Assembly: GCF_947486615.1 (NCBI RefSeq)
Contig: NZ_CANKUD010000002.1
Span: 186,001-250,000 of the forward strand
Direction: 5' to 3'
Length of the DNA: 64,000 nt
From: an uncultured Modestobacter sp.
Lineage (GTDB): Bacteria; Actinomycetota; Actinomycetes; Mycobacteriales; Geodermatophilaceae
A program made the translations under genes and the position numbers. Below the pieces are notes generated by a model. That model made no database searches, was not told the DNA's origin, and saw only the letters and a program-made list of their open reading frames with translations. Positions 1-64,000 of this stretch are shown here, in pieces. Position 1 is the first letter of the stretch. The number at the start of each line of letters is the position of its first letter.

Positions 1-47
1 ACGCCTGGTCCGCGGAGCGGAACGGGAGCGGCCGCGACGGAGCATCG

Positions 48-575
48 ATGACCCGTCTGGACGGGCGCCGATCCTACGATGGGCCGGTGCAGCTGCAGTC
101 CGCCCCTGACCTGCCGGCCGATGCCGAGGTCGAGCGCCTGACCCTCGGTGGCCGGCGCGCCCGGCTCGCCGCGGCCGTGCTCGTGCTGGCCCTGTTGCTG
201 GCCGGCACGGTCTGGGGGGACGACGACGCCTTCCCCTTCGGCCCGTTCCGGATGTACTCCACCCGGGCGAACCCCGACACGCCCGTGGTCTCGACCCGGG
301 TGGTCGGGCTGACCGCCGCGGGTGAGGAGGTCCGGCTCTCCGGCGGTGAGGTGGGGCTGCGCCGCGCGGAGTTCGAGGGACAGCTCCCCCGGATCGAACG
401 CGACCCGGCCCTTCTGGGGTTGCTCGCCGACTCCTACGCCGAGCACCACCCCGACGCCGAGGAGCTGGTGGCGGTGCAGGTCGTGCAGCGCCGTTTCGCG
501 CTGGAGGACGGCCAGCGGACCGGTGAGGTCAGCGACCAGGTGCTGATCGAGCACGAACTGGAGGACGGCGAGTGA
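48..575 (+). CDS. Hypothetical single-pass membrane protein, partner of HTTM protein
   Basis: Predicted protein of 175 residues whose function I do not recognise. One hydrophobic segment lies at about residues 36-55 and is followed by a short FPFGPFRMYS stretch, a motif I associate with small proteins encoded beside HTTM genes. The remaining C-terminal part is soluble and acidic and probably extracytoplasmic. The ATG at 48 has a GGAG about six bases upstream. The stop overlaps the GTG of the next gene (GTGA), so the two are likely translationally coupled and work together at the membrane. The function is unknown and the start could lie further in. Confidence 0.7.
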   Translation: MTRLDGRRSYDGPVQLQSAPDLPADAEVERLTLGGRRARLAAAVLVLALLLAGTVWGDDDAFPFGPFRMYSTRANPDTPVVSTRVVGLTAAGEEVRLSGGEVGLRRAEFEGQLPRIERDPALLGLLADSYAEHHPDAEELVAVQVVQRRFALEDGQRTGEVSDQVLIEHELEDGE

Positions 576-1498
576 GCACCTCCGCCACCACCCCGGACAC
601 CGCGACGCCGGTGCGACCGCAGGAGGAACCGGCCGTCCCCGGGACGCCGCGCTGGTGGTTCCGGCCGGTGCCACTGGCCCGGATCGCGGTGTTCCGCGCG
701 ATCGCCTACCTGTTCATCCCGGTGGACGTCTTCCTGACGACCGCCTGGGTGCGCGCCCACGCCGACGTGCCCACCGACTGGTACGCACCGCTGCTGATCG
801 GCCGGCTGCTGCACCTGCCCACCCCGACGCACACCGTGGTGCTGGTCGTGCAGTGGGCGCTGGTGGTCGCCGCGGTGGCCGCCGCCACCGGCCGCGCGCC
901 GCGACTGCTCGGCATCGCCGTCTTCCTCCTCTACTCGGAGTGGATGGTCATCGCGATGAGCTACGGGAAGGTGGACCACGACCGGATCGCCTTCCTGGTG
1001 GCCCTGGCCGTGCTGCCGACGATCGGGCGGGCGCGGCTGCGCGACCGGCGGTCGTCGGAGGCCGCCGGGTTCGCGATGGCGGCCGTGCTGGTCACCGTGA
1101 TGCTCACCTACTTCCTGGCCGCCTGGGCGAAGATCCGCTTCGGCGGCTGGGACTGGGCGACCGGCGCGACGCTCACCCGTGCGGTGGTCCGCCGGGGCAC
1201 CGAGCTGTCCGTGTGGACCCTCGACGTCGCCTGGCTGCTGCCGGCCGCGCAGTGGGTGATGATCGTGGCCGAGCTGGCCGCCCCGCTGATCCTGCTGGTG
1301 CGCACCGACCGGGCCCGGATCGGCCTGGTGCTGTTCCTGCTCGGTTTCCACGTCATGGTCTACGCCGGCGTCGGGATCATCTTCCTGCCGCACTGCATCG
1401 CGATCCTGTCGATCCTGCCGTGGGAACGGCTCTCGGTGCTCCAGCGGCGGAGCCGGGTGGGGCTCCCAGCCGTGCCCGGGAGCCCCACCCCCGACTGA
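572..1498 (+). CDS. HTTM domain-containing membrane protein
   Basis: Protein of 308 residues with several hydrophobic helices and a KVDHD motif near residue 133, resembling the HTTM (horizontally transferred transmembrane, vitamin K-dependent carboxylase-like) family. Members share the membrane core of gamma-glutamyl carboxylase, but most bacterial ones have no proven substrate. It starts at a GTG overlapping the stop of the preceding gene. Its last codons and stop fall inside a degenerate 18-19 bp tandem repeat that runs on into the intergenic region, so the exact C-terminus may vary between strains. Family call is fairly sure; biochemical role unknown. Confidence 0.75.
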   Translation: MSTSATTPDTATPVRPQEEPAVPGTPRWWFRPVPLARIAVFRAIAYLFIPVDVFLTTAWVRAHADVPTDWYAPLLIGRLLHLPTPTHTVVLVVQWALVVAAVAAATGRAPRLLGIAVFLLYSEWMVIAMSYGKVDHDRIAFLVALAVLPTIGRARLRDRRSSEAAGFAMAAVLVTVMLTYFLAAWAKIRFGGWDWATGATLTRAVVRRGTELSVWTLDVAWLLPAAQWVMIVAELAAPLILLVRTDRARIGLVLFLLGFHVMVYAGVGIIFLPHCIAILSILPWERLSVLQRRSRVGLPAVPGSPTPD

Positions 1499-1620
1499 GT
1501 CACCCAGCCCGACTGAGTCATCCAGCCCGGCCGGGTCACCGATCCCCGGCCGGGACTGCTGACCCCGGCCGAGTCGGCCGGCTGCCGCGGGGGCACCCAC
1601 CCCCGGCCGGGTCGTCGGGC
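1490..1620. repeat. Degenerate 18-19 bp tandem repeat between convergent genes
   Basis: About seven units begin at 1490, 1508, 1526, 1545, 1564, 1583 and 1602. The first two units share CCCGACTGAGTCA and differ at one base. Later units carry CCCGGCCGGG followed by a variable half. The spacing is 18, 18, then 19 bp throughout. The array starts inside the 3' end of the HTTM gene and runs to just past the stop of the convergent WXG100 gene's flank. Confidence 0.7.
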
Positions 1621-1634
1621 ACCGTGCCCGGCTC

Positions 1635-1928
1635 TCAGAGCAGCGCACCGATCCGGGCCGCCATCTCCGACTCGTGCTGCTGGTAGGCCGAGGCGACGGT
1701 GGTGAGCAGCTGCCCCATGCCGGTGAGCGCCTCGCTCACCCCCTGGCTGGACAACCGCCACTTCTCGTAGAGCTCGCTGAACTGGACGGCCGCCTGGCTG
1801 TCGGTCCAGCCCTCGAGCACGGAGCTGTTGATGCTCGCCGAGAGCGTGGTGTGCCGGGCGCTGGTGTCCGCGGCCTCTCCCTGGCACCGGCCCGCCATGG
1901 CGTTGAGCGTTGCGATGTCGACCTTCAT
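1635..1928 (-). CDS. WXG100 family type VII secretion target
   Basis: Protein of 97 residues with the size and two-helix layout of ESAT-6/WXG100 proteins, which are exported as helical-hairpin dimers by type VII secretion. The turn reads EGWTDSQA around residues 39-46, so the tryptophan is kept but the glycine of WXG is replaced by Asp. It ends with hydrophobic GALL. The ATG at 1928 has a strong GGAGGGG site just upstream. It is divergent from the FHA-FtsK ATPase gene, the expected motor for its export. The other Ecc components are not in this window. Confidence 0.8.
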   Translation of the reverse strand: MKVDIATLNAMAGRCQGEAADTSARHTTLSASINSSVLEGWTDSQAAVQFSELYEKWRLSSQGVSEALTGMGQLLTTVASAYQQHESEMAARIGALL

Positions 1929-1941
1929 GACCCCTCCTCGT

Positions 1942-1964
1942 CCCACCGGGCACCTCCCGGTGGG
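1942..1964 (-). promoter_or_regulatory. Perfect 9-bp hairpin in the WXG100 leader
   Basis: CCCACCGGG at 1942-1950 and CCCGGTGGG at 1956-1964 form a perfect 9-bp stem with a 5-nt loop. It sits directly 5' of the Shine-Dalgarno sequence of the WXG100 gene, within the 153-bp divergent promoter region shared with the FtsK gene. It could modulate translation or mRNA stability, or be a protein-binding palindrome. The role is not known. Confidence 0.45.
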
Positions 1965-2081
1965 GCACGACGGTAGGGCGGTCCCCCGGTCGGTCGGGCC
2001 GGCCGTCCACAGGCCAGGCCGCCGTCCACAGATGTCCCGGCGGCGGCCCGCGGAGGTGCCTGCCCGGGCCAGCATCGGCCC

Positions 2082-5000
2082 GTGCTCCCCTCCTCCCTCC
2101 TGCCCGCGACACCCCGCGGCACCGTCGCCGGCGGGCCCCGCGACACGGGGTCCGCGGCGCCTCGCGGCGCCGACCGGACCTGGACCCTGGTGTCGCACGA
2201 CGGCCCGGTCGACGTGGTGGTGCACGCCCCGGACGAGGCCGTCCTGGCCGACGTGCTCCCGGGCCTCGGCAGCGCGCTGGGCCATCCCTCCCCGCAGCTC
2301 TGGGCCGGCTCGACCGCCCTGACCGCCGGCACACCGCTGTCGTCGAGCGCGTTGTGCCACGGCGCGGTACTCGGGCTGGACCGTCCGGGGCCACGGTCGA
2401 CGCCGGACCGGGCGTCCGGCGCACTGGAGGTCCAGGTGACCGGCGGGCCGGACGCCGGACGTGGCCTCGCTCTGGGCCAGGGAACGCTGGTGGTGGGGCG
2501 GGCGAGCGGCTGTGGCCTGGTGCTCACCGACCCGGACGTGTCGCGGCGGCACGCGGTCGTCTCCGTCGCCGGGGGCCGGGTCAGCGTCGCCGACCTGGGC
2601 TCGGCCAACGGCACCTCGGTCTCCGGCACCACCGACCCGGGTACGCCGTTGGGCACCGAGGGCCGGGAGTGGCCGGTCGGTGCCACGGTGCACCTCGGCT
2701 CGACGACCCTGCGGCTGACCGGCCCGTGCAGCGCGGTGCTCGACTCCGCACCCGCCAGGGGCGGTCGGGTCGGCATCCGGCCGCTGCCCCTGCCGGTTGC
2801 CGTGGCGGAGGGGACGTCCGTGCACTGGCCGGTCGCACCGGCGGAGCCCGCGCGCCGACGGCTGGGCTGGATCGCAGTGGCGTTGCCCGCCGTCGGCGGC
2901 GTGCTCATGGCCTGGCTGCTCGCCACCCCGCACTTCCTCTTCTTCGCCCTGCTCAGCCCGCTGGTCGCGGTGGCCACCTGGTGCTCGGACCGGTTGTCCG
3001 GCCGCCGGACCCACCGGGCCGCCCTGGCCGACCACGCGGCTGCGCTGGCGCGGGCCGCGACGGAGCTCGACCTTGCGGTCGCCGCCGACCTGGCCGCCCG
3101 GGAGGACCGCCATCCCGACCCGGCCCGGCTGGCCGCCGCCGCCCGCCGCCGCGCCAGCCCGCTCTGGTCGCGCAGCGGTGACCCCGCGCGCCCGATGCCG
3201 GTCCGGCTCGGGACCGGGGACGGGCCGTCGTCGGTGACCCGGGTCGAGCCGGACGGCAGCAGGGTCCCCGTCGCCGTCCGGCACGCCCCGGTCACGTTGC
3301 CGCTGGGCGGTGTGGGCGTGCTGGGCGTGGTCGGGCCGCGCGGGCCGGCGGTCGGCGTCGCCCGGTCACTGGTCTGCCAGCTGGCCACCCTGCACCCCCC
3401 GACCGAGCTCCGGCTGGTGCTGGTCTGCGGGAGCCGGGAGCTCACCGACTGGCGGTGGGCCCGGTGGCTGCCGCACCTGTCCGCCGTGGTCACCCCCGCC
3501 ACCCCGCTGCCCAGCTCCCTCCTCGCGCCGCCTCACGCCGACCGGCCCGGGCCGCAGACGCTGGTGGTGCTCGACGGCACGCCGGACCCGGCCGTGGTCG
3601 CCGCCCTGGCCCACGCACCGGAGCAGGTCGTCCGGCTGGACGTCGCCGGGTCCGAGGTGGCGCTCGCCCTGCCCACCCCCGCCCGGCTCCAGGTGAGCGG
3701 GGAGACCGGCACCACCGGGCGGCTGCGCGCTCCCGGGCTGGAGCACGAGCGGACGCTGGCCCTGGACGCGGTCGGGGAGGCCGTCGCCGAGCGCCTCGCC
3801 CGGGACCTGGCCGTCCTCGCCGTGCCGTCGTCGGGCGGTGAGCTGCCGTCCTCGGCCCGCCTGCTCGAGCTGCCGGGCTCGGGCGCGGCGATGGACCCCG
3901 CCACGGGTGCCCCGCGCGGCTCCTGGCACCGCGGGCGCGGCCGGCTGACCGCCGTTCTGGGCCTGACCGGCGACGGCCCCCTGGTGGTGGACCTGGTCGG
4001 CGACGGTCCGCACGCCCTCGTCGCGGGCACCACCGGGTCGGGCAAGTCCGAGCTGCTGCAGACCCTCGTGGCCGGGCTCGCGCTGCACCAGCCACCGGAC
4101 CGCTGCAGCTTCCTGCTCGTCGACTACAAGGGCGGGGCGGCGTTCGGGGCGGCCGCTGCGTTGCCGCACACGGTCGGCCTGCTCACCGACCTGGACAGCC
4201 ACTCCACCGCCCGCGCGCTGCACTCGCTGTCCGCGGAGCTCACCCGCCGGGAGCGGCTGCTCGCCGAGCACGGAGTGCGCGACCTCGTCGACCTGCCGGC
4301 CACGGTGGACGCCGGCCGGCTGGTCATCGTCGTCGACGAGTTCGCCACCCTGGCCGAGGAGCTGCCCGGCTTCGTCAGCGGGCTGGTCGGCATCGCCCAG
4401 CGCGGCCGCTCCCTGGGCGTCCACCTGGTGCTCGCCACCCAGCGCCCCGCCGGGGTGGTCAGCCCGGAGATCCGGGCGAACTGCTCGCTGCGGATCTGCC
4501 TGCGCACGACGGACGAGAGCGATGCCCGGGACGTGCTCGGCAGCACGCTGCCCGCGCAGCTGTCCCCCGGCCAGCCGGGGCGGGCCTACCTGCGGAGTGG
4601 GAGCACCGCACCGGTGCTGCTCCAGGTCGCCCGCGTCTCCGGTGGCAGCCCGCCCACCGACGCGGCGCCCACCGTGACCCGCTCGACCTGGCCGATGCCT
4701 CCCGCACAGCCGGGCGCCCATGCCACGCCCGCCGGCGAGCCCGACCTGCAGCGGGTGGTGGCGGCCCTCGGTGAGCGGGCCCGCACCGAGCGCATCCCGC
4801 CACCGCACCGGCCCTGGCTGCCGCCCCTGCCCGACCGGCTGCCGGCCGACGCACTCGACCGGTGGCGCACAGACCGCGCCGCCTCGGTCCTGCGGATCGG
4901 CCTGTGCGACGTCCCCGACCACCAGCGGCAGACGCCGCTGGAGCTCGACCTCGCGATCGGCGGTGGCTGGGCCTTCGTCGGCGGGCCGCGCAGTGGCCGC

Positions 5001-6290
5001 ACGACCGCGCTGGCGACCGTGCTGGCCGAGGCGGTCGCGCAGCTGCCACCCGACGCGCTGCACGTGCACGTGCTGGACCACGGCGGCGGTGCACTCGCCG
5101 CGACCGCCGCGTCGGGCACGCACACCGGCACGGCGGTCGGCCGGGACGACCCCCACCGCACGGTGCGGCTGGTGGCCCGGCTCCTGGAGGAGGTCGACCG
5201 CCGCCGGGCCGTCGGGTGCGCCGAGGCCCCTGCCCTGCTCGTGCTGGTGGACGGCTGGGAGAGCCTCGCGGCCCAGCTGGAGGAGGCCGAGCCTGCCACC
5301 GGGGCCGGCGGACTGCTCCGGCTCATCCGGGACGGCGCCGCGGCCCGGCTGACGGTGGCACTCACCACCGACCGGGCCGTCCCGGGCAGCCGGGTGGCGA
5401 GCGCGCTGCACACCCGGGTCGTGCTGCCCCTGCCCGATCGCGCCGACTACGCCGTCGCGGGGATCGCCGCCCGCTCGGTCCCCGGCCACCGCCCGCCCGG
5501 CCGGTCCCTGGTCGGGGAGGACGCGGTGGAGTGCCAGCTGGCCCTGCCCCGGCCGGCGGGCCGCACCCCGGCCGGTTCCCCGGCCGCCGCTGCCGGCGCC
5601 GGTCCCCTGCGGGTGGCCGAGCTCCCCGCCGACCCCCGACTCGACCTGCCCGACGCCGACCAGCTGGGGCCCGGTGACCCGCTCGCGCTGCCGCTGGGGC
5701 CCGGCGATGACGACGGCGCTGCGGTCAGCGTGGACGTCCAGCGCAGTGGCGGCCTCCTCGTCGTCGGTCCGCCCGGCAGCGGGCGCAGCTCGGCGCTGCA
5801 CGCGCTGGGCCGGCACGCCCTCGCCCTGGGCGCCGCGGTGGCCGAGCTGCTGCCGGGCCCGGGCGCCGGGCCGGCGGCGGCGACCGGGCAGCCGGAGCGG
5901 CTGGACCGCGTGGACCCCGCAGCCCTCCGGGAGTGGGCACGGCGACAGGACGGCCGCCCGGCCCTGGTCCTGGCGGACGAGGTGACCGGGCTGCCGGACG
6001 CCGTCGCCGACCAGCTCAGCGCCCTGAGCCGGCCCAGTGGGTCGGTACTGGTGCTCGGCACCGGCACGGCCGCCGAGCTCGCCGGCTCCTTCCGAGGTCC
6101 GACCGCCGCCCTCCGACGGGCGCGGACGGCGCTGGTCCTGCGGCCCGGGCCCGGTGACGCCGAACTGCTCGGCCTCCGGCTCCCCCGCACCCCGCTGCCG
6201 GCACGGCCGGGCTCCGGCTGGCTGGTCACCCCCGCCGGCGCGACCCGGGTGCAGGTCGCCCGGCACCGCGGATCCGCCGACGCAGTCTGA
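2082..6290 (+). CDS. FHA domain-containing FtsK/SpoIIIE ATPase (EccC/EssC-like type VII secretion motor)
   Basis: Protein of 1402 residues. An FHA phosphothreonine-binding domain lies at about 119-195 (VGRASG near 138, SRRHA near 153, GSANGT near 172). A pair of membrane helices follows at about 260-307, then three FtsK-type ATPase modules. Module 1 has Walker A GTTGSGKS near 648, DYKGG near 680 and Walker B VIVVDEF near 746. Modules 2 (GGPRSGRTT near 966) and 3 (GPPGSGRSS near 1228) carry Arg in place of the Walker Lys, so only the first looks fully catalytic. EccC/EssC proteins are hexameric membrane motors that recognise WXG100 substrates; the FHA domain resembles the EssC arrangement. The divergent WXG100 gene supports the role. 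The GTG start at 2082 is the assumed start. Confidence 0.85.
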   Translation: MLPSSLLPATPRGTVAGGPRDTGSAAPRGADRTWTLVSHDGPVDVVVHAPDEAVLADVLPGLGSALGHPSPQLWAGSTALTAGTPLSSSALCHGAVLGLDRPGPRSTPDRASGALEVQVTGGPDAGRGLALGQGTLVVGRASGCGLVLTDPDVSRRHAVVSVAGGRVSVADLGSANGTSVSGTTDPGTPLGTEGREWPVGATVHLGSTTLRLTGPCSAVLDSAPARGGRVGIRPLPLPVAVAEGTSVHWPVAPAEPARRRLGWIAVALPAVGGVLMAWLLATPHFLFFALLSPLVAVATWCSDRLSGRRTHRAALADHAAALARAATELDLAVAADLAAREDRHPDPARLAAAARRRASPLWSRSGDPARPMPVRLGTGDGPSSVTRVEPDGSRVPVAVRHAPVTLPLGGVGVLGVVGPRGPAVGVARSLVCQLATLHPPTELRLVLVCGSRELTDWRWARWLPHLSAVVTPATPLPSSLLAPPHADRPGPQTLVVLDGTPDPAVVAALAHAPEQVVRLDVAGSEVALALPTPARLQVSGETGTTGRLRAPGLEHERTLALDAVGEAVAERLARDLAVLAVPSSGGELPSSARLLELPGSGAAMDPATGAPRGSWHRGRGRLTAVLGLTGDGPLVVDLVGDGPHALVAGTTGSGKSELLQTLVAGLALHQPPDRCSFLLVDYKGGAAFGAAAALPHTVGLLTDLDSHSTARALHSLSAELTRRERLLAEHGVRDLVDLPATVDAGRLVIVVDEFATLAEELPGFVSGLVGIAQRGRSLGVHLVLATQRPAGVVSPEIRANCSLRICLRTTDESDARDVLGSTLPAQLSPGQPGRAYLRSGSTAPVLLQVARVSGGSPPTDAAPTVTRSTWPMPPAQPGAHATPAGEPDLQRVVAALGERARTERIPPPHRPWLPPLPDRLPADALDRWRTDRAASVLRIGLCDVPDHQRQTPLELDLAIGGGWAFVGGPRSGRTTALATVLAEAVAQLPPDALHVHVLDHGGGALAATAASGTHTGTAVGRDDPHRTVRLVARLLEEVDRRRAVGCAEAPALLVLVDGWESLAAQLEEAEPATGAGGLLRLIRDGAAARLTVALTTDRAVPGSRVASALHTRVVLPLPDRADYAVAGIAARSVPGHRPPGRSLVGEDAVECQLALPRPAGRTPAGSPAAAAGAGPLRVAELPADPRLDLPDADQLGPGDPLALPLGPGDDDGAAVSVDVQRSGGLLVVGPPGSGRSSALHALGRHALALGAAVAELLPGPGAGPAAATGQPERLDRVDPAALREWARRQDGRPALVLADEVTGLPDAVADQLSALSRPSGSVLVLGTGTAAELAGSFRGPTAALRRARTALVLRPGPGDAELLGLRLPRTPLPARPGSGWLVTPAGATRVQVARHRGSADAV

Positions 6291-6299
6291 GCCGGTCGC

Positions 6300-6800
6300 T
6301 CAGAGCAGCTCGAGCGCGGGACCGATCTCCTGGTTGGCGTACCAGGCCAGCTCGTGACCCTCGGCCTGGTCGACGACGAACTGGGCGTCGGCGCTGCCGA
6401 GGTCGGCCTCCAGCACCACGCCCACCGCCTTGCGGACGTCGTCCTCGGCCTCGGATCCGTCGATGTGCGCGCTGGCGACGTCCCGCAGCGCCACCGACGC
6501 GGTGGTGCGGGCGGCACCGGCGTCGGCGCCGTCGGCCACGATCGGGGTGACCGAGGCGTCGGGGACGTCGGTGGCGAGCACCACCCGGCGGCGGGCGGCG
6601 CCCGGGTCGACGTCCATCAGCCGCAGGCTGGCCCGGGCCGCGGCGATCAGCGCCGCGTACTCCAGTTCCTCGTCGTCGCTGAGCTCGTAGAACTCGCGCA
6701 GCTGGGGGGTGACCGTGAAGACCGTGAGCGGTCCCTCGAGTCGGCCCTCGTCGAGCAACCGCTGCAGCACGGTCGTCGTGGCCGGCAGGTACACGCGCAC
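6300..6800 (-). CDS. Conserved actinobacterial protein (DUF6912-like)
   Basis: Soluble protein of 166 residues beginning MRVYLPAT and rich in Ala, Asp and Glu, with no signal peptide or membrane segment. It resembles a small actinobacterial family that I recall as DUF6912; no activity is known. The GTG start has an AGGAGG site 8 bases upstream, a clear start choice. It is convergent with the FtsK gene with only 9 bp between stops, and no obvious terminator separates them. Confidence 0.7.
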   Translation of the reverse strand: MRVYLPATTTVLQRLLDEGRLEGPLTVFTVTPQLREFYELSDDEELEYAALIAAARASLRLMDVDPGAARRRVVLATDVPDASVTPIVADGADAGAARTTASVALRDVASAHIDGSEAEDDVRKAVGVVLEADLGSADAQFVVDQAEGHELAWYANQEIGPALELL

Positions 6801-6872
6801 CCGGTTCGCCTCCTGAAGTCGTGGGACAGCGACCGTAACGTCGCCAGGAGGGAGATCTTCCCGGGCCGCCGC

Positions 6873-8264
6873 TCAGCCGGCCGACTCGACCAGGAAGGCG
6901 ACCTCCGCCTCGATCAGGTCGGCCAGCGCGTCGACGTCGCTGACGCTGTCCCGGTCGGCGTTCAGACCGAAGTACACGGTGCCGTCGTAGCTGGTCAGAC
7001 CGATGGACAGGCCCTGACCACGGACCAGCGGGACCACCGGGAACACCTCCACCATCCGGGCGCCACCGGCGTAGAGCGGGACCTGGGGCCCAGGGACGTT
7101 GGTGACAACCAGGTTGAACAGCCGGCGGGACAGCCCACTGGCCGCGCGCGCCCCCAGGGCGTGCAGCGTGGGCGGAGCGAACCCCGACAGCGCGCTGAGC
7201 GTGTCCGCCCCCACCGACTGCCCGCTGGGCGCCAGGCCGCGCATCGCGAAGCTGACCCGGGCCAGCCGCACCCGGGGGTTCGGCTCCCCCACCGGCAGGT
7301 CCACCAGGAAGGACCGGACCTCGCCGGGGGCGCCGTCCTCCTCCCCGCGCACCGACACCGGGACCAGGGCACGCACCGACGTGCTGCCGACCACCGGCTC
7401 GCCGCGGGACAGCAGCCACTCCCGCAGTGCCCCGGTCACCGAGGTGAGCAGCACGTCGTTGACCGTGCCACCGTGCGCCTTGCGCACCACCCGCAGGTCC
7501 TCCAGCGCCACCCGGGCCACCGCGACCCGCCGCTGCCGGCCGATCGGTGCGTTGAGCGGGCTGACCGGCGCCGGCGACACGGCCGTCCGTGCCAGCGCGG
7601 CCACGACCCCGCCGGCCACCCCGGCCCAGCGCGCGGCCGTCGCGCGGACGTCGCCGACCGCGGTCCGGGCGGTGTCCAGCACCGCCGAGGGGCGCTGCAG
7701 GTAGTCCTCCACCGCCTCCCAGACCAGGGCCACCGGGCCCGGCGGGCGCCGGGGCAGCCACGGGTCGACCACCGGAGCCAGGGCGGCGTCCGGGTCGGGG
7801 TCCAGGATCACCTGGCCGATGTCGATGGCGCCCAGCCCGTCGACCAGCGCCGGGTGGGTCTTGGTCACCACCGCCGTCCGGTCCCCGGCCAGCCCTTCGA
7901 CCAGGTACATCTCCCACAGCGGGCGACTGCGGTCCAGCGGCCGCGCGGTCAGCCGGGCGACCAGGTCGAGCAGCTGCTCCTGGCTGCCCGGGCGGGGCAG
8001 CGCCGAGCGACGGACGTGGTAGCTGACGTCGAAGTCCGGGTCGTCGACCCAGGCCGGGTTCGCCAGGTGGCCGGGCACCTCGAGGACCTTCTGCCGGTAC
8101 CGGGGCACCAGCGGGAGCCGGCTGCGCACCAGCTCGATCAGCGCCTCGTGGTCCAGCCCGCCGGAGGGGCACTCGAGCACGAGGACGGCGCCGACGTGCA
8201 TCGGCGTGCCGGGCTCCTCCAGGTACAGGAAGGACGCATCCAGCGCGGTGAGCCGTTCGACCAC
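6873..8264 (-). CDS. WS/DGAT family O-acyltransferase with altered catalytic motif
   Basis: Protein of 463 residues starting MVERLTALDASFLYLE, the usual opening of bacterial wax ester synthase/diacylglycerol acyltransferases, which esterify diacylglycerol or fatty alcohols with acyl-CoA for storage lipid. Family length is about 460. The active-site motif HHxxxDG reads HPALVDG around residues 136-142: the first His, Asp and Gly are kept but the second His, which is important for catalysis in characterised members, is Pro. The codon was checked on the minus strand (CACCCGGCG). Other family blocks, such as NDVLL around residue 260 and the NVPGP block, are intact. The GTG start has a GAGGAGG site. 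It may be inactive, altered in substrate or structural. Confidence 0.85.
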   Translation of the reverse strand: MVERLTALDASFLYLEEPGTPMHVGAVLVLECPSGGLDHEALIELVRSRLPLVPRYRQKVLEVPGHLANPAWVDDPDFDVSYHVRRSALPRPGSQEQLLDLVARLTARPLDRSRPLWEMYLVEGLAGDRTAVVTKTHPALVDGLGAIDIGQVILDPDPDAALAPVVDPWLPRRPPGPVALVWEAVEDYLQRPSAVLDTARTAVGDVRATAARWAGVAGGVVAALARTAVSPAPVSPLNAPIGRQRRVAVARVALEDLRVVRKAHGGTVNDVLLTSVTGALREWLLSRGEPVVGSTSVRALVPVSVRGEEDGAPGEVRSFLVDLPVGEPNPRVRLARVSFAMRGLAPSGQSVGADTLSALSGFAPPTLHALGARAASGLSRRLFNLVVTNVPGPQVPLYAGGARMVEVFPVVPLVRGQGLSIGLTSYDGTVYFGLNADRDSVSDVDALADLIEAEVAFLVESAG

Positions 8265-8347
8265 AGCGTGACCCTCCTCACTGACGGCTTGTCCACGCTA
8301 CGTCCCGGGGTCCCCGCCCCGGGACACCGCCCTCCCGGCAGCACCGC

Positions 8348-9628
8348 TCAGCCGGAGCGGCGGCTCCGTCGGCCGGTGGTCGCCGGCACGCCGGCCAGCT
8401 CTGCCGCCAGCGTCCGGAGGCCGGTGCGCAGGGGCGACCCCGCGGCGACCTCGGCGAGCGTGCGCCCACCGGCGAGGGCCGCATCGGTCGCCCGCCGGTC
8501 GGCCGGCAGGAACGCCCGGACCTCCTGGCCGGCGAACCGGCGCAGCGCCGACGCGATCTCCTGCCGGGCGTCCCCGGGCACCGGCCCGCGGCGCAGCTGG
8601 TTGACCACCACCTGCGGCGAGACGTCGGGCAGCACGTCGCGGAGCTCGGCCAGCGCCCGCACGGTGCGCTGCAACGCCACCGGGTCGGCGCCGCTCACGC
8701 AGATCACCTCGTCCGCGGCGGCCAGGACGGTGAGGGTCGCCCCGTTGCGCCGAGGCGCGGCGGTGTCGAAGGCCAGCTCCTCGTCCTCCTCCAGCGAGAA
8801 GCCGCAGTCCACGACGGTGAGCGCCGACAGCCGGCGGGCCTCCTCCAGCAGCACGCCGATGCCCTGCGGCCGCAGCTCGGGCCACCGGTCGGCGCGGGTG
8901 AGCCCGGTGAGCACCCGCAGCTGGGGGGTCACCGCCCAGGCCAGCCGGGCCAGCCCGGCGGCGTCCAGGGTCCCGGCGGTGGCCTGCCGGGCCGCCGCCA
9001 CGATGCCCGGCGACTCGTCCAGCAGCCCGAGCAGCTGGGCGACCACCCCGCCGTAGACGTCCCCGTCGACCAGCAGCGTCGGCACGTCCAGCCGGGCGGC
9101 CTCGTCGGCGAGCCCCACGGCCACCGTCGTCCGGCCGGGTGCGCCGGTCGGTCCCCAGACGGCGACCACCCGGCCCCGGCCGGCCGGCCGGGTGGCGGGC
9201 TCGGGCGGGAGGCCGAGCACCGGCAGCGCAGCGCGGGGGTCGCCCACGTCGTGCCCGGACGACGGCGCACCCGACACCGCCGCGCGCAACGCCTCGGCGA
9301 TCTCCTCGGGCGGGGCGTCGGCGGGGAGCACCCGCGCCACACCCAGCTGGCGGAGCCGGTCGGTGGCCCCGCTGTCCCCCGGCTCGACCAGCCCGACCAC
9401 GGCGATCCCGGCGGCGGTCAGCCGGGCGACCGCGGCACCGTCGAGCCGGCGGAGCTCGGCCGACAGCAGGGCGGCCTGCCCGGTGCCGGTGGTCGCGGCG
9501 GCCAGGAGGTCCGCGACGTCGACGCACCGGCGGACGACGGTCACCCCGTGGTCCTGCCGGTCCAGGGCACCGACCAGCTCGGACTCCCACGCTGCGCCGG
9601 TGACCGCGGTGAAGACCTGCAGCGCCAT
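8348..9628 (-). CDS. CpaE/TadZ-like MinD-family ATPase (Flp pilus assembly)
   Basis: Protein of 426 residues. An N-terminal receiver-like domain (about 1-125) has no obvious phospho-acceptor set. It is followed by a P-loop MinD/ParA-type domain with GPTGAPGRTT at 159-168, VDGD at 187-190 and a TVVDCGF strand near 290. CpaE/TadZ proteins place the Tad/Flp pilus machine at a cell pole. The Walker Lys is replaced by Arg, as in a number of divergent members. The start overlaps the stop of the CpaB-like gene (TGATG), so the two are cotranslated. No TadA/B/C or pilin gene is in the window. Confidence 0.75.
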   Translation of the reverse strand: MALQVFTAVTGAAWESELVGALDRQDHGVTVVRRCVDVADLLAAATTGTGQAALLSAELRRLDGAAVARLTAAGIAVVGLVEPGDSGATDRLRQLGVARVLPADAPPEEIAEALRAAVSGAPSSGHDVGDPRAALPVLGLPPEPATRPAGRGRVVAVWGPTGAPGRTTVAVGLADEAARLDVPTLLVDGDVYGGVVAQLLGLLDESPGIVAAARQATAGTLDAAGLARLAWAVTPQLRVLTGLTRADRWPELRPQGIGVLLEEARRLSALTVVDCGFSLEEDEELAFDTAAPRRNGATLTVLAAADEVICVSGADPVALQRTVRALAELRDVLPDVSPQVVVNQLRRGPVPGDARQEIASALRRFAGQEVRAFLPADRRATDAALAGGRTLAEVAAGSPLRTGLRTLAAELAGVPATTGRRSRRSG

Positions 9629-10359
9629 CAGCCGGTGGGCCCGGCCGGGCCGGTGCCGGCGTCCGGACCCGTCCCGGCCGCGTCGTCGACCGAGCTGCGG
9701 ACCACGACGACCAGGCCACGACCGCCGATGGCCGCCAGCACGTCCGCGGCGTCACCGGCCGGCACCGCGACCACGACCTGCACCGTGCTGCCCGCGGTCG
9801 ACAGGACGCCGTCACCGCGACCGCTGACCGCCTGGACCGGGGCGGCCGAGAGCGCGAGGTCGACGTCCCCGCCGGTCGCGGTGTCCGCGCCGACGGTCGG
9901 GTCGGCGACGGCGTAGACGTCGATCAGCTGGCCGCGGGACAACTGCGGTGGCACGTAGCCGGCCTGCACCGGCAGGGCCAGCTGCACCAGGTCGGCGGGC
10001 TCCTCCAGGGCCGAGCGGGGCAGCAGCTCCCCGTCCCGGACGGCGCGGGCGAGCACCCGGCCGGCCGGGCGGGTGCTGGTGGCCAGATAGGCCGCGGCGA
10101 CGTCGTCCAGCCGGACGTCCACGGCGACCAGGTCGTCGGCACCGAGCACGGTGCCGGCCGCCAGGTCACCGGCGGCCGACCAGACCGGGACCGTCGCGTC
10201 GGCCGCCGTCACCACCCGGGCACCCAGCAGGACCGACCCGAGGACCAGCAGGACACCGAGCACCAGGCGCAGGTCCAGCCAGCGGGGTGGCCGCACCCGG
10301 CGGGGTGCTGCGCTGGCCTGCGCCACCTCGACGGGCGGTGCTGCGGTGGACGTGCTCAT
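9628..10359 (-). CDS. CpaB-like SAF domain protein
   Basis: Protein of 243 residues: a basic cytoplasmic head, one membrane helix at about 31-47, and an external SAF domain at about 57-118 (AAGTVLGADDL and DGELLPRSAL are characteristic). The remainder is a beta-rich region ending in a Gly/Pro/Asp-rich tail. SAF/CpaB proteins act at the outer side of the membrane in Flp pilus assembly. The ATG at 10359 opens an operon continuing into the CpaE-like gene. The upstream 205 bp are shared with the divergent HTH gene and contain a strong palindrome. An alternative reading is a generic SAF-domain protein unconnected with pili. Confidence 0.75.
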   Translation of the reverse strand: MSTSTAAPPVEVAQASAAPRRVRPPRWLDLRLVLGVLLVLGSVLLGARVVTAADATVPVWSAAGDLAAGTVLGADDLVAVDVRLDDVAAAYLATSTRPAGRVLARAVRDGELLPRSALEEPADLVQLALPVQAGYVPPQLSRGQLIDVYAVADPTVGADTATGGDVDLALSAAPVQAVSGRGDGVLSTAGSTVQVVVAVPAGDAADVLAAIGGRGLVVVVRSSVDDAAGTGPDAGTGPAGPTG

Positions 10360-10472
10360 CGGTCGGTCATCCCTCGCCCCGTCTGCTGTGCCGCGGTGTG
10401 CGGCATGCCGCCCGACCTCGTGCTCCTCGGCCGGGGAGGGAGATCATGACCGAGGAACCGGGGGCAGCGCAG

Positions 10473-10502
10473 GCGTCGTCCACACCTTCGGGTGGACGAC
10501 GC
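10473..10502. promoter_or_regulatory. Perfect 11-bp inverted repeat upstream of HTH gene
   Basis: GCGTCGTCCAC (10473-10483) and GTGGACGACGC (10492-10502) form a perfect palindrome with an 8-nt spacer that can itself pair CC/GG. It lies between the divergent CpaB-like and HTH genes, 62 bp before the HTH start. It is either an operator for a dimeric regulator or an RNA hairpin in the HTH leader. A strong GGAGGGAG-ATC-ATG sits at 10434-10448 just before it, without a convincing ORF. Confidence 0.55.
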
Positions 10503-10563
10503 ACCCCGATGTCACCCGGCTGCCACACTGGCGGGCACCTTCGACGGGAGAATCCGGACCCTC

Positions 10564-10803
10564 ATGGCCACCCAGCGCTTCCTCACCCTCGACGACGTCG
10601 CGGAGATCCTCAACGTCTCCTGGTCGCAGGCCTACGCACTGGTGCGTCGCAAGGAGCTCATCGCCATCCAGATCGGCGGCCGCGGGCAGTGGCGGGTCGA
10701 GAAGGACGAGCTGGAGCGCTTCATCCAGCAGAAGTACGCCGAGGCCCGGGCCGTGGCCGAGGAGCCGGTCGGCGAGGACGCCGGGGTCGACTCACCCCGC
10801 TGA
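10564..10803 (+). CDS. Excisionase/BldC-type helix-turn-helix DNA-binding protein
   Basis: Protein of 79 residues made almost wholly of a MerR-like winged HTH (HTH_17): RFLTLDDVAEILNVSWSQAY forms the first helices, and the recognition and wing segment reaches GGRGQWRVEKDELERFI. Such single-domain proteins (BldC, phage excisionases) bind direct repeats by head-to-tail assembly. No integrase or phage gene is nearby, so a chromosomal regulator is more likely than an excisionase. The ATG at 10564 is chosen because it starts the domain; the upstream in-frame extension from GTG 10492 looks non-coding. Confidence 0.8.
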   Translation: MATQRFLTLDDVAEILNVSWSQAYALVRRKELIAIQIGGRGQWRVEKDELERFIQQKYAEARAVAEEPVGEDAGVDSPR

Positions 10804-10842
10804 CCCACCGGGCCCCGGCGGAGACGGTGCCGGCCGGGCGGC

Positions 10843-11409
10843 TCAGCCGCCGGCCAGGGCGGTCCGCACGGCGACCACCGCCGGCAGGGGCAGCGTCCGC
10901 ACGCCGGTGACCGCCCCGCGGCGCCGCGGGGCGTCCAGCGGGTGCTCGGCCAGCTCCACGAAGTCCGCGCCGACCCGGTCGATGGTGCCGGTCGGCGCCG
11001 TGCCGTCGGCCAGCAGCACCTGCACCCCCGCCCGGTCCCGCGCCAGCCCGCGCAGGGCCCGGCGCAGGTCGAGTGCCCGGGCCACGGTGCCCTCCTCGAC
11101 CGCCGGTGCGGTCAGCGCGCTCAGCCCGCCGACCGAGCACACCGCGCGCACCGCCACCAGCACCTCCCGGTCCTGCGGGTCGGTCAGCAGCAACCAGTCG
11201 ACGCCGACGTCGGTGAGCCGGCCGCTGAGCTGACCGGCGCCGGTGCAGCCCAGCGTGAGCTCGTGCCCGCGTGCGCCACCGAGCCGGTCGGCGAGCCGGA
11301 CGCGCCCGTACTCCGCCCGGGCACGCGAGCCGTCCTCGGCCCGCTCGGCGACGGACTCCTGCTCGGCCACCTGGGCCTCGAGGTCGGCGAAGAGCTGCTC
11401 CCAGCGCAT
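10843..11409 (-). CDS. Conserved hypothetical protein, Sm-like beta fold possible
   Basis: Protein of 188 residues that I cannot assign. An N-terminal helical stretch rich in Glu and Ala (about 1-30) precedes a region of short beta-like strands (LTLGCTGAGQLSGRLTDVGV, then WLLLTDPQDREVLV) that might form an Sm/LSm-like barrel; the rest is Arg/Ala-rich. No signal peptide or membrane segment. The ATG at 11409 has no Shine-Dalgarno site but a TACGCT hexamer 7 nt upstream, suggesting a leaderless mRNA. It shares its promoter region, with three direct repeats, with the divergent LysM gene. Confidence 0.6.
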   Translation of the reverse strand: MRWEQLFADLEAQVAEQESVAERAEDGSRARAEYGRVRLADRLGGARGHELTLGCTGAGQLSGRLTDVGVDWLLLTDPQDREVLVAVRAVCSVGGLSALTAPAVEEGTVARALDLRRALRGLARDRAGVQVLLADGTAPTGTIDRVGADFVELAEHPLDAPRRRGAVTGVRTLPLPAVVAVRTALAGG

Positions 11410-11416
11410 GTCCGGG

Positions 11417-11422
11417 AGCGTA
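11417..11422 (-). promoter_or_regulatory. Candidate -10 element of leaderless 188-aa gene
   Basis: TACGCT on the minus strand ends 7 nt before the ATG at 11409 and fits the TANNNT pattern typical of actinobacterial leaderless promoters. No canonical -35 is seen; the TTGC repeats occupy that position. Confidence 0.4.
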
Positions 11423-11438
11423 GCTCGTCCACAGTTCA

Positions 11439-11467
11439 TTGCATTTGGTTGCGTTTGCTTGCGTTCA
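11439..11467. repeat. Three 10-bp direct repeats (TTGCRTTTG) in an AT-rich island
   Basis: TTGCATTTGG, TTGCGTTTGC and TTGCGTTCAT start at 11439, 11449 and 11459, exactly one helical turn apart. The island is markedly AT-rich for this genome. It lies between the divergent 188-aa gene and the LysM gene and overlaps the -35 position of the former. This looks like an operator for a protein that binds direct repeats cooperatively, for instance the BldC/excisionase-type protein encoded 640 bp away. Confidence 0.55.
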
Positions 11468-11500
11468 TGGTGTTTGGTCACCCCGACGAGAGGAGGCGCT

Positions 11501-12223
11501 GTGTCGATGCCGCGCTGGGTGGGGACGACGGCCGCGATGGGCGGTGCCGGCTGGCTGCTGGCCGTCATCGGTGCCGCACCCGCAGAGCTCCGGGCGGCCG
11601 CGCAGGCGCCGCAACAGCTGGTCGACACGGCCGGCGCGGACGCCCTGGTGGTCGTGGTCGTCACCGCGCTGGGCTGGCTGTGCTGGTCGTGGGGCGCGCT
11701 CGGGCTGCTGCTCACCGCGGCCACGGCCGTGCCCGGCTGGACCGGCCGGCTGGCCGGCGTCCTCCTGTCCGGAGTGCTGCCGGCCGGCGCCCGGCGGGCC
11801 GCCGCTCTCGCGATCGGCCTCGGGCTCAGCGCCACCGCCCCGCTGGCCGTACCGGCCGGGCCGCCTTCCGTGGCGGTGTCCACGGTGGGCGCCGAGCGAC
11901 CGGCCGGGGACCCGGTGCTCCTCGACTGGCCGGCGCAGTCCCCGGCGCTGGACTGGCCGGCAGCACCGGACCGACCCACCGCACCCTCCACCGGGCCACC
12001 GGTACCGGACTGGCCGTCCGCCGCGCCCGCCGGTCACGTCGTCCTCCGCGGCGACTGCCTCTGGGACATCGCCCGCGACCACCTGGCCGGGGCCGGCGCC
12101 CCGGTCACGGACGCCGCCGTCGCAGCGGCCGTGCAGGCCTGGTGGCACACCAACGCGGTCGTGATCGGTCCGGACCCCGACCTGCTGCTGCCCGGTCAGG
12201 TGCTGCAGCCACCACCGCCGTGA
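11501..12223 (+). CDS. LysM domain-containing membrane protein
   Basis: Protein of 240 residues. Two or three hydrophobic segments occur in the first 120 residues (about 5-20, 45-75 and 100-115), followed by a Pro-rich linker with repeated DWP motifs and a C-terminal LysM module (GHVVLRGDCLWDIARDHL, with LPGQVL at the end). LysM binds peptidoglycan, so the C-terminus is expected outside the membrane. The GTG at 11501 is preceded by GAGGAGG with about 4-5 nt spacing, a better start than the ATG two codons later. It is followed 49 bp downstream by the Rv3235-like gene, probably in one transcript. Confidence 0.8.
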   Translation: MSMPRWVGTTAAMGGAGWLLAVIGAAPAELRAAAQAPQQLVDTAGADALVVVVVTALGWLCWSWGALGLLLTAATAVPGWTGRLAGVLLSGVLPAGARRAAALAIGLGLSATAPLAVPAGPPSVAVSTVGAERPAGDPVLLDWPAQSPALDWPAAPDRPTAPSTGPPVPDWPSAAPAGHVVLRGDCLWDIARDHLAGAGAPVTDAAVAAAVQAWWHTNAVVIGPDPDLLLPGQVLQPPPP

Positions 12224-12272
12224 TCCCCGACCCCGCGACCCACCGCCCATCCCGCACGCCCAGGAGACCCGC

Positions 12273-12845
12273 ATGACCGCTCCCCTGTCCCCGTCGCCGC
12301 AGGCGCCGATCGACCCCGCGCGCAGCACACCGGGCCGTCGGGTCCACCTGACCGTGGTCCGGACGCCGGGTCCGCCGCTGGCCGACGAGCGGGAGCCGGT
12401 GCGGCTGCTCGTCCCCGGTCGACGCACCCCCCGGCCGGTGCCGCCGCCCGGCCCCCGGCCACGGCTGGACGCCCGGCCGCTCGACACGAGCGACGACTTC
12501 GGGCCGGCCTGGACCCGCCGGACCGAGCTGCCCGATCCGCAGGCGGTGGGCCGCCAGCTGGTCACCTCGGCCCTGGAGGCCTTCGCCGGCCGGCGGCCGA
12601 TCGGTCAGCTCCAGGCGCTGGTCAGCCCGCCGTTGTTCGCCGCGCTCACCCAGCGGCGCCGGCCCCGGTGGTGCAGCGCGGGGACGGCACCCCTGGTGAT
12701 CAGCTCGGTGCGCGTGTGCGAGCCGGTCGACGGGGTGGCCGAGGTCAGTGCGGTGGCTCGCCGGGGCGGCCGGGCGCATGCCGTCGCCGCCCGGCTCGAG
12801 GGCCTCGACGGTCGCTGGCGCTGCACCGCGCTGCAGATCGGCTGA
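12273..12845 (+). CDS. Rv3235 family protein (DUF6459-like)
   Basis: Protein of 190 residues. A Pro/Arg-rich disordered N-terminal half (about 1-85) leads into a compact C-terminal domain beginning GRQLVTSALEAFAGRRPI and ending WRCTALQIG, characteristic of the actinobacterial Rv3235 family, which has no known activity. Its position next to secA matches the mycobacterial neighbourhood. It has an ATG start preceded by AGGAGAC. Downstream are a dispersed intergenic repeat copy and a strong hairpin shared with convergent secA. Confidence 0.75.
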   Translation: MTAPLSPSPQAPIDPARSTPGRRVHLTVVRTPGPPLADEREPVRLLVPGRRTPRPVPPPGPRPRLDARPLDTSDDFGPAWTRRTELPDPQAVGRQLVTSALEAFAGRRPIGQLQALVSPPLFAALTQRRRPRWCSAGTAPLVISSVRVCEPVDGVAEVSAVARRGGRAHAVAARLEGLDGRWRCTALQIG

Positions 12846-12849
12846 GCGG

Positions 12850-12890
12850 GGACCCCGTCCTCCTCAGCCCTCGCGAACCCGGGACGAGCG
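12850..12890 (+). repeat. Dispersed two-tier hairpin element, copy 1 (partial)
   Basis: It begins five bases after the Rv3235-like stop. GGACCCCGTCCTCCTCA followed by CCCTCGC and GGGACGAG matches the minus-strand copy at 23572-23625 at most positions. See the findings for the family. Confidence 0.6.
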
Positions 12891-12917
12891 GCTGGTCGGG
12901 GGTCGGGGCCACAGCAG

Positions 12918-12951
12918 GACGCCCCGCCGACCAGCCGGTCGGCGGGGCGTC
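12918..12951. terminator. Bidirectional terminator between Rv3235-like gene and secA
   Basis: GACGCCCCGCCGACC (12918-12932) and its exact complement (12937-12951) form a perfect 15-bp stem with a 4-nt AGCC loop between two convergent genes. There is no T-tract, as is common in high-GC actinobacteria. Confidence 0.8.
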
Positions 12952-12992
12952 ACCCGCAGCGGGCCCCTGGACGGGGCCGGCGTGCCCTTCGA

Positions 12993-16103
<3,111 letters not shown>

Positions 16104-16178
16104 GACCCCAGCGTAGGCGGCCGTCCCGCGCAGCGGTCCCGGCGCGGCCGAGGGCGCTACCCGGACCGGCTGGTTCCG

Positions 16179-16184
16179 TACCCT
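16179..16184 (+). promoter_or_regulatory. Candidate -10 element of leaderless PPOX gene
   Basis: TACCCT ends 8 nt before the GTG at 16193. There is no Shine-Dalgarno sequence in between, which fits a leaderless transcript. Confidence 0.4.
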
Positions 16185-16192
16185 CCGCGGGC

Positions 16193-16630
16193 GTGTCCCC
16201 CGACTCCTCCCCTTCCGCTGACCTCTTCGGCCCGGGGCTGGTGGCCTTCTTCACCGAACGGCACCTGGCCACGGTCACCACCCTGCGCGCGGACGGCAGC
16301 CCGCACGTCGTCCCGGTCGGGGTCACCCTCGACCCCACCACCGGGATGGCGCGGGTGATCACCTCCGGGACGTCGGCCAAGGCCCGGCACGTGCGCGCCG
16401 GGCAGTCCCGCGTCGCGGTCTGCCAGGTGGACGGCCGCTGCTGGGCCACCCTGGAGGGGACGGCGGTGGTGCGGGACGACGCCGCGTCGGTCGCCGACGC
16501 CGAGGCCCGGTACGCCGCCCGGTACCAGCAGCCGCGGGTCAACCCGGCCCGGGTGGTGCTGGAGATCTCGGTGGACCGGGTGCTGGGCAACGCGGAACGC
16601 TGGCGGGCCCCGGCGGAGGAGCAGCGATGA
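16193..16630 (+). CDS. PPOX class F420-dependent (split-barrel) oxidoreductase
   Basis: Protein of 145 residues with the split beta-barrel flavin/deazaflavin fold: [20 protein letters not shown] opens the barrel, followed by VVPVGVTLD, the KARHVRAG segment and the C-terminal [12 protein letters not shown] strand. This matches pyridoxamine-phosphate-oxidase-like actinobacterial proteins that bind F420 or FMN (Rv1155 type). F420 biosynthesis genes fbiA and fbiB in the same window fit the cofactor. Its stop overlaps the ATG of the acetyltransferase. Substrate not known. Confidence 0.8.
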
Positions 16631-17190
16631 CGGAGCTGGACCTGGGCGGCATCGACCTGGTCACCGAGGTGGTGCGCACCGAGCGGCTGGTGCTGCGCCC
16701 GTTCCGGGACGACGACGTCGACGCCGTCCTCGCCGCCTGCCAGGACCCGGAGATCGGTCGCTGGATCCCCGCCGTGGGCCCGCGCTACACCCGGGAGGAC
16801 GCCGTCTCCTGGGTCACCCGGGAGGCACCGGGCGAGCGCCGCACCGGCACCGGGCTGACCGTGGCCATCGAGGCCGACGGCCGGCTCGTCGGCTCCACCG
16901 GGGTGCACCGGATCAACCAGCACCCGCTGGGCCCGGAGGTCGGCTACTGGATCGCCCGCGAGGCCCGCGGCCGGGGCTACGCGGTCGAGGCGGCGCACGC
17001 GATGGCCGAGTGGGCCCTCGGGCTGGGCGCGCCCCGGGTCTACCTGGTCGCCGACGTCGCCAACGTCGGCTCGCAGTCGGTCGCCCGCCGGGCGGGCTTC
17101 ACCCAGGAGGGCGTGCTGCGCTCCTACCTGCACTACCGGGACGGCGCTGTGGCCGACGCATCGCTGTTCTCCCGCCTGCCCGGCGACTGA
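16627..17190 (+). CDS. GNAT family N-acetyltransferase (RimJ/RimL type)
   Basis: Protein of 187 residues. The N-terminal [20 protein letters not shown] is the signature of the RimJ/RimL branch. The acetyl-CoA binding region is around residues 110-125 ([15 protein letters not shown]), and [14 protein letters not shown] near 155-170 is the typical closing block. It transfers acetyl groups to amine or N-terminal acceptors; the target is unknown. ATGA overlap with the preceding gene. A dispersed hairpin element begins directly after its stop. Confidence 0.85.
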
Positions 17191-17247
17191 AGGAGGAACC
17201 TCCCTGCTCCCCCACCCGCGCGCTCGCGGCGGGCCCCTGCGGGGAGG
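17191..17247 (+). repeat. Dispersed two-tier hairpin element, copy 2
   Basis: It starts at the base after the acetyltransferase stop. Outer stem CCTCCCTGC (17199-17207) pairs with GCGGGGAGG (17239-17247) with one wobble, enclosing a C-rich inner arm. It begins AGGAGGAACC, matching the AAGGACC edge of other copies loosely. Confidence 0.55.
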
Positions 17248-17255
17248 CCGACGGC

Positions 17256-17293
17256 GGCGAGCCGCCCTCCGCGGCTGCGGAGGACGGCTCGCC
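17256..17293. terminator. Bidirectional terminator between GNAT and hpf genes
   Basis: The 17-nt arms 17256-17272 and 17277-17293 pair with one internal mismatch (9 bp + 7 bp) around a GGCT tetraloop. It lies between two convergent genes. Confidence 0.75.
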
Positions 17294-17309
17294 GGTGTGC
17301 GGTCGGGGC

Positions 17310-18062
17310 TCAGGCGGGCGTGAGGTCCCCCGCCGCCGCGGACGAGGCGACCGCCGAGGCTGGCGCACCACCGTCCTGGGCTCCGGCCGGGGCGCCCAAC
17401 CGGATGAGGCCGTAGTCGAAGGCGTGCCGGCGGTAGACCACCGAGGGCACACCGGTGTCGGCGCAGAGGAACAGGAAGAAGTCGTGGCCGACGAGTTCCA
17501 TCTCGTAGAGCGCCTGGTCGACGTGCATCGGGGTGGCCGGGTGCACCTTCTCGCGCACGATCTGCCCGGGGAGGTGCTCGTCCAGGTCGGTCACCAGCGG
17601 CCCGTCGGCGAGCGCGGCCTCGATGTCGGCCGACGGTCGCCCGTCGGAGGTCGTCTCGGGGGCGCTGCTGCCCCCGGCAGAGGTGCTCAGGGTGGGCACC
17701 GCGTCCTCGACGGCGGCGACGCCCTCGATCCGCACGCTGGGCGGCGTGCGGCGGCCGTGGTGCACCCGGCGGCGGTCGTTGGCCCGCCGCATGTGGTTCT
17801 CGAGCTTGCCGGCGGCGAGCTCGAGGGCGGCGTAGAAGTCGGGGGCGCACGCCTCGGCGCGGGCCACCGGCCCCTTGCCCCGCAGCGTGATCTCCACCCG
17901 TTGGCAGTTCGCCGCCTGGCGGGGGTTCTTCTCGTGCAGCAACTCGACGTCGATGCGGATGACCTTGCCGTCGAAACGTTCGAGCTGGCCGACCTTGTCC
18001 TCCACCTTCTGGCGGAAGTGCTCGGGCACCTCGACGTTGCGACCTCGGACCACGATCTCCAT
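17310..18062 (-). CDS. hpf: Ribosome hibernation-promoting factor, long form
   Basis: Protein of 250 residues. The N-terminal domain (about 1-105, starting MEIVVRGRNVEVPEHFRQKV) has the S30AE/RaiA fold that blocks the decoding centre. A variable linker follows, then a C-terminal dimerisation domain (about 185-235, VREKVHPATPMHVDQALYEM through VVYRRHAFDYGLIRL) that joins two ribosomes as 100S. The ATG at 18062 has GGGAGG at a good distance. The position between secA and comF is conserved in actinobacteria. Confidence 0.93.
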   Translation of the reverse strand: MEIVVRGRNVEVPEHFRQKVEDKVGQLERFDGKVIRIDVELLHEKNPRQAANCQRVEITLRGKGPVARAEACAPDFYAALELAAGKLENHMRRANDRRRVHHGRRTPPSVRIEGVAAVEDAVPTLSTSAGGSSAPETTSDGRPSADIEAALADGPLVTDLDEHLPGQIVREKVHPATPMHVDQALYEMELVGHDFFLFLCADTGVPSVVYRRHAFDYGLIRLGAPAGAQDGGAPASAVASSAAAGDLTPA

Positions 18063-18157
18063 GAGACCTCCCGGTTGAGCGCGGGCTGTGATCGAACCGA
18101 CGCTAGCCGCGTTTGCCCGGTACCGACACCGGAAGCCGACCGGTTCCCAGCGGCTGC

Positions 18158-18928
18158 TCAGCAACGCACGGTGAACGCCCCAGGTGGTGGCGGGACGGCC
18201 GGCCGGCGGACGCGCCGCGGAGTCGCCGCGACCACCGCCCCCAGCACCGGCGTGTCCTCCCCACCCCGGTCGAGGGCAGCCAGGGCACGCGCGGCCTCGG
18301 TCAGCGTGGCACCGCTGCTGACCACGTCGTCCACCAGCACCAGCCGGCTGCCCGGCGGCAGCACGACCGGCCGGGCCCGGAACCGGCCGGCCAGGTTCGC
18401 CCGCCGCTGCGCGGCGTCCAGACCGGCCGAGTCCCGGGTCCGCCCGGCCCGGCCGAGCACCGGCAGCGTCACCGCCGGCACCCCGGCCCGCCGCAGCTCG
18501 ACGACCGCGGACCGGGCCAGCTCGCGCACGTGGTCGCGACCGCGGCTGCGCACCGCTGCCGCCGAGCTCGGCACCAGCACCAGCGGCCCGGCGCTGCCCG
18601 GCCGACCGGGGGGAGCCGGGGGCAGGCCGGTCAGGACGGCGACCACCGCCAGGGCGAGCGCGGTGCCCAGCGGACCGGCCAGCTCCGCCCGCCCGCGCTC
18701 CTTGAACGCCAGCACCGCCGGCCGCACCGGCCCCGCGTACGCCCCCGCCGCCACGGTGGGCGGGAAGCCCGGTGGGTGGCGGCGCGGCTCGGCGAGCCGC
18801 GGCCGGGCCAGCCTCGCCCGGCAGGCGGGGCAGAGCAGCGCACCCGGGACGGCGCACCCGGCGCAGTCCTGCGGCAGCACCAGGTCGGCCAGCACCCGCG
18901 CGCCGAGCGTGCACAGCGCGACCGGCAT
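18158..18928 (-). CDS. ComF family phosphoribosyltransferase-like protein
   Basis: From the chosen start the protein has 256 residues. A zinc ribbon has cysteines at 22, 25, 33 and 36. A type I PRTase-like domain follows, with the PRPP-loop motif LVLVDDVVSSGAT near 200-212. ComF proteins are linked to DNA uptake or nucleotide salvage; function here is unproven. A longer reading from GTG 19159 would add 77 Gly/Arg/Asp-rich residues encoded partly by an 18-bp tandem repeat. I reject that extension because the family normally starts just before the zinc ribbon, but neither start has a good ribosome site. Confidence 0.85.
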   Translation of the reverse strand: MPVALCTLGARVLADLVLPQDCAGCAVPGALLCPACRARLARPRLAEPRRHPPGFPPTVAAGAYAGPVRPAVLAFKERGRAELAGPLGTALALAVVAVLTGLPPAPPGRPGSAGPLVLVPSSAAAVRSRGRDHVRELARSAVVELRRAGVPAVTLPVLGRAGRTRDSAGLDAAQRRANLAGRFRARPVVLPPGSRLVLVDDVVSSGATLTEAARALAALDRGGEDTPVLGAVVAATPRRVRRPAVPPPPGAFTVRC

Positions 18929-19020
18929 CCCGGCCCGGCCCACCGTCCGGAGGCCCTCCCCGCCCCCTGGGACCTGCCCACCCCCGGCGACCTCCCCGAA
19001 CCGTGGGGCCCCATCCCGTG

Positions 19021-19074
19021 AGGCCTGGCCGCCCCGGAAGGGCTGATCGCCCCGGGAGGCCTGACCGCCCCGTG
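19021..19074. repeat. 18-bp x3 tandem repeat upstream of comF
   Basis: Units start at 19021, 19039 and 19057, each of the form AGGCCTGRCCGCCCCGG with small changes. They lie between lpqB and the preferred comF start. If translated in the long comF reading they give RGGQASRGDQPF-like residues. Confidence 0.65.
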
Positions 19075-19196
19075 GGAGCTCGTCGTCGTCCCGCATGCCC
19101 CGACGGTGCCGGGCCGGCGACCTCCCCCGGTGCCCACCGCCCGACCTGGGGACGGGCACCCCGGCTGGGGACGGCGACGCCCGTCCCCGCGCCGGC

Positions 19197-20960
19197 TCAG
19201 GTCGGGTAGAACGGCGCGCTGCCGCGCAGCGGCGGGGCGCCGCGGACCAGCGTGACCCAGTAGCCGCCGGCGAACTGCCACATCGTGTCGTCCGCGCTGA
19301 CCAGCGGCTGGCGACCGGGTGCGGCCGCGAGCGCGGTGGGCTGGCCGGGCAGGCCGCTGTCGGTGACCTCGGTCAGCAGCCAGCCGTCCACGCCGACCGT
19401 GTACGGCACGGTGCGCCCGGTGCTCGGGTCGCCGGCCAGCAGCATCAGCAGCCCGGCGTTGCGCCAGGCCACGTCCACGATCTGGCGCACCGAGGGGGCG
19501 ACCGACCGCAGGTCCCGCACGCTGACGACGTCCTCGTCGCGCACCACCGTGCCCACGTAGAGCTGCCCGCCCTGTGGCCCCTCGATCACCACCGCGGCCC
19601 GGACGCCGTCCGGGGACAGCTGGAACTCCGACGTCCGGCCGAGGCCGGACAGGGTGGTGGCGCTGACCGTCTGCGGGGCGCCACCGGAGGGCACCCGGAT
19701 CACCTCGGTGCCGTTGCGCACGGTCCACACCTCCGCCCGGGGGGCGGCCGAGGTCGGGTCGGTGAAGCTCGCGCCGGTGAGCGCCGGCGCCAGCTCGCCG
19801 CCGTAGGGGCCGGCGAGGAGGGTCGCCAGCCCGCCGGCCGGAGCGGCAGAGACACCGACGGTCCAGTCCAGTGCGCCGGTGCGGGTGTCGACCGAGACCC
19901 CGGCCGCGGTCAGCCCGTAGGCCGCCTCGCCGGCCGGTCCCGGCGCGGGGGTGCCGTCGGCCGCCCGGTACAGCGCCCCGTCGACCAGGTAGTGCCCGAC
20001 CGCGTCGGCCGGTGCGGCGTCGGGGTCCAGGGCGGCCCAGTCGCCGACCCCCTGCTCGCTCGGGACGTCGGACAGGCCGAGCTCCTGGCCGTCGCGGAGC
20101 ACCACGACCGACTGGAAGCCGAGCTGCTCCAGCGACCAGACCAGCTGCCCCGAGGCGCCGATCAGCGTCGCGTCGGTGACGTCGGCGGGGAACGTCAGGT
20201 CGACGGTGGCGGTCTGCCCGGAGGTGCTCACGGTGCTGCGCAGCGCCGCGCCGGCGAGCGGGTTCGTCACCCCCGCGGCGATCGCCGGGGACGGTCCGGC
20301 GATCAGCCGCTCGACCAGCGCGTTCGGTTGCGCCTCGCCGTCGACCAGGTAGCGGGGGTCGGGCACGACGCGGGTGCCGGTCGGGTCGAGGAAGTAGGCG
20401 TCCACCGGCTCGTAGGTGCGGGCGAAGTCGGGCTCCAGGAGCAGCAGACCGTCCGGCGGGTCGGTGATGCGCCACTCGCCCGACTCGTCGCTGAGGGTGA
20501 AGTTGCGGACGAACACCTCACCACCGCCGACGGTGAACGAGCCACGCTCGTCGACGGTGCCCACCTCGTTGGCGGTCACCTCGACGATGCCCGGCTGGGT
20601 CTGCACCCGCGCGTAGTCACCGCTCAGCACGGTCACCCCGTCGCTGTCGCGCCAGGAGTCCGCGGCCTCCTCGGAGAGGTACTGGCGGGCGACCGGGTGG
20701 TTGCGGACCGAGCTGGCGCTGGCGTCGATGAAGCCCCGGACGACCTCCTCCGGCGTCGCGCCGGCCTCGGGGGGCAGTGGCTCGATCCCGACGGCGCCGT
20801 CGGTGGGGCCGGCGACCTGGGTGATCGGCACGGTCGGGGAACTGCTGGGCACGGTGCTGCACCCGCTCACCAGCACGGTCACCAGCGCGGCCAGAGCACC
20901 CAGCCGGCGGGCGCCCGGGCGGCGGGCACCCGGGCGGCGGGGGCACAGACGGGGGCTCAC
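19197..20960 (-). CDS. lpqB: Lipoprotein LpqB, MtrB-associated
   Basis: Protein of 587 residues. A basic N-terminus and a hydrophobic run end in lipobox LVSGC (Cys34). Then come a GerMN-like domain (around residues 200-300) and a C-terminal beta-propeller-like LpqB domain. In mycobacteria LpqB interacts with the sensor MtrB and modulates MtrA signalling and cell-wall homeostasis. The GTG start at 20960 overlaps the mtrB stop (GTGA), so the signalling triad mtrA-mtrB-lpqB is preserved. The longer in-frame reading upstream would lie wholly inside mtrB and is rejected. Confidence 0.93.
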   Translation of the reverse strand: MSPRLCPRRPGARRPGARRLGALAALVTVLVSGCSTVPSSSPTVPITQVAGPTDGAVGIEPLPPEAGATPEEVVRGFIDASASSVRNHPVARQYLSEEAADSWRDSDGVTVLSGDYARVQTQPGIVEVTANEVGTVDERGSFTVGGGEVFVRNFTLSDESGEWRITDPPDGLLLLEPDFARTYEPVDAYFLDPTGTRVVPDPRYLVDGEAQPNALVERLIAGPSPAIAAGVTNPLAGAALRSTVSTSGQTATVDLTFPADVTDATLIGASGQLVWSLEQLGFQSVVVLRDGQELGLSDVPSEQGVGDWAALDPDAAPADAVGHYLVDGALYRAADGTPAPGPAGEAAYGLTAAGVSVDTRTGALDWTVGVSAAPAGGLATLLAGPYGGELAPALTGASFTDPTSAAPRAEVWTVRNGTEVIRVPSGGAPQTVSATTLSGLGRTSEFQLSPDGVRAAVVIEGPQGGQLYVGTVVRDEDVVSVRDLRSVAPSVRQIVDVAWRNAGLLMLLAGDPSTGRTVPYTVGVDGWLLTEVTDSGLPGQPTALAAAPGRQPLVSADDTMWQFAGGYWVTLVRGAPPLRGSAPFYPT

Positions 20961-22684
20961 GACGGCGACTCGATCCGGCGCAGCAGCGAGGGGCGCAGCG
21001 GCAACGGCGAGCTGGTCAGCTCGGTGCCGGCGACCAGCGGCACGGTGAGCCGGAACTGGGCGCCCTGCCCCGGCTGACCCCACACCTGGAGCCAGCCACC
21101 GTGCAGCCGGGCGTCCTCCAGGCTGATCGACAGCCCCAGGCCGCTGCCGCCCACGGTGCGCACCCGCGAGGGGTCGGCCCGCCAGAACCGGTCGAACACG
21201 TGCTCGGCGTCGGCCGACGTCAGTCCGACGCCGTGGTCGCGGACGGTCATCGCAGCCGCGGTCGGGGAGGCGGCCAGGGTGATCTCGACCGGTTCGCCGC
21301 GGCCGTGCTCGATGGCGTTGCCCACCAGGTTGCGCAGCACCCGCTCCACCCGGCGTCCGTCCACCTCGGCGATCACCGGCACCGTGGGCACGCTCACCCG
21401 CAGTTCGCAGTCGTGCCGTTCGGCCAGCGCGGTCATGCCGTCGGCGACCCGCTCCACCAGCGGCCCCAGGTCCTGGGCCTCGGCCTCGAGCACCGCGGCC
21501 CCGGCGTCGTAGCGGCTGATCTCCAGCAGGTCCGACAGCAGCGCCTCGAACCGGTCGAGCTCGACCCGCAGCAGCTCTGCCGAGCGGGCCACCGCCGGGT
21601 CGAAGTCGCCGCGGGCCTCGTGCAGCACCTCGGCGGCCATCTGCACGGTGGTCAGCGGGGTGCGCAGCTCGTGCGAGACGTCGGAGGTGAACCGCTGCTG
21701 CAGCTGGGACAGGCCCTCCAGCTGGGTGATCTGCCGCTGCAGGCTGTCGGCCATCGCGTTGAAGCTGGTGGCCAGCCGGGCGAGGTCGTCGGCGCCGCGC
21801 ACCACCAGCCGTTCCTCCAGGTGCCCCTGGGCGAGCCGCTGTGCGCCGCCGGCGGCGCGGCGCACGGGGTCGACCACCAGCCGGGTGACCAGCACACCGA
21901 TGCCCACCACGAACAGCACCAGCGCCACGCCGCTGATCACCACGGTGCTGCGAATCAGCGACAGGCTCTCCTGCTCCTGGTCCAGCGGGAAGACGAAGTA
22001 GACCTCGACCCGGTCACCGCTGCGCCCGTCGGTCTGCACCGGCGCGCCCACCAGCAGGCTGGACATGGTCCGGCCGGCCGCGTCGGGCACCTGGGCGTAG
22101 CGGTAGGCCTGCACCCCTTCGGCGACCTGCGCCCGCAGGTCGGTGGGCATGTCGCGGTAGCTCAGCGAGGTGCGGGTGGACGCCGGGCGGACCTGGTCAC
22201 CGGACCGGTAGACCATCACCACGTCGAAGTCGCCGGCCGCGCCGCCGCGGGACCGCAGACCCTGCACGGTGCGGTCCAGCGTCGTCCGGATGCTCGCCGA
22301 GTCGCCGGTGGCGATGCCACTGACCTCGGACTGGGCGTACTGGACGCCGGAGAGCGACTGGTCGACCGCGGCCTGCCGCTTCACCCCGAGCAGCTGGTCG
22401 CTGATCTGGCTGAACAGCACCAGGCTGACGATGACCACGACGACGCCGGCGACCAGCATGGTGATCGCGCCGACCCGCAGCTGGAGCGACGAACGCCAGG
22501 CCTGCGCCACCCGGCGGGCAGCCCGGCCGCCGGACACGAGCGCCCGGCGGCGGAGCCGGCGCACCCGGCGGCGGACGCCGGTGAGCAGGCCGCCGGCCGG
22601 CGGGCGCGCGGCGGGCCCGCCGTCCACGGGGGACGCCGGTGGGCCGGCCTGGCCGACCGGCGGCGTCCCGGTGGTGGTGCTCAC
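20957..22684 (-). CDS. mtrB: Sensor histidine kinase MtrB
   Basis: Protein of 575 residues. TM1 lies at about 72-93, an external sensor region to about 240, then TM2 near 240-262, HAMP, HisKA with the phospho-acceptor in DVSHELRTPLT (His near 337), and an ATPase domain with GNAIEHGRG, DHGVGL and GGSGLGLSI boxes. MtrB phosphorylates MtrA and controls cell division and wall genes. Start is the first in-frame GTG after mtrA (58 nt downstream of its stop), with a weak ribosome site, so the N-terminus is uncertain. It is followed by lpqB. Confidence 0.93.
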   Translation of the reverse strand: MSTTTGTPPVGQAGPPASPVDGGPAARPPAGGLLTGVRRRVRRLRRRALVSGGRAARRVAQAWRSSLQLRVGAITMLVAGVVVVIVSLVLFSQISDQLLGVKRQAAVDQSLSGVQYAQSEVSGIATGDSASIRTTLDRTVQGLRSRGGAAGDFDVVMVYRSGDQVRPASTRTSLSYRDMPTDLRAQVAEGVQAYRYAQVPDAAGRTMSSLLVGAPVQTDGRSGDRVEVYFVFPLDQEQESLSLIRSTVVISGVALVLFVVGIGVLVTRLVVDPVRRAAGGAQRLAQGHLEERLVVRGADDLARLATSFNAMADSLQRQITQLEGLSQLQQRFTSDVSHELRTPLTTVQMAAEVLHEARGDFDPAVARSAELLRVELDRFEALLSDLLEISRYDAGAAVLEAEAQDLGPLVERVADGMTALAERHDCELRVSVPTVPVIAEVDGRRVERVLRNLVGNAIEHGRGEPVEITLAASPTAAAMTVRDHGVGLTSADAEHVFDRFWRADPSRVRTVGGSGLGLSISLEDARLHGGWLQVWGQPGQGAQFRLTVPLVAGTELTSSPLPLRPSLLRRIESPS

Positions 22685-22742
22685 CGTCGGGCGGGAGCCC
22701 AGCTGGCCGGGCCGGGACGGGACGGGGACGACGGGCCGCAGG

Positions 22743-23459
<717 letters not shown>

Positions 23460-23485
23460 TCTGCGTGACGCACGCCAGGAAGCGG

Positions 23486-23522
23486 TCCGCCCCGCCCGGG
23501 AACTTCCCCCGGGCGGGGCGGA
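23486..23522 (-). terminator. Strong hairpin between sahH and mtrA
   Basis: The 15-nt arms 23486-23500 and 23508-23522 are perfectly complementary with a 7-nt loop. It lies 27 bp upstream of mtrA, so it can end read-through from sahH or shape the mtrA leader. Confidence 0.7.
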
Positions 23523-23571
23523 ACGTGCAGCTCAACCGTGGGCCGGCGGCTCGGCGCAACCAGCCACCCGG

Positions 23572-23625
23572 CCCCGTCCCGAGGCTCGTCCCGAGCGTGC
23601 GAGGGATGAGGAGGACGGGGTCCTT
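23572..23625 (-). repeat. Dispersed two-tier hairpin element, copy 3
   Basis: Minus-strand reading begins AAGGACCCCGTCC. Outer arms CCCCGTCC (23572-23579) and GGACGGGG (23613-23620) pair fully. It closely resembles the copy after the Rv3235-like gene. Confidence 0.6.
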
Positions 23626-23654
23626 CGAGTGCTGGAGCGGCCTGGCCGCAGGGA

Positions 23655-23681
23655 CCCGCGGCACGCGGAGCGTGCCGCGGG
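23655..23681. terminator. 12-bp perfect hairpin downstream of sahH
   Basis: CCCGCGGCACGC (23655-23666) and GCGTGCCGCGGG (23670-23681) pair fully with a 3-nt loop. It sits between two copies of the dispersed element in the sahH-mtrA gap. Confidence 0.6.
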
Positions 23682-23688
23682 GGTCAGG

Positions 23689-23744
23689 CCCCCTTGCAGG
23701 GCCCCGCCGCGAGCTTGCTCGTGGCGGGGGGCAAGGGGGTCCTT
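23689..23744 (-). repeat. Dispersed two-tier hairpin element, copy 4
   Basis: It begins directly after the sahH stop on the minus strand with AAGGACCCCC. Outer stem CCCCCTTGC/GCAAGGGGG uses 23689-23697 and 23731-23739. The inner arm 23702-23714 pairs with 23717-23729, with one wobble. Confidence 0.75.
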
Positions 23745-25229
<1,485 letters not shown>

Positions 25230-25454
25230 GTCGCTCCAGTGTCCGGCCCTGCCCCGGATGGGCGGGCGCTGTCGGTCGCTGTGTCCCCGGCGGTGCGCGG
25301 GGCGAGCGAGCATGCCGAGGCTTCGGCGGGGCTCGTGCCGGGTCCAGCCTAACGCCGTCGGTGGCGAGGCGGCCTCACCCGCGCGAGCGAGAGCCGGCGG
25401 GTTGCCGGTCGGCCCGCACGTCCCGCGCCCGGCCCGCTCGGCGAGGACTGCCGG

Positions 25455-26630
25455 TCAGCGCAGGGCGGTGGTGGTCCGGTAGAGGACGGCCGGCCCACGC
25501 GCGGTGATCGGCAGGCCGGCCGGCACGAACGCCGAGCCCCCCTGCTCCAGCACGACCTCCCGGTCGACCCCGGTCAGCACGGCTCGTCCCTCGGCGCAGA
25601 GCAGCAACTGGGGGCCGGCGGTGGTGAGCACGCCCGGGTCGACGTCGACCTGGCAGCGGGTGAGGTCGAAGTCATCGACCGGCGTGGGGTAGCGCAGGCC
25701 ACCGGGCCCGAGGACCGGGTGGATGACCGGGACCTTGCCGTCGGTGAAGTCGAGCACCTCGATCAGCGCGGCCAGGTCGACGTGCTTGGCGGTCAGCCCG
25801 CCGCGCAGCACGTTGTCCGAGCTGGCCATCACCTCGACGCCGGCACCACTGAGGTAGGCGTGCAGGTTGCCGGCCGGCAGGAAGACCGCCTCTCCCGGCG
25901 CGAGCGTGAGGTGGTTGCACATCAGGGAGATGACCACCCCCGGGTCACCGGGGTAGGTCTCGGCCAGCGTCGCGGCCCAGCGGTAGGTGTTGATGAACTC
26001 GGGGTCGTGCGCGGCGACGAAGCTCGCCGCCCGCTCCGCCACCGCACGGACGAGCGACTCGCGGCGCCCGGTCGACAGCGCCAGCAGCTGCGGGATGGCC
26101 GCCCGGAGGCCGCCGCGGGCGAGCGCCGCGATGGTCGGCATCAGCTCCGGCAGCTGCAGCTTGGCCAGGCAGTGCAGCGACTCCTCCACCGGCCGGAACC
26201 CGCACAGCGCCTCCACCGGCGTGATCGCGCACAGGATCTCCGGCTTGTGGAACGGGTCCTTGAACGTGCGGGTGGGGTCGTCGTGCGGGATGCCGGCCGC
26301 CTCCTCCGCGGCGAAACCGACCTCGGCCTGGGCCGTCGTCGGGTGCGCCTGCAGCGACAGGGGCCGGTCCGCGGCGAGCACCTTCATCAGGAAGGGCAGC
26401 CGGTCTCCGAAGCGCTCGCGCACCTGGGGGCCCAGCAGCCCGGCGGGGTCGGCAGCGATCGCGGCGTCCAGCCCGCTGCCGTCCTCCAGCACGCTGGGCG
26501 CGTCGGGATGGGCTCCCATCCACAGCTCGGCGTAGGGCTCGTCGGCCGGCGAGGGCAGGCCGAGCATCTCGGGGATCACCGTGCGACTGCCCCAGGGGTA
26601 GTGCCGCACCGGGCTGGTGAGCTGCAACAT
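25455..26630 (-). CDS. manA: Mannose-6-phosphate isomerase, class I
   Basis: Protein of 391 residues. RHYPWGSRTVIPEMLG, AELWMGAHPDAPS, the QAHP zinc ligands and HKPEILCAITP are the classical type I PMI blocks. It interconverts fructose-6-phosphate and mannose-6-phosphate and feeds GDP-mannose synthesis with manB and manC in this window. The ATG at 26630 is 8 nt after a TAGCCT hexamer with no ribosome site, suggesting a leaderless mRNA; GTGs at 26633 and 26660 are alternatives. Confidence 0.92.
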   Translation of the reverse strand: MLQLTSPVRHYPWGSRTVIPEMLGLPSPADEPYAELWMGAHPDAPSVLEDGSGLDAAIAADPAGLLGPQVRERFGDRLPFLMKVLAADRPLSLQAHPTTAQAEVGFAAEEAAGIPHDDPTRTFKDPFHKPEILCAITPVEALCGFRPVEESLHCLAKLQLPELMPTIAALARGGLRAAIPQLLALSTGRRESLVRAVAERAASFVAAHDPEFINTYRWAATLAETYPGDPGVVISLMCNHLTLAPGEAVFLPAGNLHAYLSGAGVEVMASSDNVLRGGLTAKHVDLAALIEVLDFTDGKVPVIHPVLGPGGLRYPTPVDDFDLTRCQVDVDPGVLTTAGPQLLLCAEGRAVLTGVDREVVLEQGGSAFVPAGLPITARGPAVLYRTTTALR

Positions 26631-26638
26631 CACGCCCG

Positions 26639-26644
26639 AGGCTA
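26639..26644 (-). promoter_or_regulatory. Candidate -10 element of leaderless manA
   Basis: Minus-strand TAGCCT ends 8 nt before the ATG at 26630. Confidence 0.35.
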
Positions 26645-26748
26645 CCGGTGAGGTGGTCACTCTCCTGCTGTCGGCCGCATCACTGCCGGGCACGACCTCT
26701 CACCGCGGGGGCTCACCCCACCGGGGCAGCTGCTGCGCCCGACCCAGA

Positions 26749-27906
26749 TCAGGGGTGCAGTGCCCGCTCGTGGTCCAGGGCGAGCGCGAGGTACACGGCG
26801 CTGAAGTCGGCCACGGCCAGCTGCCGGGCGAGCCGGGCCAGCCGCGCGGACCGCTCGGCCCGCGCCTGGTCGGACCCGCCCTGCTCGGCGAGCGCACTGA
26901 CCGGCACGTTGTGGGCGGCGGCGACGCGCAGCACCTCCTGCATCGCGTCCCCCGCCGACCGGGCCTCCCGCTCGCCCCCGTCGTGCTCGGCCGCGTCGGC
27001 GTCCCGGATGGTGAGCAGGCGCAGCCGCCGTCCGGGGTCGTCCGTCCGGTCCCGGAAGAAGTCGTCCGCCCCCTCCTCGGGGGCGAGCGGGCCGGCCAGG
27101 ACGGTGCGGGCGGCGACCCGCTGGTCCGGCAGCCGGAAGCTGCTGACCGGGAGTCCGGCGAGGGTGGCGAGCTGGTCGGCGACCCGCCCGGCGGCGGCGC
27201 CGGCGAGCGGCCCCTCGGCGACGATGACCGGCAGGGCGTCCAGCAGCTCCAGGGCGAGGGTCTTCGCCGGGTTGACGAAGGACTCCCGCGCCGGCCCGCA
27301 CTCCGCCGCCGTCTCGTCGAGTGCCGCGGCGACCAGCTCGGTGTCGGCGGCGTCGGCCGGCAGCAGCCCGAGGTCGGCGGCGAGCAGCAGCATCGGCGTG
27401 AGCAGCGACCAGAGGGCGGTGTGCCGCACCCGGGTCGCCGGCAGCGCGACGTAGGGCGCCCGCGCGTTGGCGCAGGCCGCGTGCAGCGGGGAGCCCTCGG
27501 CGCCGATGCCGACCAGCGCGACCCCGCGGCGGGCCGCCTCGTAGGCCGGCGTCACGGCGTACCGGCCCGAGCCGGTGCGGGTGGCCACCACGGCGACGTC
27601 CGACGGTCCCATCCAGACCGGCAGCTCCGGGCCCGGGACGACGTCGACGGTCACCGGGCTGGCCGGTCCGAGCAGCGCCCGCAGCACCGCGGCGGCCACG
27701 GCGCCCTCGCGGCGGGCGACCATGACGATGCCCCGGGGCCGGCCGCCGGAGGTCACCCGGTCCAGGCCGGTCTCCCGGGTCAGCCGCGCGGTCTCCCGCA
27801 CCTGGGCGCCGGCGCCGGCGACGGCGGGCAGCAGCCCGCGGGGGTCGCGGGCACGCAGCAGGTCGAGGTCGGCGAGCACCTCCTCGGCCAGCTCCGGGGA
27901 CGTCAT
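26749..27906 (-). CDS. SIS domain protein, TobH/bifunctional PGI-PMI-like
   Basis: Protein of 385 residues with two sugar-isomerase (SIS) folds: a GIVMVARREGAVAAAVL segment near 60-76, a DVAVVATRTGSG loop near 104, and a PGI/PMI-type C-terminal half. It corresponds by position and layout to Rv3256c/TobH, thought to act on phosphosugars alongside manA and manB; activity in this lineage is unproven. The ATG overlaps the stop of the Trm112-like gene (ATGA), part of a leftward operon manB, Trm112-like, TobH. Confidence 0.82.
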   Translation of the reverse strand: MTSPELAEEVLADLDLLRARDPRGLLPAVAGAGAQVRETARLTRETGLDRVTSGGRPRGIVMVARREGAVAAAVLRALLGPASPVTVDVVPGPELPVWMGPSDVAVVATRTGSGRYAVTPAYEAARRGVALVGIGAEGSPLHAACANARAPYVALPATRVRHTALWSLLTPMLLLAADLGLLPADAADTELVAAALDETAAECGPARESFVNPAKTLALELLDALPVIVAEGPLAGAAAGRVADQLATLAGLPVSSFRLPDQRVAARTVLAGPLAPEEGADDFFRDRTDDPGRRLRLLTIRDADAAEHDGGEREARSAGDAMQEVLRVAAAHNVPVSALAEQGGSDQARAERSARLARLARQLAVADFSAVYLALALDHERALHP

Positions 27907-28106
27907 GCCGGACGCTGCCGGGCCTCGTCCAGCAGCAGCACCGGGATGCCGTCGCGCACCGGGAAGGCGCGGTGGCAGGTCGGGCAGACGAGCTCGCTCG
28001 CCTCGACGTCCACGGTGAGGGACGTGTGGTGGGTGTCCGGGCAGGCCAGGATCGCCAGCAGCGCCGGGTCGATGCCCAGCGTCTGCTCCCCCGCCGACCC
28101 GCTCAT
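27903..28106 (-). CDS. Trm112 family protein
   Basis: Protein of 67 residues. IDPALLAILACPDTHH and the closing FPVRDGIPVLLLDEA are the Trm112/YcaR signature. Bacterial relatives are small zinc-ribbon proteins, and eukaryotic Trm112 activates methyltransferases. The second Cys of the first CPxC is Thr here (CPDTHH), leaving three Cys (the other pair in VCPTC) plus neighbouring His as possible ligands. ATGA overlaps on both sides tie it to manB and TobH. Confidence 0.85.
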   Translation of the reverse strand: MSGSAGEQTLGIDPALLAILACPDTHHTSLTVDVEASELVCPTCHRAFPVRDGIPVLLLDEARQRPA

Positions 28107-29482
28107 GACCGCACCATCCCCAGCACCTCGTCGCGCACCGCGGCCATCGCGGCCACGTCCGGACCCTCGACGTTGAGCCGCAGCAGCGGCTCGGTGTTGC
28201 TGGCCCGCAGGTTGAACCAGGAGCCGTCGGGCAGGGAGACGGTCAGCCCGTCCAGGTCGTCGACGGTGACGCCGTCCCGCTGCTCGAAGCTCTCCTTGAC
28301 CGCCGCCGTCCGGGCGGCCTGGTCGTCGACGGTGGAGTTGATCTCACCGGAGGCCGCGTAGCGGTCGTACCCGGCGGTGAGCTCGGACAGCGGCCGCGCC
28401 TGCTCGCCCAGCGCGGCGAGGACGTGCATGGCGGCGAGCATGCCGGTGTCGGCCCGCCAGAAGTCGCGGAAGTAGTAGTGCGCCGAGTGCTCCCCGCCGA
28501 AGACGGCGTCGGTGCGGGCCATCTCGGCCTTGATGAACGAGTGCCCCACCCGCGTCCGGACCGGGTCACCGCCGTGCTCCCGGACGATCTCCGGCACCGC
28601 GCGCGAGGTGATCAGGTTGTGGATGATCGTGGTGCCGCGGCCCTTGGCGAGCTCGCGCACGGCGACCAGCCCGGTGATCGCCGACGGGCTGACCGGCTCG
28701 CCCCGCTCGTCGATGATGAAGCAACGGTCGGCGTCGCCGTCGAAGGCCAGACCGATGTCCGCGCCGTGCTCACGCACGCCGGCCTGCAGGTCGACGAGGT
28801 TCGCCGGGTCCAGCGGGTTGGCCTCGTGGTTGGGGAACGAGCCGTCGAGCTCGAAGTACATCGGGACGATCTCCAGCGGCAGCCCGGAGAGGACCACCGG
28901 GACGGTGAAGCCGCCCATGCCGTTGCCGGCGTCGACGACCACCTTGAGCGGGCGGATGCCGGTGAGGTCGACCAGGCCGCGCAGGTGGGTGGCGTACTCG
29001 GCGACCAGGTCGCGGCTGCTGACCGTGCCCAGCGCCGCCGGCTCCCGCTCGAAGACCGCGGAGCCGTCGACCAGCTGCTCGGCCCACTCGCGGATCTGCA
29101 CGAGCCCGGAGTCCTGCCCGATCGGGGCCGCCCCCGCCCGGCAGAGCTTGATGCCGTTGTACTGGGCCGGGTTGTGGCTGGCGGTGAACATGGCACCGGG
29201 CACGTCCAGGGCGCCGGCGGCGAAGTAGAGCATGTCGGTGGAGCCCAGCCCCGCCTCGATGACGTCGACGCCCCGGGAGAGGACGCCCTCGGCGAAGGCC
29301 CGGGAGAGCGGGACCGAGGAGTCGCGCATGTCGTGCGCGGTCGCGACCGCGGTCGCACCGCTCTCGGTGTGCACGAACTCGGCGAACGCCGCGCCGATGG
29401 CGCGGGCGACGTCCTCGTCCCACTGGTCGGGGACCAGACCCCGGACGTCGTAGGCCTTGATGATCGACGACAGGTCGGACAA
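28103..29482 (-). CDS. manB: Phosphomannomutase/phosphoglucomutase
   Basis: Protein of 459 residues. The active-site phosphoserine lies in TASHNP (Ser102), the metal loop in FDGDADR near 244-250, the sugar-binding GGEHSAHYYF segment near 325, and the C-terminal phosphate loop in RASNTEPLLRLNVEG. It converts mannose-6-phosphate to mannose-1-phosphate. The start appears to be TTG at 29482, preceded by GAGGGTGAG; no in-frame ATG or GTG lies close by. It heads the operon continuing into the Trm112-like and TobH genes. Confidence 0.93.
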   Translation of the reverse strand: MSDLSSIIKAYDVRGLVPDQWDEDVARAIGAAFAEFVHTESGATAVATAHDMRDSSVPLSRAFAEGVLSRGVDVIEAGLGSTDMLYFAAGALDVPGAMFTASHNPAQYNGIKLCRAGAAPIGQDSGLVQIREWAEQLVDGSAVFEREPAALGTVSSRDLVAEYATHLRGLVDLTGIRPLKVVVDAGNGMGGFTVPVVLSGLPLEIVPMYFELDGSFPNHEANPLDPANLVDLQAGVREHGADIGLAFDGDADRCFIIDERGEPVSPSAITGLVAVRELAKGRGTTIIHNLITSRAVPEIVREHGGDPVRTRVGHSFIKAEMARTDAVFGGEHSAHYYFRDFWRADTGMLAAMHVLAALGEQARPLSELTAGYDRYAASGEINSTVDDQAARTAAVKESFEQRDGVTVDDLDGLTVSLPDGSWFNLRASNTEPLLRLNVEGPDVAAMAAVRDEVLGMVRS

Positions 29483-29599
29483 CAGCTCACCCTCGCGCTC
29501 GTGGTCCCGCAGTCCATCGACCGCGGCGGACCCGACCCTATAAGGGTGCGGCCGGCTGCACTCCCCGTGCGCGGAGCACCGACCTGCGGAAGAGGTGGG

Positions 29600-29950
29600 T
29601 CAGGAGAGGTCGGGCAGGACGCGCAGGTGGCCGCGACGGGTACCGCTGCCGTCGTCGGCCGGGTCACGCGGGGGCTCGGGCCGGGCCGCCTCGCGCACGG
29701 CGTCGGCCAGCGCGAGCAGGTCGTCACCGGTCGGGCCGGCGTCGTCGACGTCGATCTCGTGCCGGACGACCTCCCAGCCGCGCGGCACGGTCAGCCGGCC
29801 CGCGTGGAACTCGCACAGGTCGTAGCTGTGCGGCTCCGAGTACGTCGCCAGCGGGCCGACGACGGCCGTGGACTCCGCGTAGACGTAGGTCAGGGTCGCC
29901 GCGGCCGGCTGGGCACAGCCGCTGCGCGAACAGCGTCGTGACTGCCTCAC
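29600..29950 (-). CDS. DUF3499 family protein
   Basis: Protein of 116 residues. The N-terminal RQSRRCSRSGCAQPAAATLT and DLCEFHAGRLTVPRGWEVV are characteristic of actinobacterial DUF3499 (Rv3258c-like), probably a small metal-binding protein with Cys residues near 6, 11 and 43. The GTG at 29950 has GAGGA upstream, and a TACTGT hexamer about 20 nt before that can serve as -10. Function unknown. Divergent from the metallopeptidase-like gene, as in mycobacteria. Confidence 0.85.
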   Translation of the reverse strand: MRQSRRCSRSGCAQPAAATLTYVYAESTAVVGPLATYSEPHSYDLCEFHAGRLTVPRGWEVVRHEIDVDDAGPTGDDLLALADAVREAARPEPPRDPADDGSGTRRGHLRVLPDLS

Positions 29951-30066
29951 CACCGGTTCCTCACGAGGGGCACAGTAACTCCGAAGCGGGCGACTGTGGA
30001 GCAGGCACACCGGTGACGCGCGGGTGGCGCCGCCCGCGGGAGCCGTCCGGGACCACCCCAGGTGCG

Positions 30067-30072
30067 TAGGCT
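30067..30072 (+). promoter_or_regulatory. Candidate -10 element of metallopeptidase-like gene
   Basis: TAGGCT ends 9 nt before the ATG at 30082, with no ribosome site between. Confidence 0.35.
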
Positions 30073-30081
30073 CCAGCCGCG

Positions 30082-30540
30082 ATGGACCGCCTCCCTGCCC
30101 GAGCCCGCCGCGACCGACACGGCCGCGGACTGCGCGGCCGCCTCGTCCCACCGACCGTGCCGCTGTCCCGCAGCCGCGCGGAGCAGTTCGACGACCTGGT
30201 GCTCGACGCCGTCGAGGACCTCGAGCGCCGCTGGGAGCGGGAGCTGGCCGGGGTGGAGTTCGCGGTCGAGGACGTGCCGTGGGTCGACCACACCAGCCCC
30301 GACGACGTGGTCCTGGACGCCGATGTGCTGGAGGACGGCAGCGTGCCGCTGGCCCGGGTGCTGCCCGCGCACCGGGAGGGCGGCCAGGAGCACCCGGCCC
30401 GCATCGTGGTCTACCGCCGTCCGCTGGAGGTCCGCGCCGCCGACCGCGACGACCTCGCCGACCTGGTCCGGGACGTCGTCGTCGACCAGGTGGCCGTGCT
30501 GCTGGGCCGGGACCCGGAGGAGATCGACCCCGGCTCGTAG
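30082..30540 (+). CDS. Metallopeptidase family protein (Rv3259-like), zinc motif degenerate
   Basis: Protein of 152 residues. A basic N-terminus precedes the family core (EQFDDLVLDAVEDLERRW, VPWVDHT, RIVVYRRPLEVRA). At the position where zincin-like relatives have HExxH, the sequence reads RDVVVDQVA, so zinc hydrolysis is unlikely. The neighbourhood (DUF3499 divergent, whiB nearby) matches Rv3259. Function unknown. Confidence 0.8.
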   Translation: MDRLPARARRDRHGRGLRGRLVPPTVPLSRSRAEQFDDLVLDAVEDLERRWERELAGVEFAVEDVPWVDHTSPDDVVLDADVLEDGSVPLARVLPAHREGGQEHPARIVVYRRPLEVRAADRDDLADLVRDVVVDQVAVLLGRDPEEIDPGS

Positions 30541-30603
30541 CGGCACTGCTCTGCGGACCACCGGATGGGGCCCGCCCGGGGCCTTGCCATGCTGGGCGCC
30601 GAG

Positions 30604-32178
30604 ATGAGCGAACCCGACGAGAAGCCGTCCGTCACCCGCGCGCTGGTCGCCGGGGCCGTCGTCCTGCTGGTCGTGCTGGGGCTGGGCCTGGCCGCCCTCG
30701 CGCTGCAGCCGCGCAGCGCGACGGCCGCGGCGAGCCTCACGGTCACCCCGCGCACCGACGCCGGCGCGGACGCCGCCGTCCTGCTCGCCGACCGCTACGC
30801 GGCGCTGGCGGACTCCGCGACCACCCTGCGGACCGCTCGGGAGAGCAGCCCGGAGCTGTCCGGCGTCACCCTGGACGAGCTGCAGGAGGGCACCGGCGTC
30901 GACCGGGCCGACCGGACGGCGGCGATCACCGTGCGGGTGACCCTGGCGGACCGGGACGCCGCCGTCGCGGCGGCCAACGCCGTCGTCGACGCCCTGGTGG
31001 AGCGGGGCGCGGACGAGGACCTGGTGGACGTCGGCCGGGGGGCGGAGGCAACCCCGGCACGGGTGTCGACCGCTCCCGATGCGATCCGCTGGGTCGCGGT
31101 GACCGCCCTGCTCGCCCTCGCCGCCGGGCTCGCGACCGCCGCGCTCGCCGCCGGGTCCGGGAGGCGGCCCGGCCGGGGGCCGGACCCGGCGGCGGCCGGG
31201 CTGCCACCGGCCTCGCCCGGAGTCGGTGCCGAGCCCACGGCCGAGGTGGTGGACGACCTCCCCGGGTTCCTGGAGAACCCGCCCGGGTCGGTGCCGGCAC
31301 TGCCCGCGGCGGCACCGGGCCCGCCCGAGGCCCCCGAACCAGCTGCCACCGGGACGGGCTCGACGAGCTCGAGCGCACCCCTCTCGGCCGGCACGCCACC
31401 CGCGGGACGGGCCCGCGGTGCCACGCTCGGCGCGGCCCTCCTCCTGGTGCTCGCCGCGGTGACGGTCGCGATCACCGGCGGCGGCCCGGCCGGCGCACGC
31501 GGGGACGAGCGGGACAGCCGGCAGTCCCCCGGCCCGGACGGCGTGGCCGGGCCGACCGGGCCGGCCACGGGCGCCGCCGCCACGCTGCGCGCGCCCACGG
31601 AGCCGGCCGTCCCGGGGCTGGCCGCGACCGAGCCCACCGCCGCCGCGCCGGCCCAGGCGAGCGGGACCGCCGCCGCTGCGCTCGCGCTGACCTCGGTCCC
31701 GCTCGGCGAGGACGGCGTCGCGGCGAGCATCTCCGCCCAGGGGCTGCTGCTCGAGCAGCGGGCCGTGGGGCTCACGGTGACCTACCCGAGCCTGAGCGTC
31801 TCCACCGACGGCGACCGGTCGCTGGCCCACGTCCGGCTGCCCACGTTCAACTGCCTCACCGCGGAGCCGCCGGCCGACCCGGTCGCGGCCGGGTGCGCGC
31901 GCTCGCTGACCGAGTACGCCGACCTGGGCGGCCCGCAGCTGCAGCTCACCCGGGACGGCGACCGGATCGAGCTGGTCGGGCTCTTCCCCACCTACACCCG
32001 ACCGAACGGCAGCGCGGCGGTCTACACCGGCCGGGCGTACCAGCTGGCCGCCACGATCGCCCCGGCCGGTCCCCGGCGGGACGGCAGTGCACCGGCGGCC
32101 GGGGTCGTCCGGATCGGCCTGGACAGCGCACCGACGACGGCCGACGGCGGGGTCAACCGGCTGCAGTTCCCCGGCTGA
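30604..32178 (+). CDS. Wzz/chain-length-determinant-like membrane protein
   Basis: Protein of 524 residues from ATG 30604. TM1 lies at about 12-36. A periplasmic-type region follows with LTVTPRTDAGADAAVLLADRY and repeated Ala/Val heptads, then TM2 near 162-185, a long Pro/Ala-rich linker, a third hydrophobic helix near 270-290, and a unique C-terminal domain. The first 190 residues resemble the Wzz/tyrosine-kinase-adaptor fold that sets polysaccharide chain length, but without a kinase. The C-terminal domain (about 375-520) is not recognised. It overlaps the convergent next gene by 26 bp. The role is inferred. Confidence 0.6.
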   Translation: MSEPDEKPSVTRALVAGAVVLLVVLGLGLAALALQPRSATAAASLTVTPRTDAGADAAVLLADRYAALADSATTLRTARESSPELSGVTLDELQEGTGVDRADRTAAITVRVTLADRDAAVAAANAVVDALVERGADEDLVDVGRGAEATPARVSTAPDAIRWVAVTALLALAAGLATAALAAGSGRRPGRGPDPAAAGLPPASPGVGAEPTAEVVDDLPGFLENPPGSVPALPAAAPGPPEAPEPAATGTGSTSSSAPLSAGTPPAGRARGATLGAALLLVLAAVTVAITGGGPAGARGDERDSRQSPGPDGVAGPTGPATGAAATLRAPTEPAVPGLAATEPTAAAPAQASGTAAAALALTSVPLGEDGVAASISAQGLLLEQRAVGLTVTYPSLSVSTDGDRSLAHVRLPTFNCLTAEPPADPVAAGCARSLTEYADLGGPQLQLTRDGDRIELVGLFPTYTRPNGSAAVYTGRAYQLAATIAPAGPRRDGSAPAAGVVRIGLDSAPTTADGGVNRLQFPG

Positions 32179-33031
32179 GATCGCGGGCACTGCCCGACCG
32201 GCCGAGCCGGCTCAGCCCGGCGGCGGCGGTCAGGCCGACCGAGGGTGACCCGAGCTCGCGCCGCAGCCCGCCCACGTCGCTGACGCCCCACCAGGGCCAG
32301 CGCTGCTCACCGGCCGGGCCCTGGTCCAGCAGGGTCAGCAGGACCGCCACGGGCCCACCTCCTCCGGGCACGACGGCCAGCTCGACCTCGCCGATCGCCG
32401 CGTGCAGCCGGACGACCGCCCGCACCGCCGCGCGCCGGCCGGCGGGGACACGGGCCAGGAGGTCGGGCAGCCGGCGCTCCACCTGCGCCGGGTCCCGGGT
32501 GCGGAGCACGGTGCCGACCGCGTCGAGCTCGTCGACCAGCAGGCGGCTGCGGGAGGTGGCCAGGGAGGAGTCGGGCATCAGCGCCGCGAGGTGCGCCACG
32601 ATCGGGTCGCCCAGCGGGAGGCCGGCCAGCCGCAGGGTCCACGGGCCGCGGAGCCGGTCGAGCAGGTCGGCCACGCCCTCGGCCAGCAGCCGGGCCACCT
32701 CGTCGTCCCGGGCGTACAGCCGGGCGGCAGGCCGACCGTCCGGCAGCGGCGCGGCCTCGGGCTCGGCGCCCAGCAGGGTGACCGCGGTCGTCGCGCCACG
32801 ACGCCGGTACGACAGCAGGGCCAGCCCGTCGGGCCGGCCCTGCGGGTCCCGCTGCACCACCACGGCGCGCGGGCGGACCCGGCACAGCGGACCGCCGGAC
32901 TGCACGTTCAGCGCCGCGGTCAGCCACGGACCCCGGGCGGGAGCGGGGGCGGCCAGGTCGGCCATCAGCGGCGCGGCCGCGCGGACCTCCCGGACGACCC
33001 GGGCCCGACCGTCGGCGACGCGCGTCTGCAC
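32153..33031 (-). CDS. Conserved hypothetical protein
   Basis: Protein of 292 residues that I cannot assign. There is no membrane helix. A GPWTLRLAGLPLGDPIVAHL segment around 130-150 and paired Arg-rich helices are visible. It might be a GNAT-like fold, but no acetyl-CoA motif is clear. The GTG start at 33031 lacks a good ribosome site. Its 3' end overlaps the Wzz-like gene by 26 bp on the opposite strand. Confidence 0.55.
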   Translation of the reverse strand: MQTRVADGRARVVREVRAAAPLMADLAAPAPARGPWLTAALNVQSGGPLCRVRPRAVVVQRDPQGRPDGLALLSYRRRGATTAVTLLGAEPEAAPLPDGRPAARLYARDDEVARLLAEGVADLLDRLRGPWTLRLAGLPLGDPIVAHLAALMPDSSLATSRSRLLVDELDAVGTVLRTRDPAQVERRLPDLLARVPAGRRAAVRAVVRLHAAIGEVELAVVPGGGGPVAVLLTLLDQGPAGEQRWPWWGVSDVGGLRRELGSPSVGLTAAAGLSRLGRSGSARDLSRGTAAG

Positions 33032-33156
33032 GACGGCCAGTCGACCACATCGGCGCCCGAGGTCGGCGGCCGGACCCAGCGAGGGGGTGGGGTCCGGCCC
33101 GCCGACGTCGGGGTCAGCGGGTCAGTGGTGCGGTGCTCGTCAGGTGGTGCCTCCGG

Positions 33157-33212
33157 CCCCTTCGCAGGGGCCCGCCACGAGCCTGCGAGTGGTGGGGGGC
33201 GAAGGGGTCCTT
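33157..33212 (-). repeat. Dispersed two-tier hairpin element, copy 5
   Basis: It begins next to the whiB stop on the minus strand with AAGGACCCCTTCGC. Outer stem CCCCTTCGC (33157-33165) pairs with GCGAAGGGG (33199-33207). The inner arm CCGCCAC pairs with GTGGTGG. Very similar to copy 4. Confidence 0.75.
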
Positions 33213-33214
33213 CG

Positions 33215-33565
33215 TCAGCCGGCGCGGCGACGCAGCCGGCGGCGCTCACGCTCGGACAGGCCGCCCCAGATGCCGAAGCGCTCGTCGTTGCCCAGCGCGT
33301 ACTCCAGGCACTCGGCGCGGACCTCGCAGCCGGTGCAGATCTTCTTGGCCTCCCGGGTCGAGCCGCCCTTCTCCGGGAAGAACGCCTCCGGGTCGGTCTC
33401 GGCGCACAGGGCGCGCTCCTGCCAGCCCTGGTCCTCGCCGTCCAGGCCCGGGAGGCCGGCGTCGAAGACCCCGGCCATGCCCAGCACGTCCGACCCGGAG
33501 GAGGCCGTCCCGGACCCTGCTGCTGCGCTCTTGTACTCGCTCAACCACGACACCTCGGCCATCAC
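33215..33565 (-). CDS. WhiB family transcriptional regulator
   Basis: Protein of 116 residues. Four cysteines at about 54, 77, 80 and 86 (ALC, CTGC, AEC) bind a [4Fe-4S] cluster. The G(V/I)WGG turn lies at 98-102 and a basic SERERRRLRRRAG tail binds DNA. The location beside the fbiA/fbiB and manB region matches mycobacterial whiB2 (WhmD), a septation factor. Two ATGs at the start are alternatives. The upstream region holds a TTGACC/TGTAAT promoter and three GTCACA repeats. Confidence 0.93.
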   Translation of the reverse strand: MMAEVSWLSEYKSAAAGSGTASSGSDVLGMAGVFDAGLPGLDGEDQGWQERALCAETDPEAFFPEKGGSTREAKKICTGCEVRAECLEYALGNDERFGIWGGLSERERRRLRRRAG

Positions 33566-33643
33566 GTTGCGTCCCCTCGCTCCGTCACGGCGCGTGCCCT
33601 CCGGGCGGTTCCCGGGTCGTCAGCGCCTGATGACAACGTCGGA

Positions 33644-33673
33644 ATTACACGCGTGTCGTTGAGTCGAGGTCAA
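33644..33673 (-). promoter_or_regulatory. Candidate whiB promoter (-35 TTGACC, -10 TGTAAT)
   Basis: On the minus strand TTGACC (33668-33673) and TGTAAT (33644-33649) are separated by 18 nt, giving a leader of roughly 70 nt for whiB. Confidence 0.5.
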
Positions 33674-33694
33674 GTCGAGCTCGTGTATCGCGGA

Positions 33695-33718
33695 GTCACA
33701 GGGGTCACACCAGTCACA
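33695..33718. promoter_or_regulatory. Three 9-bp direct repeats of GTCACA: candidate MtrA box
   Basis: GTCACA occurs at 33695, 33704 and 33713, precisely every 9 bp, 22 bp upstream of the whiB -35 and about 145 bp before fbiA. Direct repeats of GTCACA-type hexamers are the published MtrA recognition pattern in mycobacteria, and mtrA lies in this window. Confidence 0.5.
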
Positions 33719-33861
33719 ACTTGTGCTGAAGTGGTCACCGGACCCCTCGACACGCCGCACCCGTCCACAGGAACTGCCATCGGGACGAAGGTGTTTCGTG
33801 CACATCGAGAGCGGCCCTCCCGAGTGCCCGGTGCACATCTGACGACGTGCACCATGGTCGC

Positions 33862-34818
33862 GTGCACATCGTCGTACTCGCCGGAGGCGTCGGCGGCGCC
33901 CGCTTCCTGACCGGCGTGCTCGCCGCGGCGTCCGGCGCCGAGGTGACCGCGGTGGTCAACACCGGCGACGACGTGACCATGCACGGGCTGCGCATCTGCC
34001 CCGACCTGGACACCGTGATGTACACGCTCGGTGACGGGATCGACGAGGAGCGCGGGTGGGGCCGCCGCGGCGAGAGCTGGGTCGTCAAGGAGGAGCTCGC
34101 CACCTACGGCGCCGAGCCCACCTGGTTCGGCCTCGGCGACCGGGACCTCGCCACGCACCTGGTGCGCACCCGGATGCTGGACGCCGGCTACCCGCTGTCC
34201 GACGTCACCGCGGCGCTGGCCCAGCGGTGGCAGCCCGGCGTGCGGCTGCTGCCGATGAGCGACCAGCGGGTGGAGACCCACGTCGTGGTCGACGACCCGG
34301 AGACCGGGCGGCCGCGGGCCCTGCACTTCCAGGAGTGGTGGGTGCGGCACCGGGCCGCGCTGGACGCCCGCAGCTTCGTCCAGGTCGGGGTGGATGACGC
34401 CCGCCCCGGCCCCGGGGTCGTCGAGGCGCTCCGCAGCGCCGACGCGGTGCTGTTCGCGCCGTCGAACCCGGTGGTCTCGATCGGCACCGTGCTCGGGGTC
34501 CCCGGGATCCGCGACGCCGTCCGGGCGGCCACCGGTCGGGTGGTCGGGGTCTCCCCCATCGTCGACGGCGCCGCGCTGCGCGGCATGGCCGACCGCTGCC
34601 TGCCGGTCGTCGGCGTCGAGGTGAGCGCGCAGGGCGTCGGCCGGCACTACGGGGCCCGCGCCGACGGCGGCCTGCTCGACGCCTGGCTGGTGCACACCGG
34701 TGACGCGGCCAGCGTGCCCGGCGTCGACGTCCGGGCCGTCCCGCTGCTGATGAGCTCGCCCGCGGCGACCCGGGAACTGGCCCGCGCGGCGCTGGACGCC
34801 GCCGGCATCGCTCCGTGA
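33862..34818 (+). CDS. fbiA: 2-phospho-L-lactate transferase (F420 biosynthesis)
   Basis: Protein of 318 residues. [17 protein letters not shown] at the N-terminus and [20 protein letters not shown] are the CofD/FbiA signatures. It joins the activated C3 unit (lactyl- or enolpyruvyl-diphospho-guanosine) to the deazaflavin Fo, giving (dehydro-)F420-0. GTG 33862 starts exactly at the fold; the GTG at 33847 would add five residues. Neither has a clear ribosome site. Its stop overlaps fbiB (GTGA). An F420-type oxidoreductase at 16193 is a possible user of the product. Confidence 0.93.
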
Positions 34819-35909
34819 CCGACGCCGGCCCCCCGCCGGGGATCTCCGTGCACCCGGTCCCCGACCTGCCGGAGTTCGTGCCCGGCGACGACCTGGCCGC
34901 CGCGATCGCCGGCGCCGCACCCTGGCTGGCCGACGACGACGTCGTGGTGGTCACCTCCAAGGCGGTCTCGAAGGTGGAGGGCAACCTGGTCCGGGTCGAG
35001 CCCGGCACCGACCGGGAGTCGGCGCGGCAGCGGGCCATCGACGCCGAGACCGTGCGCGTGGTCGCCCGCCGTGGTCCGCTGAAGATCGTCGAGACCCGGC
35101 ACGGCTGGGTGGTCGCCGCCGCAGGCATCGACGCCTCGAACGTCGCGGCCGATGCCCTGGTGCTGTTGCCGGCCGACGCCGACGAGTCCGCGCGGCGGCT
35201 CCGCGGCCGGCTCCGGGAGCTGCTCGGGGTGGACGTCGCCGTCGTGGTGAGCGACACGTTCGGGCGCCCCTGGCGGGACGGCGTCACCGACGTGGCCATC
35301 GGGTCGGCGGGGCTGCCGGCGCTGGTCGACCACCGCGGCGCGGTCGACCCGCACGGCAACCGGCTGGAGACCACCCAGGTAGCGGTGGTGGACGAGCTCG
35401 CCGCCGCCGGCGACCTGGTGAAGGGCAAGCTGTCCGGCGTCCCGGTGGCCGTCGTCCGCGGGCTGCGGTTCGCCGCGCCCGACCCCGATGACGGCACCCG
35501 CCCGCTGGTGCGCCTGGGCTCCGGTGACCTGTTCGCCACCGGCACCCGCGACCTGGTCGCCGGCCGCCGCCCCGCGGCCGCGCTGACCCACCGGGACGGC
35601 GCCCTGGCTGTGGTCACCGAGGCCTTCCGCACCGCGGTGGCCGCCCTGCCCGAGTTCCCGGTCGTCTTCCGCTACGGCAGCGACTCCGACGACGGCGACG
35701 TCGTCGACGTCCACCTGGCCGACCCGATCACCCCGGTCACCTCCCTCGCCCTCGGCGCGGTCGTCGGCGCGACCCTGATCCAGCTGCAGGCCGAGGGCTG
35801 GGCCACCCGGTGGGAGCCGGCGGTCACGCTAGGCGGCAACTCACTCGCCGGGAGGCTGCGGGTGGGCAACCAGGTGGTCGAGACGGTAAGCCGCCCGCCC
35901 GGCCACTGA
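34815..35909 (+). CDS. fbiB: Coenzyme F420:L-glutamate ligase, shortened C-terminus
   Basis: Protein of 364 residues. The CofE-type ligase domain (about 1-245) has VVVTSKAVSKVEGNLVRV, VVVSDTFGRPWRDG and the DELAAAGDLVKGK block, and adds glutamates to F420-0. Mycobacterial FbiB is about 448 residues and carries a C-terminal FMN-dependent nitroreductase-like domain of about 200 residues that reduces dehydro-F420-0. Here only about 115 residues follow the ligase, without a recognisable complete nitroreductase. The gene is otherwise intact with a clear stop. Coupled to fbiA. Confidence 0.88.
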   Translation: MTDAGPPPGISVHPVPDLPEFVPGDDLAAAIAGAAPWLADDDVVVVTSKAVSKVEGNLVRVEPGTDRESARQRAIDAETVRVVARRGPLKIVETRHGWVVAAAGIDASNVAADALVLLPADADESARRLRGRLRELLGVDVAVVVSDTFGRPWRDGVTDVAIGSAGLPALVDHRGAVDPHGNRLETTQVAVVDELAAAGDLVKGKLSGVPVAVVRGLRFAAPDPDDGTRPLVRLGSGDLFATGTRDLVAGRRPAAALTHRDGALAVVTEAFRTAVAALPEFPVVFRYGSDSDDGDVVDVHLADPITPVTSLALGAVVGATLIQLQAEGWATRWEPAVTLGGNSLAGRLRVGNQVVETVSRPPGH

Positions 35910-35967
35910 GACACGTACCGACCGGCGCCCCACCGCCGAGCTGGTCGGCTGGCCTCCTTGGTGGCGG

Positions 35968-37392
35968 CTAGCGCCCCCCGGTGAGCACAGCCGGACGCTC
36001 CACCGTGACCGGACGGGGTGATGGGAGCCGCCGTTCCGCCGACCGCGGTCGAGGCATCGGCCGGACGCCGACGGGCTCCAGGGACGGCACCGCTGGCCGA
36101 GGGGGCACCGGCGGCAGTTCCCTGCCGGGGCGCAGCGGAACGGCACTCGTGTCGAGCGGCGGGCCAGGGGGTGTCCGCTGCGGCGCGGCGGCCCCGGCCA
36201 CAGCCAGCGGGCCAGCGAGCCCAGCCGCGGGCAGCGATGCTCGCCTGCCGTTCAGCAGGCGATCAGCGGGCTTTTCGACGGCCACGTGCAGCAGCCAGGC
36301 ACCGAACAGCGACACGACCACGATGAGCGCGAACACCTTGAGGCTCCGCATCCCGGTCGATGCGGCCAGCCACGGGGCTCCGGCCTCGGCGGCGAAGACC
36401 CGGATCACCAACTGATGAACCAGGTAGAAGCAGAACGAGATGTTGCCCAGGAAGACCAGCGACCGGGACGACCAGAGCGTGGTCCCAGGCGCAACGACGT
36501 CCCGACCGGCGTAAGCGAGGATCAGCAGACAGAACGGGACGACGGTCACGGCCACCATGGCGAAGCTCGCCGGCACCGCCGAGGCCAGCACCCAGGCCAA
36601 CCCCAGGCTCGCCCACGCGAGCGCCACCGGTACCCGGGGAAGAGCGCCGGACCGGAAGAGGGTGACCAGCGCGATGCCGAGGACGAATTCCATCATCCGC
36701 ACGACCGGGCAGATGTAGAGCAGCCACACGGCCGGCTCGGCGGGGAGGACGTATCCCCCGGCCAGGCTGATACCCCCGCGCAGGAGCAACCCGAAGGTCA
36801 GTATCCCGCCCAGCAGCACGCCGGCGAGCACTGCGGCCTGACCGGCCCGAAGCCGCAGCACGCGGGAGGCGTAGAGCGGGAAGGTCAGGTAGAAGAACGC
36901 CTCGCAGGACAATGACCAGCCGACCAGGTTGGTGGAGAAGTACCAGTCCTTCGCCGGGATCCACGCCTGCGCCATGGTCAGGTTCGCCAGCAGTCGGCCG
37001 ACCGACACGACCCGGTGGTCGAACCAGAGGCTGACGGCCGCGCCCGCGATCGCGGCCACCGCATAGGCCGGCCAGATCCGGCTGAACCGTCGGCGGTAGA
37101 AGGCGCCGGCGCGGTCACCAGGACGCATGGACCAGGCTAGGACGAAGCCTGAGAGCAGGAAGAAGAACGAGACCCCGGCCCGGCCGTGACCGAAGACGAC
37201 CAGCAGCGCCTCCCGCAGGGTGCCCGCAGTCAGATCGAAGCTGTGGTGCAGGAAGACGACCGCAGCAGCGAAGAAGCGCAGCCCGGTCAACGAATCGAGG
37301 CGCCCCGCGCCGTGGCCCGACGAGACGGACTGGACCGTCCGTGCACTGCTGGGTCGATACCGGTGAGACACGCTGAGACCCCCACTGGGCAT
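35968..37392 (-). CDS. Acyltransferase 3 family membrane protein
   Basis: Protein of 474 residues with about ten membrane helices, beginning RLDSLTGLRFFAAAVVFLHHSFD, the OafA/NodX-type opening with the conserved Arg and His. The C-terminal 100 residues are Pro/Arg-rich and cytoplasmic. Such proteins transfer acyl groups to surface or lipid-linked glycans. The ATG at 37392 is far from any ribosome site; GTG starts a few codons in are possible. Its base usage is visibly less GC-biased at wobble positions than its neighbours, suggesting later acquisition. Convergent with fbiB. Confidence 0.85.
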   Translation of the reverse strand: MPSGGLSVSHRYRPSSARTVQSVSSGHGAGRLDSLTGLRFFAAAVVFLHHSFDLTAGTLREALLVVFGHGRAGVSFFFLLSGFVLAWSMRPGDRAGAFYRRRFSRIWPAYAVAAIAGAAVSLWFDHRVVSVGRLLANLTMAQAWIPAKDWYFSTNLVGWSLSCEAFFYLTFPLYASRVLRLRAGQAAVLAGVLLGGILTFGLLLRGGISLAGGYVLPAEPAVWLLYICPVVRMMEFVLGIALVTLFRSGALPRVPVALAWASLGLAWVLASAVPASFAMVAVTVVPFCLLILAYAGRDVVAPGTTLWSSRSLVFLGNISFCFYLVHQLVIRVFAAEAGAPWLAASTGMRSLKVFALIVVVSLFGAWLLHVAVEKPADRLLNGRRASLPAAGLAGPLAVAGAAAPQRTPPGPPLDTSAVPLRPGRELPPVPPRPAVPSLEPVGVRPMPRPRSAERRLPSPRPVTVERPAVLTGGR

Positions 37393-37622
37393 TCGAGGCG
37401 GCGGGCCTCCAGGAACACCCGACGGTCTTCAGCCACCGCACAGTGACTGCCCGTGAGCAGACTGGCACGGAACGCCTCGTCACCTCGGGAGCGACACACG
37501 GCGCGGAGACGACCCGGCTCCGCTTGATCGGTGACCTGGCCCACTGGCCGGCCGCCCCAGTTGTCGCGGGGTCAAGGTCTCTCGGGCCCAGGGCAGGTCG
37601 GGCTTCCGTGGCAGGTCTCGGC

Positions 37623-37628
37623 TAGCGT
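37623..37628 (+). promoter_or_regulatory. Candidate -10 element of leaderless rmlC
   Basis: TAGCGT ends 6 nt before the GTG at 37635; no ribosome site. Confidence 0.45.
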
Positions 37629-37634
37629 CGCGGT

Positions 37635-38237
37635 GTGGAGATCCGTGAGCTCGCCGTTCCCGACAGCTACGTCCTCGACCTCGTGCCGCACGGCGACAGC
37701 CGCGGTCGGTTCACCGAGTGGTACCGCGCCGACGTGCTGGCCGCGGAGACCGGTTTCGGGCTGACCCTGGCGCAGGCCAACCACAGCGTCTCCGCCCGGG
37801 GGGTGCTGCGCGGGGTGCACTTCGCCCTCGTGCCGCCCGGCCAGGCCAAGTACGTCTACTGCCCGGCCGGCAAGGTGCTCGACGTGATCGTCGACATCCG
37901 GGTCGACTCCCCGACGTTCGGCGTGCACGACTCGGTGCTGCTGGACAGCGAGCAGCCGCGCGCCGTCTACCTCGCCGAGGGCCTGGGGCACGCTTTCGTC
38001 TCACTGGCCGACCACAGCTCGGTGACCTACCTGGTCTCCAGCGGCTACTCCCCCGGCCGGGAGTTCGGGATCAACCCGATGGACCCCGAGCTCGGGCTGC
38101 CCTGGCCCACCGACGTCGAGTTCGAGCTGTCGGCCAAGGACACCGCCGCTCCCACGCTCGCCGAGGCCCGTGACCAGGGCCTCCTGCCGACGATGGCGCA
38201 GTGCACCGCCCGCTACGAGGAGCTGCGCGGCCGCTGA
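37635..38237 (+). CDS. rmlC: dTDP-4-dehydrorhamnose 3,5-epimerase
   Basis: Protein of 200 residues with the RmlC cupin fold: DSRGRFTEWYR, NHSVSARGVLRGVHFALVPP (catalytic His in RGVHF), QAKYVYCPAGKVLDVIVDIR and YLAEGLGHAFVSL. It catalyses step three of dTDP-L-rhamnose synthesis. rmlA is about 5 kb away, while rmlB and rmlD are not in the window. GTG start with a TANNNT hexamer 6 nt upstream and no ribosome site, so it is probably leaderless. Convergent with the glycosylase gene at 10 bp. Confidence 0.92.
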   Translation: MEIRELAVPDSYVLDLVPHGDSRGRFTEWYRADVLAAETGFGLTLAQANHSVSARGVLRGVHFALVPPGQAKYVYCPAGKVLDVIVDIRVDSPTFGVHDSVLLDSEQPRAVYLAEGLGHAFVSLADHSSVTYLVSSGYSPGREFGINPMDPELGLPWPTDVEFELSAKDTAAPTLAEARDQGLLPTMAQCTARYEELRGR

Positions 38238-38246
38238 GCCCGCCGC

Positions 38247-39182
38247 TCAGATCGAGCGGTACTGCGTCGGGGCCATCCGCGGCCCCCGCTTCGGCGGCAT
38301 GCTCCCGCCGACCTCGAGCAGCCGGACGACGCGCTGCCGGTGCCCCCGCCAGGGCTCCAGCAGCTCGAGCATGCCGGCGTCGTCGGTCTTGCGGCCGGCC
38401 AGCGACCAGCCGACCAGGTTCTTCAGGTGGTAGTCGCCCACGCTGACCGAGTCCGGGCAGCCGACGGCGCGCTGGGCCACCTCGGCCGCGGTCCAGACCC
38501 CGATGCCGGGCACCGACTGCAGCCGGCGGCGCAGGTCGGCGCAGTCGTCGTGGACGCCGGCCTCCAGCCGGGAGGCGACCGACGCCACCGCCCGCAGCGC
38601 CCGGCGGCGGGCGCCGTCCAGGCCGCACCCGTGCCACTGCCAGTCGGTGACGGCGAGCACCCGCTCGGCCGAGGGCACCACCCGCATCCCCGCCGGTGCC
38701 GGGCCGGGAGCCGGCTCACCGGCCAGCCGCAACAGCTCGCGGAACGTGCGGTGCGCCTCGAGCCCGGTCACCTTCTGCTCCAGGACGGCGGGCAGCAGGG
38801 CGTCCCAGACCCGACCGGTGCTCCCCAGTCGCAGCCAGGGCGCCCCGCGGTGCAGCCGGGCGACGAGCGGGTGCCGGGTGGGGTCGAAGTCGTCGGGCCG
38901 GTCCTCGGCGCCCAGCCAGCGGGGTGCCGCCGCACCCGCCCAGCCGGCGCCCGGGCCCCAGGCCTGCACCCGGATCGCCGTCGCCCCACCGGTCAGCCGC
39001 ACGGTGGCCGGGCCGTCGGGGGTCGTCGTCGTCCGCCAGACGCCGTCCTCGGCGTAGCGCAGCGTCGGGTCGCCGGTGCCACGGCGGTCCCGGGACAGCG
39101 TGCGGCGCACGTCCAGCGGCCAGTCCGGCGCCCACACCTGGTCGTACGCCGGCGCGTCGACCGCCAGCACCTGCTCCCCCAC
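38247..39182 (-). CDS. DNA-3-methyladenine glycosylase 2 family (AlkA-like)
   Basis: Protein of 311 residues. A helix-hairpin-helix GPD core includes PGIGVWTAAEVAQRAVG near 228-245 and the catalytic Asp in SVSVGDYHLKN near 254. It removes alkylated bases in base excision repair. The GTG at 39182 has GGGGAGGA upstream, so the start is well supported. Family call is sure; exact substrate is not. Confidence 0.88.
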   Translation of the reverse strand: MGEQVLAVDAPAYDQVWAPDWPLDVRRTLSRDRRGTGDPTLRYAEDGVWRTTTTPDGPATVRLTGGATAIRVQAWGPGAGWAGAAAPRWLGAEDRPDDFDPTRHPLVARLHRGAPWLRLGSTGRVWDALLPAVLEQKVTGLEAHRTFRELLRLAGEPAPGPAPAGMRVVPSAERVLAVTDWQWHGCGLDGARRRALRAVASVASRLEAGVHDDCADLRRRLQSVPGIGVWTAAEVAQRAVGCPDSVSVGDYHLKNLVGWSLAGRKTDDAGMLELLEPWRGHRQRVVRLLEVGGSMPPKRGPRMAPTQYRSI

Positions 39183-39205
39183 CGTCGTCCTCCCCAGGCC
39201 GGTCG

Positions 39206-39976
39206 TCAGCGCGGCGCCATCCGCAGCGCGCCGTCCATCCGGATGACCTCACCGTTGAGGTAGCCGTGCCGGACGACGTCCAGCGCCAGCTCGGCGAAGT
39301 CCTCCGGCCGGCCCAGCCGCTTCGGGAAGGGGATGCCGGCGGCGAGCGCGGTGCGCGCCTCCTCCGGGAGGGAGGCCAGCAGCGGGGTGTCCACCAGGCC
39401 GGGCGCGATGGTGCATACCCGGACGCCGACCGAGGACAGGTCGCGGGCGGCCGGCAGGGTGAGGCCGACGATCCCGCCCTTGGAGGCGGCGTAGGCGATC
39501 TGCCCGATCTGGCCGTCGTACGCGGCGATCGAGGCGGTGTTCACGACGACGCCGCGCTCGCCCTCGTCGTCGGGCTCGGTGCGGGCCATAGCCGCCGCCG
39601 CCAGCCGCAGCACGTTGAACGTGCCGACCAGGTTCACCATCACGGTGCGGGTGAAGGCGGGCAGCTCGTGCGGCGAGCCGTCCCGGCCCAGCACACGCTG
39701 GGCCCAGCCGATGCCGGCGCAGTTCACCGCGATGCGCAGCGGCCGGTCCTTGCCGGTGGCGTCCTCGATCGCCGCCTGCACCGAGGCCTCGTCGGTGACG
39801 TCGGTGCGGACGAACGTCGTGTGCGCGCCCAGCTCGGCGGCCAACGCCTGACCCCGGTCCTCCTGCAGGTCCAGGACCGTGACCGCGACCCCGGCAGCGG
39901 TCAGCGCGCGGGTGGTGGCCTCCCCGAGGCCGGAGGCCCCTCCGGTGACGACAGCGGCGACGTCGAGGTTCTTCAT
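39206..39976 (-). CDS. SDR family oxidoreductase (3-hydroxyacyl-CoA dehydrogenase type)
   Basis: Protein of 256 residues. The nucleotide motif TGGASGLG lies at 11-18, NCAGIG near 85, and the catalytic Ser ([11 protein letters not shown]) and Tyr-Lys (YAASKG) near 148, 162 and 166. It closely resembles the HSD17B10/3-hydroxy-2-methylbutyryl-CoA dehydrogenase group of short-chain dehydrogenases, which act in fatty-acid and isoleucine breakdown. The ATG is 7 nt after TAACCT, with no ribosome site. Neighbours give no pathway. Confidence 0.88.
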
Positions 39977-39983
39977 GGCCCCG

Positions 39984-39989
39984 AGGTTA
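39984..39989 (-). promoter_or_regulatory. Candidate -10 element of leaderless SDR gene
   Basis: Minus-strand TAACCT ends 7 nt before the ATG at 39976. Confidence 0.4.
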
Positions 39990-40017
39990 ACCAGCCGGCC
40001 GGTGCTCCTGGTCGCCT

Positions 40018-41121
40018 TCAGCCGAAGCGGGGGCCGAACCGCTGCTCGGCCGCACCGAGGAGCTGCTTGACCCGCTCGGCGTCCCCGACCGGGCAGACCA
40101 TGGTGACGTCCGCGGTGTGCACCACGACGCTGTCCCGCACACCGACCAGCGCGACCAGGTGGTCCGGGTCGTCACTGAGCACCACGTTGCCTGAGCTGTC
40201 CAGCAGCACGGTCAGCCCACGGGTCGCGTTGCCCTGCGCATCGGCGCTGAGCGTGTGGGCCAGGGCCGGCCAGGAGCCGACGTCCAGCCAGTCGACGTCG
40301 AGGTCGACGACGGCCACCCGCCCCGGCTCGGTGGCCGCGGGCTCCAGCACGGCGTAGTCGACGCTGATCTTCGGCAGGGTCGGGAAGACCTCGGCCAGCA
40401 CCGCGTCCCGCTCCGGTCCGGCCGGGGCGGCGACGATGCGCTCGAGGCCGGCGGCCGACTCCGGGAGGTGCTCGGCGAGCGCGTCGAGCACGGTCTGCGC
40501 CCGCCAGACGAACATCCCGGAGTTCCACACGTACTCACCGGAGGCGAGGTAGGCCTCGGCGGTGGCCCGGTCCGGCTTCTCCCGGAAGGAGGCGGCCTCG
40601 CTCGCGCCGGCGACCTCGGTCGCGGCACCCTTCTGCACGTACCCGAACCCGGTGGCCGGCGACGTGGGGGTGACGCCCAGCGTGACCAGCGCCTTGGGCC
40701 GGACGGCGAGCAGGGCGTAGGCGGTCCGCAGCGCATCGGCGAACCGCTCGACCGGCCGGATCACGTGGTCGGCGCTCACCACCGCGAGCTCGGCATCAGG
40801 GTCGATGTCGGCGACGAGGGCGGCGGCCAGTCCCACGGCGTTCGCGGTGTCCCGGGGCACCGGCTCCAGCACGAGCCGGTCGGCCCGCAGCCCGGGCAGG
40901 GCCGCGCGCACCTGGTCGGCGTACCGGGCCGCGGTGCACACCCAGATCTGCTCGGCGGGCAGGACGGCCTGCAGCCGGGCGAACGCCTCGGCCAGGAGGC
41001 TGTGCGCGCCCCCGCCGTCGGGGTCGGCGACGACGTCGAGGAGCTGCTTGGGGCGGGCGGCCCGGGACAGCGGCCACAGCCGGGTCCCGGAACCGCCGGC
41101 CATGATCACCGCGTGCTGCAC
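40018..41121 (-). CDS. manC: Mannose-1-phosphate guanylyltransferase
   Basis: Protein of 367 residues. The nucleotidyltransferase signature [25 protein letters not shown] is split around residues 5-30, VSADHVIRP near 128 and [14 protein letters not shown] near 180. It makes GDP-mannose from mannose-1-phosphate and GTP. The length fits the single-domain type without the isomerase half, consistent with a separate manA. GTG at 41121 has GGAG at suitable spacing. Located beside the WbbL-like gene as in mycobacteria (Rv3264c/Rv3265c). Confidence 0.93.
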
Positions 41122-41143
41122 TGCTGACTCCGATCGGGAGAGG

Positions 41144-42058
41144 TCATCGCCTGCGCCACCTGCGGCGGCGGGGCAGCTGGTCGACCGTCTGCTGCGGCTG
41201 CGCTCCCGCGCCGACCCGCCCGCTGACGTAGGACACGAGCATCCGGCCGCCGAGACCGGCCCGCAGCACCCAGCGCAGCGGCGCGTGCCGCCGGCGGGGG
41301 TACTGGCCGGACAGGTAGCGCAGGGCGCTGGTGTGGTGCACCCGCTGCATCCGGTGCGGCTCCCGGCGGGTCGCGTGACCGCCCTCGTGCACCACCACGG
41401 CCGTGGGCACGTAGACGTGCAGGTAGCCGCGCCGGCCCAGCCGCTCGGCCAGGTCGACGTCCTCGAAGTACATGAAGTAGCCCGGGTCGAAGCCGCCCAC
41501 CGAGTGGAACGCCGCCAGGTCGACCAGCAGGCAGGACCCCGACAGCCAGCCCGCAGGGCGCTCCCGGGGCGCCTCACGCTCCCGGCGGTAGCGCGCGGTC
41601 CACGGGTTGCTCGGCCACACCCAGCCGAGGAGGGCGTGACCGATCCCGGTCGACAGCGACGGCAGGTCCCGCGCCGAGGGGTACAGCGCCCCTTCCGGGG
41701 TCCGGATCGCCGGGCCCAGGGTCGCGGCCCGGGGCCACCGGGCCGCGGCGGCGAGCAGTTCGTCGACGGCGCCGTCCTCGAAGCGGACGTCGGGGTTGGC
41801 GACCACGGCCCAGCCGGTGAGGACGTCGGCCAGCCCGGCGTTCGCGGCCGGTCCGTACCCGACGTTGCCGCCGATCGGCAGCAGCCGGACGTCGTCGGCG
41901 TCGGCCGCGACCCGCTCGGGCCACCCGTCGGTGGAGCCGTTGTCGGCGAGGACGACGTCCAGCGGCCGGGTCGTCGCCCGCCGCAGGCTGCTCAGGAAGC
42001 CCTCGATCGCCTCGCCGGGCGAGTACGTGACGGCGACGACGCGCAGCGGCCCGGTCAC
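41144..42058 (-). CDS. Glycosyltransferase family 2, WbbL-like rhamnosyltransferase
   Basis: Protein of 304 residues. The GT-A fold has VVLADNGSTDGW near 35-46, VVANPDVRFEDGA near 86 and YFMYFEDVDLAERLGRRGY near 200. The layout and neighbourhood match WbbL, which adds L-rhamnose to GlcNAc-PP-decaprenol to start the arabinogalactan linker. GTG overlapping the stop of the next GT4 gene. The rhamnose donor would come from RmlA/RmlC in this window. Acceptor specificity is inferred from synteny. Confidence 0.85.
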   Translation of the reverse strand: MTGPLRVVAVTYSPGEAIEGFLSSLRRATTRPLDVVLADNGSTDGWPERVAADADDVRLLPIGGNVGYGPAANAGLADVLTGWAVVANPDVRFEDGAVDELLAAAARWPRAATLGPAIRTPEGALYPSARDLPSLSTGIGHALLGWVWPSNPWTARYRREREAPRERPAGWLSGSCLLVDLAAFHSVGGFDPGYFMYFEDVDLAERLGRRGYLHVYVPTAVVVHEGGHATRREPHRMQRVHHTSALRYLSGQYPRRRHAPLRWVLRAGLGGRMLVSYVSGRVGAGAQPQQTVDQLPRRRRWRRR

Positions 42059-43155
42059 GCGGCGGCCGCCGACGCGTAGGCGGCCAGGTGGGCGCGGGCG
42101 CAGGCGCGCCAGTCGAAGGTCGCGGCGCGGGCTCGGCCGGCGGCGGCCAGCTCAGCACGGTGGGCCGGGTCGGCCAGGAGTTCCCGGAGCGCGACGGTGA
42201 TCGCCGGCGCGTCGGGCTCGGTGTACGCGACGGCGTCGCCCCCGACCTCGGGCAACGACAGCAGCCGCGTGGTCAGCACCGGCGCACCGGAGGCCATCGC
42301 CTCCAGCACGGGTAGTCCGAACCCCTCACCCAGGCTGGGGTAGGCGACCACCGTCGCCTCCCCGAGGAAGCCGGCGAGCAGCTCCAGCGGCAGGTACCCC
42401 GGACGCAGCAGCCGATGGGTGCCCGGCACCTCGGCGGCAGCGCGGTCCACCTCGTCGTCCCACCCCCGTCCCCCGGCCAGCACCAACGGGGGCGGGGACG
42501 GGAGGGCACTCCAGGCCCGGATGAGCGCCGGCACGTTCTTGCGCGGCTCCAGGGTGCCCAGGAAACCGATGTAGGGGCCGGTCAGGCCCAGGTGCTCGCG
42601 CAGCGCTGCCCGCTCGGCAGCCGACGGGACGTGGAACCGGGCGGCGTCCACCCCGAGGTGTGCGACGTCGATGCGGGTCGGGTCGGCTCCCGCCACCCGG
42701 ACCAGCTCGTCGCGGGTGGCCGCCGAGGGGGTGACGCAGCGCGCGGCGCGGGCCAGGGACACCCGGGTCCAGGTGGTGAAGAACCGGCGCTTCACCGCCA
42801 GGTGCAGCTCCGGGAGGGTGAAGAACGTGGCGTCGTGCAGCGTCGTCACCACCGGCAGCCCACCGGCCAGCGGCATCGTGTAGTGCGGGCAGTGCAGCAC
42901 GTCGGCGCGGGCACGCCTGGCCAGCAGCGGCAGGCCGACCTGTTCCCAGGCGAGCCGGGCCGGTCGGCGCGCGATCGCACCGGGCGCGGCCATGAGCTCG
43001 ACCCCGGGCAGCAGACGGTGGTAGTGCTCGACGTCGTGGGCCTGGCAGACGACCGCGAGGTCGGCGCCCTCCGCACGGAGCGCCGGCAACAGCTCGTCGA
43101 CGTAGCGCCCCACTCCCCCGCGGTCGGCGGGGACGGCGGTGGCGTCGACGAGCAC
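42055..43155 (-). CDS. Glycosyltransferase family 4
   Basis: Protein of 366 residues with a GT-B fold. The N-terminal half has PADRGGVGRYVDELLPAL. The C-terminal donor domain contains GFLGTLEPRKNVPALIRAW near 198-216 and the sugar-nucleotide motif PSLGEGFGLPVLEAMASGAPVL near 280-300. It uses an NDP-sugar or GDP-mannose, not determinable here. GTG start at 43155; its stop is coupled to the WbbL-like gene, so the two probably act in one glycan. Divergent from rmlA. Confidence 0.88.
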   Translation of the reverse strand: MLVDATAVPADRGGVGRYVDELLPALRAEGADLAVVCQAHDVEHYHRLLPGVELMAAPGAIARRPARLAWEQVGLPLLARRARADVLHCPHYTMPLAGGLPVVTTLHDATFFTLPELHLAVKRRFFTTWTRVSLARAARCVTPSAATRDELVRVAGADPTRIDVAHLGVDAARFHVPSAAERAALREHLGLTGPYIGFLGTLEPRKNVPALIRAWSALPSPPPLVLAGGRGWDDEVDRAAAEVPGTHRLLRPGYLPLELLAGFLGEATVVAYPSLGEGFGLPVLEAMASGAPVLTTRLLSLPEVGGDAVAYTEPDAPAITVALRELLADPAHRAELAAAGRARAATFDWRACARAHLAAYASAAAA

Positions 43156-43247
43156 GCGAGGTCGGTTGCTCAGGAGGGGCTCCGGGGGCGGTCGGGGCGA
43201 GAGGGGCGCTTCGAGCCTACGAGAGGAGCTCCGGCAGACGTCGCCGA

Positions 43248-43253
43248 TAGGCT
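43248..43253 (+). promoter_or_regulatory. Candidate -10 element of leaderless rmlA
   Basis: TAGGCT ends 6 nt before the ATG at 43260, with no ribosome site. Confidence 0.45.
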
Positions 43254-43259
43254 GACCAC

Positions 43260-44135
43260 ATGCGCGGCATCATCCTGGCAGGCGGCAGTGGCACCCGGCT
43301 CTACCCGATCACCAAGGCGATCAGCAAGCAGCTGATGCCGATCTACGACAAGCCGATGATCTACTACCCGCTCTCCCTGCTGATGAACGCCGGGATCCGA
43401 GAGGTCCTGATCATCACCACCCCCGACGACCAGGCGCAGTTCCAGCGCCTCCTCGGCGACGGGTCCGACGTCGGCATCGAGATCAGCTACGCCGTCCAGC
43501 CGCGTCCCGAGGGCCTGGCCCAGGCCTTCGTCATCGGCGCGGAGTTCATCGGCGACCAGCCGGTGGCGCTGGTGCTCGGCGACAACATCTTCTACGGCAC
43601 CGGGCTGGGCAAGAACCTGCGCGCCAACACCGACCCGGTCGGCGGGCACGTGTTCGCCTACCACGTCGCCAACCCGAAGGACTACGGCGTCGTCGAGTTC
43701 GACGACGCCGGCCGGGTCATCTCCATCGAGGAGAAGCCCGCCGAGCCCAAGAGCAGCTACGCGGTGCCCGGGCTCTACTTCTACGACAACCGGGTCGTCG
43801 AGATCGCCTCGAAGATCACGCCCAGCGAGCGGGGTGAGCTCGAGATCACCGCGATCAACGACGAGTACCTGCGTCGCGGCGAGCTCACCGTCACCGTGCT
43901 CGAGCGCGGTACCGCCTGGCTGGACACCGGCACGCACGTGTCGATGATGCAGGCCTCGGAGTTCGTCCGGGTCGTCGAGGACCGGCAGGGCTGGAAGATC
44001 GGCTGCATCGAGGAGATCGCCTGGCGGCGCGGCTACATCGACGACGGGCAGCTCCAGGTGCTGGCGAAGCCGCTGGTGAAGAGCGGCTACGGCACGTACC
44101 TCCTCGGTCTCCTCGACGAGGTCACCCCCGGCTGA
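43260..44135 (+). CDS. rmlA: Glucose-1-phosphate thymidylyltransferase
   Basis: Protein of 291 residues. [20 protein letters not shown] at about 7-26 is the RmlA signature, followed by LGDNIFYG near 107, [15 protein letters not shown] near 159 and [11 protein letters not shown] near 220. It makes dTDP-glucose, the first step of dTDP-rhamnose. Length typical of the family. The ATG lies 6 nt from a TAGGCT element, consistent with a leaderless start. Convergent with the next GT4 gene at 23 bp. Confidence 0.96.
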
Positions 44136-44158
44136 CCCGGCCGGGCGCGCCGCCCCGG

Positions 44159-45256
44159 TCAGCCGAGCGTGGCGTACAGCCGCCAGAGCTGGTCGGCGGC
44201 GGAGCCCCAGCTGAAGTCCTCCGCCCGACGCAGACCGGCTGCCGAGAGGCTCCGGCGCAGCTCACCGGAGGCCAGCACCTCGGCGATCGCCTCCGCGAGG
44301 GCGCCACCGTCGTCGACGGGGAAGAGCCGGGTCGCCCCGCCGCCCACCTCCGCCAGAGCAGGGACGTCGGAGCTCACCACGGGGACGCCGAGCGCCATGG
44401 CCTCGAGCACCGGCAGCCCGAAGCCCTCGGCCCGGCTGGGCATGGCGAGCAGCGCCGCCCGGCTGAGCACCACTGCCAGGTCCTGGTCGGGCAAGCGTCC
44501 CAGCACCCGCACCCGGTCCGAGACGCCGAGCTCACGGGCCTGCCCGGCGAGGTCGATCCCGCCCCACCCCGGCTGACCGACCACCAGGAGCTCCGCCTCG
44601 CTCAGCCGGGGCTCGGCGAGCGCTCGCAACAGCACGTCCAGACCCTTGCGGGGCTCGAGAGTGGCCAGCGTCACCACATAGGGCCGTGCCGGCAGGTCGA
44701 GCTCCTCGGCCCGCCGATCGGCGCCCGGCCCGGGGAACAGGTCCGCGCTGACGCCCTCGCCCACCACCACGGGCGGGCGGGCCAGCCCGACGTGGCGGGC
44801 GAGCTCCTCGGCCACGGCCGACGTCGGCACCACGACCGCGTCCGCGGTCGCCGCGATCCGTTCCACCATCCGCCGGTGCCACCGCACGCCGCGCGGCGTC
44901 AGCGTCTCCGGATGGGTCCACGGGACGACGTCGTGCACCGTCGCCACCAGCGGCCGATCGCCCCTGCGGGGGGCCAGCGGGGTCGGCGCATGCACCACGT
45001 CGGCACGGACCGGCACCGGGCCGGTGCCTGCCTCCCAGGCTGCGACCAGCGCCCGACGAGGCAGCGGGAACCGCCGCGGTCCCCGCACACCGGGCACCCG
45101 CGCCGCCGCGACGTCGCGGTGCCAGGACGTCCAGGCAGTCACCTCCGCGCCGGTCGGCGCCCGCTCCGCCAGTGCGGCAGCGAGCTCCCTGGAGTACCGG
45201 CCCGTGCCGCCCGGGACCGGCGCGAGAGCCTGCTCGATGATCAGGGCCAGCCGCAC
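44159..45256 (-). CDS. Glycosyltransferase family 4
   Basis: Protein of 365 residues with a GT-B fold. PGGTGRYSRELAAALAERA is at the N-terminus; YVVTLATLEPRKGLDVLLRA lies near 192 and PSRAEGFGLPVLEAMALGVPVV near 272. It resembles mannosyl- and rhamnosyltransferases of surface glycans. The GTG at 45256 is 6 nt after a TAGTCT hexamer, with no ribosome site. A hairpin terminator upstream separates it from the secreted hydrolase gene. Donor and acceptor are unknown. Confidence 0.88.
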   Translation of the reverse strand: MRLALIIEQALAPVPGGTGRYSRELAAALAERAPTGAEVTAWTSWHRDVAAARVPGVRGPRRFPLPRRALVAAWEAGTGPVPVRADVVHAPTPLAPRRGDRPLVATVHDVVPWTHPETLTPRGVRWHRRMVERIAATADAVVVPTSAVAEELARHVGLARPPVVVGEGVSADLFPGPGADRRAEELDLPARPYVVTLATLEPRKGLDVLLRALAEPRLSEAELLVVGQPGWGGIDLAGQARELGVSDRVRVLGRLPDQDLAVVLSRAALLAMPSRAEGFGLPVLEAMALGVPVVSSDVPALAEVGGGATRLFPVDDGGALAEAIAEVLASGELRRSLSAAGLRRAEDFSWGSAADQLWRLYATLG

Positions 45257-45262
45257 GTCCCG

Positions 45263-45268
45263 AGACTA
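45263..45268 (-). promoter_or_regulatory. Candidate -10 element of leaderless GT4 gene
   Basis: Minus-strand TAGTCT ends 6 nt before the GTG at 45256. Confidence 0.45.
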
Positions 45269-45283
45269 GATGCTCCGCCGGCC

Positions 45284-45307
45284 CGACCGGCCACGGCTGG
45301 CCGGTCG
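45284..45307 (-). terminator. Terminator after secreted serine hydrolase gene
   Basis: CGACCGGCCA (45284-45293) and TGGCCGGTCG (45298-45307) make a perfect 10-bp stem with a CGGC loop, 32 bp after the hydrolase stop and just before the GT4 promoter. Confidence 0.75.
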
Positions 45308-45338
45308 ACCGCGGTGGCCCCGGCCGGGCGGGCATCCG

Positions 45339-47135
45339 TCAGACGGTGACCGTGCGGCACCCCAGCAGTCGGTTGGCCCCACCTGCGGACACGGTGATGC
45401 CGTACAGGCACACCTCGTGCTGGCCGGGCGACGTCGCGACGGTGCCGGCGAAGCCGTGCGCCGACCCGCCGTCCGGGTAGACCCGGGCGACGTCGCTGCG
45501 CGAACCCGCCGCCCCCAGTGCGCGGGCTGCCCGGCCGTCGACGTAGACGTGCACCGACGTGCTGGTCGTGCCTGCCTCGCTGTCGATGACCCAGCCGGCG
45601 ACGGAGACCCCACCGGTCACCGGGGTGACGGCGTCGACAGCTCCCAGCACACCCACCGGCAGCCCCACCGCCCGGCAGCCGATCAGGGTGTTGCTCCCGG
45701 CAGTGCCGGCCACGTTGATCCCGTAGACGCAGACCTGGTGCTGCCCTCCCCTGGTGGGTACGGCCGCGTCGAAGCCGTGTGCCGGACCTGCACCGGCGAA
45801 GGTCGCCGCCACGTCCGCGCGGGAACCGGTCGCCGAGACGGCGAGCACCGGCCGGCCGTCGAGGTGGGTGTGCGCACCGACCGACGTGGCAGGAGCGTCG
45901 CGGTCGAGCGCCCAGCCGGAGACCCGCACCGTGCGGAGTCCGGACGGTGCGACGACGTCCAGCGAACCGATCGGCCCCAACCGACTGGTGACGGTGCGAC
46001 AGCCCAACGTGGTGTTGCCCGATCCCCCACCGACGTTGATGGCGTACAGGCAGACGCTGTGGTTGCCGTCGGGAACGGACACGTCCACGGAGTAGCCGTG
46101 GGCCTGCCCCACCCCCGGGTGGGCCTTCGCGACGTCGGGCCGCGCTGCCGACGCGACCCAGGCACCGACCGCCCGCCCGTCGACGTACGCGTGCACCTGC
46201 AGGCTCCGGGTCGGAGCGTCCCGGTCGAGCGCCCAGCCCGAGAGGCGGAAGACCCCGGGGCTGGCTTCGGTCACCGTGTCGAGGTACCCGATCGGAATCC
46301 GGGAGGTGCCGGGGGCGGGCACCGTACCGCCCGGGAAGAGCCGCTGGACCGTTCTGGTGAGCGTCTCACCGCCATAGGCATAAGAGAGCCCGGACCCGTA
46401 CTGCGCCAGGACGGCGACGGCGTACCGGTTGGTCGGCCCCAGGACGCCGGTGGTGTGCAGCCGCCGCAGGCCCTCCTGGCAGCACATCCACCCCTGCTTG
46501 ACGCCCCTGACCTGCCCCGGCAGCGCGTCCGGGATGCCGGCAAACTGGTAGAAGCCGTCGGCCCCGGTCGGAGTTGCCTCCCGCATCAGCCGGACCAGGT
46601 ACTCGCGATCGGCCGAGTTGAGGCCGCCGCTGAGCATGCCGTCGTAGAACTTCACGACGTCGTGGGCGGTGATCTGGAACATGCCCCAGTAGCTCGGCGT
46701 CGGCGGCGGCCCGATCTCGCTCAACCCGTACTTCCGGGCCACGTCGGTCACGATCTGGAGGCCGCCGTACCGGCTGTACAGGCTGGACATCGCGGCGTCG
46801 TCCGAACGGCGGATCATCGACTCGAGCAGGGCAGCGTCCCCGGCAGGCAGCCGCATGCCGCGGGCCTGCCGGTCCAGCAGGTTCTCCGCGACGAAGACCT
46901 TGACGATGGAGGCGGAGCGGACCCGCGTGTGCGCGTGCCCGTTCTCCATCCATTGGCCGGTCTCGCGGTCGAGAACCGCGATGCCCACCGTGCCACGGCC
47001 GGCGGCGAAGGCGTCTGCCGAGTCGAGCTGGGTGCGGAGGTCGAAGGCCGCGGCCGGTGCCGCGGAGACGATCCCGGCGACCATCAGCGCGCTGAACAGC
47101 AGGCTGACGACCCGGCCCCGGGCGGTCAGCCGCAC
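45339..47135 (-). CDS. Secreted beta-lactamase-like serine hydrolase with four C-terminal repeats
   Basis: Protein of 598 residues with a signal peptide (hydrophobic 8-30, cleavage near AAPAAA). The serine hydrolase domain (about 35-285) has SIVK at 76-79 as SxxK, SDD at 111-113 in the SDN position and VKQG near 217 in the KTG position. Four repeats of about 78 residues follow, each with a GWALDRDAP-like strand, a GSRADVA segment, GHGF-type turn and VCxYxINV. These repeats occur in many actinobacterial exported proteins and are probably wall or glycan binding. True beta-lactamase activity is doubtful. It starts within the end of the upstream lipoprotein gene (10-bp overlap). Confidence 0.85.
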   Translation of the reverse strand: MRLTARGRVVSLLFSALMVAGIVSAAPAAAFDLRTQLDSADAFAAGRGTVGIAVLDRETGQWMENGHAHTRVRSASIVKVFVAENLLDRQARGMRLPAGDAALLESMIRRSDDAAMSSLYSRYGGLQIVTDVARKYGLSEIGPPPTPSYWGMFQITAHDVVKFYDGMLSGGLNSADREYLVRLMREATPTGADGFYQFAGIPDALPGQVRGVKQGWMCCQEGLRRLHTTGVLGPTNRYAVAVLAQYGSGLSYAYGGETLTRTVQRLFPGGTVPAPGTSRIPIGYLDTVTEASPGVFRLSGWALDRDAPTRSLQVHAYVDGRAVGAWVASAARPDVAKAHPGVGQAHGYSVDVSVPDGNHSVCLYAINVGGGSGNTTLGCRTVTSRLGPIGSLDVVAPSGLRTVRVSGWALDRDAPATSVGAHTHLDGRPVLAVSATGSRADVAATFAGAGPAHGFDAAVPTRGGQHQVCVYGINVAGTAGSNTLIGCRAVGLPVGVLGAVDAVTPVTGGVSVAGWVIDSEAGTTSTSVHVYVDGRAARALGAAGSRSDVARVYPDGGSAHGFAGTVATSPGQHEVCLYGITVSAGGANRLLGCRTVTV

Positions 47136-47650
47136 GTGCCCTCCAGGCCCAGGTGGCCGGACTCCTCGCTGGTACCAGCGGTGAGCAGCCCGGCGTCGAG
47201 GCGGAAGGTCCGCCCCTCGACCGCGAGGTCGACGTCGGTCAGTGTCTGCTCCACGACGATGCCCGGCGCACGCACCACGAGCTCGCCCTGGTCCTCGGTG
47301 AAGCGCAGCTCGACCTCTGAACCGTCCGAGAGGGTCGCGGTCAGGGTCGCTTCGTCCGGGGAGCAGTCGCCGACGACCTGCTCGGCGAAGGCGGCCAGGC
47401 CGGAGAGCTGGAGGTCGAGGGCCGCCGCCAGCTGCCCGGCGACGAGGTCGGCGAACTGCGCGCGAAGATCCTGGGCCGCCGGGTCCGGGGGTGGTGGGGT
47501 CAGCGCCTCGTCACCGGGCAGCGCCGCCGCGACGGACGAACCCGACGCCCCGGCTTCGACCTCCCCTCGCTGAGCCGTACCGGTACAGGCCGCGAGGACC
47601 AGCGAGACCGATGCCAGCCCGAGCAGCCCGGTGGCCCCTGAGATCTTCAC
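47126..47650 (-). CDS. Hypothetical lipoprotein
   Basis: Protein of 174 residues. A short basic N-terminus and a hydrophobic stretch end in lipobox VLAAC (Cys near 22). A Pro-rich spacer and a small domain with LSDGSEVELRFTEDQGE follow. Function not recognised. GTG at 47650, 6 nt after a CAGGCT element that has TTGACC 18 nt further up. It overlaps the serine hydrolase gene by 10 bp, so the lipoprotein and the secreted hydrolase are likely made together. Confidence 0.75.
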   Translation of the reverse strand: MKISGATGLLGLASVSLVLAACTGTAQRGEVEAGASGSSVAAALPGDEALTPPPPDPAAQDLRAQFADLVAGQLAAALDLQLSGLAAFAEQVVGDCSPDEATLTATLSDGSEVELRFTEDQGELVVRAPGIVVEQTLTDVDLAVEGRTFRLDAGLLTAGTSEESGHLGLEGTCG

Positions 47651-47656
47651 CTGTAG

Positions 47657-47686
47657 AGCCTGGCAACGACCTCGACAGATGGTCAA
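47657..47686 (-). promoter_or_regulatory. Promoter of lipoprotein/serine hydrolase operon
   Basis: On the minus strand TTGACC (47681-47686), an 18-nt spacer and CAGGCT (47657-47662) lie 6 nt before the GTG at 47650. The -35 and spacer equal those proposed for whiB, and no ribosome site is present, so the mRNA is probably leaderless. Confidence 0.55.
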
Positions 47687-47689
47687 CGA

Positions 47690-48007
47690 CTGACTACGGC
47701 CAGTCGCGACGGTGTCTCTCCCATCCGCCCCAGGCGCCGCAGTGGTGCCGCGTGGCCCCTGCGTGCGATGTCACCTGACTGCGGTCGACGTCCGCCGCGA
47801 CGGCGGCAGTCGCCCTGGCGACGGTCCACCGGTGGCCCGCGCAGCCACGGTGCCAGGCCGTCCGGCCCGCTACCCGGGGACCCCCTCCGGCTCCTGCCCG
47901 GCGATCACTGCGGCCACCCCGAGCGCCTGGCGCTCCCTACCACGGGTACCGGTGACACCACCTGCTCGAGCGCGACGGCGACGCGGGGCGAGCGCCTCCC
48001 GACCGTC
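47690..48007. other. Gene-free stretch
   Basis: About 320 bp between the lipoprotein promoter and the 3' end of the flippase-like gene. The open frames here are antisense extensions of neighbours. Short palindromes such as CCGCCG/CGGCGG (47793-47807) and CCACCGGTGG are visible but no convincing gene or terminator. Confidence 0.5.
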
Positions 48008-48967
48008 TCAGCCCGTCGCATCCGGTGTCGGGGGGCCCGCCGCCGGTGCCAACCGTGCCGCCAGGGCGACGCCCCCGGCGAGCAGGACGTCCGCAGCGAC
48101 GAGCAGGACCCTGGACAGCACCGCGATGGCCAGCACTGCGGCAGCGGGCAGGATGGACGCGAATCCCAGGACGAGTGCGGCCTCTCGGACACCTGCTCCT
48201 GCGGGGGCCACGATCACCAGGAAGCCGGCGACCCAGGCCAGCGCGAACACCCCCAAGCTGAGGGTCCAGCGGGAAGCGCCCTCCTGGTTGCCCTCGAGCT
48301 GAGCCACCAGGATGCCGAAGTGCAGTCCGAGTGCCACCCACGACAGGAGCAGCAGAGCGGTGGACCGCAGCAGCACCTTCCAGCTCAGCTGGAGCCCGGC
48401 GCCTGGCCGACGGAGCAGACGGAACGCCGTGCCGCTCCACCACGTCACCACCCTCGGGTGCAACAGGACGAGGAGTGCCGGCACCACCGCGAAGACCCAC
48501 CAGTAGGTCGACACCAGGTCGGGCAACGCCACCGGCAGCGTCACCCCGGCCAGGAGCAGACTGGAGATGATGCTGAGCGCGAGACCCAGGAAGCTGGCCG
48601 CGGCCGCCTCCCGGGCGGGGACCTTGAGGTCCCGCGCCATCGCCACCTGTGCCACGAGCGTCCAGACACCGCCTGGCAGGTACTTGCCCAGCTGGGCGAT
48701 GAAGAAGGCACGCCACCCCGGCAGCACGCCGATGCGGTGTCCCTGGCTGGTGAGCAGATCTCGCCACACCACCCCCGGGAGCCAGACGCCCACGACGGCG
48801 AAGACCAGGCTCAACACCACCGACTCCGGGGACAGGTCCCGCAGCGACCGGCCGACCTCGTGGCGCTGCTGCCACAGCAGCAGCACCACCGCGAGCACGA
48901 CTGCGACGACGAAGACGGGGCGGAACCAGCGGCGCCAGCCCCTGGGGGTCTCGGTCTCGGCCATCAC
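48008..48967 (-). CDS. Lysylphosphatidylglycerol synthetase-like/flippase domain membrane protein
   Basis: Protein of 319 residues with about eight membrane helices. LPGWRAFFIAQLGKYLPGGVW near 80-100 and VIVAPAGAGVREAALVLG near 257-275 are the signature blocks of the UPF0104/AglD-MprF flippase-like family, often found with glycosyltransferases. It probably moves or modifies a lipid-linked substrate. The GTG at 48967 overlaps the stop of a small upstream ORF; the ATG one codon later is an alternative. Confidence 0.82.
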   Translation of the reverse strand: MMAETETPRGWRRWFRPVFVVAVVLAVVLLLWQQRHEVGRSLRDLSPESVVLSLVFAVVGVWLPGVVWRDLLTSQGHRIGVLPGWRAFFIAQLGKYLPGGVWTLVAQVAMARDLKVPAREAAAASFLGLALSIISSLLLAGVTLPVALPDLVSTYWWVFAVVPALLVLLHPRVVTWWSGTAFRLLRRPGAGLQLSWKVLLRSTALLLLSWVALGLHFGILVAQLEGNQEGASRWTLSLGVFALAWVAGFLVIVAPAGAGVREAALVLGFASILPAAAVLAIAVLSRVLLVAADVLLAGGVALAARLAPAAGPPTPDATG

Positions 48968-49287
48968 GCGGCGAGGCGCAGCAACGACCCGAGCGGCCGC
49001 CTGGCGCCCCCGCGGGGCAGGACGACGGGCAGATGGCAGCCCGGCCGTGCAGCCGACGGCGCTGACCGCTCTGCCACGTCGCCCACGTCGATCGAGCGGT
49101 GCGCCGGTGGCCGGGACGCATCAGGACCCACGGCCGCTCCAGCGGTCTCGGACGACCTCGTGCCCGGCGGAGCGGCCTCGTCGGGCCCCTGGCGATCCCT
49201 ACGTCGCACGGACGCCACCCATTCCCGGCCGGCCTGCCCTCCGCCTCGTCCCGCCGGCCAGGTCGGTCGAACCGCTCGGCGCGTCAT
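48964..49287 (-). CDS. Possible small protein coupled to GT4 and flippase genes
   Basis: Open frame of 107 codons starting at an ATG that overlaps the stop of the upstream GT4 gene (ATGA) and ending in a stop overlapping the GTG of the flippase-like gene (GTGA). The double coupling argues for translation. The protein is Arg/Pro/Gly-rich without a known domain, and its third-position GC is lower than in neighbouring genes, which argues against. It may be a coupling ORF or a chance frame. Confidence 0.4.
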   Translation of the reverse strand: MTRRAVRPTWPAGRGGGQAGREWVASVRRRDRQGPDEAAPPGTRSSETAGAAVGPDASRPPAHRSIDVGDVAERSAPSAARPGCHLPVVLPRGGARRPLGSLLRLAA

Positions 49288-50561
49288 CGCTGCGCACCTG
49301 CGCTCCCCCGGGGCCATCGGATCAGGCGACGCCTCGGCTCACGAGTCGACACGGCGGCGCGCAGCAGCTCCACGTATCGGGCACCGATCGACTCGACGGA
49401 GTACTCCGCTGACCGGCTGGCTGCCGCAGCACCCAGCCGGGCACGGAGCGTCGAGTCGCTCAGCACGCGGATCAGGCTCGCGGCCAGCGCCCCGGTGTCG
49501 CCCGGTTCCACCACGAGGCCCGCCGGCTCTTCCCCGTGGAGGGCCTCGGCCATTCCAGGGAGGTCGCTGGCCACGATCGCAGCGCCGGCTGCCATCGCCT
49601 CCAGCATCGCGACGGGCAGCCCGTCCTGGTCACCGGACCTGGCGCGCACCGATGGGAAGACAGCCACCTCGGCGCCTCGCAGTGTCCGGGCCAACGTGGC
49701 GGCCGACTGCTGCCCGGAGAAGCGCACCCGCGCTCCCAGTGGACGAGCCTGTCGTTCCAGCTCCGCGCGCAACGGGCCGTCTCCGACGACGTCCAACGAC
49801 CAGTCGAGGTCCGGGGGCAACTCGTGCAGGGCGCTCAACAGCACGGCCAAGCCCTTCTTCTCGACGAGCCGCCCGACGAACACCAGGCGGCCGGGGACGG
49901 GTCCTCCCTCCCCGGCACCAGCGGCGGTGTCCAAGCGGGCCAGATCGACCCCCATCGGCAGCACCTGCACGCGGTCGGGGGGAACCCCCATGCCGATGAC
50001 CAGGTCACGCATCTCGCCGTTCATGACGGTGACTCCGGCCGCCCGCCGCAGGACCATCTGCTTGAGCAGCCTCAGGGGCCCGGCGGTGAGCGCGTAGAGG
50101 TCACCGCCCAGCGTGGTGACCAACCAGGGAACCCGCCGAGCAGCGACCAGCGCCATCAGACCCTGTGGGATGATCCAGTGCACATGGACGACATCCGGTC
50201 GGATCTCGCGCACCGCACGCCAGACCGCCAGCGCTCCGGCGCCGAAGAACGACGGCACCTGCAGCCAACGGCTCCGCCGGCCGCGGAGGTTCTCCAATAT
50301 GGCCCCGTCAGCCAGGTCCTCCCACCGACGCGGGAAGAACCGGTAGCGACGGATCTCGACCCCGTCGCGCTCCTCGGCAGCCCGCCCGCCCGGGACCATG
50401 GGTGCGAGCACCCACGTGCGGAAGGCCTTCGACTCCACCCGCGCGAGGTCGTCGACGAAGCCAGGGGTGCCGTCGCCGAGACGCGCCGGGAGCGTGGAGG
50501 CCAGCACCAGGAGGCGCGGCAAGTCCCCTCTGATGGCGGGATCTTCAGGAATGTTTCTCAC
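49284..50561 (-). CDS. Glycosyltransferase family 4
   Basis: Protein of about 425 residues with a GT-B fold. LPRLLVLASTLPAR starts the first Rossmann domain, DVVHVHWIIPQGLMAL lies near 115, the donor domain has GRLVFVGRLVEKKGLAVLLSA near 225, and PSVRARSGDQDGLPVAMLEAMAAGAAIV near 300-330 carries the nucleotide-sugar Glu. The start is uncertain: GTG 50561 is chosen because the ATG at 50579 would overlap the divergent epimerase start. Followed directly by the small coupled ORF and the flippase-like gene. Confidence 0.85.
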   Translation of the reverse strand: MRNIPEDPAIRGDLPRLLVLASTLPARLGDGTPGFVDDLARVESKAFRTWVLAPMVPGGRAAEERDGVEIRRYRFFPRRWEDLADGAILENLRGRRSRWLQVPSFFGAGALAVWRAVREIRPDVVHVHWIIPQGLMALVAARRVPWLVTTLGGDLYALTAGPLRLLKQMVLRRAAGVTVMNGEMRDLVIGMGVPPDRVQVLPMGVDLARLDTAAGAGEGGPVPGRLVFVGRLVEKKGLAVLLSALHELPPDLDWSLDVVGDGPLRAELERQARPLGARVRFSGQQSAATLARTLRGAEVAVFPSVRARSGDQDGLPVAMLEAMAAGAAIVASDLPGMAEALHGEEPAGLVVEPGDTGALAASLIRVLSDSTLRARLGAAAASRSAEYSVESIGARYVELLRAAVSTREPRRRLIRWPRGSAGAQR

Positions 50562-50577
50562 CGGAGAGGATCCTGTC

Positions 50578-51498
50578 ATGCGGCTCCATGACGACCAAAC
50601 CACCCGTCGGACAGCCATCGCCGTGGTGGGTGCGCATGGTTTCGTCGGACGCGCCGTGGTCGCCGCCCTGACCCGGCAGGGGATCCCCACGGTGGCCTGC
50701 ACCACCACGTCCCCGGCCGTCCGTGACGGGCAGTTGATCCCGGAGGTGGCCCGAGCCCGCGGTGTCCTGGTGGTCGCCGGCCGCAGCAACCCGGCCCTGG
50801 CCGAGCGGGATCCCGACTCCGCAGCGCAGGAGCTCGCCGAGACCCGGGAACTCTCCAGGCTGCTGGCCGAGAGCAGCGAGGACGCCGGGACCGCGCAGCG
50901 GATCCTGGTGGCCAGCTCCGGCGGCGCGGTGTACGACGGCAACCAGCCTCCTCCCTACGCAGAGGGATCGCCGTTGGACCAGTCCAGCGCGTACGCCCGG
51001 CTGAAGCTGTCCGTCGAGGACGCTTTCCTCTCCTGCCGCAGCCCGTTGTCCGAGCGCACCGTGCTCCGGCTGAGCAACGTCTACGGGCCCGGCCAGCGCG
51101 TCGGGACCGGCCAGGGCGTGGTGGGGCACTGGTTCCAGGCACTGGCCCAGGACCAGACCGTGCGGCTCTTCGGCAATCCGCAGACCACCCGGGACTACGT
51201 GTACGTCGACGACGTGGCAGCAGCGTTCGTCGCTGCCCTGCAGGCGCCCTCGCTGCCGGCAGTGCTCAACATCGGTTCCGGCCAGCCCACGTCACTGGAG
51301 GAGCTGCTCCAGCTGGTGCTGGAGGTGGCGAAGGCCCCCCAGCACCCGATCGAGCGGGTAGGTGATCGACCGTTCGACCGCCGGAACACCTGGCTGGAGA
51401 TCTCCGCGGCCCGAGCGGCCCTGGGGTGGGCGCCGGCGACCTCGCTCCGGGCCGGGCTCGCCCGGACATGGGAACACGTCGACGAACCGTCAGCGTGA
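50578..51498 (+). CDS. NAD-dependent epimerase/dehydratase (extended SDR)
   Basis: Protein of 306 residues. VVGAHGFVGRAVV near 16-28 is the dinucleotide motif, ILVASSGGAVYDG near 118 holds the catalytic Ser region, SSAYARLKLSVED near 140-152 the Tyr-Lys pair, and RDYVYVDDVAAAFVAAL near 203 the substrate block typical of GalE-like sugar-nucleotide epimerases. The substrate is unknown; it could supply a sugar to this locus. The ATG has GGAGAGG at good spacing. A strong terminator follows its stop. Confidence 0.88.
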   Translation: MRLHDDQTTRRTAIAVVGAHGFVGRAVVAALTRQGIPTVACTTTSPAVRDGQLIPEVARARGVLVVAGRSNPALAERDPDSAAQELAETRELSRLLAESSEDAGTAQRILVASSGGAVYDGNQPPPYAEGSPLDQSSAYARLKLSVEDAFLSCRSPLSERTVLRLSNVYGPGQRVGTGQGVVGHWFQALAQDQTVRLFGNPQTTRDYVYVDDVAAAFVAALQAPSLPAVLNIGSGQPTSLEELLQLVLEVAKAPQHPIERVGDRPFDRRNTWLEISAARAALGWAPATSLRAGLARTWEHVDEPSA

Positions 51499-51501
51499 CT
51501 G

Positions 51502-51538
51502 CCGGTCACGGGCGGGCTCGACGCCCACCCGTGACCGG
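51502..51538 (+). terminator. Terminator after epimerase gene
   Basis: The 16-nt arms 51502-51517 and 51523-51538 pair with one mismatch around a TCGAC loop, just past the epimerase stop. Confidence 0.75.
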
Positions 51539-51595
51539 ACGCGCCGCAGGCGTCTCCGCCGCGATGGATGACGTCGCCACGGCCCTGCACCCGTT

Positions 51596-51623
51596 CCTGG
51601 ATCCTGCCGCCGCTGGATCCAGG
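51596..51623 (-). terminator. Terminator after DPM-type glycosyltransferase
   Basis: CCTGGATCC (51596-51604) and GGATCCAGG (51615-51623) pair perfectly around a 10-nt loop, and flanking GTTC/GAAC can extend the stem past a bulge. About 85 bp after the 51708 stop. Confidence 0.6.
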
Positions 51624-51707
51624 GGAACCCCGGCGGCCGCCCGTCAAGCCCGCAGCGACCGCGCCCGGCTCCGCAGGCTCACCCGCACAGCCGCCTCTCC
51701 GGCACCG

Positions 51708-52706
51708 TCAGGTGTCGCCTCGCGAACGCACGATCAGGTCGGCGAGCAGGGTGAGCGTGAAGATGAGCAAGCCGCTGATGAACAGCAGGACGGCGTTCGT
51801 GGTGATCCCGAAGTCGTACCGGATCACGTCGATGATGCCCTTGATGAAGGAGAGCCCGAGGAGCGTCAACGCGATCGGCATGAGGACCTTGATCGGGTTG
51901 AAGTACATCACCATCCGCAGGACCTGCAGGATGTAGCGGTACGCGTCCTTGGTGAAGTGGAACTTCGACTTGCCCGCACGCTTCGCATAGTCGATCGGCA
52001 TGTAGTCGACCGGGTGCTGGTTGGACAGGAACGACATCGTGATCGTCGTGACGCAACTGAAGCCGGGTGGCAAGAGGCGGAGATAGGGCAACGAGACGTC
52101 CCGCCGGAAGGCACGCAGCCCCGAGTTCAGGTCGGGGATCTTGGTGGACGACAGCTTCTCCGCGACCTTGCGGATGACCCACTTGGCCGGGACGCGCAAG
52201 AGCTTGTGCGTGCCCTCCTCGGTGGTCCGGGCACCCACGACCTGATCCACCCCCGGGTTGTCCTGGAGGTGACGGACGAACTCCGGGATCCGCTCGTTCG
52301 GGTACGTCATGTCCGCGTCGGTCCACACCACGATCCGGCCGAAGGCCTCGCGGGTGCCGATGCGACGAGCGGTTCCGGAGCCACCGTTGGTCCGGAAGGG
52401 CATGAGCCGCATGTGGGGGTAGTCGGGCAGCGCGGCTTCGAGGACCGCCAGAGTGCCATCGGTCGACTTGTCGTCGATGACGAGCAGCTCGTAGCTGTAC
52501 TCGCTCGCATCCATGGCGGCCGTGATGCGCTTGATCTCGTCTACGACGTGGTCCCGTTCGTTGTAGCAGGGCAGCACGACCGTGACGTCCAGCGTGTTCT
52601 CACCGGTCGGCTGATCGGTCGAGGACACCGACAGATGACCCGGCGGCGTCACGCGGACGGTCTGGATGGAAGCTGTTTCAGCAACAGTTGGCGACGTTCC
52701 GGTCAC
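51708..52706 (-). CDS. GT2 polyprenyl-phosphate sugar transferase with two C-terminal membrane helices
   Basis: Protein of 332 residues. GT-A core: VTVVLPCYNERDHVVDEI near 40, LLVIDDKSTDGTLAVLE near 73, VVWTDADMTYP near 125 and DYAKRAGKSKFHF near 235. Two hydrophobic helices follow near 275-325. This is the dolichol-phosphate-mannose synthase/GtrB layout, which makes a polyprenyl-phosphate sugar donor used outside the membrane. The DUF2142 multi-pass protein next door is a plausible acceptor-side partner. GTG 52706 is one of several possible starts. Confidence 0.85.
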   Translation of the reverse strand: MTGTSPTVAETASIQTVRVTPPGHLSVSSTDQPTGENTLDVTVVLPCYNERDHVVDEIKRITAAMDASEYSYELLVIDDKSTDGTLAVLEAALPDYPHMRLMPFRTNGGSGTARRIGTREAFGRIVVWTDADMTYPNERIPEFVRHLQDNPGVDQVVGARTTEEGTHKLLRVPAKWVIRKVAEKLSSTKIPDLNSGLRAFRRDVSLPYLRLLPPGFSCVTTITMSFLSNQHPVDYMPIDYAKRAGKSKFHFTKDAYRYILQVLRMVMYFNPIKVLMPIALTLLGLSFIKGIIDVIRYDFGITTNAVLLFISGLLIFTLTLLADLIVRSRGDT

Positions 52707-52847
52707 GACAGGCGAGGCTACCTGGTGCCGGAGCCCGCGTCCGGGACCTGGTGCAACTTCTTCTCCCAACGGACAGTTGATCAGTCGGACCCAGCGGCGG
52801 TTGCCTGTCCGCGCGCGCTGCGGAACGCGCCACGGTCGGACAGCAGC

Positions 52848-54635
52848 TCAGTTCTGCTGGTGACGGAGACCCCCGGCCGGGACGCTCGCCGGCTCGGCAC
52901 CGGCCGATGCCTCCCGCTCATCGGTGCCCGAGAGCGGGCGCCGATCCGTCGAGTACGGAGCAGGAACCGGTTGCCCCACGGACCCGAGCTCGTGGAGCGC
53001 GCTGACCCGCCCCAGGAGCAGAGCCAGGGCCAAGGCGCAGAGCACCAGCGAGGACAGGAGCCCCGCGATGACGATCGGGGACCAGGGCGACCAGCCGAGG
53101 AACAGGTCGACGGCATCACCCCAGGACCGGCCGGGTTCGACGTAGTAGATGCGGAACCCGAAGCCCAGCCCCAGGAGTGCGACCACCAGACCCACCGCGG
53201 CGACGCCGCCACCCAGCCAGACCCCCGACAACCGGGCCACCCGGCCGATGCGGACGAGTCCTGCAGCAAGGAGGGCAGCCAGCGGGACGATCAGCACGAA
53301 CAGGTACCGCCCCTGGAGACCGGGCAGGTTCAGCGTGTGCAGGTGCGCGGAGTACGTCGTCGTGAACAGGATCCCGACGGTCAACCCGAGCCCGAGGAGG
53401 ATGATCAGTCGCGCACCGAGGCGCCGCCGTGACAGCAGCCCCACGCCGCACAGGACGAGGAAGACCCACAGCAGGCTGAGGGTGAACCAGTCCGGCATGG
53501 GAGCCTCGAGCAACCCGATGTCCCCGAAGAAGCTCTGCCGGATGCGCCGAGCGAAGATCTCGGCGAACTCGAAGATGCCGAGGGGTGACATGGCCCCCTG
53601 GGGCGTGTAGTACGCCGCCGGCTGCAGGGAGCCGAAGCGCACGATGTTCAGCGCCCACCACCAGCCGCCGAGCACGAAGGCACCCGCCATCACCAGGCCG
53701 GTCGACACCGCCGCAGGCCTCCCCCAGTCCCGGAGCGCGCCACCCCGACTGCGCCGGTAGGCGAGGGGGATCGCGAGGAAGGCACCGGGGATGAGCGACA
53801 GCGCGGTCCCCTTCGTCCATAACGCCGCGGCGACCGCGAGGCCGAGCACCAGCAAGCGCCGTCGGCTCGGCCCTGAACAGAGGACCTTGAGCAGCGCCGC
53901 CCACAGCACGGCGGCCACTGCGATCGCCGCCGCGTCGTTCGTCACCGAGCCACCGACGAAGCCGAGTTGAGGCACCAGCAGGGGGGCGAAGGCCGCGAGC
54001 CTGCCCGCCCACTCGAGACCGGTGAGCTCTCGCGCCGCGACGAAGCAGGAGACCGGCACCGTCACCGCGATCATCAGGGCACCCAGGGCCCGCAACAGGA
54101 AGAGCGCCCGGTCGTAGCGCCACTCGCCGACCTGCGCCGCGTCGTAGACCACAGCGGCGAGCGCGTAGTAACCCGGCGGGTGCTGTGTCATCTGATCGAT
54201 CGACCTGGTGTCCGTCGGTTCGTCGTCCAGCCCGTCCAACGACTCCCGCTCCGCCACCCCCGTGGGTGGCACCTCGGCGAACCGCAGGCTGTCCGGGCCT
54301 CCGTTGACCGATCCGGGCAGGTACGTCCGCTTCCCGTCCTGCGTCGAGCCGGACAGCTCCCGCGCGTCGATCACCTCCTCCCGGACGAACGCATCTCCGG
54401 GCTTCGGCCATCCGTCGCCCTCCGCGAGCCGAACGACGCTGTTGAGGTGCTGGACCTCGTCGGGCGCGCGGAAGCCGGGCGTCAGAGCCGCCCATGACAG
54501 AGACACCAAGAGCAGGAGCAGCGAAGCCAGGACCACGAACCACACAGACGGGTTGCTCCGCCTGAAGCGACTTCCCGCCGGCACCATCCACCTCACAGCG
54601 GGCTCACTTCCGGACGTCCAGCGGGACACGAGCAT
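52848..54635 (-). CDS. DUF2142 multi-pass membrane protein
   Basis: Protein of 595 residues with about twelve membrane helices. FRAPDEVQHLNSVVRLAEG near 55-73 and TQHPPGYYALAAVVYDAAQ near 147-165 are the DUF2142 signatures. The family resembles GT-C glycosyltransferases and uses polyprenyl-phosphate sugars. Together with the DPM-type GT downstream, in the same direction and 142 bp away, it probably modifies a surface glycan. Substrate unknown. ATG start at 54635, preceded by AAAGG. Confidence 0.8.
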   Translation of the reverse strand: MLVSRWTSGSEPAVRWMVPAGSRFRRSNPSVWFVVLASLLLLLVSLSWAALTPGFRAPDEVQHLNSVVRLAEGDGWPKPGDAFVREEVIDARELSGSTQDGKRTYLPGSVNGGPDSLRFAEVPPTGVAERESLDGLDDEPTDTRSIDQMTQHPPGYYALAAVVYDAAQVGEWRYDRALFLLRALGALMIAVTVPVSCFVAARELTGLEWAGRLAAFAPLLVPQLGFVGGSVTNDAAAIAVAAVLWAALLKVLCSGPSRRRLLVLGLAVAAALWTKGTALSLIPGAFLAIPLAYRRSRGGALRDWGRPAAVSTGLVMAGAFVLGGWWWALNIVRFGSLQPAAYYTPQGAMSPLGIFEFAEIFARRIRQSFFGDIGLLEAPMPDWFTLSLLWVFLVLCGVGLLSRRRLGARLIILLGLGLTVGILFTTTYSAHLHTLNLPGLQGRYLFVLIVPLAALLAAGLVRIGRVARLSGVWLGGGVAAVGLVVALLGLGFGFRIYYVEPGRSWGDAVDLFLGWSPWSPIVIAGLLSSLVLCALALALLLGRVSALHELGSVGQPVPAPYSTDRRPLSGTDEREASAGAEPASVPAGGLRHQQN

Positions 54636-54809
54636 GGCCTTTCGCTAGCGCGGGTGGATCCGCCGAACCAGGTACCGACTCCCCGGGTGCGAGCCGCCTC
54701 TCAGCGCGCCGAGAGTAGCCGAGCGTGTCGACGCGCCGCCGTGTCGACACCCCCGAGGGAGCACCGCCGCCCGACGACCGACCACGAGCTGGGCCATGCT
54801 GTCGCGCCG

Positions 54810-54815
54810 TACTGT
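54810..54815 (+). promoter_or_regulatory. Candidate -10 element of leaderless GT2 gene
   Basis: TACTGT ends 8 nt before the GTG at 54824; no ribosome site. Confidence 0.45.
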
Positions 54816-54823
54816 GACCGTCC

Positions 54824-55753
54824 GTGGACACGCTGCCGACCGTCACGGCCCTGGTGGTCACGTGGAACGGCCGAGAACTGCTCATCCCGTGCCTCGAGTC
54901 CCTCGCCGCGCAGACCCTTCCCCACCAGGTCGTCGTCGTGGACAACGCCTCGACAGACGGGACCTCGGAGATGATCCGGACCCGGTTCCCCACCGTCCAG
55001 GTGGTGCAGAACCGGACGAACCGGGGATTCGCCGGCGGGGCCGAGGACGGGTTGCGGATGGTCGACACGCCCTTCGTGGCACTGCTGAACAACGACGCCG
55101 TCGCCGAGCCCACCTGGCTGCAGCACCTCACCGAGGCGATGGACCGTCATCCCGAGGCAGCCGCCGTGACCTCCCGGATGCTGTTGGCGGGCGTGACGCC
55201 ACCGACGATGAACAACGCGGGCGTCGTCCTCCTCGACGACGGGTACGGAGCCGACCGCGGCTTGGGCCAGGACGCCGGCAGCTTCGACGAGGAGGCGGAG
55301 GTGTTCGGCTTCTCCGGGGGTGCGGCGCTGCTGCGGGTGGCTGCGGTCCGGTCCGTGGGCGGCTTCCCGGCCCCGTTCTTCCTCTACTACGAGGACACCG
55401 ACACCTCGTGGCGCCTTCGCCGAGCCGGCTGGCAGGTGCGCTACGAGCCCACGGCAGTGGTGCACCACCAGCACTCCGCCAGCTCGGACCAGAGTTCGCC
55501 GTCCTTTGCTTACTGGAACGAGCGGAACCGCCTGCTGATGCACGTACGCTGCGCTGCCGCCGGCCGCGCGGTGGCGGTCTGGCTCCGGTTCCTGGTCACC
55601 ACGGCGTCCCTCGCTGCTCGACGACTCGTCGGCGGCCCGCCGCCCCCGGCCCACCAGCAACGCGTGCTGCTGCGCGCGAGGGCCTTCGCGGGTGCGGTGC
55701 GCCTGCTGCCGTGGGCCCTGCTCAGCCGCCGGCGCCCACTCTCCCCTCGCTGA
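54824..55753 (+). CDS. Glycosyltransferase family 2
   Basis: Protein of 309 residues. TALVVTWNGRELLIPCLESL near 8-27, VVVDNASTDGTSEMI near 38, FVALLNNDAVAEPTW near 84 and FFLYYEDTDTSWRLRRAGW near 185 define a rhamnosyl/galactofuranosyl-type GT2. The C-terminal 60 residues are basic and amphipathic, likely membrane-associated. GTG start, divergent from the DUF2142 gene; it ends in a hairpin shared with the convergent operon. Confidence 0.87.
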   Translation: MDTLPTVTALVVTWNGRELLIPCLESLAAQTLPHQVVVVDNASTDGTSEMIRTRFPTVQVVQNRTNRGFAGGAEDGLRMVDTPFVALLNNDAVAEPTWLQHLTEAMDRHPEAAAVTSRMLLAGVTPPTMNNAGVVLLDDGYGADRGLGQDAGSFDEEAEVFGFSGGAALLRVAAVRSVGGFPAPFFLYYEDTDTSWRLRRAGWQVRYEPTAVVHHQHSASSDQSSPSFAYWNERNRLLMHVRCAAAGRAVAVWLRFLVTTASLAARRLVGGPPPPAHQQRVLLRARAFAGAVRLLPWALLSRRRPLSPR

Positions 55754-55781
55754 GCCGGCCAGCTGGGACCGACCGGCTCAG
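55750..55781. terminator. Bidirectional terminator between convergent GT genes
   Basis: CTGAGCCGG (55750-55758, including the GT2 stop) and CCGGCTCAG (55773-55781) pair perfectly around a 14-nt loop. Confidence 0.6.
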
Positions 55782-55798
55782 CACCCAGGGCCCACGGC

Positions 55799-57397
55799 TC
55801 AGGCCCGGAGCTGATCAGGGATGGCTTGCGTCCAGTAGCTGTCCCGCATCAGCTCCTGCCGCCAGCGGTTGCGCAGCGTGTCCACTTCGCTGATGGCGAC
55901 CCGCCGCGGGCGAGACCGCGACTCGTAGTGGTAGAGCACCGCGTGCGGGGTAACCAGAACCCGTCGTCCCGTGCCCGTGACCTTGAAGCTGAAGTCGACG
56001 TCGTTGAAGTTGACCGGTAGTGCCCGGCTCAACCCACCGACCTCGTCGAACACCGCGCGGGGGAACAGGGCGCAGGCCCCGGTCACCCCGGTGACCTCAC
56101 GATCCACCAGGTAGCCCGCCGACGGCCCGGTCGCGTCGGCCGGCTCCCCCGCGGCGGTGTGCACGACGTGCCCGCGACCGACGTGGAGACCGAGGTGCTG
56201 GATCAGGTCGTTCTCGTAGAGCAGCTTGGCACCCACCATGCCGACATCCGGCTCGAGCAGGCCCACCATGGTCGTCAGCCAGTCGGGAGTGACGACCTCG
56301 GTGTCGTCGTTCAGGGTCACCAGGAGGTCGCCTCGGGCGGCGTGGACACCGCTGTTCACCTGCCCGGAGTAGTTGAACGGTCCGGTGTGCTCCAGGATCC
56401 GGACCCGGCTGCGGGAGAGCGCCCGCAACTCCTCGACCACCTCCGGCGGAGTGGCCCGATCGGCGATCACCACCACCTCGATGTTCGGGTAGGTGGTCCG
56501 TTCGACGACCGACCGCACCGCCTCGACCACCAGCACCCGCTCCACGCCGCGCACCGACGCCGTGGTGCCGCGGGTGGGGACGACGATGCTGACCAACGGG
56601 AGCTCCCGGAGCTCGCGCCGCACGCGGTAGACCCCGATGGGGTGCACCTGCTCCACCGTGCCCTGCCGACCGGTCCGCTCCAGGTGCTCGCTCAGCGCCC
56701 GGCGGGCGGCGGCGAAGACCGCTGCGTTGTCCGCTCGGTGGGACACCGAGCCCGGGTGGATGCGCCAGTGGTAGAGCACCTCGGGCACGTGCACGACCTC
56801 GCGGGCTCGTTCGGTTGCGCGCAGCGCGAGGTCGTAGTCCTGGCTGCCGTCGAACCCGGCACGGAAGCCGCCCACCTCGGCCAGCAGGCTCCGCCGGTAC
56901 ACCACGAGGTGGCCCAGGTACATCTGCCCGCGGAGCCGCTCGGGCGAGAAGTCCGGCTTGCGGAACGGGTCCCCGAGCCTGCCGTCGTGGATCTGGTCCT
57001 CGTCCGAGTAGAGGACGTCGGCCTCCGGATGCGCTTCGATCGCGGCCAGCATCCGTTCCAGCGCCTGGGGGGCGAGCCGGTCGTCGTGGTCCAGCAGCGC
57101 CACGAACTGGCCGCGGGCTGCTGCCAGCCCGTGGGAGCTGGCACCCACGATCCCCAGGTTGGTGGCCAGCGGTTCGAGCCGGATCCGGGGATCCCCGGCA
57201 GCCAGGTGGTCCAGCGCTGCGGTCAGCTCGGGCGAGTCCGAACCGTCGTCGACGAGCACCAGCTCCCACGAACGCTCGGACTGCGCCTGCACCGAGCGGA
57301 CCATCTCCCCCAGGTGCCCGGGGTCGGTCCGGTACACCGGCACCAGGACGGTGAACGTCGGGTCCGCACCCGAGGAACCGCCAGACACAGCGGTCAT
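55799..57397 (-). CDS. Double-domain glycosyltransferase family 2
   Basis: Protein of 532 residues holding two GT-A domains. Domain 1 spans about 14-230 (FTVLVPVYRTDPG, LVLVDDGSDSPEL, VALLDHDDRLAP, YSDEDQIHDGRL). Domain 2 spans about 268-520 (VSIVVPTRGTTAS, LVTLNDDTEVVTPDWL, GACALFPRAVFDEVGGL, NFNDVDFSFKV). Such tandem enzymes can add two sugars in turn or polymerise. Last gene of the leftward operon; its ATG overlaps the methyltransferase stop. Confidence 0.87.
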   Translation of the reverse strand: MTAVSGGSSGADPTFTVLVPVYRTDPGHLGEMVRSVQAQSERSWELVLVDDGSDSPELTAALDHLAAGDPRIRLEPLATNLGIVGASSHGLAAARGQFVALLDHDDRLAPQALERMLAAIEAHPEADVLYSDEDQIHDGRLGDPFRKPDFSPERLRGQMYLGHLVVYRRSLLAEVGGFRAGFDGSQDYDLALRATERAREVVHVPEVLYHWRIHPGSVSHRADNAAVFAAARRALSEHLERTGRQGTVEQVHPIGVYRVRRELRELPLVSIVVPTRGTTASVRGVERVLVVEAVRSVVERTTYPNIEVVVIADRATPPEVVEELRALSRSRVRILEHTGPFNYSGQVNSGVHAARGDLLVTLNDDTEVVTPDWLTTMVGLLEPDVGMVGAKLLYENDLIQHLGLHVGRGHVVHTAAGEPADATGPSAGYLVDREVTGVTGACALFPRAVFDEVGGLSRALPVNFNDVDFSFKVTGTGRRVLVTPHAVLYHYESRSRPRRVAISEVDTLRNRWRQELMRDSYWTQAIPDQLRA

Positions 57398-58575
57398 CGC
57401 CGCCGGCGGAACCGCCGCGGGACCGCCACCGGCGCCATGACCAGCCGGCCGAACTTCCAGGTCGCGCTGGCCCGCAGCTCCGACAGCTGCCGCACCGACT
57501 CCGCGTGCAGCCTGTCCAGCTCCGCGCGCAACTGCTGCTCCTGGAGCCGGCTGTGGTGGAGGTCGGCGTGCACGCTGGCCAGGTCCACGTTGATCGCGTC
57601 GACCTGGACCTGGGCGTCCGCGTACGCGTTCTCACTGCGCAGCCTGGCCTGGGTCAGCTCGGCTCGCAGACCGATGAGCTCGTCCACCAGACCGAGCCGC
57701 ACGAGCTGGTCGGCATGGTCTCCCCCGTCGCGGAGCTCCACCAGGTCGTCCACCACCCGGTCGCGGTCGGCGGTCACCTCGGCCCGCTCCCGCTCGGCGA
57801 GCTCGACGGCCGCCTGCAGGTCGTGGACCTGCTGCGCCAGCTCCTCGCGCTCCGGCCCGCCGGTCTGCTGCAGCCGGTCCAGGTCCCGCTGGGTCTCCAG
57901 CAGCGCCTGTCGCTTCGCCACCACCTCGCGGGACAACGGCGACACGAGCGCCTCGTAGCGAGCGACGAGCTCGACCGGGGTCAGCTCCGCCTTCTCGTAG
58001 ACCACCGCCCACGGGGACAAGAAGGAGGCATCGACGTCGGTCCGCCGGAAGAAGCCGTGCCGGGCGAAGTCCGCCGCCCAGGAGGCGGGCGTCCGCACGT
58101 TGATGTGCGTCGGCTCGGTGAAGTCGTCGGGGGTGGAGGAGATCAGCAAGGTGTCCGCGGCCGCGCAGAGGTTGCCGATGGCGCGCTGCGCATCGGGCGG
58201 CGACATGTGCTCGAGCACCTCGATGCAGGAGACCAGGTCGTACCGCTCGGTGAACGGCCGGGTGAGGTCGCGCACCTCCAGCCGCTCCCGCAGCCCATCC
58301 GGTGCACCGGCGACGGCGAACTCGGAGATGTCACCGCCGCGGGCGTCGACCCCCCGCTCGAGCAGGGCGCGCACGAACAGCCCGATGGCGCACCCCGCGT
58401 CGTACGTGCGCGCCGGGGCGAACGTGGCGACCACGGCATCGGCCACGGCACCGAAGAACTGCTTCCAGTGCGGCTCCTCGTAGGTGTAGGGCGGGCCCAG
58501 GTGGCCGTCGAAGTAGAACGCCGAGTAGTCCGCCGACGTCGTCCCCGCGGCACCGTCGGTGCGCTGCTCGGTCAT
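57394..58575 (-). CDS. SAM-dependent methyltransferase with long C-terminal coiled coil
   Basis: Protein of 393 residues. The N-terminal class I methyltransferase (about 45-190) has TYDAGCAIGLFVRALLERG as motif I near 57-75 and YDLVSCIEVLEHMSP near 110-124. From about 210 to 370 the sequence is highly charged and heptad-like (for example EREELAQQVHDLQAAVELAE), a predicted coiled coil of some 160 residues. It ends with SATWKFGRLVMAPVAVPRRF plus Arg, a basic amphipathic tail that may sit on the membrane or another enzyme. It is coupled by 4-bp overlaps to GT2 genes on both sides. The layout recalls WbdD, which caps and measures O-antigen chains, but no kinase domain is present. Confidence 0.85.
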   Translation of the reverse strand: MTEQRTDGAAGTTSADYSAFYFDGHLGPPYTYEEPHWKQFFGAVADAVVATFAPARTYDAGCAIGLFVRALLERGVDARGGDISEFAVAGAPDGLRERLEVRDLTRPFTERYDLVSCIEVLEHMSPPDAQRAIGNLCAAADTLLISSTPDDFTEPTHINVRTPASWAADFARHGFFRRTDVDASFLSPWAVVYEKAELTPVELVARYEALVSPLSREVVAKRQALLETQRDLDRLQQTGGPEREELAQQVHDLQAAVELAERERAEVTADRDRVVDDLVELRDGGDHADQLVRLGLVDELIGLRAELTQARLRSENAYADAQVQVDAINVDLASVHADLHHSRLQEQQLRAELDRLHAESVRQLSELRASATWKFGRLVMAPVAVPRRFRRRR

Positions 58576-60263
58576 GCCGCTCCTTCGTTCCCGCCGCCAT
58601 CGTCGGCGCCACGGGTCATCGGTGTGGTGTGCTGGTCTTCGAGCTGCCCGTGCACGGCCGGCTGAACGGCAGGCAGGTACTCGTCATGCTCCATCATGGT
58701 GCGCCAGCGGCGCAGGATCACGTCGCGCTCCCAGGAGAGCAGCCGGGCGATCCGGGTCTGCGACTCGAAGTGGAAGAGCTCGGCGTGCGGGGTGTAGACG
58801 ATCCGCTGGCCGCGCCGGCGGATCTTCAGGCAGAAGTCGACGTCGTTGTAGTTGAGCGGGAGGATCTCGGAGAAGCCGCCCACTGCGGCATGGTCGGCCG
58901 CCCGGACGACCGCACAAGCAGCCGTGACCCCGGAGCGGGCGCCGGCCAGCTGCGCGCTGCCACCCAGGGCCAGGGTGTTCGCCGGCCAGCCCAGCAGCGG
59001 ATGCCCGGCATGGCCGTCGCGGTAGCCGTGGCCGACGTGCTGCAGCGAACCGTCCTCCAACAGCAGCTTGGCGCCGACCAGCCCCACATCGGGATCGACC
59101 AGGTGCCCTGTCATCGCCGCCAGCCAGTCGGGCGACAGGACCTCGACGTCGTCGTTGAGGAAGCACAGCAGCTCACCGGTCGCAGCGACCGCACCGACGT
59201 TGCACTTGCGCGAGAAGTTGAACGGCTCGTCGAACAGCACGGTCCGCAGTCCGTCGCCGACGATGTCCGCCAGTTCGTCGAGCACCGCCTGCGGCGTGTC
59301 GGCGTCATGGACGACCACGAACTCCACCAGCCCGGGGAACCGGTCCGGGACCCAGACCGAACGGGCCAGCTCCACGACGTGGCACCGCTCGACCCCGCGC
59401 ACCACCGAGCTGCTCCCCCGGGTCGGGACGACGATGCTCACCCTGGCGTCGGCGGGTGGAGTCAGCCGCACCCACTGCCCGATGACCCGACCCCGCACCT
59501 CGACCGGGGTCACGTCGTCGACTGCCAGCCCGCGGCGGGCGCAGCTCGCCCGCGCCGCTGCGGCTGCATCCGTCGGCCGGACCAGCGGTGCACCGAGGTC
59601 CGCGCGACGGCGCACCAACGGCTCGGGGACATGGCCACCTGACCCACCCTCGGCGGCGCGCAGCACGAGGTCGTACCACTCCGCGGTCCCCATCCGCGGG
59701 TCGGGACCACCGAGCTCGCGCAGCGCAGACCGGGAGATCGCGACCCCGGCGGCGAAGTCCGGCTGGGCCAGCAGCAGCTCGGGCGAGGCCGTCGGCTTCT
59801 CCCACCGGTGCCAGGCCGAGCTCTCCCCGTTCCGCGGCAGCAGCTCGTCGCTGTAGAGCCAGCCGCCGTCACCTGCCGCAGCCCCCAGGCACCCGACCGC
59901 TTCCGCCGCCAGCGTGTCCCCGACCGGCAGGACCAGCAGCAACGCGCCGGCGGCGACGCGCAGCCCTTCGGCGAGCATCTCCCCCGGGGTCGCAGGGTGG
60001 ACCACCACCCGGCTGTCCTCCGCAGGCCCGGTGAGGGACGGCGGAGCTGGGACTCCCGAGACCGTGACGACCACCCACTGCCAGCGGGGATCGTGCTGCG
60101 CACGCAGCGAAGCCCAGGTCGCGGTCAGCAGGTCGGCAGCCGGTTCCCCACCGGCATCGGCGTCGAGGACGGTCACCACCGTCAGCGTCGGGTCCGCCCC
60201 CTCACCCTCGAACCGCCACTCCTCGTCCCTGCACCCGGCCCGGGCCGCCGCCGAACCGCTCAC
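58572..60263 (-). CDS. Double-domain glycosyltransferase family 2
   Basis: Protein of 563 residues. The N-terminal GT-A-like half (about 25-245) is divergent, with WLYSDELLPRNGESS in place of a clear catalytic DxD. The C-terminal GT-A domain (about 270-520) is complete: VSIVVPTRGSSS, FLNDDVEVLSPDWL, ACAVVRAADHAAVGGF, NYNDVDFCLKI. It resembles the enzyme two genes downstream, suggesting duplication with loss of activity in one half. GTG and ATG overlaps link it to its neighbours. Confidence 0.85.
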   Translation of the reverse strand: MSGSAAARAGCRDEEWRFEGEGADPTLTVVTVLDADAGGEPAADLLTATWASLRAQHDPRWQWVVVTVSGVPAPPSLTGPAEDSRVVVHPATPGEMLAEGLRVAAGALLLVLPVGDTLAAEAVGCLGAAAGDGGWLYSDELLPRNGESSAWHRWEKPTASPELLLAQPDFAAGVAISRSALRELGGPDPRMGTAEWYDLVLRAAEGGSGGHVPEPLVRRRADLGAPLVRPTDAAAAARASCARRGLAVDDVTPVEVRGRVIGQWVRLTPPADARVSIVVPTRGSSSVVRGVERCHVVELARSVWVPDRFPGLVEFVVVHDADTPQAVLDELADIVGDGLRTVLFDEPFNFSRKCNVGAVAATGELLCFLNDDVEVLSPDWLAAMTGHLVDPDVGLVGAKLLLEDGSLQHVGHGYRDGHAGHPLLGWPANTLALGGSAQLAGARSGVTAACAVVRAADHAAVGGFSEILPLNYNDVDFCLKIRRRGQRIVYTPHAELFHFESQTRIARLLSWERDVILRRWRTMMEHDEYLPAVQPAVHGQLEDQHTTPMTRGADDGGGNEGAA

Positions 60264-62761
60264 CTCTGCCGGAACCTCCCGCGGGCGAGCCGAGCCGCCC
60301 GGGCACCGAGCTTCTGAGCCAGGAGCTGCGGGCCACCATCGCGCAGGTAGGTGCGCACCAGCGCGGCGTCACCCCGCACCCCCTGCCACGGGGGCTCCAC
60401 CACGGAGACCCCGCGGCCGGTGTCGAGCCGGCCGTCGGCATCCAGCAGATCGTCCGCGCGGCGAGGGTCGCGGCAGAACGCGCGCAGCGGCTCCAGGACG
60501 CTCGACCACTGGTACTCCGGCACGATGCCGGCCAGGTTCGCCCGATAGCGGGCGTTCACCTCACTGTCGCTCAGCAGCGTGGTCAGCACCTCGGCCAGCC
60601 GCTCCACGTCGCCGGCGGGGACGGTGCAACCGAGTTCCCGCTGCTCGACCAGGGTGGCGAGCGAGTCGCCCTCGGTGCACACGATCGGCAACGAGGACCA
60701 GATGTAGTCCAGGATCCGGGTACGGAAGGAGAACGCCGTCTCGACGTGGTCCAGGTGGGTGCTGACCCCGATGTCGCTCTCCAGCAGGAAGTTCTGCCGC
60801 TCCTCGTAGGGCACCCACTCGTAGTTGAAGATCACCGTGCTGCCCAGCAGCCCGAGTTCCTCGGCCAGCTCACGGGCCTGGGTGGCCATCCGCATCTCCG
60901 GCACGGCCGGATTGGGGTGCTTGACACCCATGAAGAGCAGCCGCGCCTCCGGGACCCGGTCCCGAACGAGCGCCATGGCGCGGATCAGCGTCAGCGGGTC
61001 GAACCAGTTGTAGATGCCGCCGCCCCACAGCACGACCTTGTCGTCCTCGCCGATGCCCGGGAGCACACCCTTGACGCTGCGCCGGGTGGCGACGGGCGGC
61101 TGGTCCTCGACGCCGAACGGGACGACCGTGATCAGCGAGCCCAGCGTCTCGTCACGGTCGTACACCGCGGGGTTGACCCGGCCCAGGCCCGCCATCTGGC
61201 CGAGCCAGAAGTCCCGCTGCTTCTCCGAGGCGCACAGGAAGAAGTCGCCCCGGAGGATCTGCTCGTTGAGGACCCCGGTGGCCGACTGCACCACGTTCCG
61301 GCGTCCCTCGGGACCGAGGTCCTTCGCCTGCTCCAGCTGCTCCAGGTGGAAGGGGTCGTACATGTCGACGACGATCGGCTTCCGGCTGGCACGGAGGACG
61401 GGGTACTCGTGCATCAGGTACCCCTGGAAGACGATGACGTCCGCCCAGCGCTCGAGCTCGGCCATGTCCGCCTGCGTGGCCACCCGCCGCGTGGCGAAGT
61501 CGCTGCGCTGGAGGTCGCACACGGACGTCGTGGCGAGCACCACCTCGTGGTCCCCGGCCAGCGCCTTGGCGATCTGCAGAGCACGGATCGCCGGCCCGGC
61601 CATCCGCGCGGCGAGCGTGTCGCCGGTGAGCACGAGCACCCGCCGGCGAGCCCGGAAGGGCACGTCGACCTCGAAGGCCGCGCTGGCCGACTGGAAGTCG
61701 CGGACGAAGTCGATGTCGGGGATGTTCGGCACGAGGGGCATGCCGAACATGCGCAGCACCTCGCCGTCACTGCGCCGCCGGGCTCCCTGGACCTCCGCCC
61801 GGCTGCGGTCCAGCGAGGCCAGCTCCCGGACGAAGGCGTCGACGGCGTAGGCCGAGGCCAGCATCGTCTTGGACACCTCGGCCGTGGCCGGCTCGTCGGG
61901 GATCGGCGGCGTGACGGCGAGGTCCAGCGCCGAGCTGTCGGCGCCGCCGAGCACGACGCCGCGCCGGACGGCCAACGCGAGCGCCGGGGCGAGGAACCGG
62001 GCCAGGTTCTCGTCGCCGTAGTTCTTGTAGATGGTGAACAGCGCGTTCCGCTCGAGGAGGAACTGCTCGCGCCAGGCCCCGAGCTTGGACATCGAAGCGT
62101 GGTGCTTGTGCAGGACCAGGGCCCTGGGCACGTAGCGGACGCGGTGGCCGGCCAGCCACAGCCGCCAGCCCAGGTCCACGTCCTCGAAGAACATGAAGTA
62201 GCGCTCGTCGAAGCCGCCGACCTCCTCGAAGGCCGACCGGCGGACGACCAGCGCCGACCCGGTGCCGAACAGCACGTCGCGCGGGTCGTCCCAGCTGCCG
62301 TCGTCGACGGCGCCGACGTGCATCTTGAACCCCTGGCCGTACCAGGAGAGGGCGCTGCCCACGAAGTCGACGCGTTCACCGGACCAGTCCACGACCTTGG
62401 CCGCCACCGCCCCGATCGCGCTGTCCTGCAGGGCGTCGACGGCGGCGCCCAGGAAACCCGGCTCCGGCCGCGCGTCGTTGTTGATGAACGCGAGGTGATC
62501 GGTGCGGACCCCGCGGGCGCCGAGGTTGCACCCGCCCGCGAAGCCGAGGTTGCGGTTGGAGGCGATCACCTCCACGCCCGGGGCTGCCTCCCGGATGCGG
62601 CTCACGTCATCCCCGCCGCTGGCGTTGTCCACCACACGCACGCGGAGGCGGTCCTGCGGCCAGTCCAGCGCCTTGATGCCCTCGAGGCAGGCGATGGTGT
62701 CCTCGGCGCCCTTGTAGTTGACCACCACGATGGTGACCGAGTCGCTGTTCGTGGTCTTCAT
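60260..62761 (-). CDS. GT2-GT4 fusion glycosyltransferase
   Basis: Protein of 833 residues. The N-terminal GT2 domain (about 8-300) has VTIVVVNYKGAEDTIACLEG, VVDNASGGDD, LAFINNDARPEPGFL and FMFFEDVDLGWRLWLAGH. The C-terminal GT4-type GT-B domain (about 390-750) has RRVLVLTGDTLAARMAGPAI, VLWGGGIYNWFDPLTLIRA and LDYIWSSLPIVCTEGDSLA. Fusions of this kind couple two additions in one polymer-building enzyme. The ATG at 62761 has AGGAGA at ideal spacing; a longer upstream reading is rejected. Expressed with the Wzt-like ATPase 103 bp upstream. Confidence 0.9.
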   Translation of the reverse strand: MKTTNSDSVTIVVVNYKGAEDTIACLEGIKALDWPQDRLRVRVVDNASGGDDVSRIREAAPGVEVIASNRNLGFAGGCNLGARGVRTDHLAFINNDARPEPGFLGAAVDALQDSAIGAVAAKVVDWSGERVDFVGSALSWYGQGFKMHVGAVDDGSWDDPRDVLFGTGSALVVRRSAFEEVGGFDERYFMFFEDVDLGWRLWLAGHRVRYVPRALVLHKHHASMSKLGAWREQFLLERNALFTIYKNYGDENLARFLAPALALAVRRGVVLGGADSSALDLAVTPPIPDEPATAEVSKTMLASAYAVDAFVRELASLDRSRAEVQGARRRSDGEVLRMFGMPLVPNIPDIDFVRDFQSASAAFEVDVPFRARRRVLVLTGDTLAARMAGPAIRALQIAKALAGDHEVVLATTSVCDLQRSDFATRRVATQADMAELERWADVIVFQGYLMHEYPVLRASRKPIVVDMYDPFHLEQLEQAKDLGPEGRRNVVQSATGVLNEQILRGDFFLCASEKQRDFWLGQMAGLGRVNPAVYDRDETLGSLITVVPFGVEDQPPVATRRSVKGVLPGIGEDDKVVLWGGGIYNWFDPLTLIRAMALVRDRVPEARLLFMGVKHPNPAVPEMRMATQARELAEELGLLGSTVIFNYEWVPYEERQNFLLESDIGVSTHLDHVETAFSFRTRILDYIWSSLPIVCTEGDSLATLVEQRELGCTVPAGDVERLAEVLTTLLSDSEVNARYRANLAGIVPEYQWSSVLEPLRAFCRDPRRADDLLDADGRLDTGRGVSVVEPPWQGVRGDAALVRTYLRDGGPQLLAQKLGARAARLARGRFRQR

Positions 62762-62864
62762 GATCTCCTCTTGGAATCCGGAACGGGCGCGCGCCCCGCG
62801 GGTCCGGCGACCGGACACCCGAGCCCGACCGCCAGCACCCTCGCCGTGCCGTGCGGGCACACCC

Positions 62865-64000
62865 TCACCGGGTGGACGGGGGGGACTCGCTCCGCAGGTC
62901 CCAGGAGCCACCCAGGGACATGACGCCGTAGTGGTCTCGCGGCGTACCGGGGATGACGTGGAAGCGGAGCACCTTCTCCCGGTGGTCGAAGGCGTGCACC
63001 ACGCTGCGGTCGAAGACCGCAGCGGTGAGGTCGTAGGTCCCCGGCGTCAGCATGAGACGCGACACGTGCAGGTCCAGGTGACCGGTGCCGTGCAGAGTGC
63101 CGGTGCGGACCTCGGCGTCCCGGGTGTTGGGCCCGGTGACGTGCACCCCCTCCAGGGTGTGCAGGGCGATGCCGAACACCGGCTCGACCACCGGTGCCGC
63201 CGCCTCCCAGTGCAAGCGGACGACCACGTCGTCGCCGGTCGACACCTTCGTCGTCGACTGTCCGCCGGAGAGCACCTCGGCGCCGGTCAGCCGGACCTCG
63301 CCGCTACCCCAGCGGCTGTGCCCGGCCCCCTCCTCGGCGGCCGGCGCCTCCTCGACGACCCGGTCCTCGTGCGAGGCGCCGACGTACTCGTCCACCAGGT
63401 CCTCGGGCCGACCCACACCCTTGAGCTTGCCGTGGTCGAGCCAGGCGACCTCGTCGCACATGCTCCGCATGGTGCCGAGTGCATGGCTCACGATCACGAC
63501 TGTCCGACCCTCGGCGCGGAAGTCGGCGAACTTCTCCATGCACTTGCGCTGGAAGGACTCGTCACCCACCGCGAGCACCTCGTCGACCATCAGGATCTCG
63601 GGATCCACGTTGATCGCCACGGAGAACCCCAGCCGCACGTACATGCCCGAGGAGTAGTTCTTGACCGGGGAGTCGATGAACGTCTCCAGCCCGGCGAAGT
63701 CGACGATCTCGTCGAACTGACGGTCGATCTGCTTGCGCGACATGCCCAGGATCGACCCGTTGAGGTAGACGTTGTCCCGCCCGGACAGTTCCGGGTGGAA
63801 GCCCGCGCCCAGCTCGAGCAACGCCGAGACCTTGCCGTTCACCTGGGTGCGACCGTGATCGGGCACCAGGATGCCGGCCAGGCACTTCAGCATCGTGCTC
63901 TTGCCCGAGCCGTTGTGACCGATCAAGCCGAAGGTCTTGCCGGTCGGGATGGTCAGGTCGACGTCCCGGAGAGCCCAGAACTCGTCGAACTTGGCCCTGC
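62865..64000 (-). CDS. Polysaccharide ABC transporter ATP-binding protein (Wzt/TagH-like), 5' end beyond window
   Basis: Partial gene; 378 codons are visible and the start is past base 64000. The frame stays open from 63926 to the window edge (FDEFWALRDVDLTIPTGKTF). Walker A GHNGSGKST, the LSGRDNVYLNG block, signature NYSSGMYVRLGF and Walker B ILMVDEVLAVGDE are present. After the ATPase, about 150 residues form a beta-rich domain (DDVVVRLHWEA, HLDLHVSRLMLTPGTYDLTAAV) like the Wzt C-terminal carbohydrate-binding domain, which recognises the modified chain end. Its permease should lie to the right, outside the window. Confidence 0.92.
   Translation of the reverse strand, partial: RAKFDEFWALRDVDLTIPTGKTFGLIGHNGSGKSTMLKCLAGILVPDHGRTQVNGKVSALLELGAGFHPELSGRDNVYLNGSILGMSRKQIDRQFDEIVDFAGLETFIDSPVKNYSSGMYVRLGFSVAINVDPEILMVDEVLAVGDESFQRKCMEKFADFRAEGRTVVIVSHALGTMRSMCDEVAWLDHGKLKGVGRPEDLVDEYVGASHEDRVVEEAPAAEEGAGHSRWGSGEVRLTGAEVLSGGQSTTKVSTGDDVVVRLHWEAAAPVVEPVFGIALHTLEGVHVTGPNTRDAEVRTGTLHGTGHLDLHVSRLMLTPGTYDLTAAVFDRSVVHAFDHREKVLRFHVIPGTPRDHYGVMSLGGSWDLRSESPPSTR

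Follow-up and report, generated by a model that had tools for sequence, protein, structure and literature searches.

Does the long coiled-coil methyltransferase encoded in the window (the whole 64,000-nucleotide stretch analysed here) act as a WbdD-like capping ruler, the role that the first-pass annotation proposed for it? In the excerpts consulted of one study, all terminated O-polysaccharide examples have a Wzt that carries a CBM, and each terminator protein is described with a coiled-coil ruler (PMC11231755). We refer to the window protein as MTase-CC (P0001).

The operon and its methyltransferase

A tightly packed operon on the minus strand encodes Wzm, Wzt, a GT2-GT4 fusion, a dual-GT2 protein, MTase-CC and a second dual-GT2 protein, in that order (Table 1). 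Genes overlap by 4 bp at all three junctions from the GT2-GT4 gene through the last dual-GT2 gene, MTase-CC overlapping glycosyltransferase genes on both sides. These overlaps and the Pfam domains bear out the leftward operon and gene parts read earlier from the sequence, including the GT2-GT4 fusion and the two double-GT2 enzymes. For one of the latter (58572-60263) the second GT2 alone was clear to Pfam, and both domains were found by a GT2 profile built here. The likely true start of the GT2-GT4 ORF is the ATG at 62761, which has GAGGAG upstream. The carbohydrate-binding-like C-terminal domain claimed for Wzt is likewise present: PF14524 is fused to the ATPase (E 1e-22 / 2.9e-23) and is the sole match at E <= 0.001 within its genome. 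The best PDB matches of Wzt are full-length Wzt chains (8dku, 1.1e-66; 7k2t, 2.9e-66). Elsewhere in the window, the nucleotidyltransferase, which we take to be RmlA-like, suggests dTDP-sugar supply.

Table 1. Features of the operon and its surroundings, in window coordinates.
Feature	Position	Strand	Basis
Nucleotidyltransferase	43260..44135	+	PF00483, 3.8e-73
GT2 with C-terminal hydrophobic segments (spotted by eye), resembling AglJ below the AglJ cut-off; context	51708..52769	-	
DUF2142 predicted membrane protein; context	52848..54635	-	
Dual-GT2 glycosyltransferase directly downstream of MTase-CC; candidate polymerase partner	55799..57397	-	Two GT2 stretches (Pfam)
MTase-CC: class-I SAM methyltransferase, long coil, basic tail; 393 aa	57394..58575	-	
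Basic C-terminal tail with S-x-T-W-K motif	57397..57468	-	
Predicted coil, residues 200-369, helix break ~283-286	57469..57978	-	
Conserved coil centre motif VDELIGLRAE, residues 297-306, between constant N-arm and variable C-arm	57658..57687	-	Alignments
Methyltransferase domain, residues ~30-195, motif I DAGCAIG	57991..58488	-	Pfam core; outer borders estimated from alignment
Other dual-GT2-like protein, first domain weak	58572..60263	-	Pfam and own GT2 profile
GT2-GT4 fusion	60260..62911	-	Pfam
Wzt ATPase	62865..64000, continuing to 64097 past the window edge	-	
Wzt_C carbohydrate-binding domain	62916..63320	-	PF14524
Wzm; operon member	64111-64926, beyond the window		

Residues ~51-174 of MTase-CC match the Pfam families Methyltransf_23, 12, 25 and 11 (Methyltransf_23 E 1.8e-9), and Pfam gave no kinase domain in the protein at E 0.01. 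In alignment and AlphaFold2 the methyltransferase runs straight into the coil with no domain between. AlphaFold2 was run from four-row alignments on full MTase-CC and on the methyltransferase domain alone; its model of the methyltransferase part was unusable (mean pLDDT 42 for the domain alone), and the assignment as a methyltransferase therefore rests on Pfam.

The coil was scored with a heuristic of our own. The score exceeded the cut-off at 152 of 170 residues, which 5/1000 shuffles matched. A single global 3.5-residue periodicity was not significant in the coil (646/2000 shuffles as high), so that any coil has register breaks. The last 26 residues hold nine K/R and no D/E. The methyltransferase, a long predicted coil (~170 residues, against about 160 as first described) and a basic tail are borne out, but the amphipathicity of the tail is not, since 630/1000 shuffles had as high a moment; in 3 of the 13 homologues the tail moment was equalled by at most 25/1000 shuffles. 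Across the window protein and the three relatives closest to it, the N-arm measures 90, 90, 90 and 87 residues and the C-arm 73, 93, 41 and 69. Judged on sequence, such C-arm variation beside a constant N-arm might fit a ruler; the C-arm length differences (20, 32 and 52 residues) are not heptad multiples, which we counted against that reading.

Neighbourhoods of methyltransferase-coil proteins

The co-occurrence of methyltransferase-coil proteins with Wzt_C raised by the first-pass annotation was indeed observed. An MTase ORF whose coil spans 50 residues or more was present in 14/42 of the family's Wzt_C loci vs 0/34 PF02397 control loci, with a Fisher p (1.4e-4) that overstates independence because the loci are phylogenetically related. 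The 42 loci are those above the Pfam cut-off among 51 matches listed (L020 and L021 fall outside them, as there is no Wzt there). The controls were hand-picked from the PF02397 matches listed rather than drawn at random, mostly as the best-listed site per genome, on long contigs and away from listed Wzt_C. A stricter recount found MTases in 19/42 Wzt_C loci vs 1/34 controls, with the coil counts still 14 and 0; a first count of MTases in 25/34 controls was discarded because the iterated profile had drifted, we suspect to other Rossmann folds. The 30 best-scoring MTase loci from six genomes contained 31 MTase ORFs, a single one of which reached the 50-residue coil length and was itself at a Wzt_C locus (L066); a 35-residue cut gave 3/31. 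As a baseline, coding-like ORFs with coils of at least 70 residues numbered nine in Wzt_C loci (six MTases) and three in controls (no MTases). Moreover, Wzt_C loci of this one bacterial family show five MTase-coil layouts, one of them a true WbdD homologue.

Homologues of MTase-CC itself (a weak match in G762, an MTase alone with no coil, was removed) retain motif I in 12 of 13 cases. The other, L194, has lost motif I and has no Pfam match, and retains a 51-residue coil, the tail and the dual-GT2 partner. The L093 homologue is that of Blastococcus capsensis. Wzt_C lies within ~6 kb in 5/13 homologue loci, one from a named Nakamurella and another from the same genus group, and on another contig in three more of the 13 genomes. 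No Wzt_C match was obtained in 5/13. The genome searches scored just the best few candidates in each genome (up to 16 or 4, depending on the search), and diverged copies can therefore be missed. Therefore more distant relatives do occur without a Wzt-CBD neighbour, an outcome that the first-pass annotation had itself named as refuting its reading. The tightest link is to the dual-GT2 gene, which directly follows MTase-CC in 11 of the 12 homologue loci that could be assessed; in each of the eight relatives whose junction was inspected, the stop of MTase-CC is overlapped by a possible start codon, and the glycosyltransferase neighbour is conserved across families.

The window Wzt_C shares 70% identity with that of L058 and 67% with that of L052, both without an adjoining MTase-CC, 69% with that of L053, whose 5.4-kb contig is too short to show one, and only 61% with that of L019, which has MTase-CC. 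On these identities Wzt_C relatedness does not track the presence of MTase-CC, which counts against the role first proposed.

Comparison with known terminators

A PDB search with MTase-CC, run up to E 1, gave no WbdD entry; the L077 protein, encoded in a genome of the same bacterial family, matches WbdD there at 1.5e-40. Like WbdD of E. coli O9a, MTase-CC has an N-terminal methyltransferase followed by a coil (here predicted) and a C-terminal membrane or partner region (here putative), together with a Wzt CBM; unlike it, MTase-CC has no kinase domain and is 393 rather than 708 aa long. The remaining systems are given as described in the consulted excerpts of the cited papers. E. coli O8 has a methyltransferase-only WbdD homologue (PMC3482155), and the methyl-only WbdD proteins of E. 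coli O8 and K. pneumoniae O5 are kinase-free methyl terminators with a coil, adjoining a CBM-bearing Wzt (PMC3482155, PMC11231755), a type to which MTase-CC would correspond. MTase-CC differs in its dual-GT2 partner, its actinobacterial host and its lack of a match to WbdD structures, a comparison that did not include the O8 protein itself. ORF6 of K. pneumoniae O7 (MTase, cryptic kinase, coil and two GT modules) also ties an MTase and coil to two GT modules and Wzm/Wzt export (PMC11231755), whereas in MTase-CC the coil follows the MTase directly and the dual GT2 is encoded by a gene of its own.

The Gram-positive Geobacillus stearothermophilus has in WsaE a methyl-capping enzyme with no kinase; the enzyme is believed to act on a chain exported by Wzm/Wzt, and its product is predicted to be bound by Wzt (PMC2943079). 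Unlike MTase-CC, WsaE carries two GTs within its own chain and caps independently of chain length in vitro, and the excerpt mentions no coil for it (PMC2943079). In Aquifex aeolicus the Wzt C-domain binds a methyl cap, 7k2t being the named template (PMC9445017). The full-length window Wzt matches 7k2t, but its C-domain matches the A. aeolicus C-domain weakly in sequence in a ligand-site alignment (E 0.06). The novelty claimed for a kinase-free capping methyltransferase in a Gram-positive was therefore too strong, given E. coli O8 (PMC3482155), WsaE (PMC2943079) and the Aquifex methyl cap at Wzt (PMC9445017). With kinase-free (E. coli O8) and Gram-positive (WsaE) precedents, MTase-CC varies a known theme. 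Among the matches listed in a literature search, no title describes an actinobacterial terminator.

Proposed function and competing readings

We propose, with confidence evenly balanced, that MTase-CC terminates chains by methylation alone and also serves as a scaffold for the polymerase. The operon parts would jointly build a lipid-linked glycan in the cytoplasm for export via Wzm/Wzt. The basic tail of MTase-CC would sit at the membrane, and the dual-GT2 from the overlapping downstream gene (55799-57397) would be bound by the coil or the tail. The N-terminal methyltransferase, positioned at the opposite end of the coil, would methylate the growing non-reducing end when the chain reaches it, and this terminal methylation would stop growth. 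At the window locus, binding of the capped end by Wzt_C would then set off export. The co-occurrence with Wzt_C, the C-arm length variation and the dual-GT overlap speak for the WbdD-like capping ruler first proposed; the distant homologues without Wzt_C and a Wzt_C similarity independent of MTase-CC speak against it.

The same proteins could be read otherwise. It is possible, though we lean against it, that coil and tail mainly serve to anchor the dual-GT2 at the membrane, with the methyltransferase decorating internal or adaptor sugars and not setting chain length, and with Wzt_C reading some other chain end. The dual-GT2 link is more constant than the Wzt_C link, L194 still has its short coil, its tail and its dual-GT2 despite the lost motif I, and Wzt_C relatedness ignores MTase-CC; yet the retention of motif I by nearly all homologues, and the concentration of MTase-coil fusions at Wzt_C loci in several layouts, speak against this reading. 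That the methyltransferase targets something besides the exported glycan (a lipid carrier, for example, or a protein), its operon position being incidental, we consider very improbable: the families and PDB entries that it matches are generic methyltransferases, but it overlaps GT genes on both sides and its GT neighbour is conserved across families.

We also think it improbable that the coil folds back on itself within one chain as an antiparallel hairpin, with its turn at residues 283-286, and that the protein is hence no extended ruler. AlphaFold2 did predict two equal 83-residue helices (200-282 and 287-369) split at GGDH, with pLDDT 70-82 across residues 221-360 and lower at either end. 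The monomer is similar to helical hairpins and to other folds built of long helices in the PDB, although Foldseek with the full model gave nothing at E <= 0.001 and was not used to classify MTase-CC. Against a hairpin, a long helix predicted on its own as a monomer is often folded back, and the arms are unmatched in relatives: an N-arm of 90 residues occurs with C-arms of 41, 73 or 93, and the two lengths are not significantly correlated (Spearman 0.37, p 0.24, 12 proteins).

More tentatively, the five layouts may reflect a conserved polymerase scaffold of coil and tail that was given different capping domains several times in actinobacteria, some lineages using a ruler-terminator without a CBM exporter, so that length control would be uncoupled from cap-gated export. 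Actinobacterial surface glycans are little known. If the terminator reading is true, the natural C-arms of 41, 69, 73 and 93 residues make the ruler idea testable by swaps, and genomes that lack Wzt_C would allow the roles of terminator and export gate to be told apart. Moreover, capping from a coiled stalk as a means of controlling length would not be a speciality of Gram-negative LPS, having been rebuilt several ways in actinobacteria.

The methyltransferase-coil protein and its operon

The 393-aa window protein, here MTase-CC, matches methyltransferase families in Pfam over residues ~51-174, with DAGCAIG as motif I. Residues 200-369 are helical in an AlphaFold2 prediction and coil-like by our own heuristic score, and a basic tail follows the coil. 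A mid-coil motif (VDELIGLRAEL in MTase-CC, RD-H-IG-EA in distant relatives) is kept in 12 of 13 homologues, being absent from L135. When MTase-CC was compared with its counterparts in Blastococcus capsensis (L093), a Blastococcus MAG (L091) and Nakamurella aerolata (L092), the arm before the motif measured 90, 90, 90 and 87 residues respectively and the arm after it 73, 93, 41 and 69; across all 12 motif-bearing homologues the N-arm is not constant (43-108 residues).

The source genome is 4.7 Mb, with G+C 74% over the window plus 18 kb. Minus-strand gene order is Wzm, Wzt with the carbohydrate-binding domain Wzt_C (PF14524), GT2-GT4, a dual-GT2 glycosyltransferase (GT2x2), MTase-CC and another GT2x2, with 4-bp overlaps at the last three junctions. 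Elsewhere in the window, a GT2 with hydrophobic segments adjoins a DUF2142 membrane protein; speculatively, this pair could add side chains outside the membrane. Three predicted proteins have in common a ~100-residue repeat (GWA.D.D.P...VHVYVDG, by eye) that had no Pfam match; one carries an amidase domain and one a beta-lactamase-like domain.

Coordinates of features in the window, its flank and other loci (L numbers)
Feature	Position	Strand	Location
MTase-CC	57394-58575	-	window
Wzm	64111-64926	-	past window end
RmlA-like gene	43260		window
RmlB-like gene	73173		outside window
LytR-CpsA-Psr gene with LytR_C	74203		outside window
GT2 and DUF2142 pair	51708-54635		window
Repeat protein	45339-47135	-	window
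Repeat protein	66162-69692	-	past window end
Repeat protein	69299-72178	-	past window end
Coil-MTase-kinase	5821-7365	+	L077
Coil-MTase-kinase	9630-11168	-	L076
MTase, ~300 aa, coil	1422-3566		L070
MTase, ~300 aa, coil	1553-3586		L074
MTase, ~300 aa, coil	6826-9042		L079
MTase, ~300 aa, coil	7222-9186		L083
GT4-coil ORF	6418-9072	+	L082
Degenerate homologue	9538-10443	+	L194
RgpF-MTase-coil fusion	9717-11579	-	L135

Methyltransferase-coil proteins at Wzt_C loci

PF14524 matched in 45 of 112 family genomes. Methyltransferase ORFs whose coil spans 50 residues or more occur at 14/42 Wzt_C loci versus 0/34 PF02397 control loci; at the remaining 28 none was found in the stretch read, some contigs being short. 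Sorted by eye, the layouts were MTase-coil (window, L019), MTase-[~300 aa]-coil (L070, L074, L079, L083), coil-MTase-kinase (L076, L077), coil-MTase (L054, L059, L061, L065, L067) and MetW-like MTase-coil (L066, and L194 outside the 42-locus set).

The first-pass annotation had likened MTase-CC to WbdD, the chain-capping methyltransferase/kinase of E. coli O9a; against the PDB, MTase-CC gave no WbdD match. L077 matched WbdD structures at 1.5e-40, which marks it by sequence as a genuine actinobacterial homologue of WbdD; its predicted coil is N-terminal, not C-terminal. Kinase and methyltransferase matches of L076 are similar. The ~300-aa middle part of the four longer proteins had no Pfam match, showed an HN-ID.EW-like motif by eye, and is reminiscent of the cryptic kinase in Klebsiella O7 ORF6 (PMC11231755). 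The L074 methyltransferase matched 7pd7, CgnL in that paper, weakly (0.0015, fourth of 11 matches). At another Wzt_C locus, L082, an 885-aa GT4 ORF with a ~128-residue C-terminal coil, possibly a GT-type terminator, adjoins a Wzt/Wzm split over several frames.

Distribution of homologues and their neighbours

Strong matches to MTase-CC (E < 1e-130) were confined to two other genomes among the 112 of the family, with weak ones (1e-5 to 1e-8) in nine further genomes. Profile searches at E <= 1e-20, the source genome counted, matched 6/397 order and 7/394 class genomes. Neighbourhoods were read at 13 coil-bearing homologue loci. GT2x2 lies directly downstream in 11, the exceptions being L135, which instead has an RgpF-MTase-coil fusion, a single-chain form of the module, and L091, whose contig ends at that point. 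Wzt_C lies within about 6 kb in five (window, G004, G558, G548, G567), on another contig in three (G033, G603, G151), and was not found genome-wide in five (G112, G296, G406, G477, G491).

A proposed terminator and scaffold role

We favour, at about even confidence, MTase-CC as a methyl-only terminator and polymerase scaffold. By analogy, the system would work like several described ones: E. coli O8, whose WbdD homologue is a methyltransferase alone (PMC3482155); Klebsiella O4 and O7, with coil terminators of differing catalytic kinds (PMC11231755); Geobacillus WsaE, Gram-positive and kinase-free (PMC2943079); and Aquifex Wzt, which binds methyl caps (PMC9445017). No actinobacterial coiled-coil terminator appeared among the matches listed for titles and abstract openings of open-licence literature. 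The least secure step is that Wzt_C would read the cap in the window locus.

Some evidence counts the other way. The same Wzm-Wzt-GT2GT4 core occurs in L052 and L058 without an adjoining MTase-CC, and in L053 the contig ends inside it. Identity to the window's Wzt_C is 67% (L052), 70% (L058) and 69% (L053), higher than the 61% of L019, which has an MTase-CC; ATPase identity is nearly equal (about 90-92%). The genome of L052, G033, holds MTase-CC on another short contig; none was found in G061 (L053) or G036 (L058; 80% complete). The main rival casts the protein as a scaffold that methylates without terminating the chain; we regard it as less likely. In L194 the homologue beside GT2x2 is degenerate, with motif I lost and no Pfam match remaining, and a separate MTase-coil gene adjoins Wzm. 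The degenerate homologue keeps a 51-residue coil, the centre motif, the tail and its GT2x2 neighbour. This suggests an independent function for coil, tail and glycosyltransferase partner.

As to the product, the two genes that we take to be RmlA and RmlB and the LytR-CpsA-Psr gene, on general knowledge of these families, fit a dTDP-sugar-containing, wall-attached glycan.
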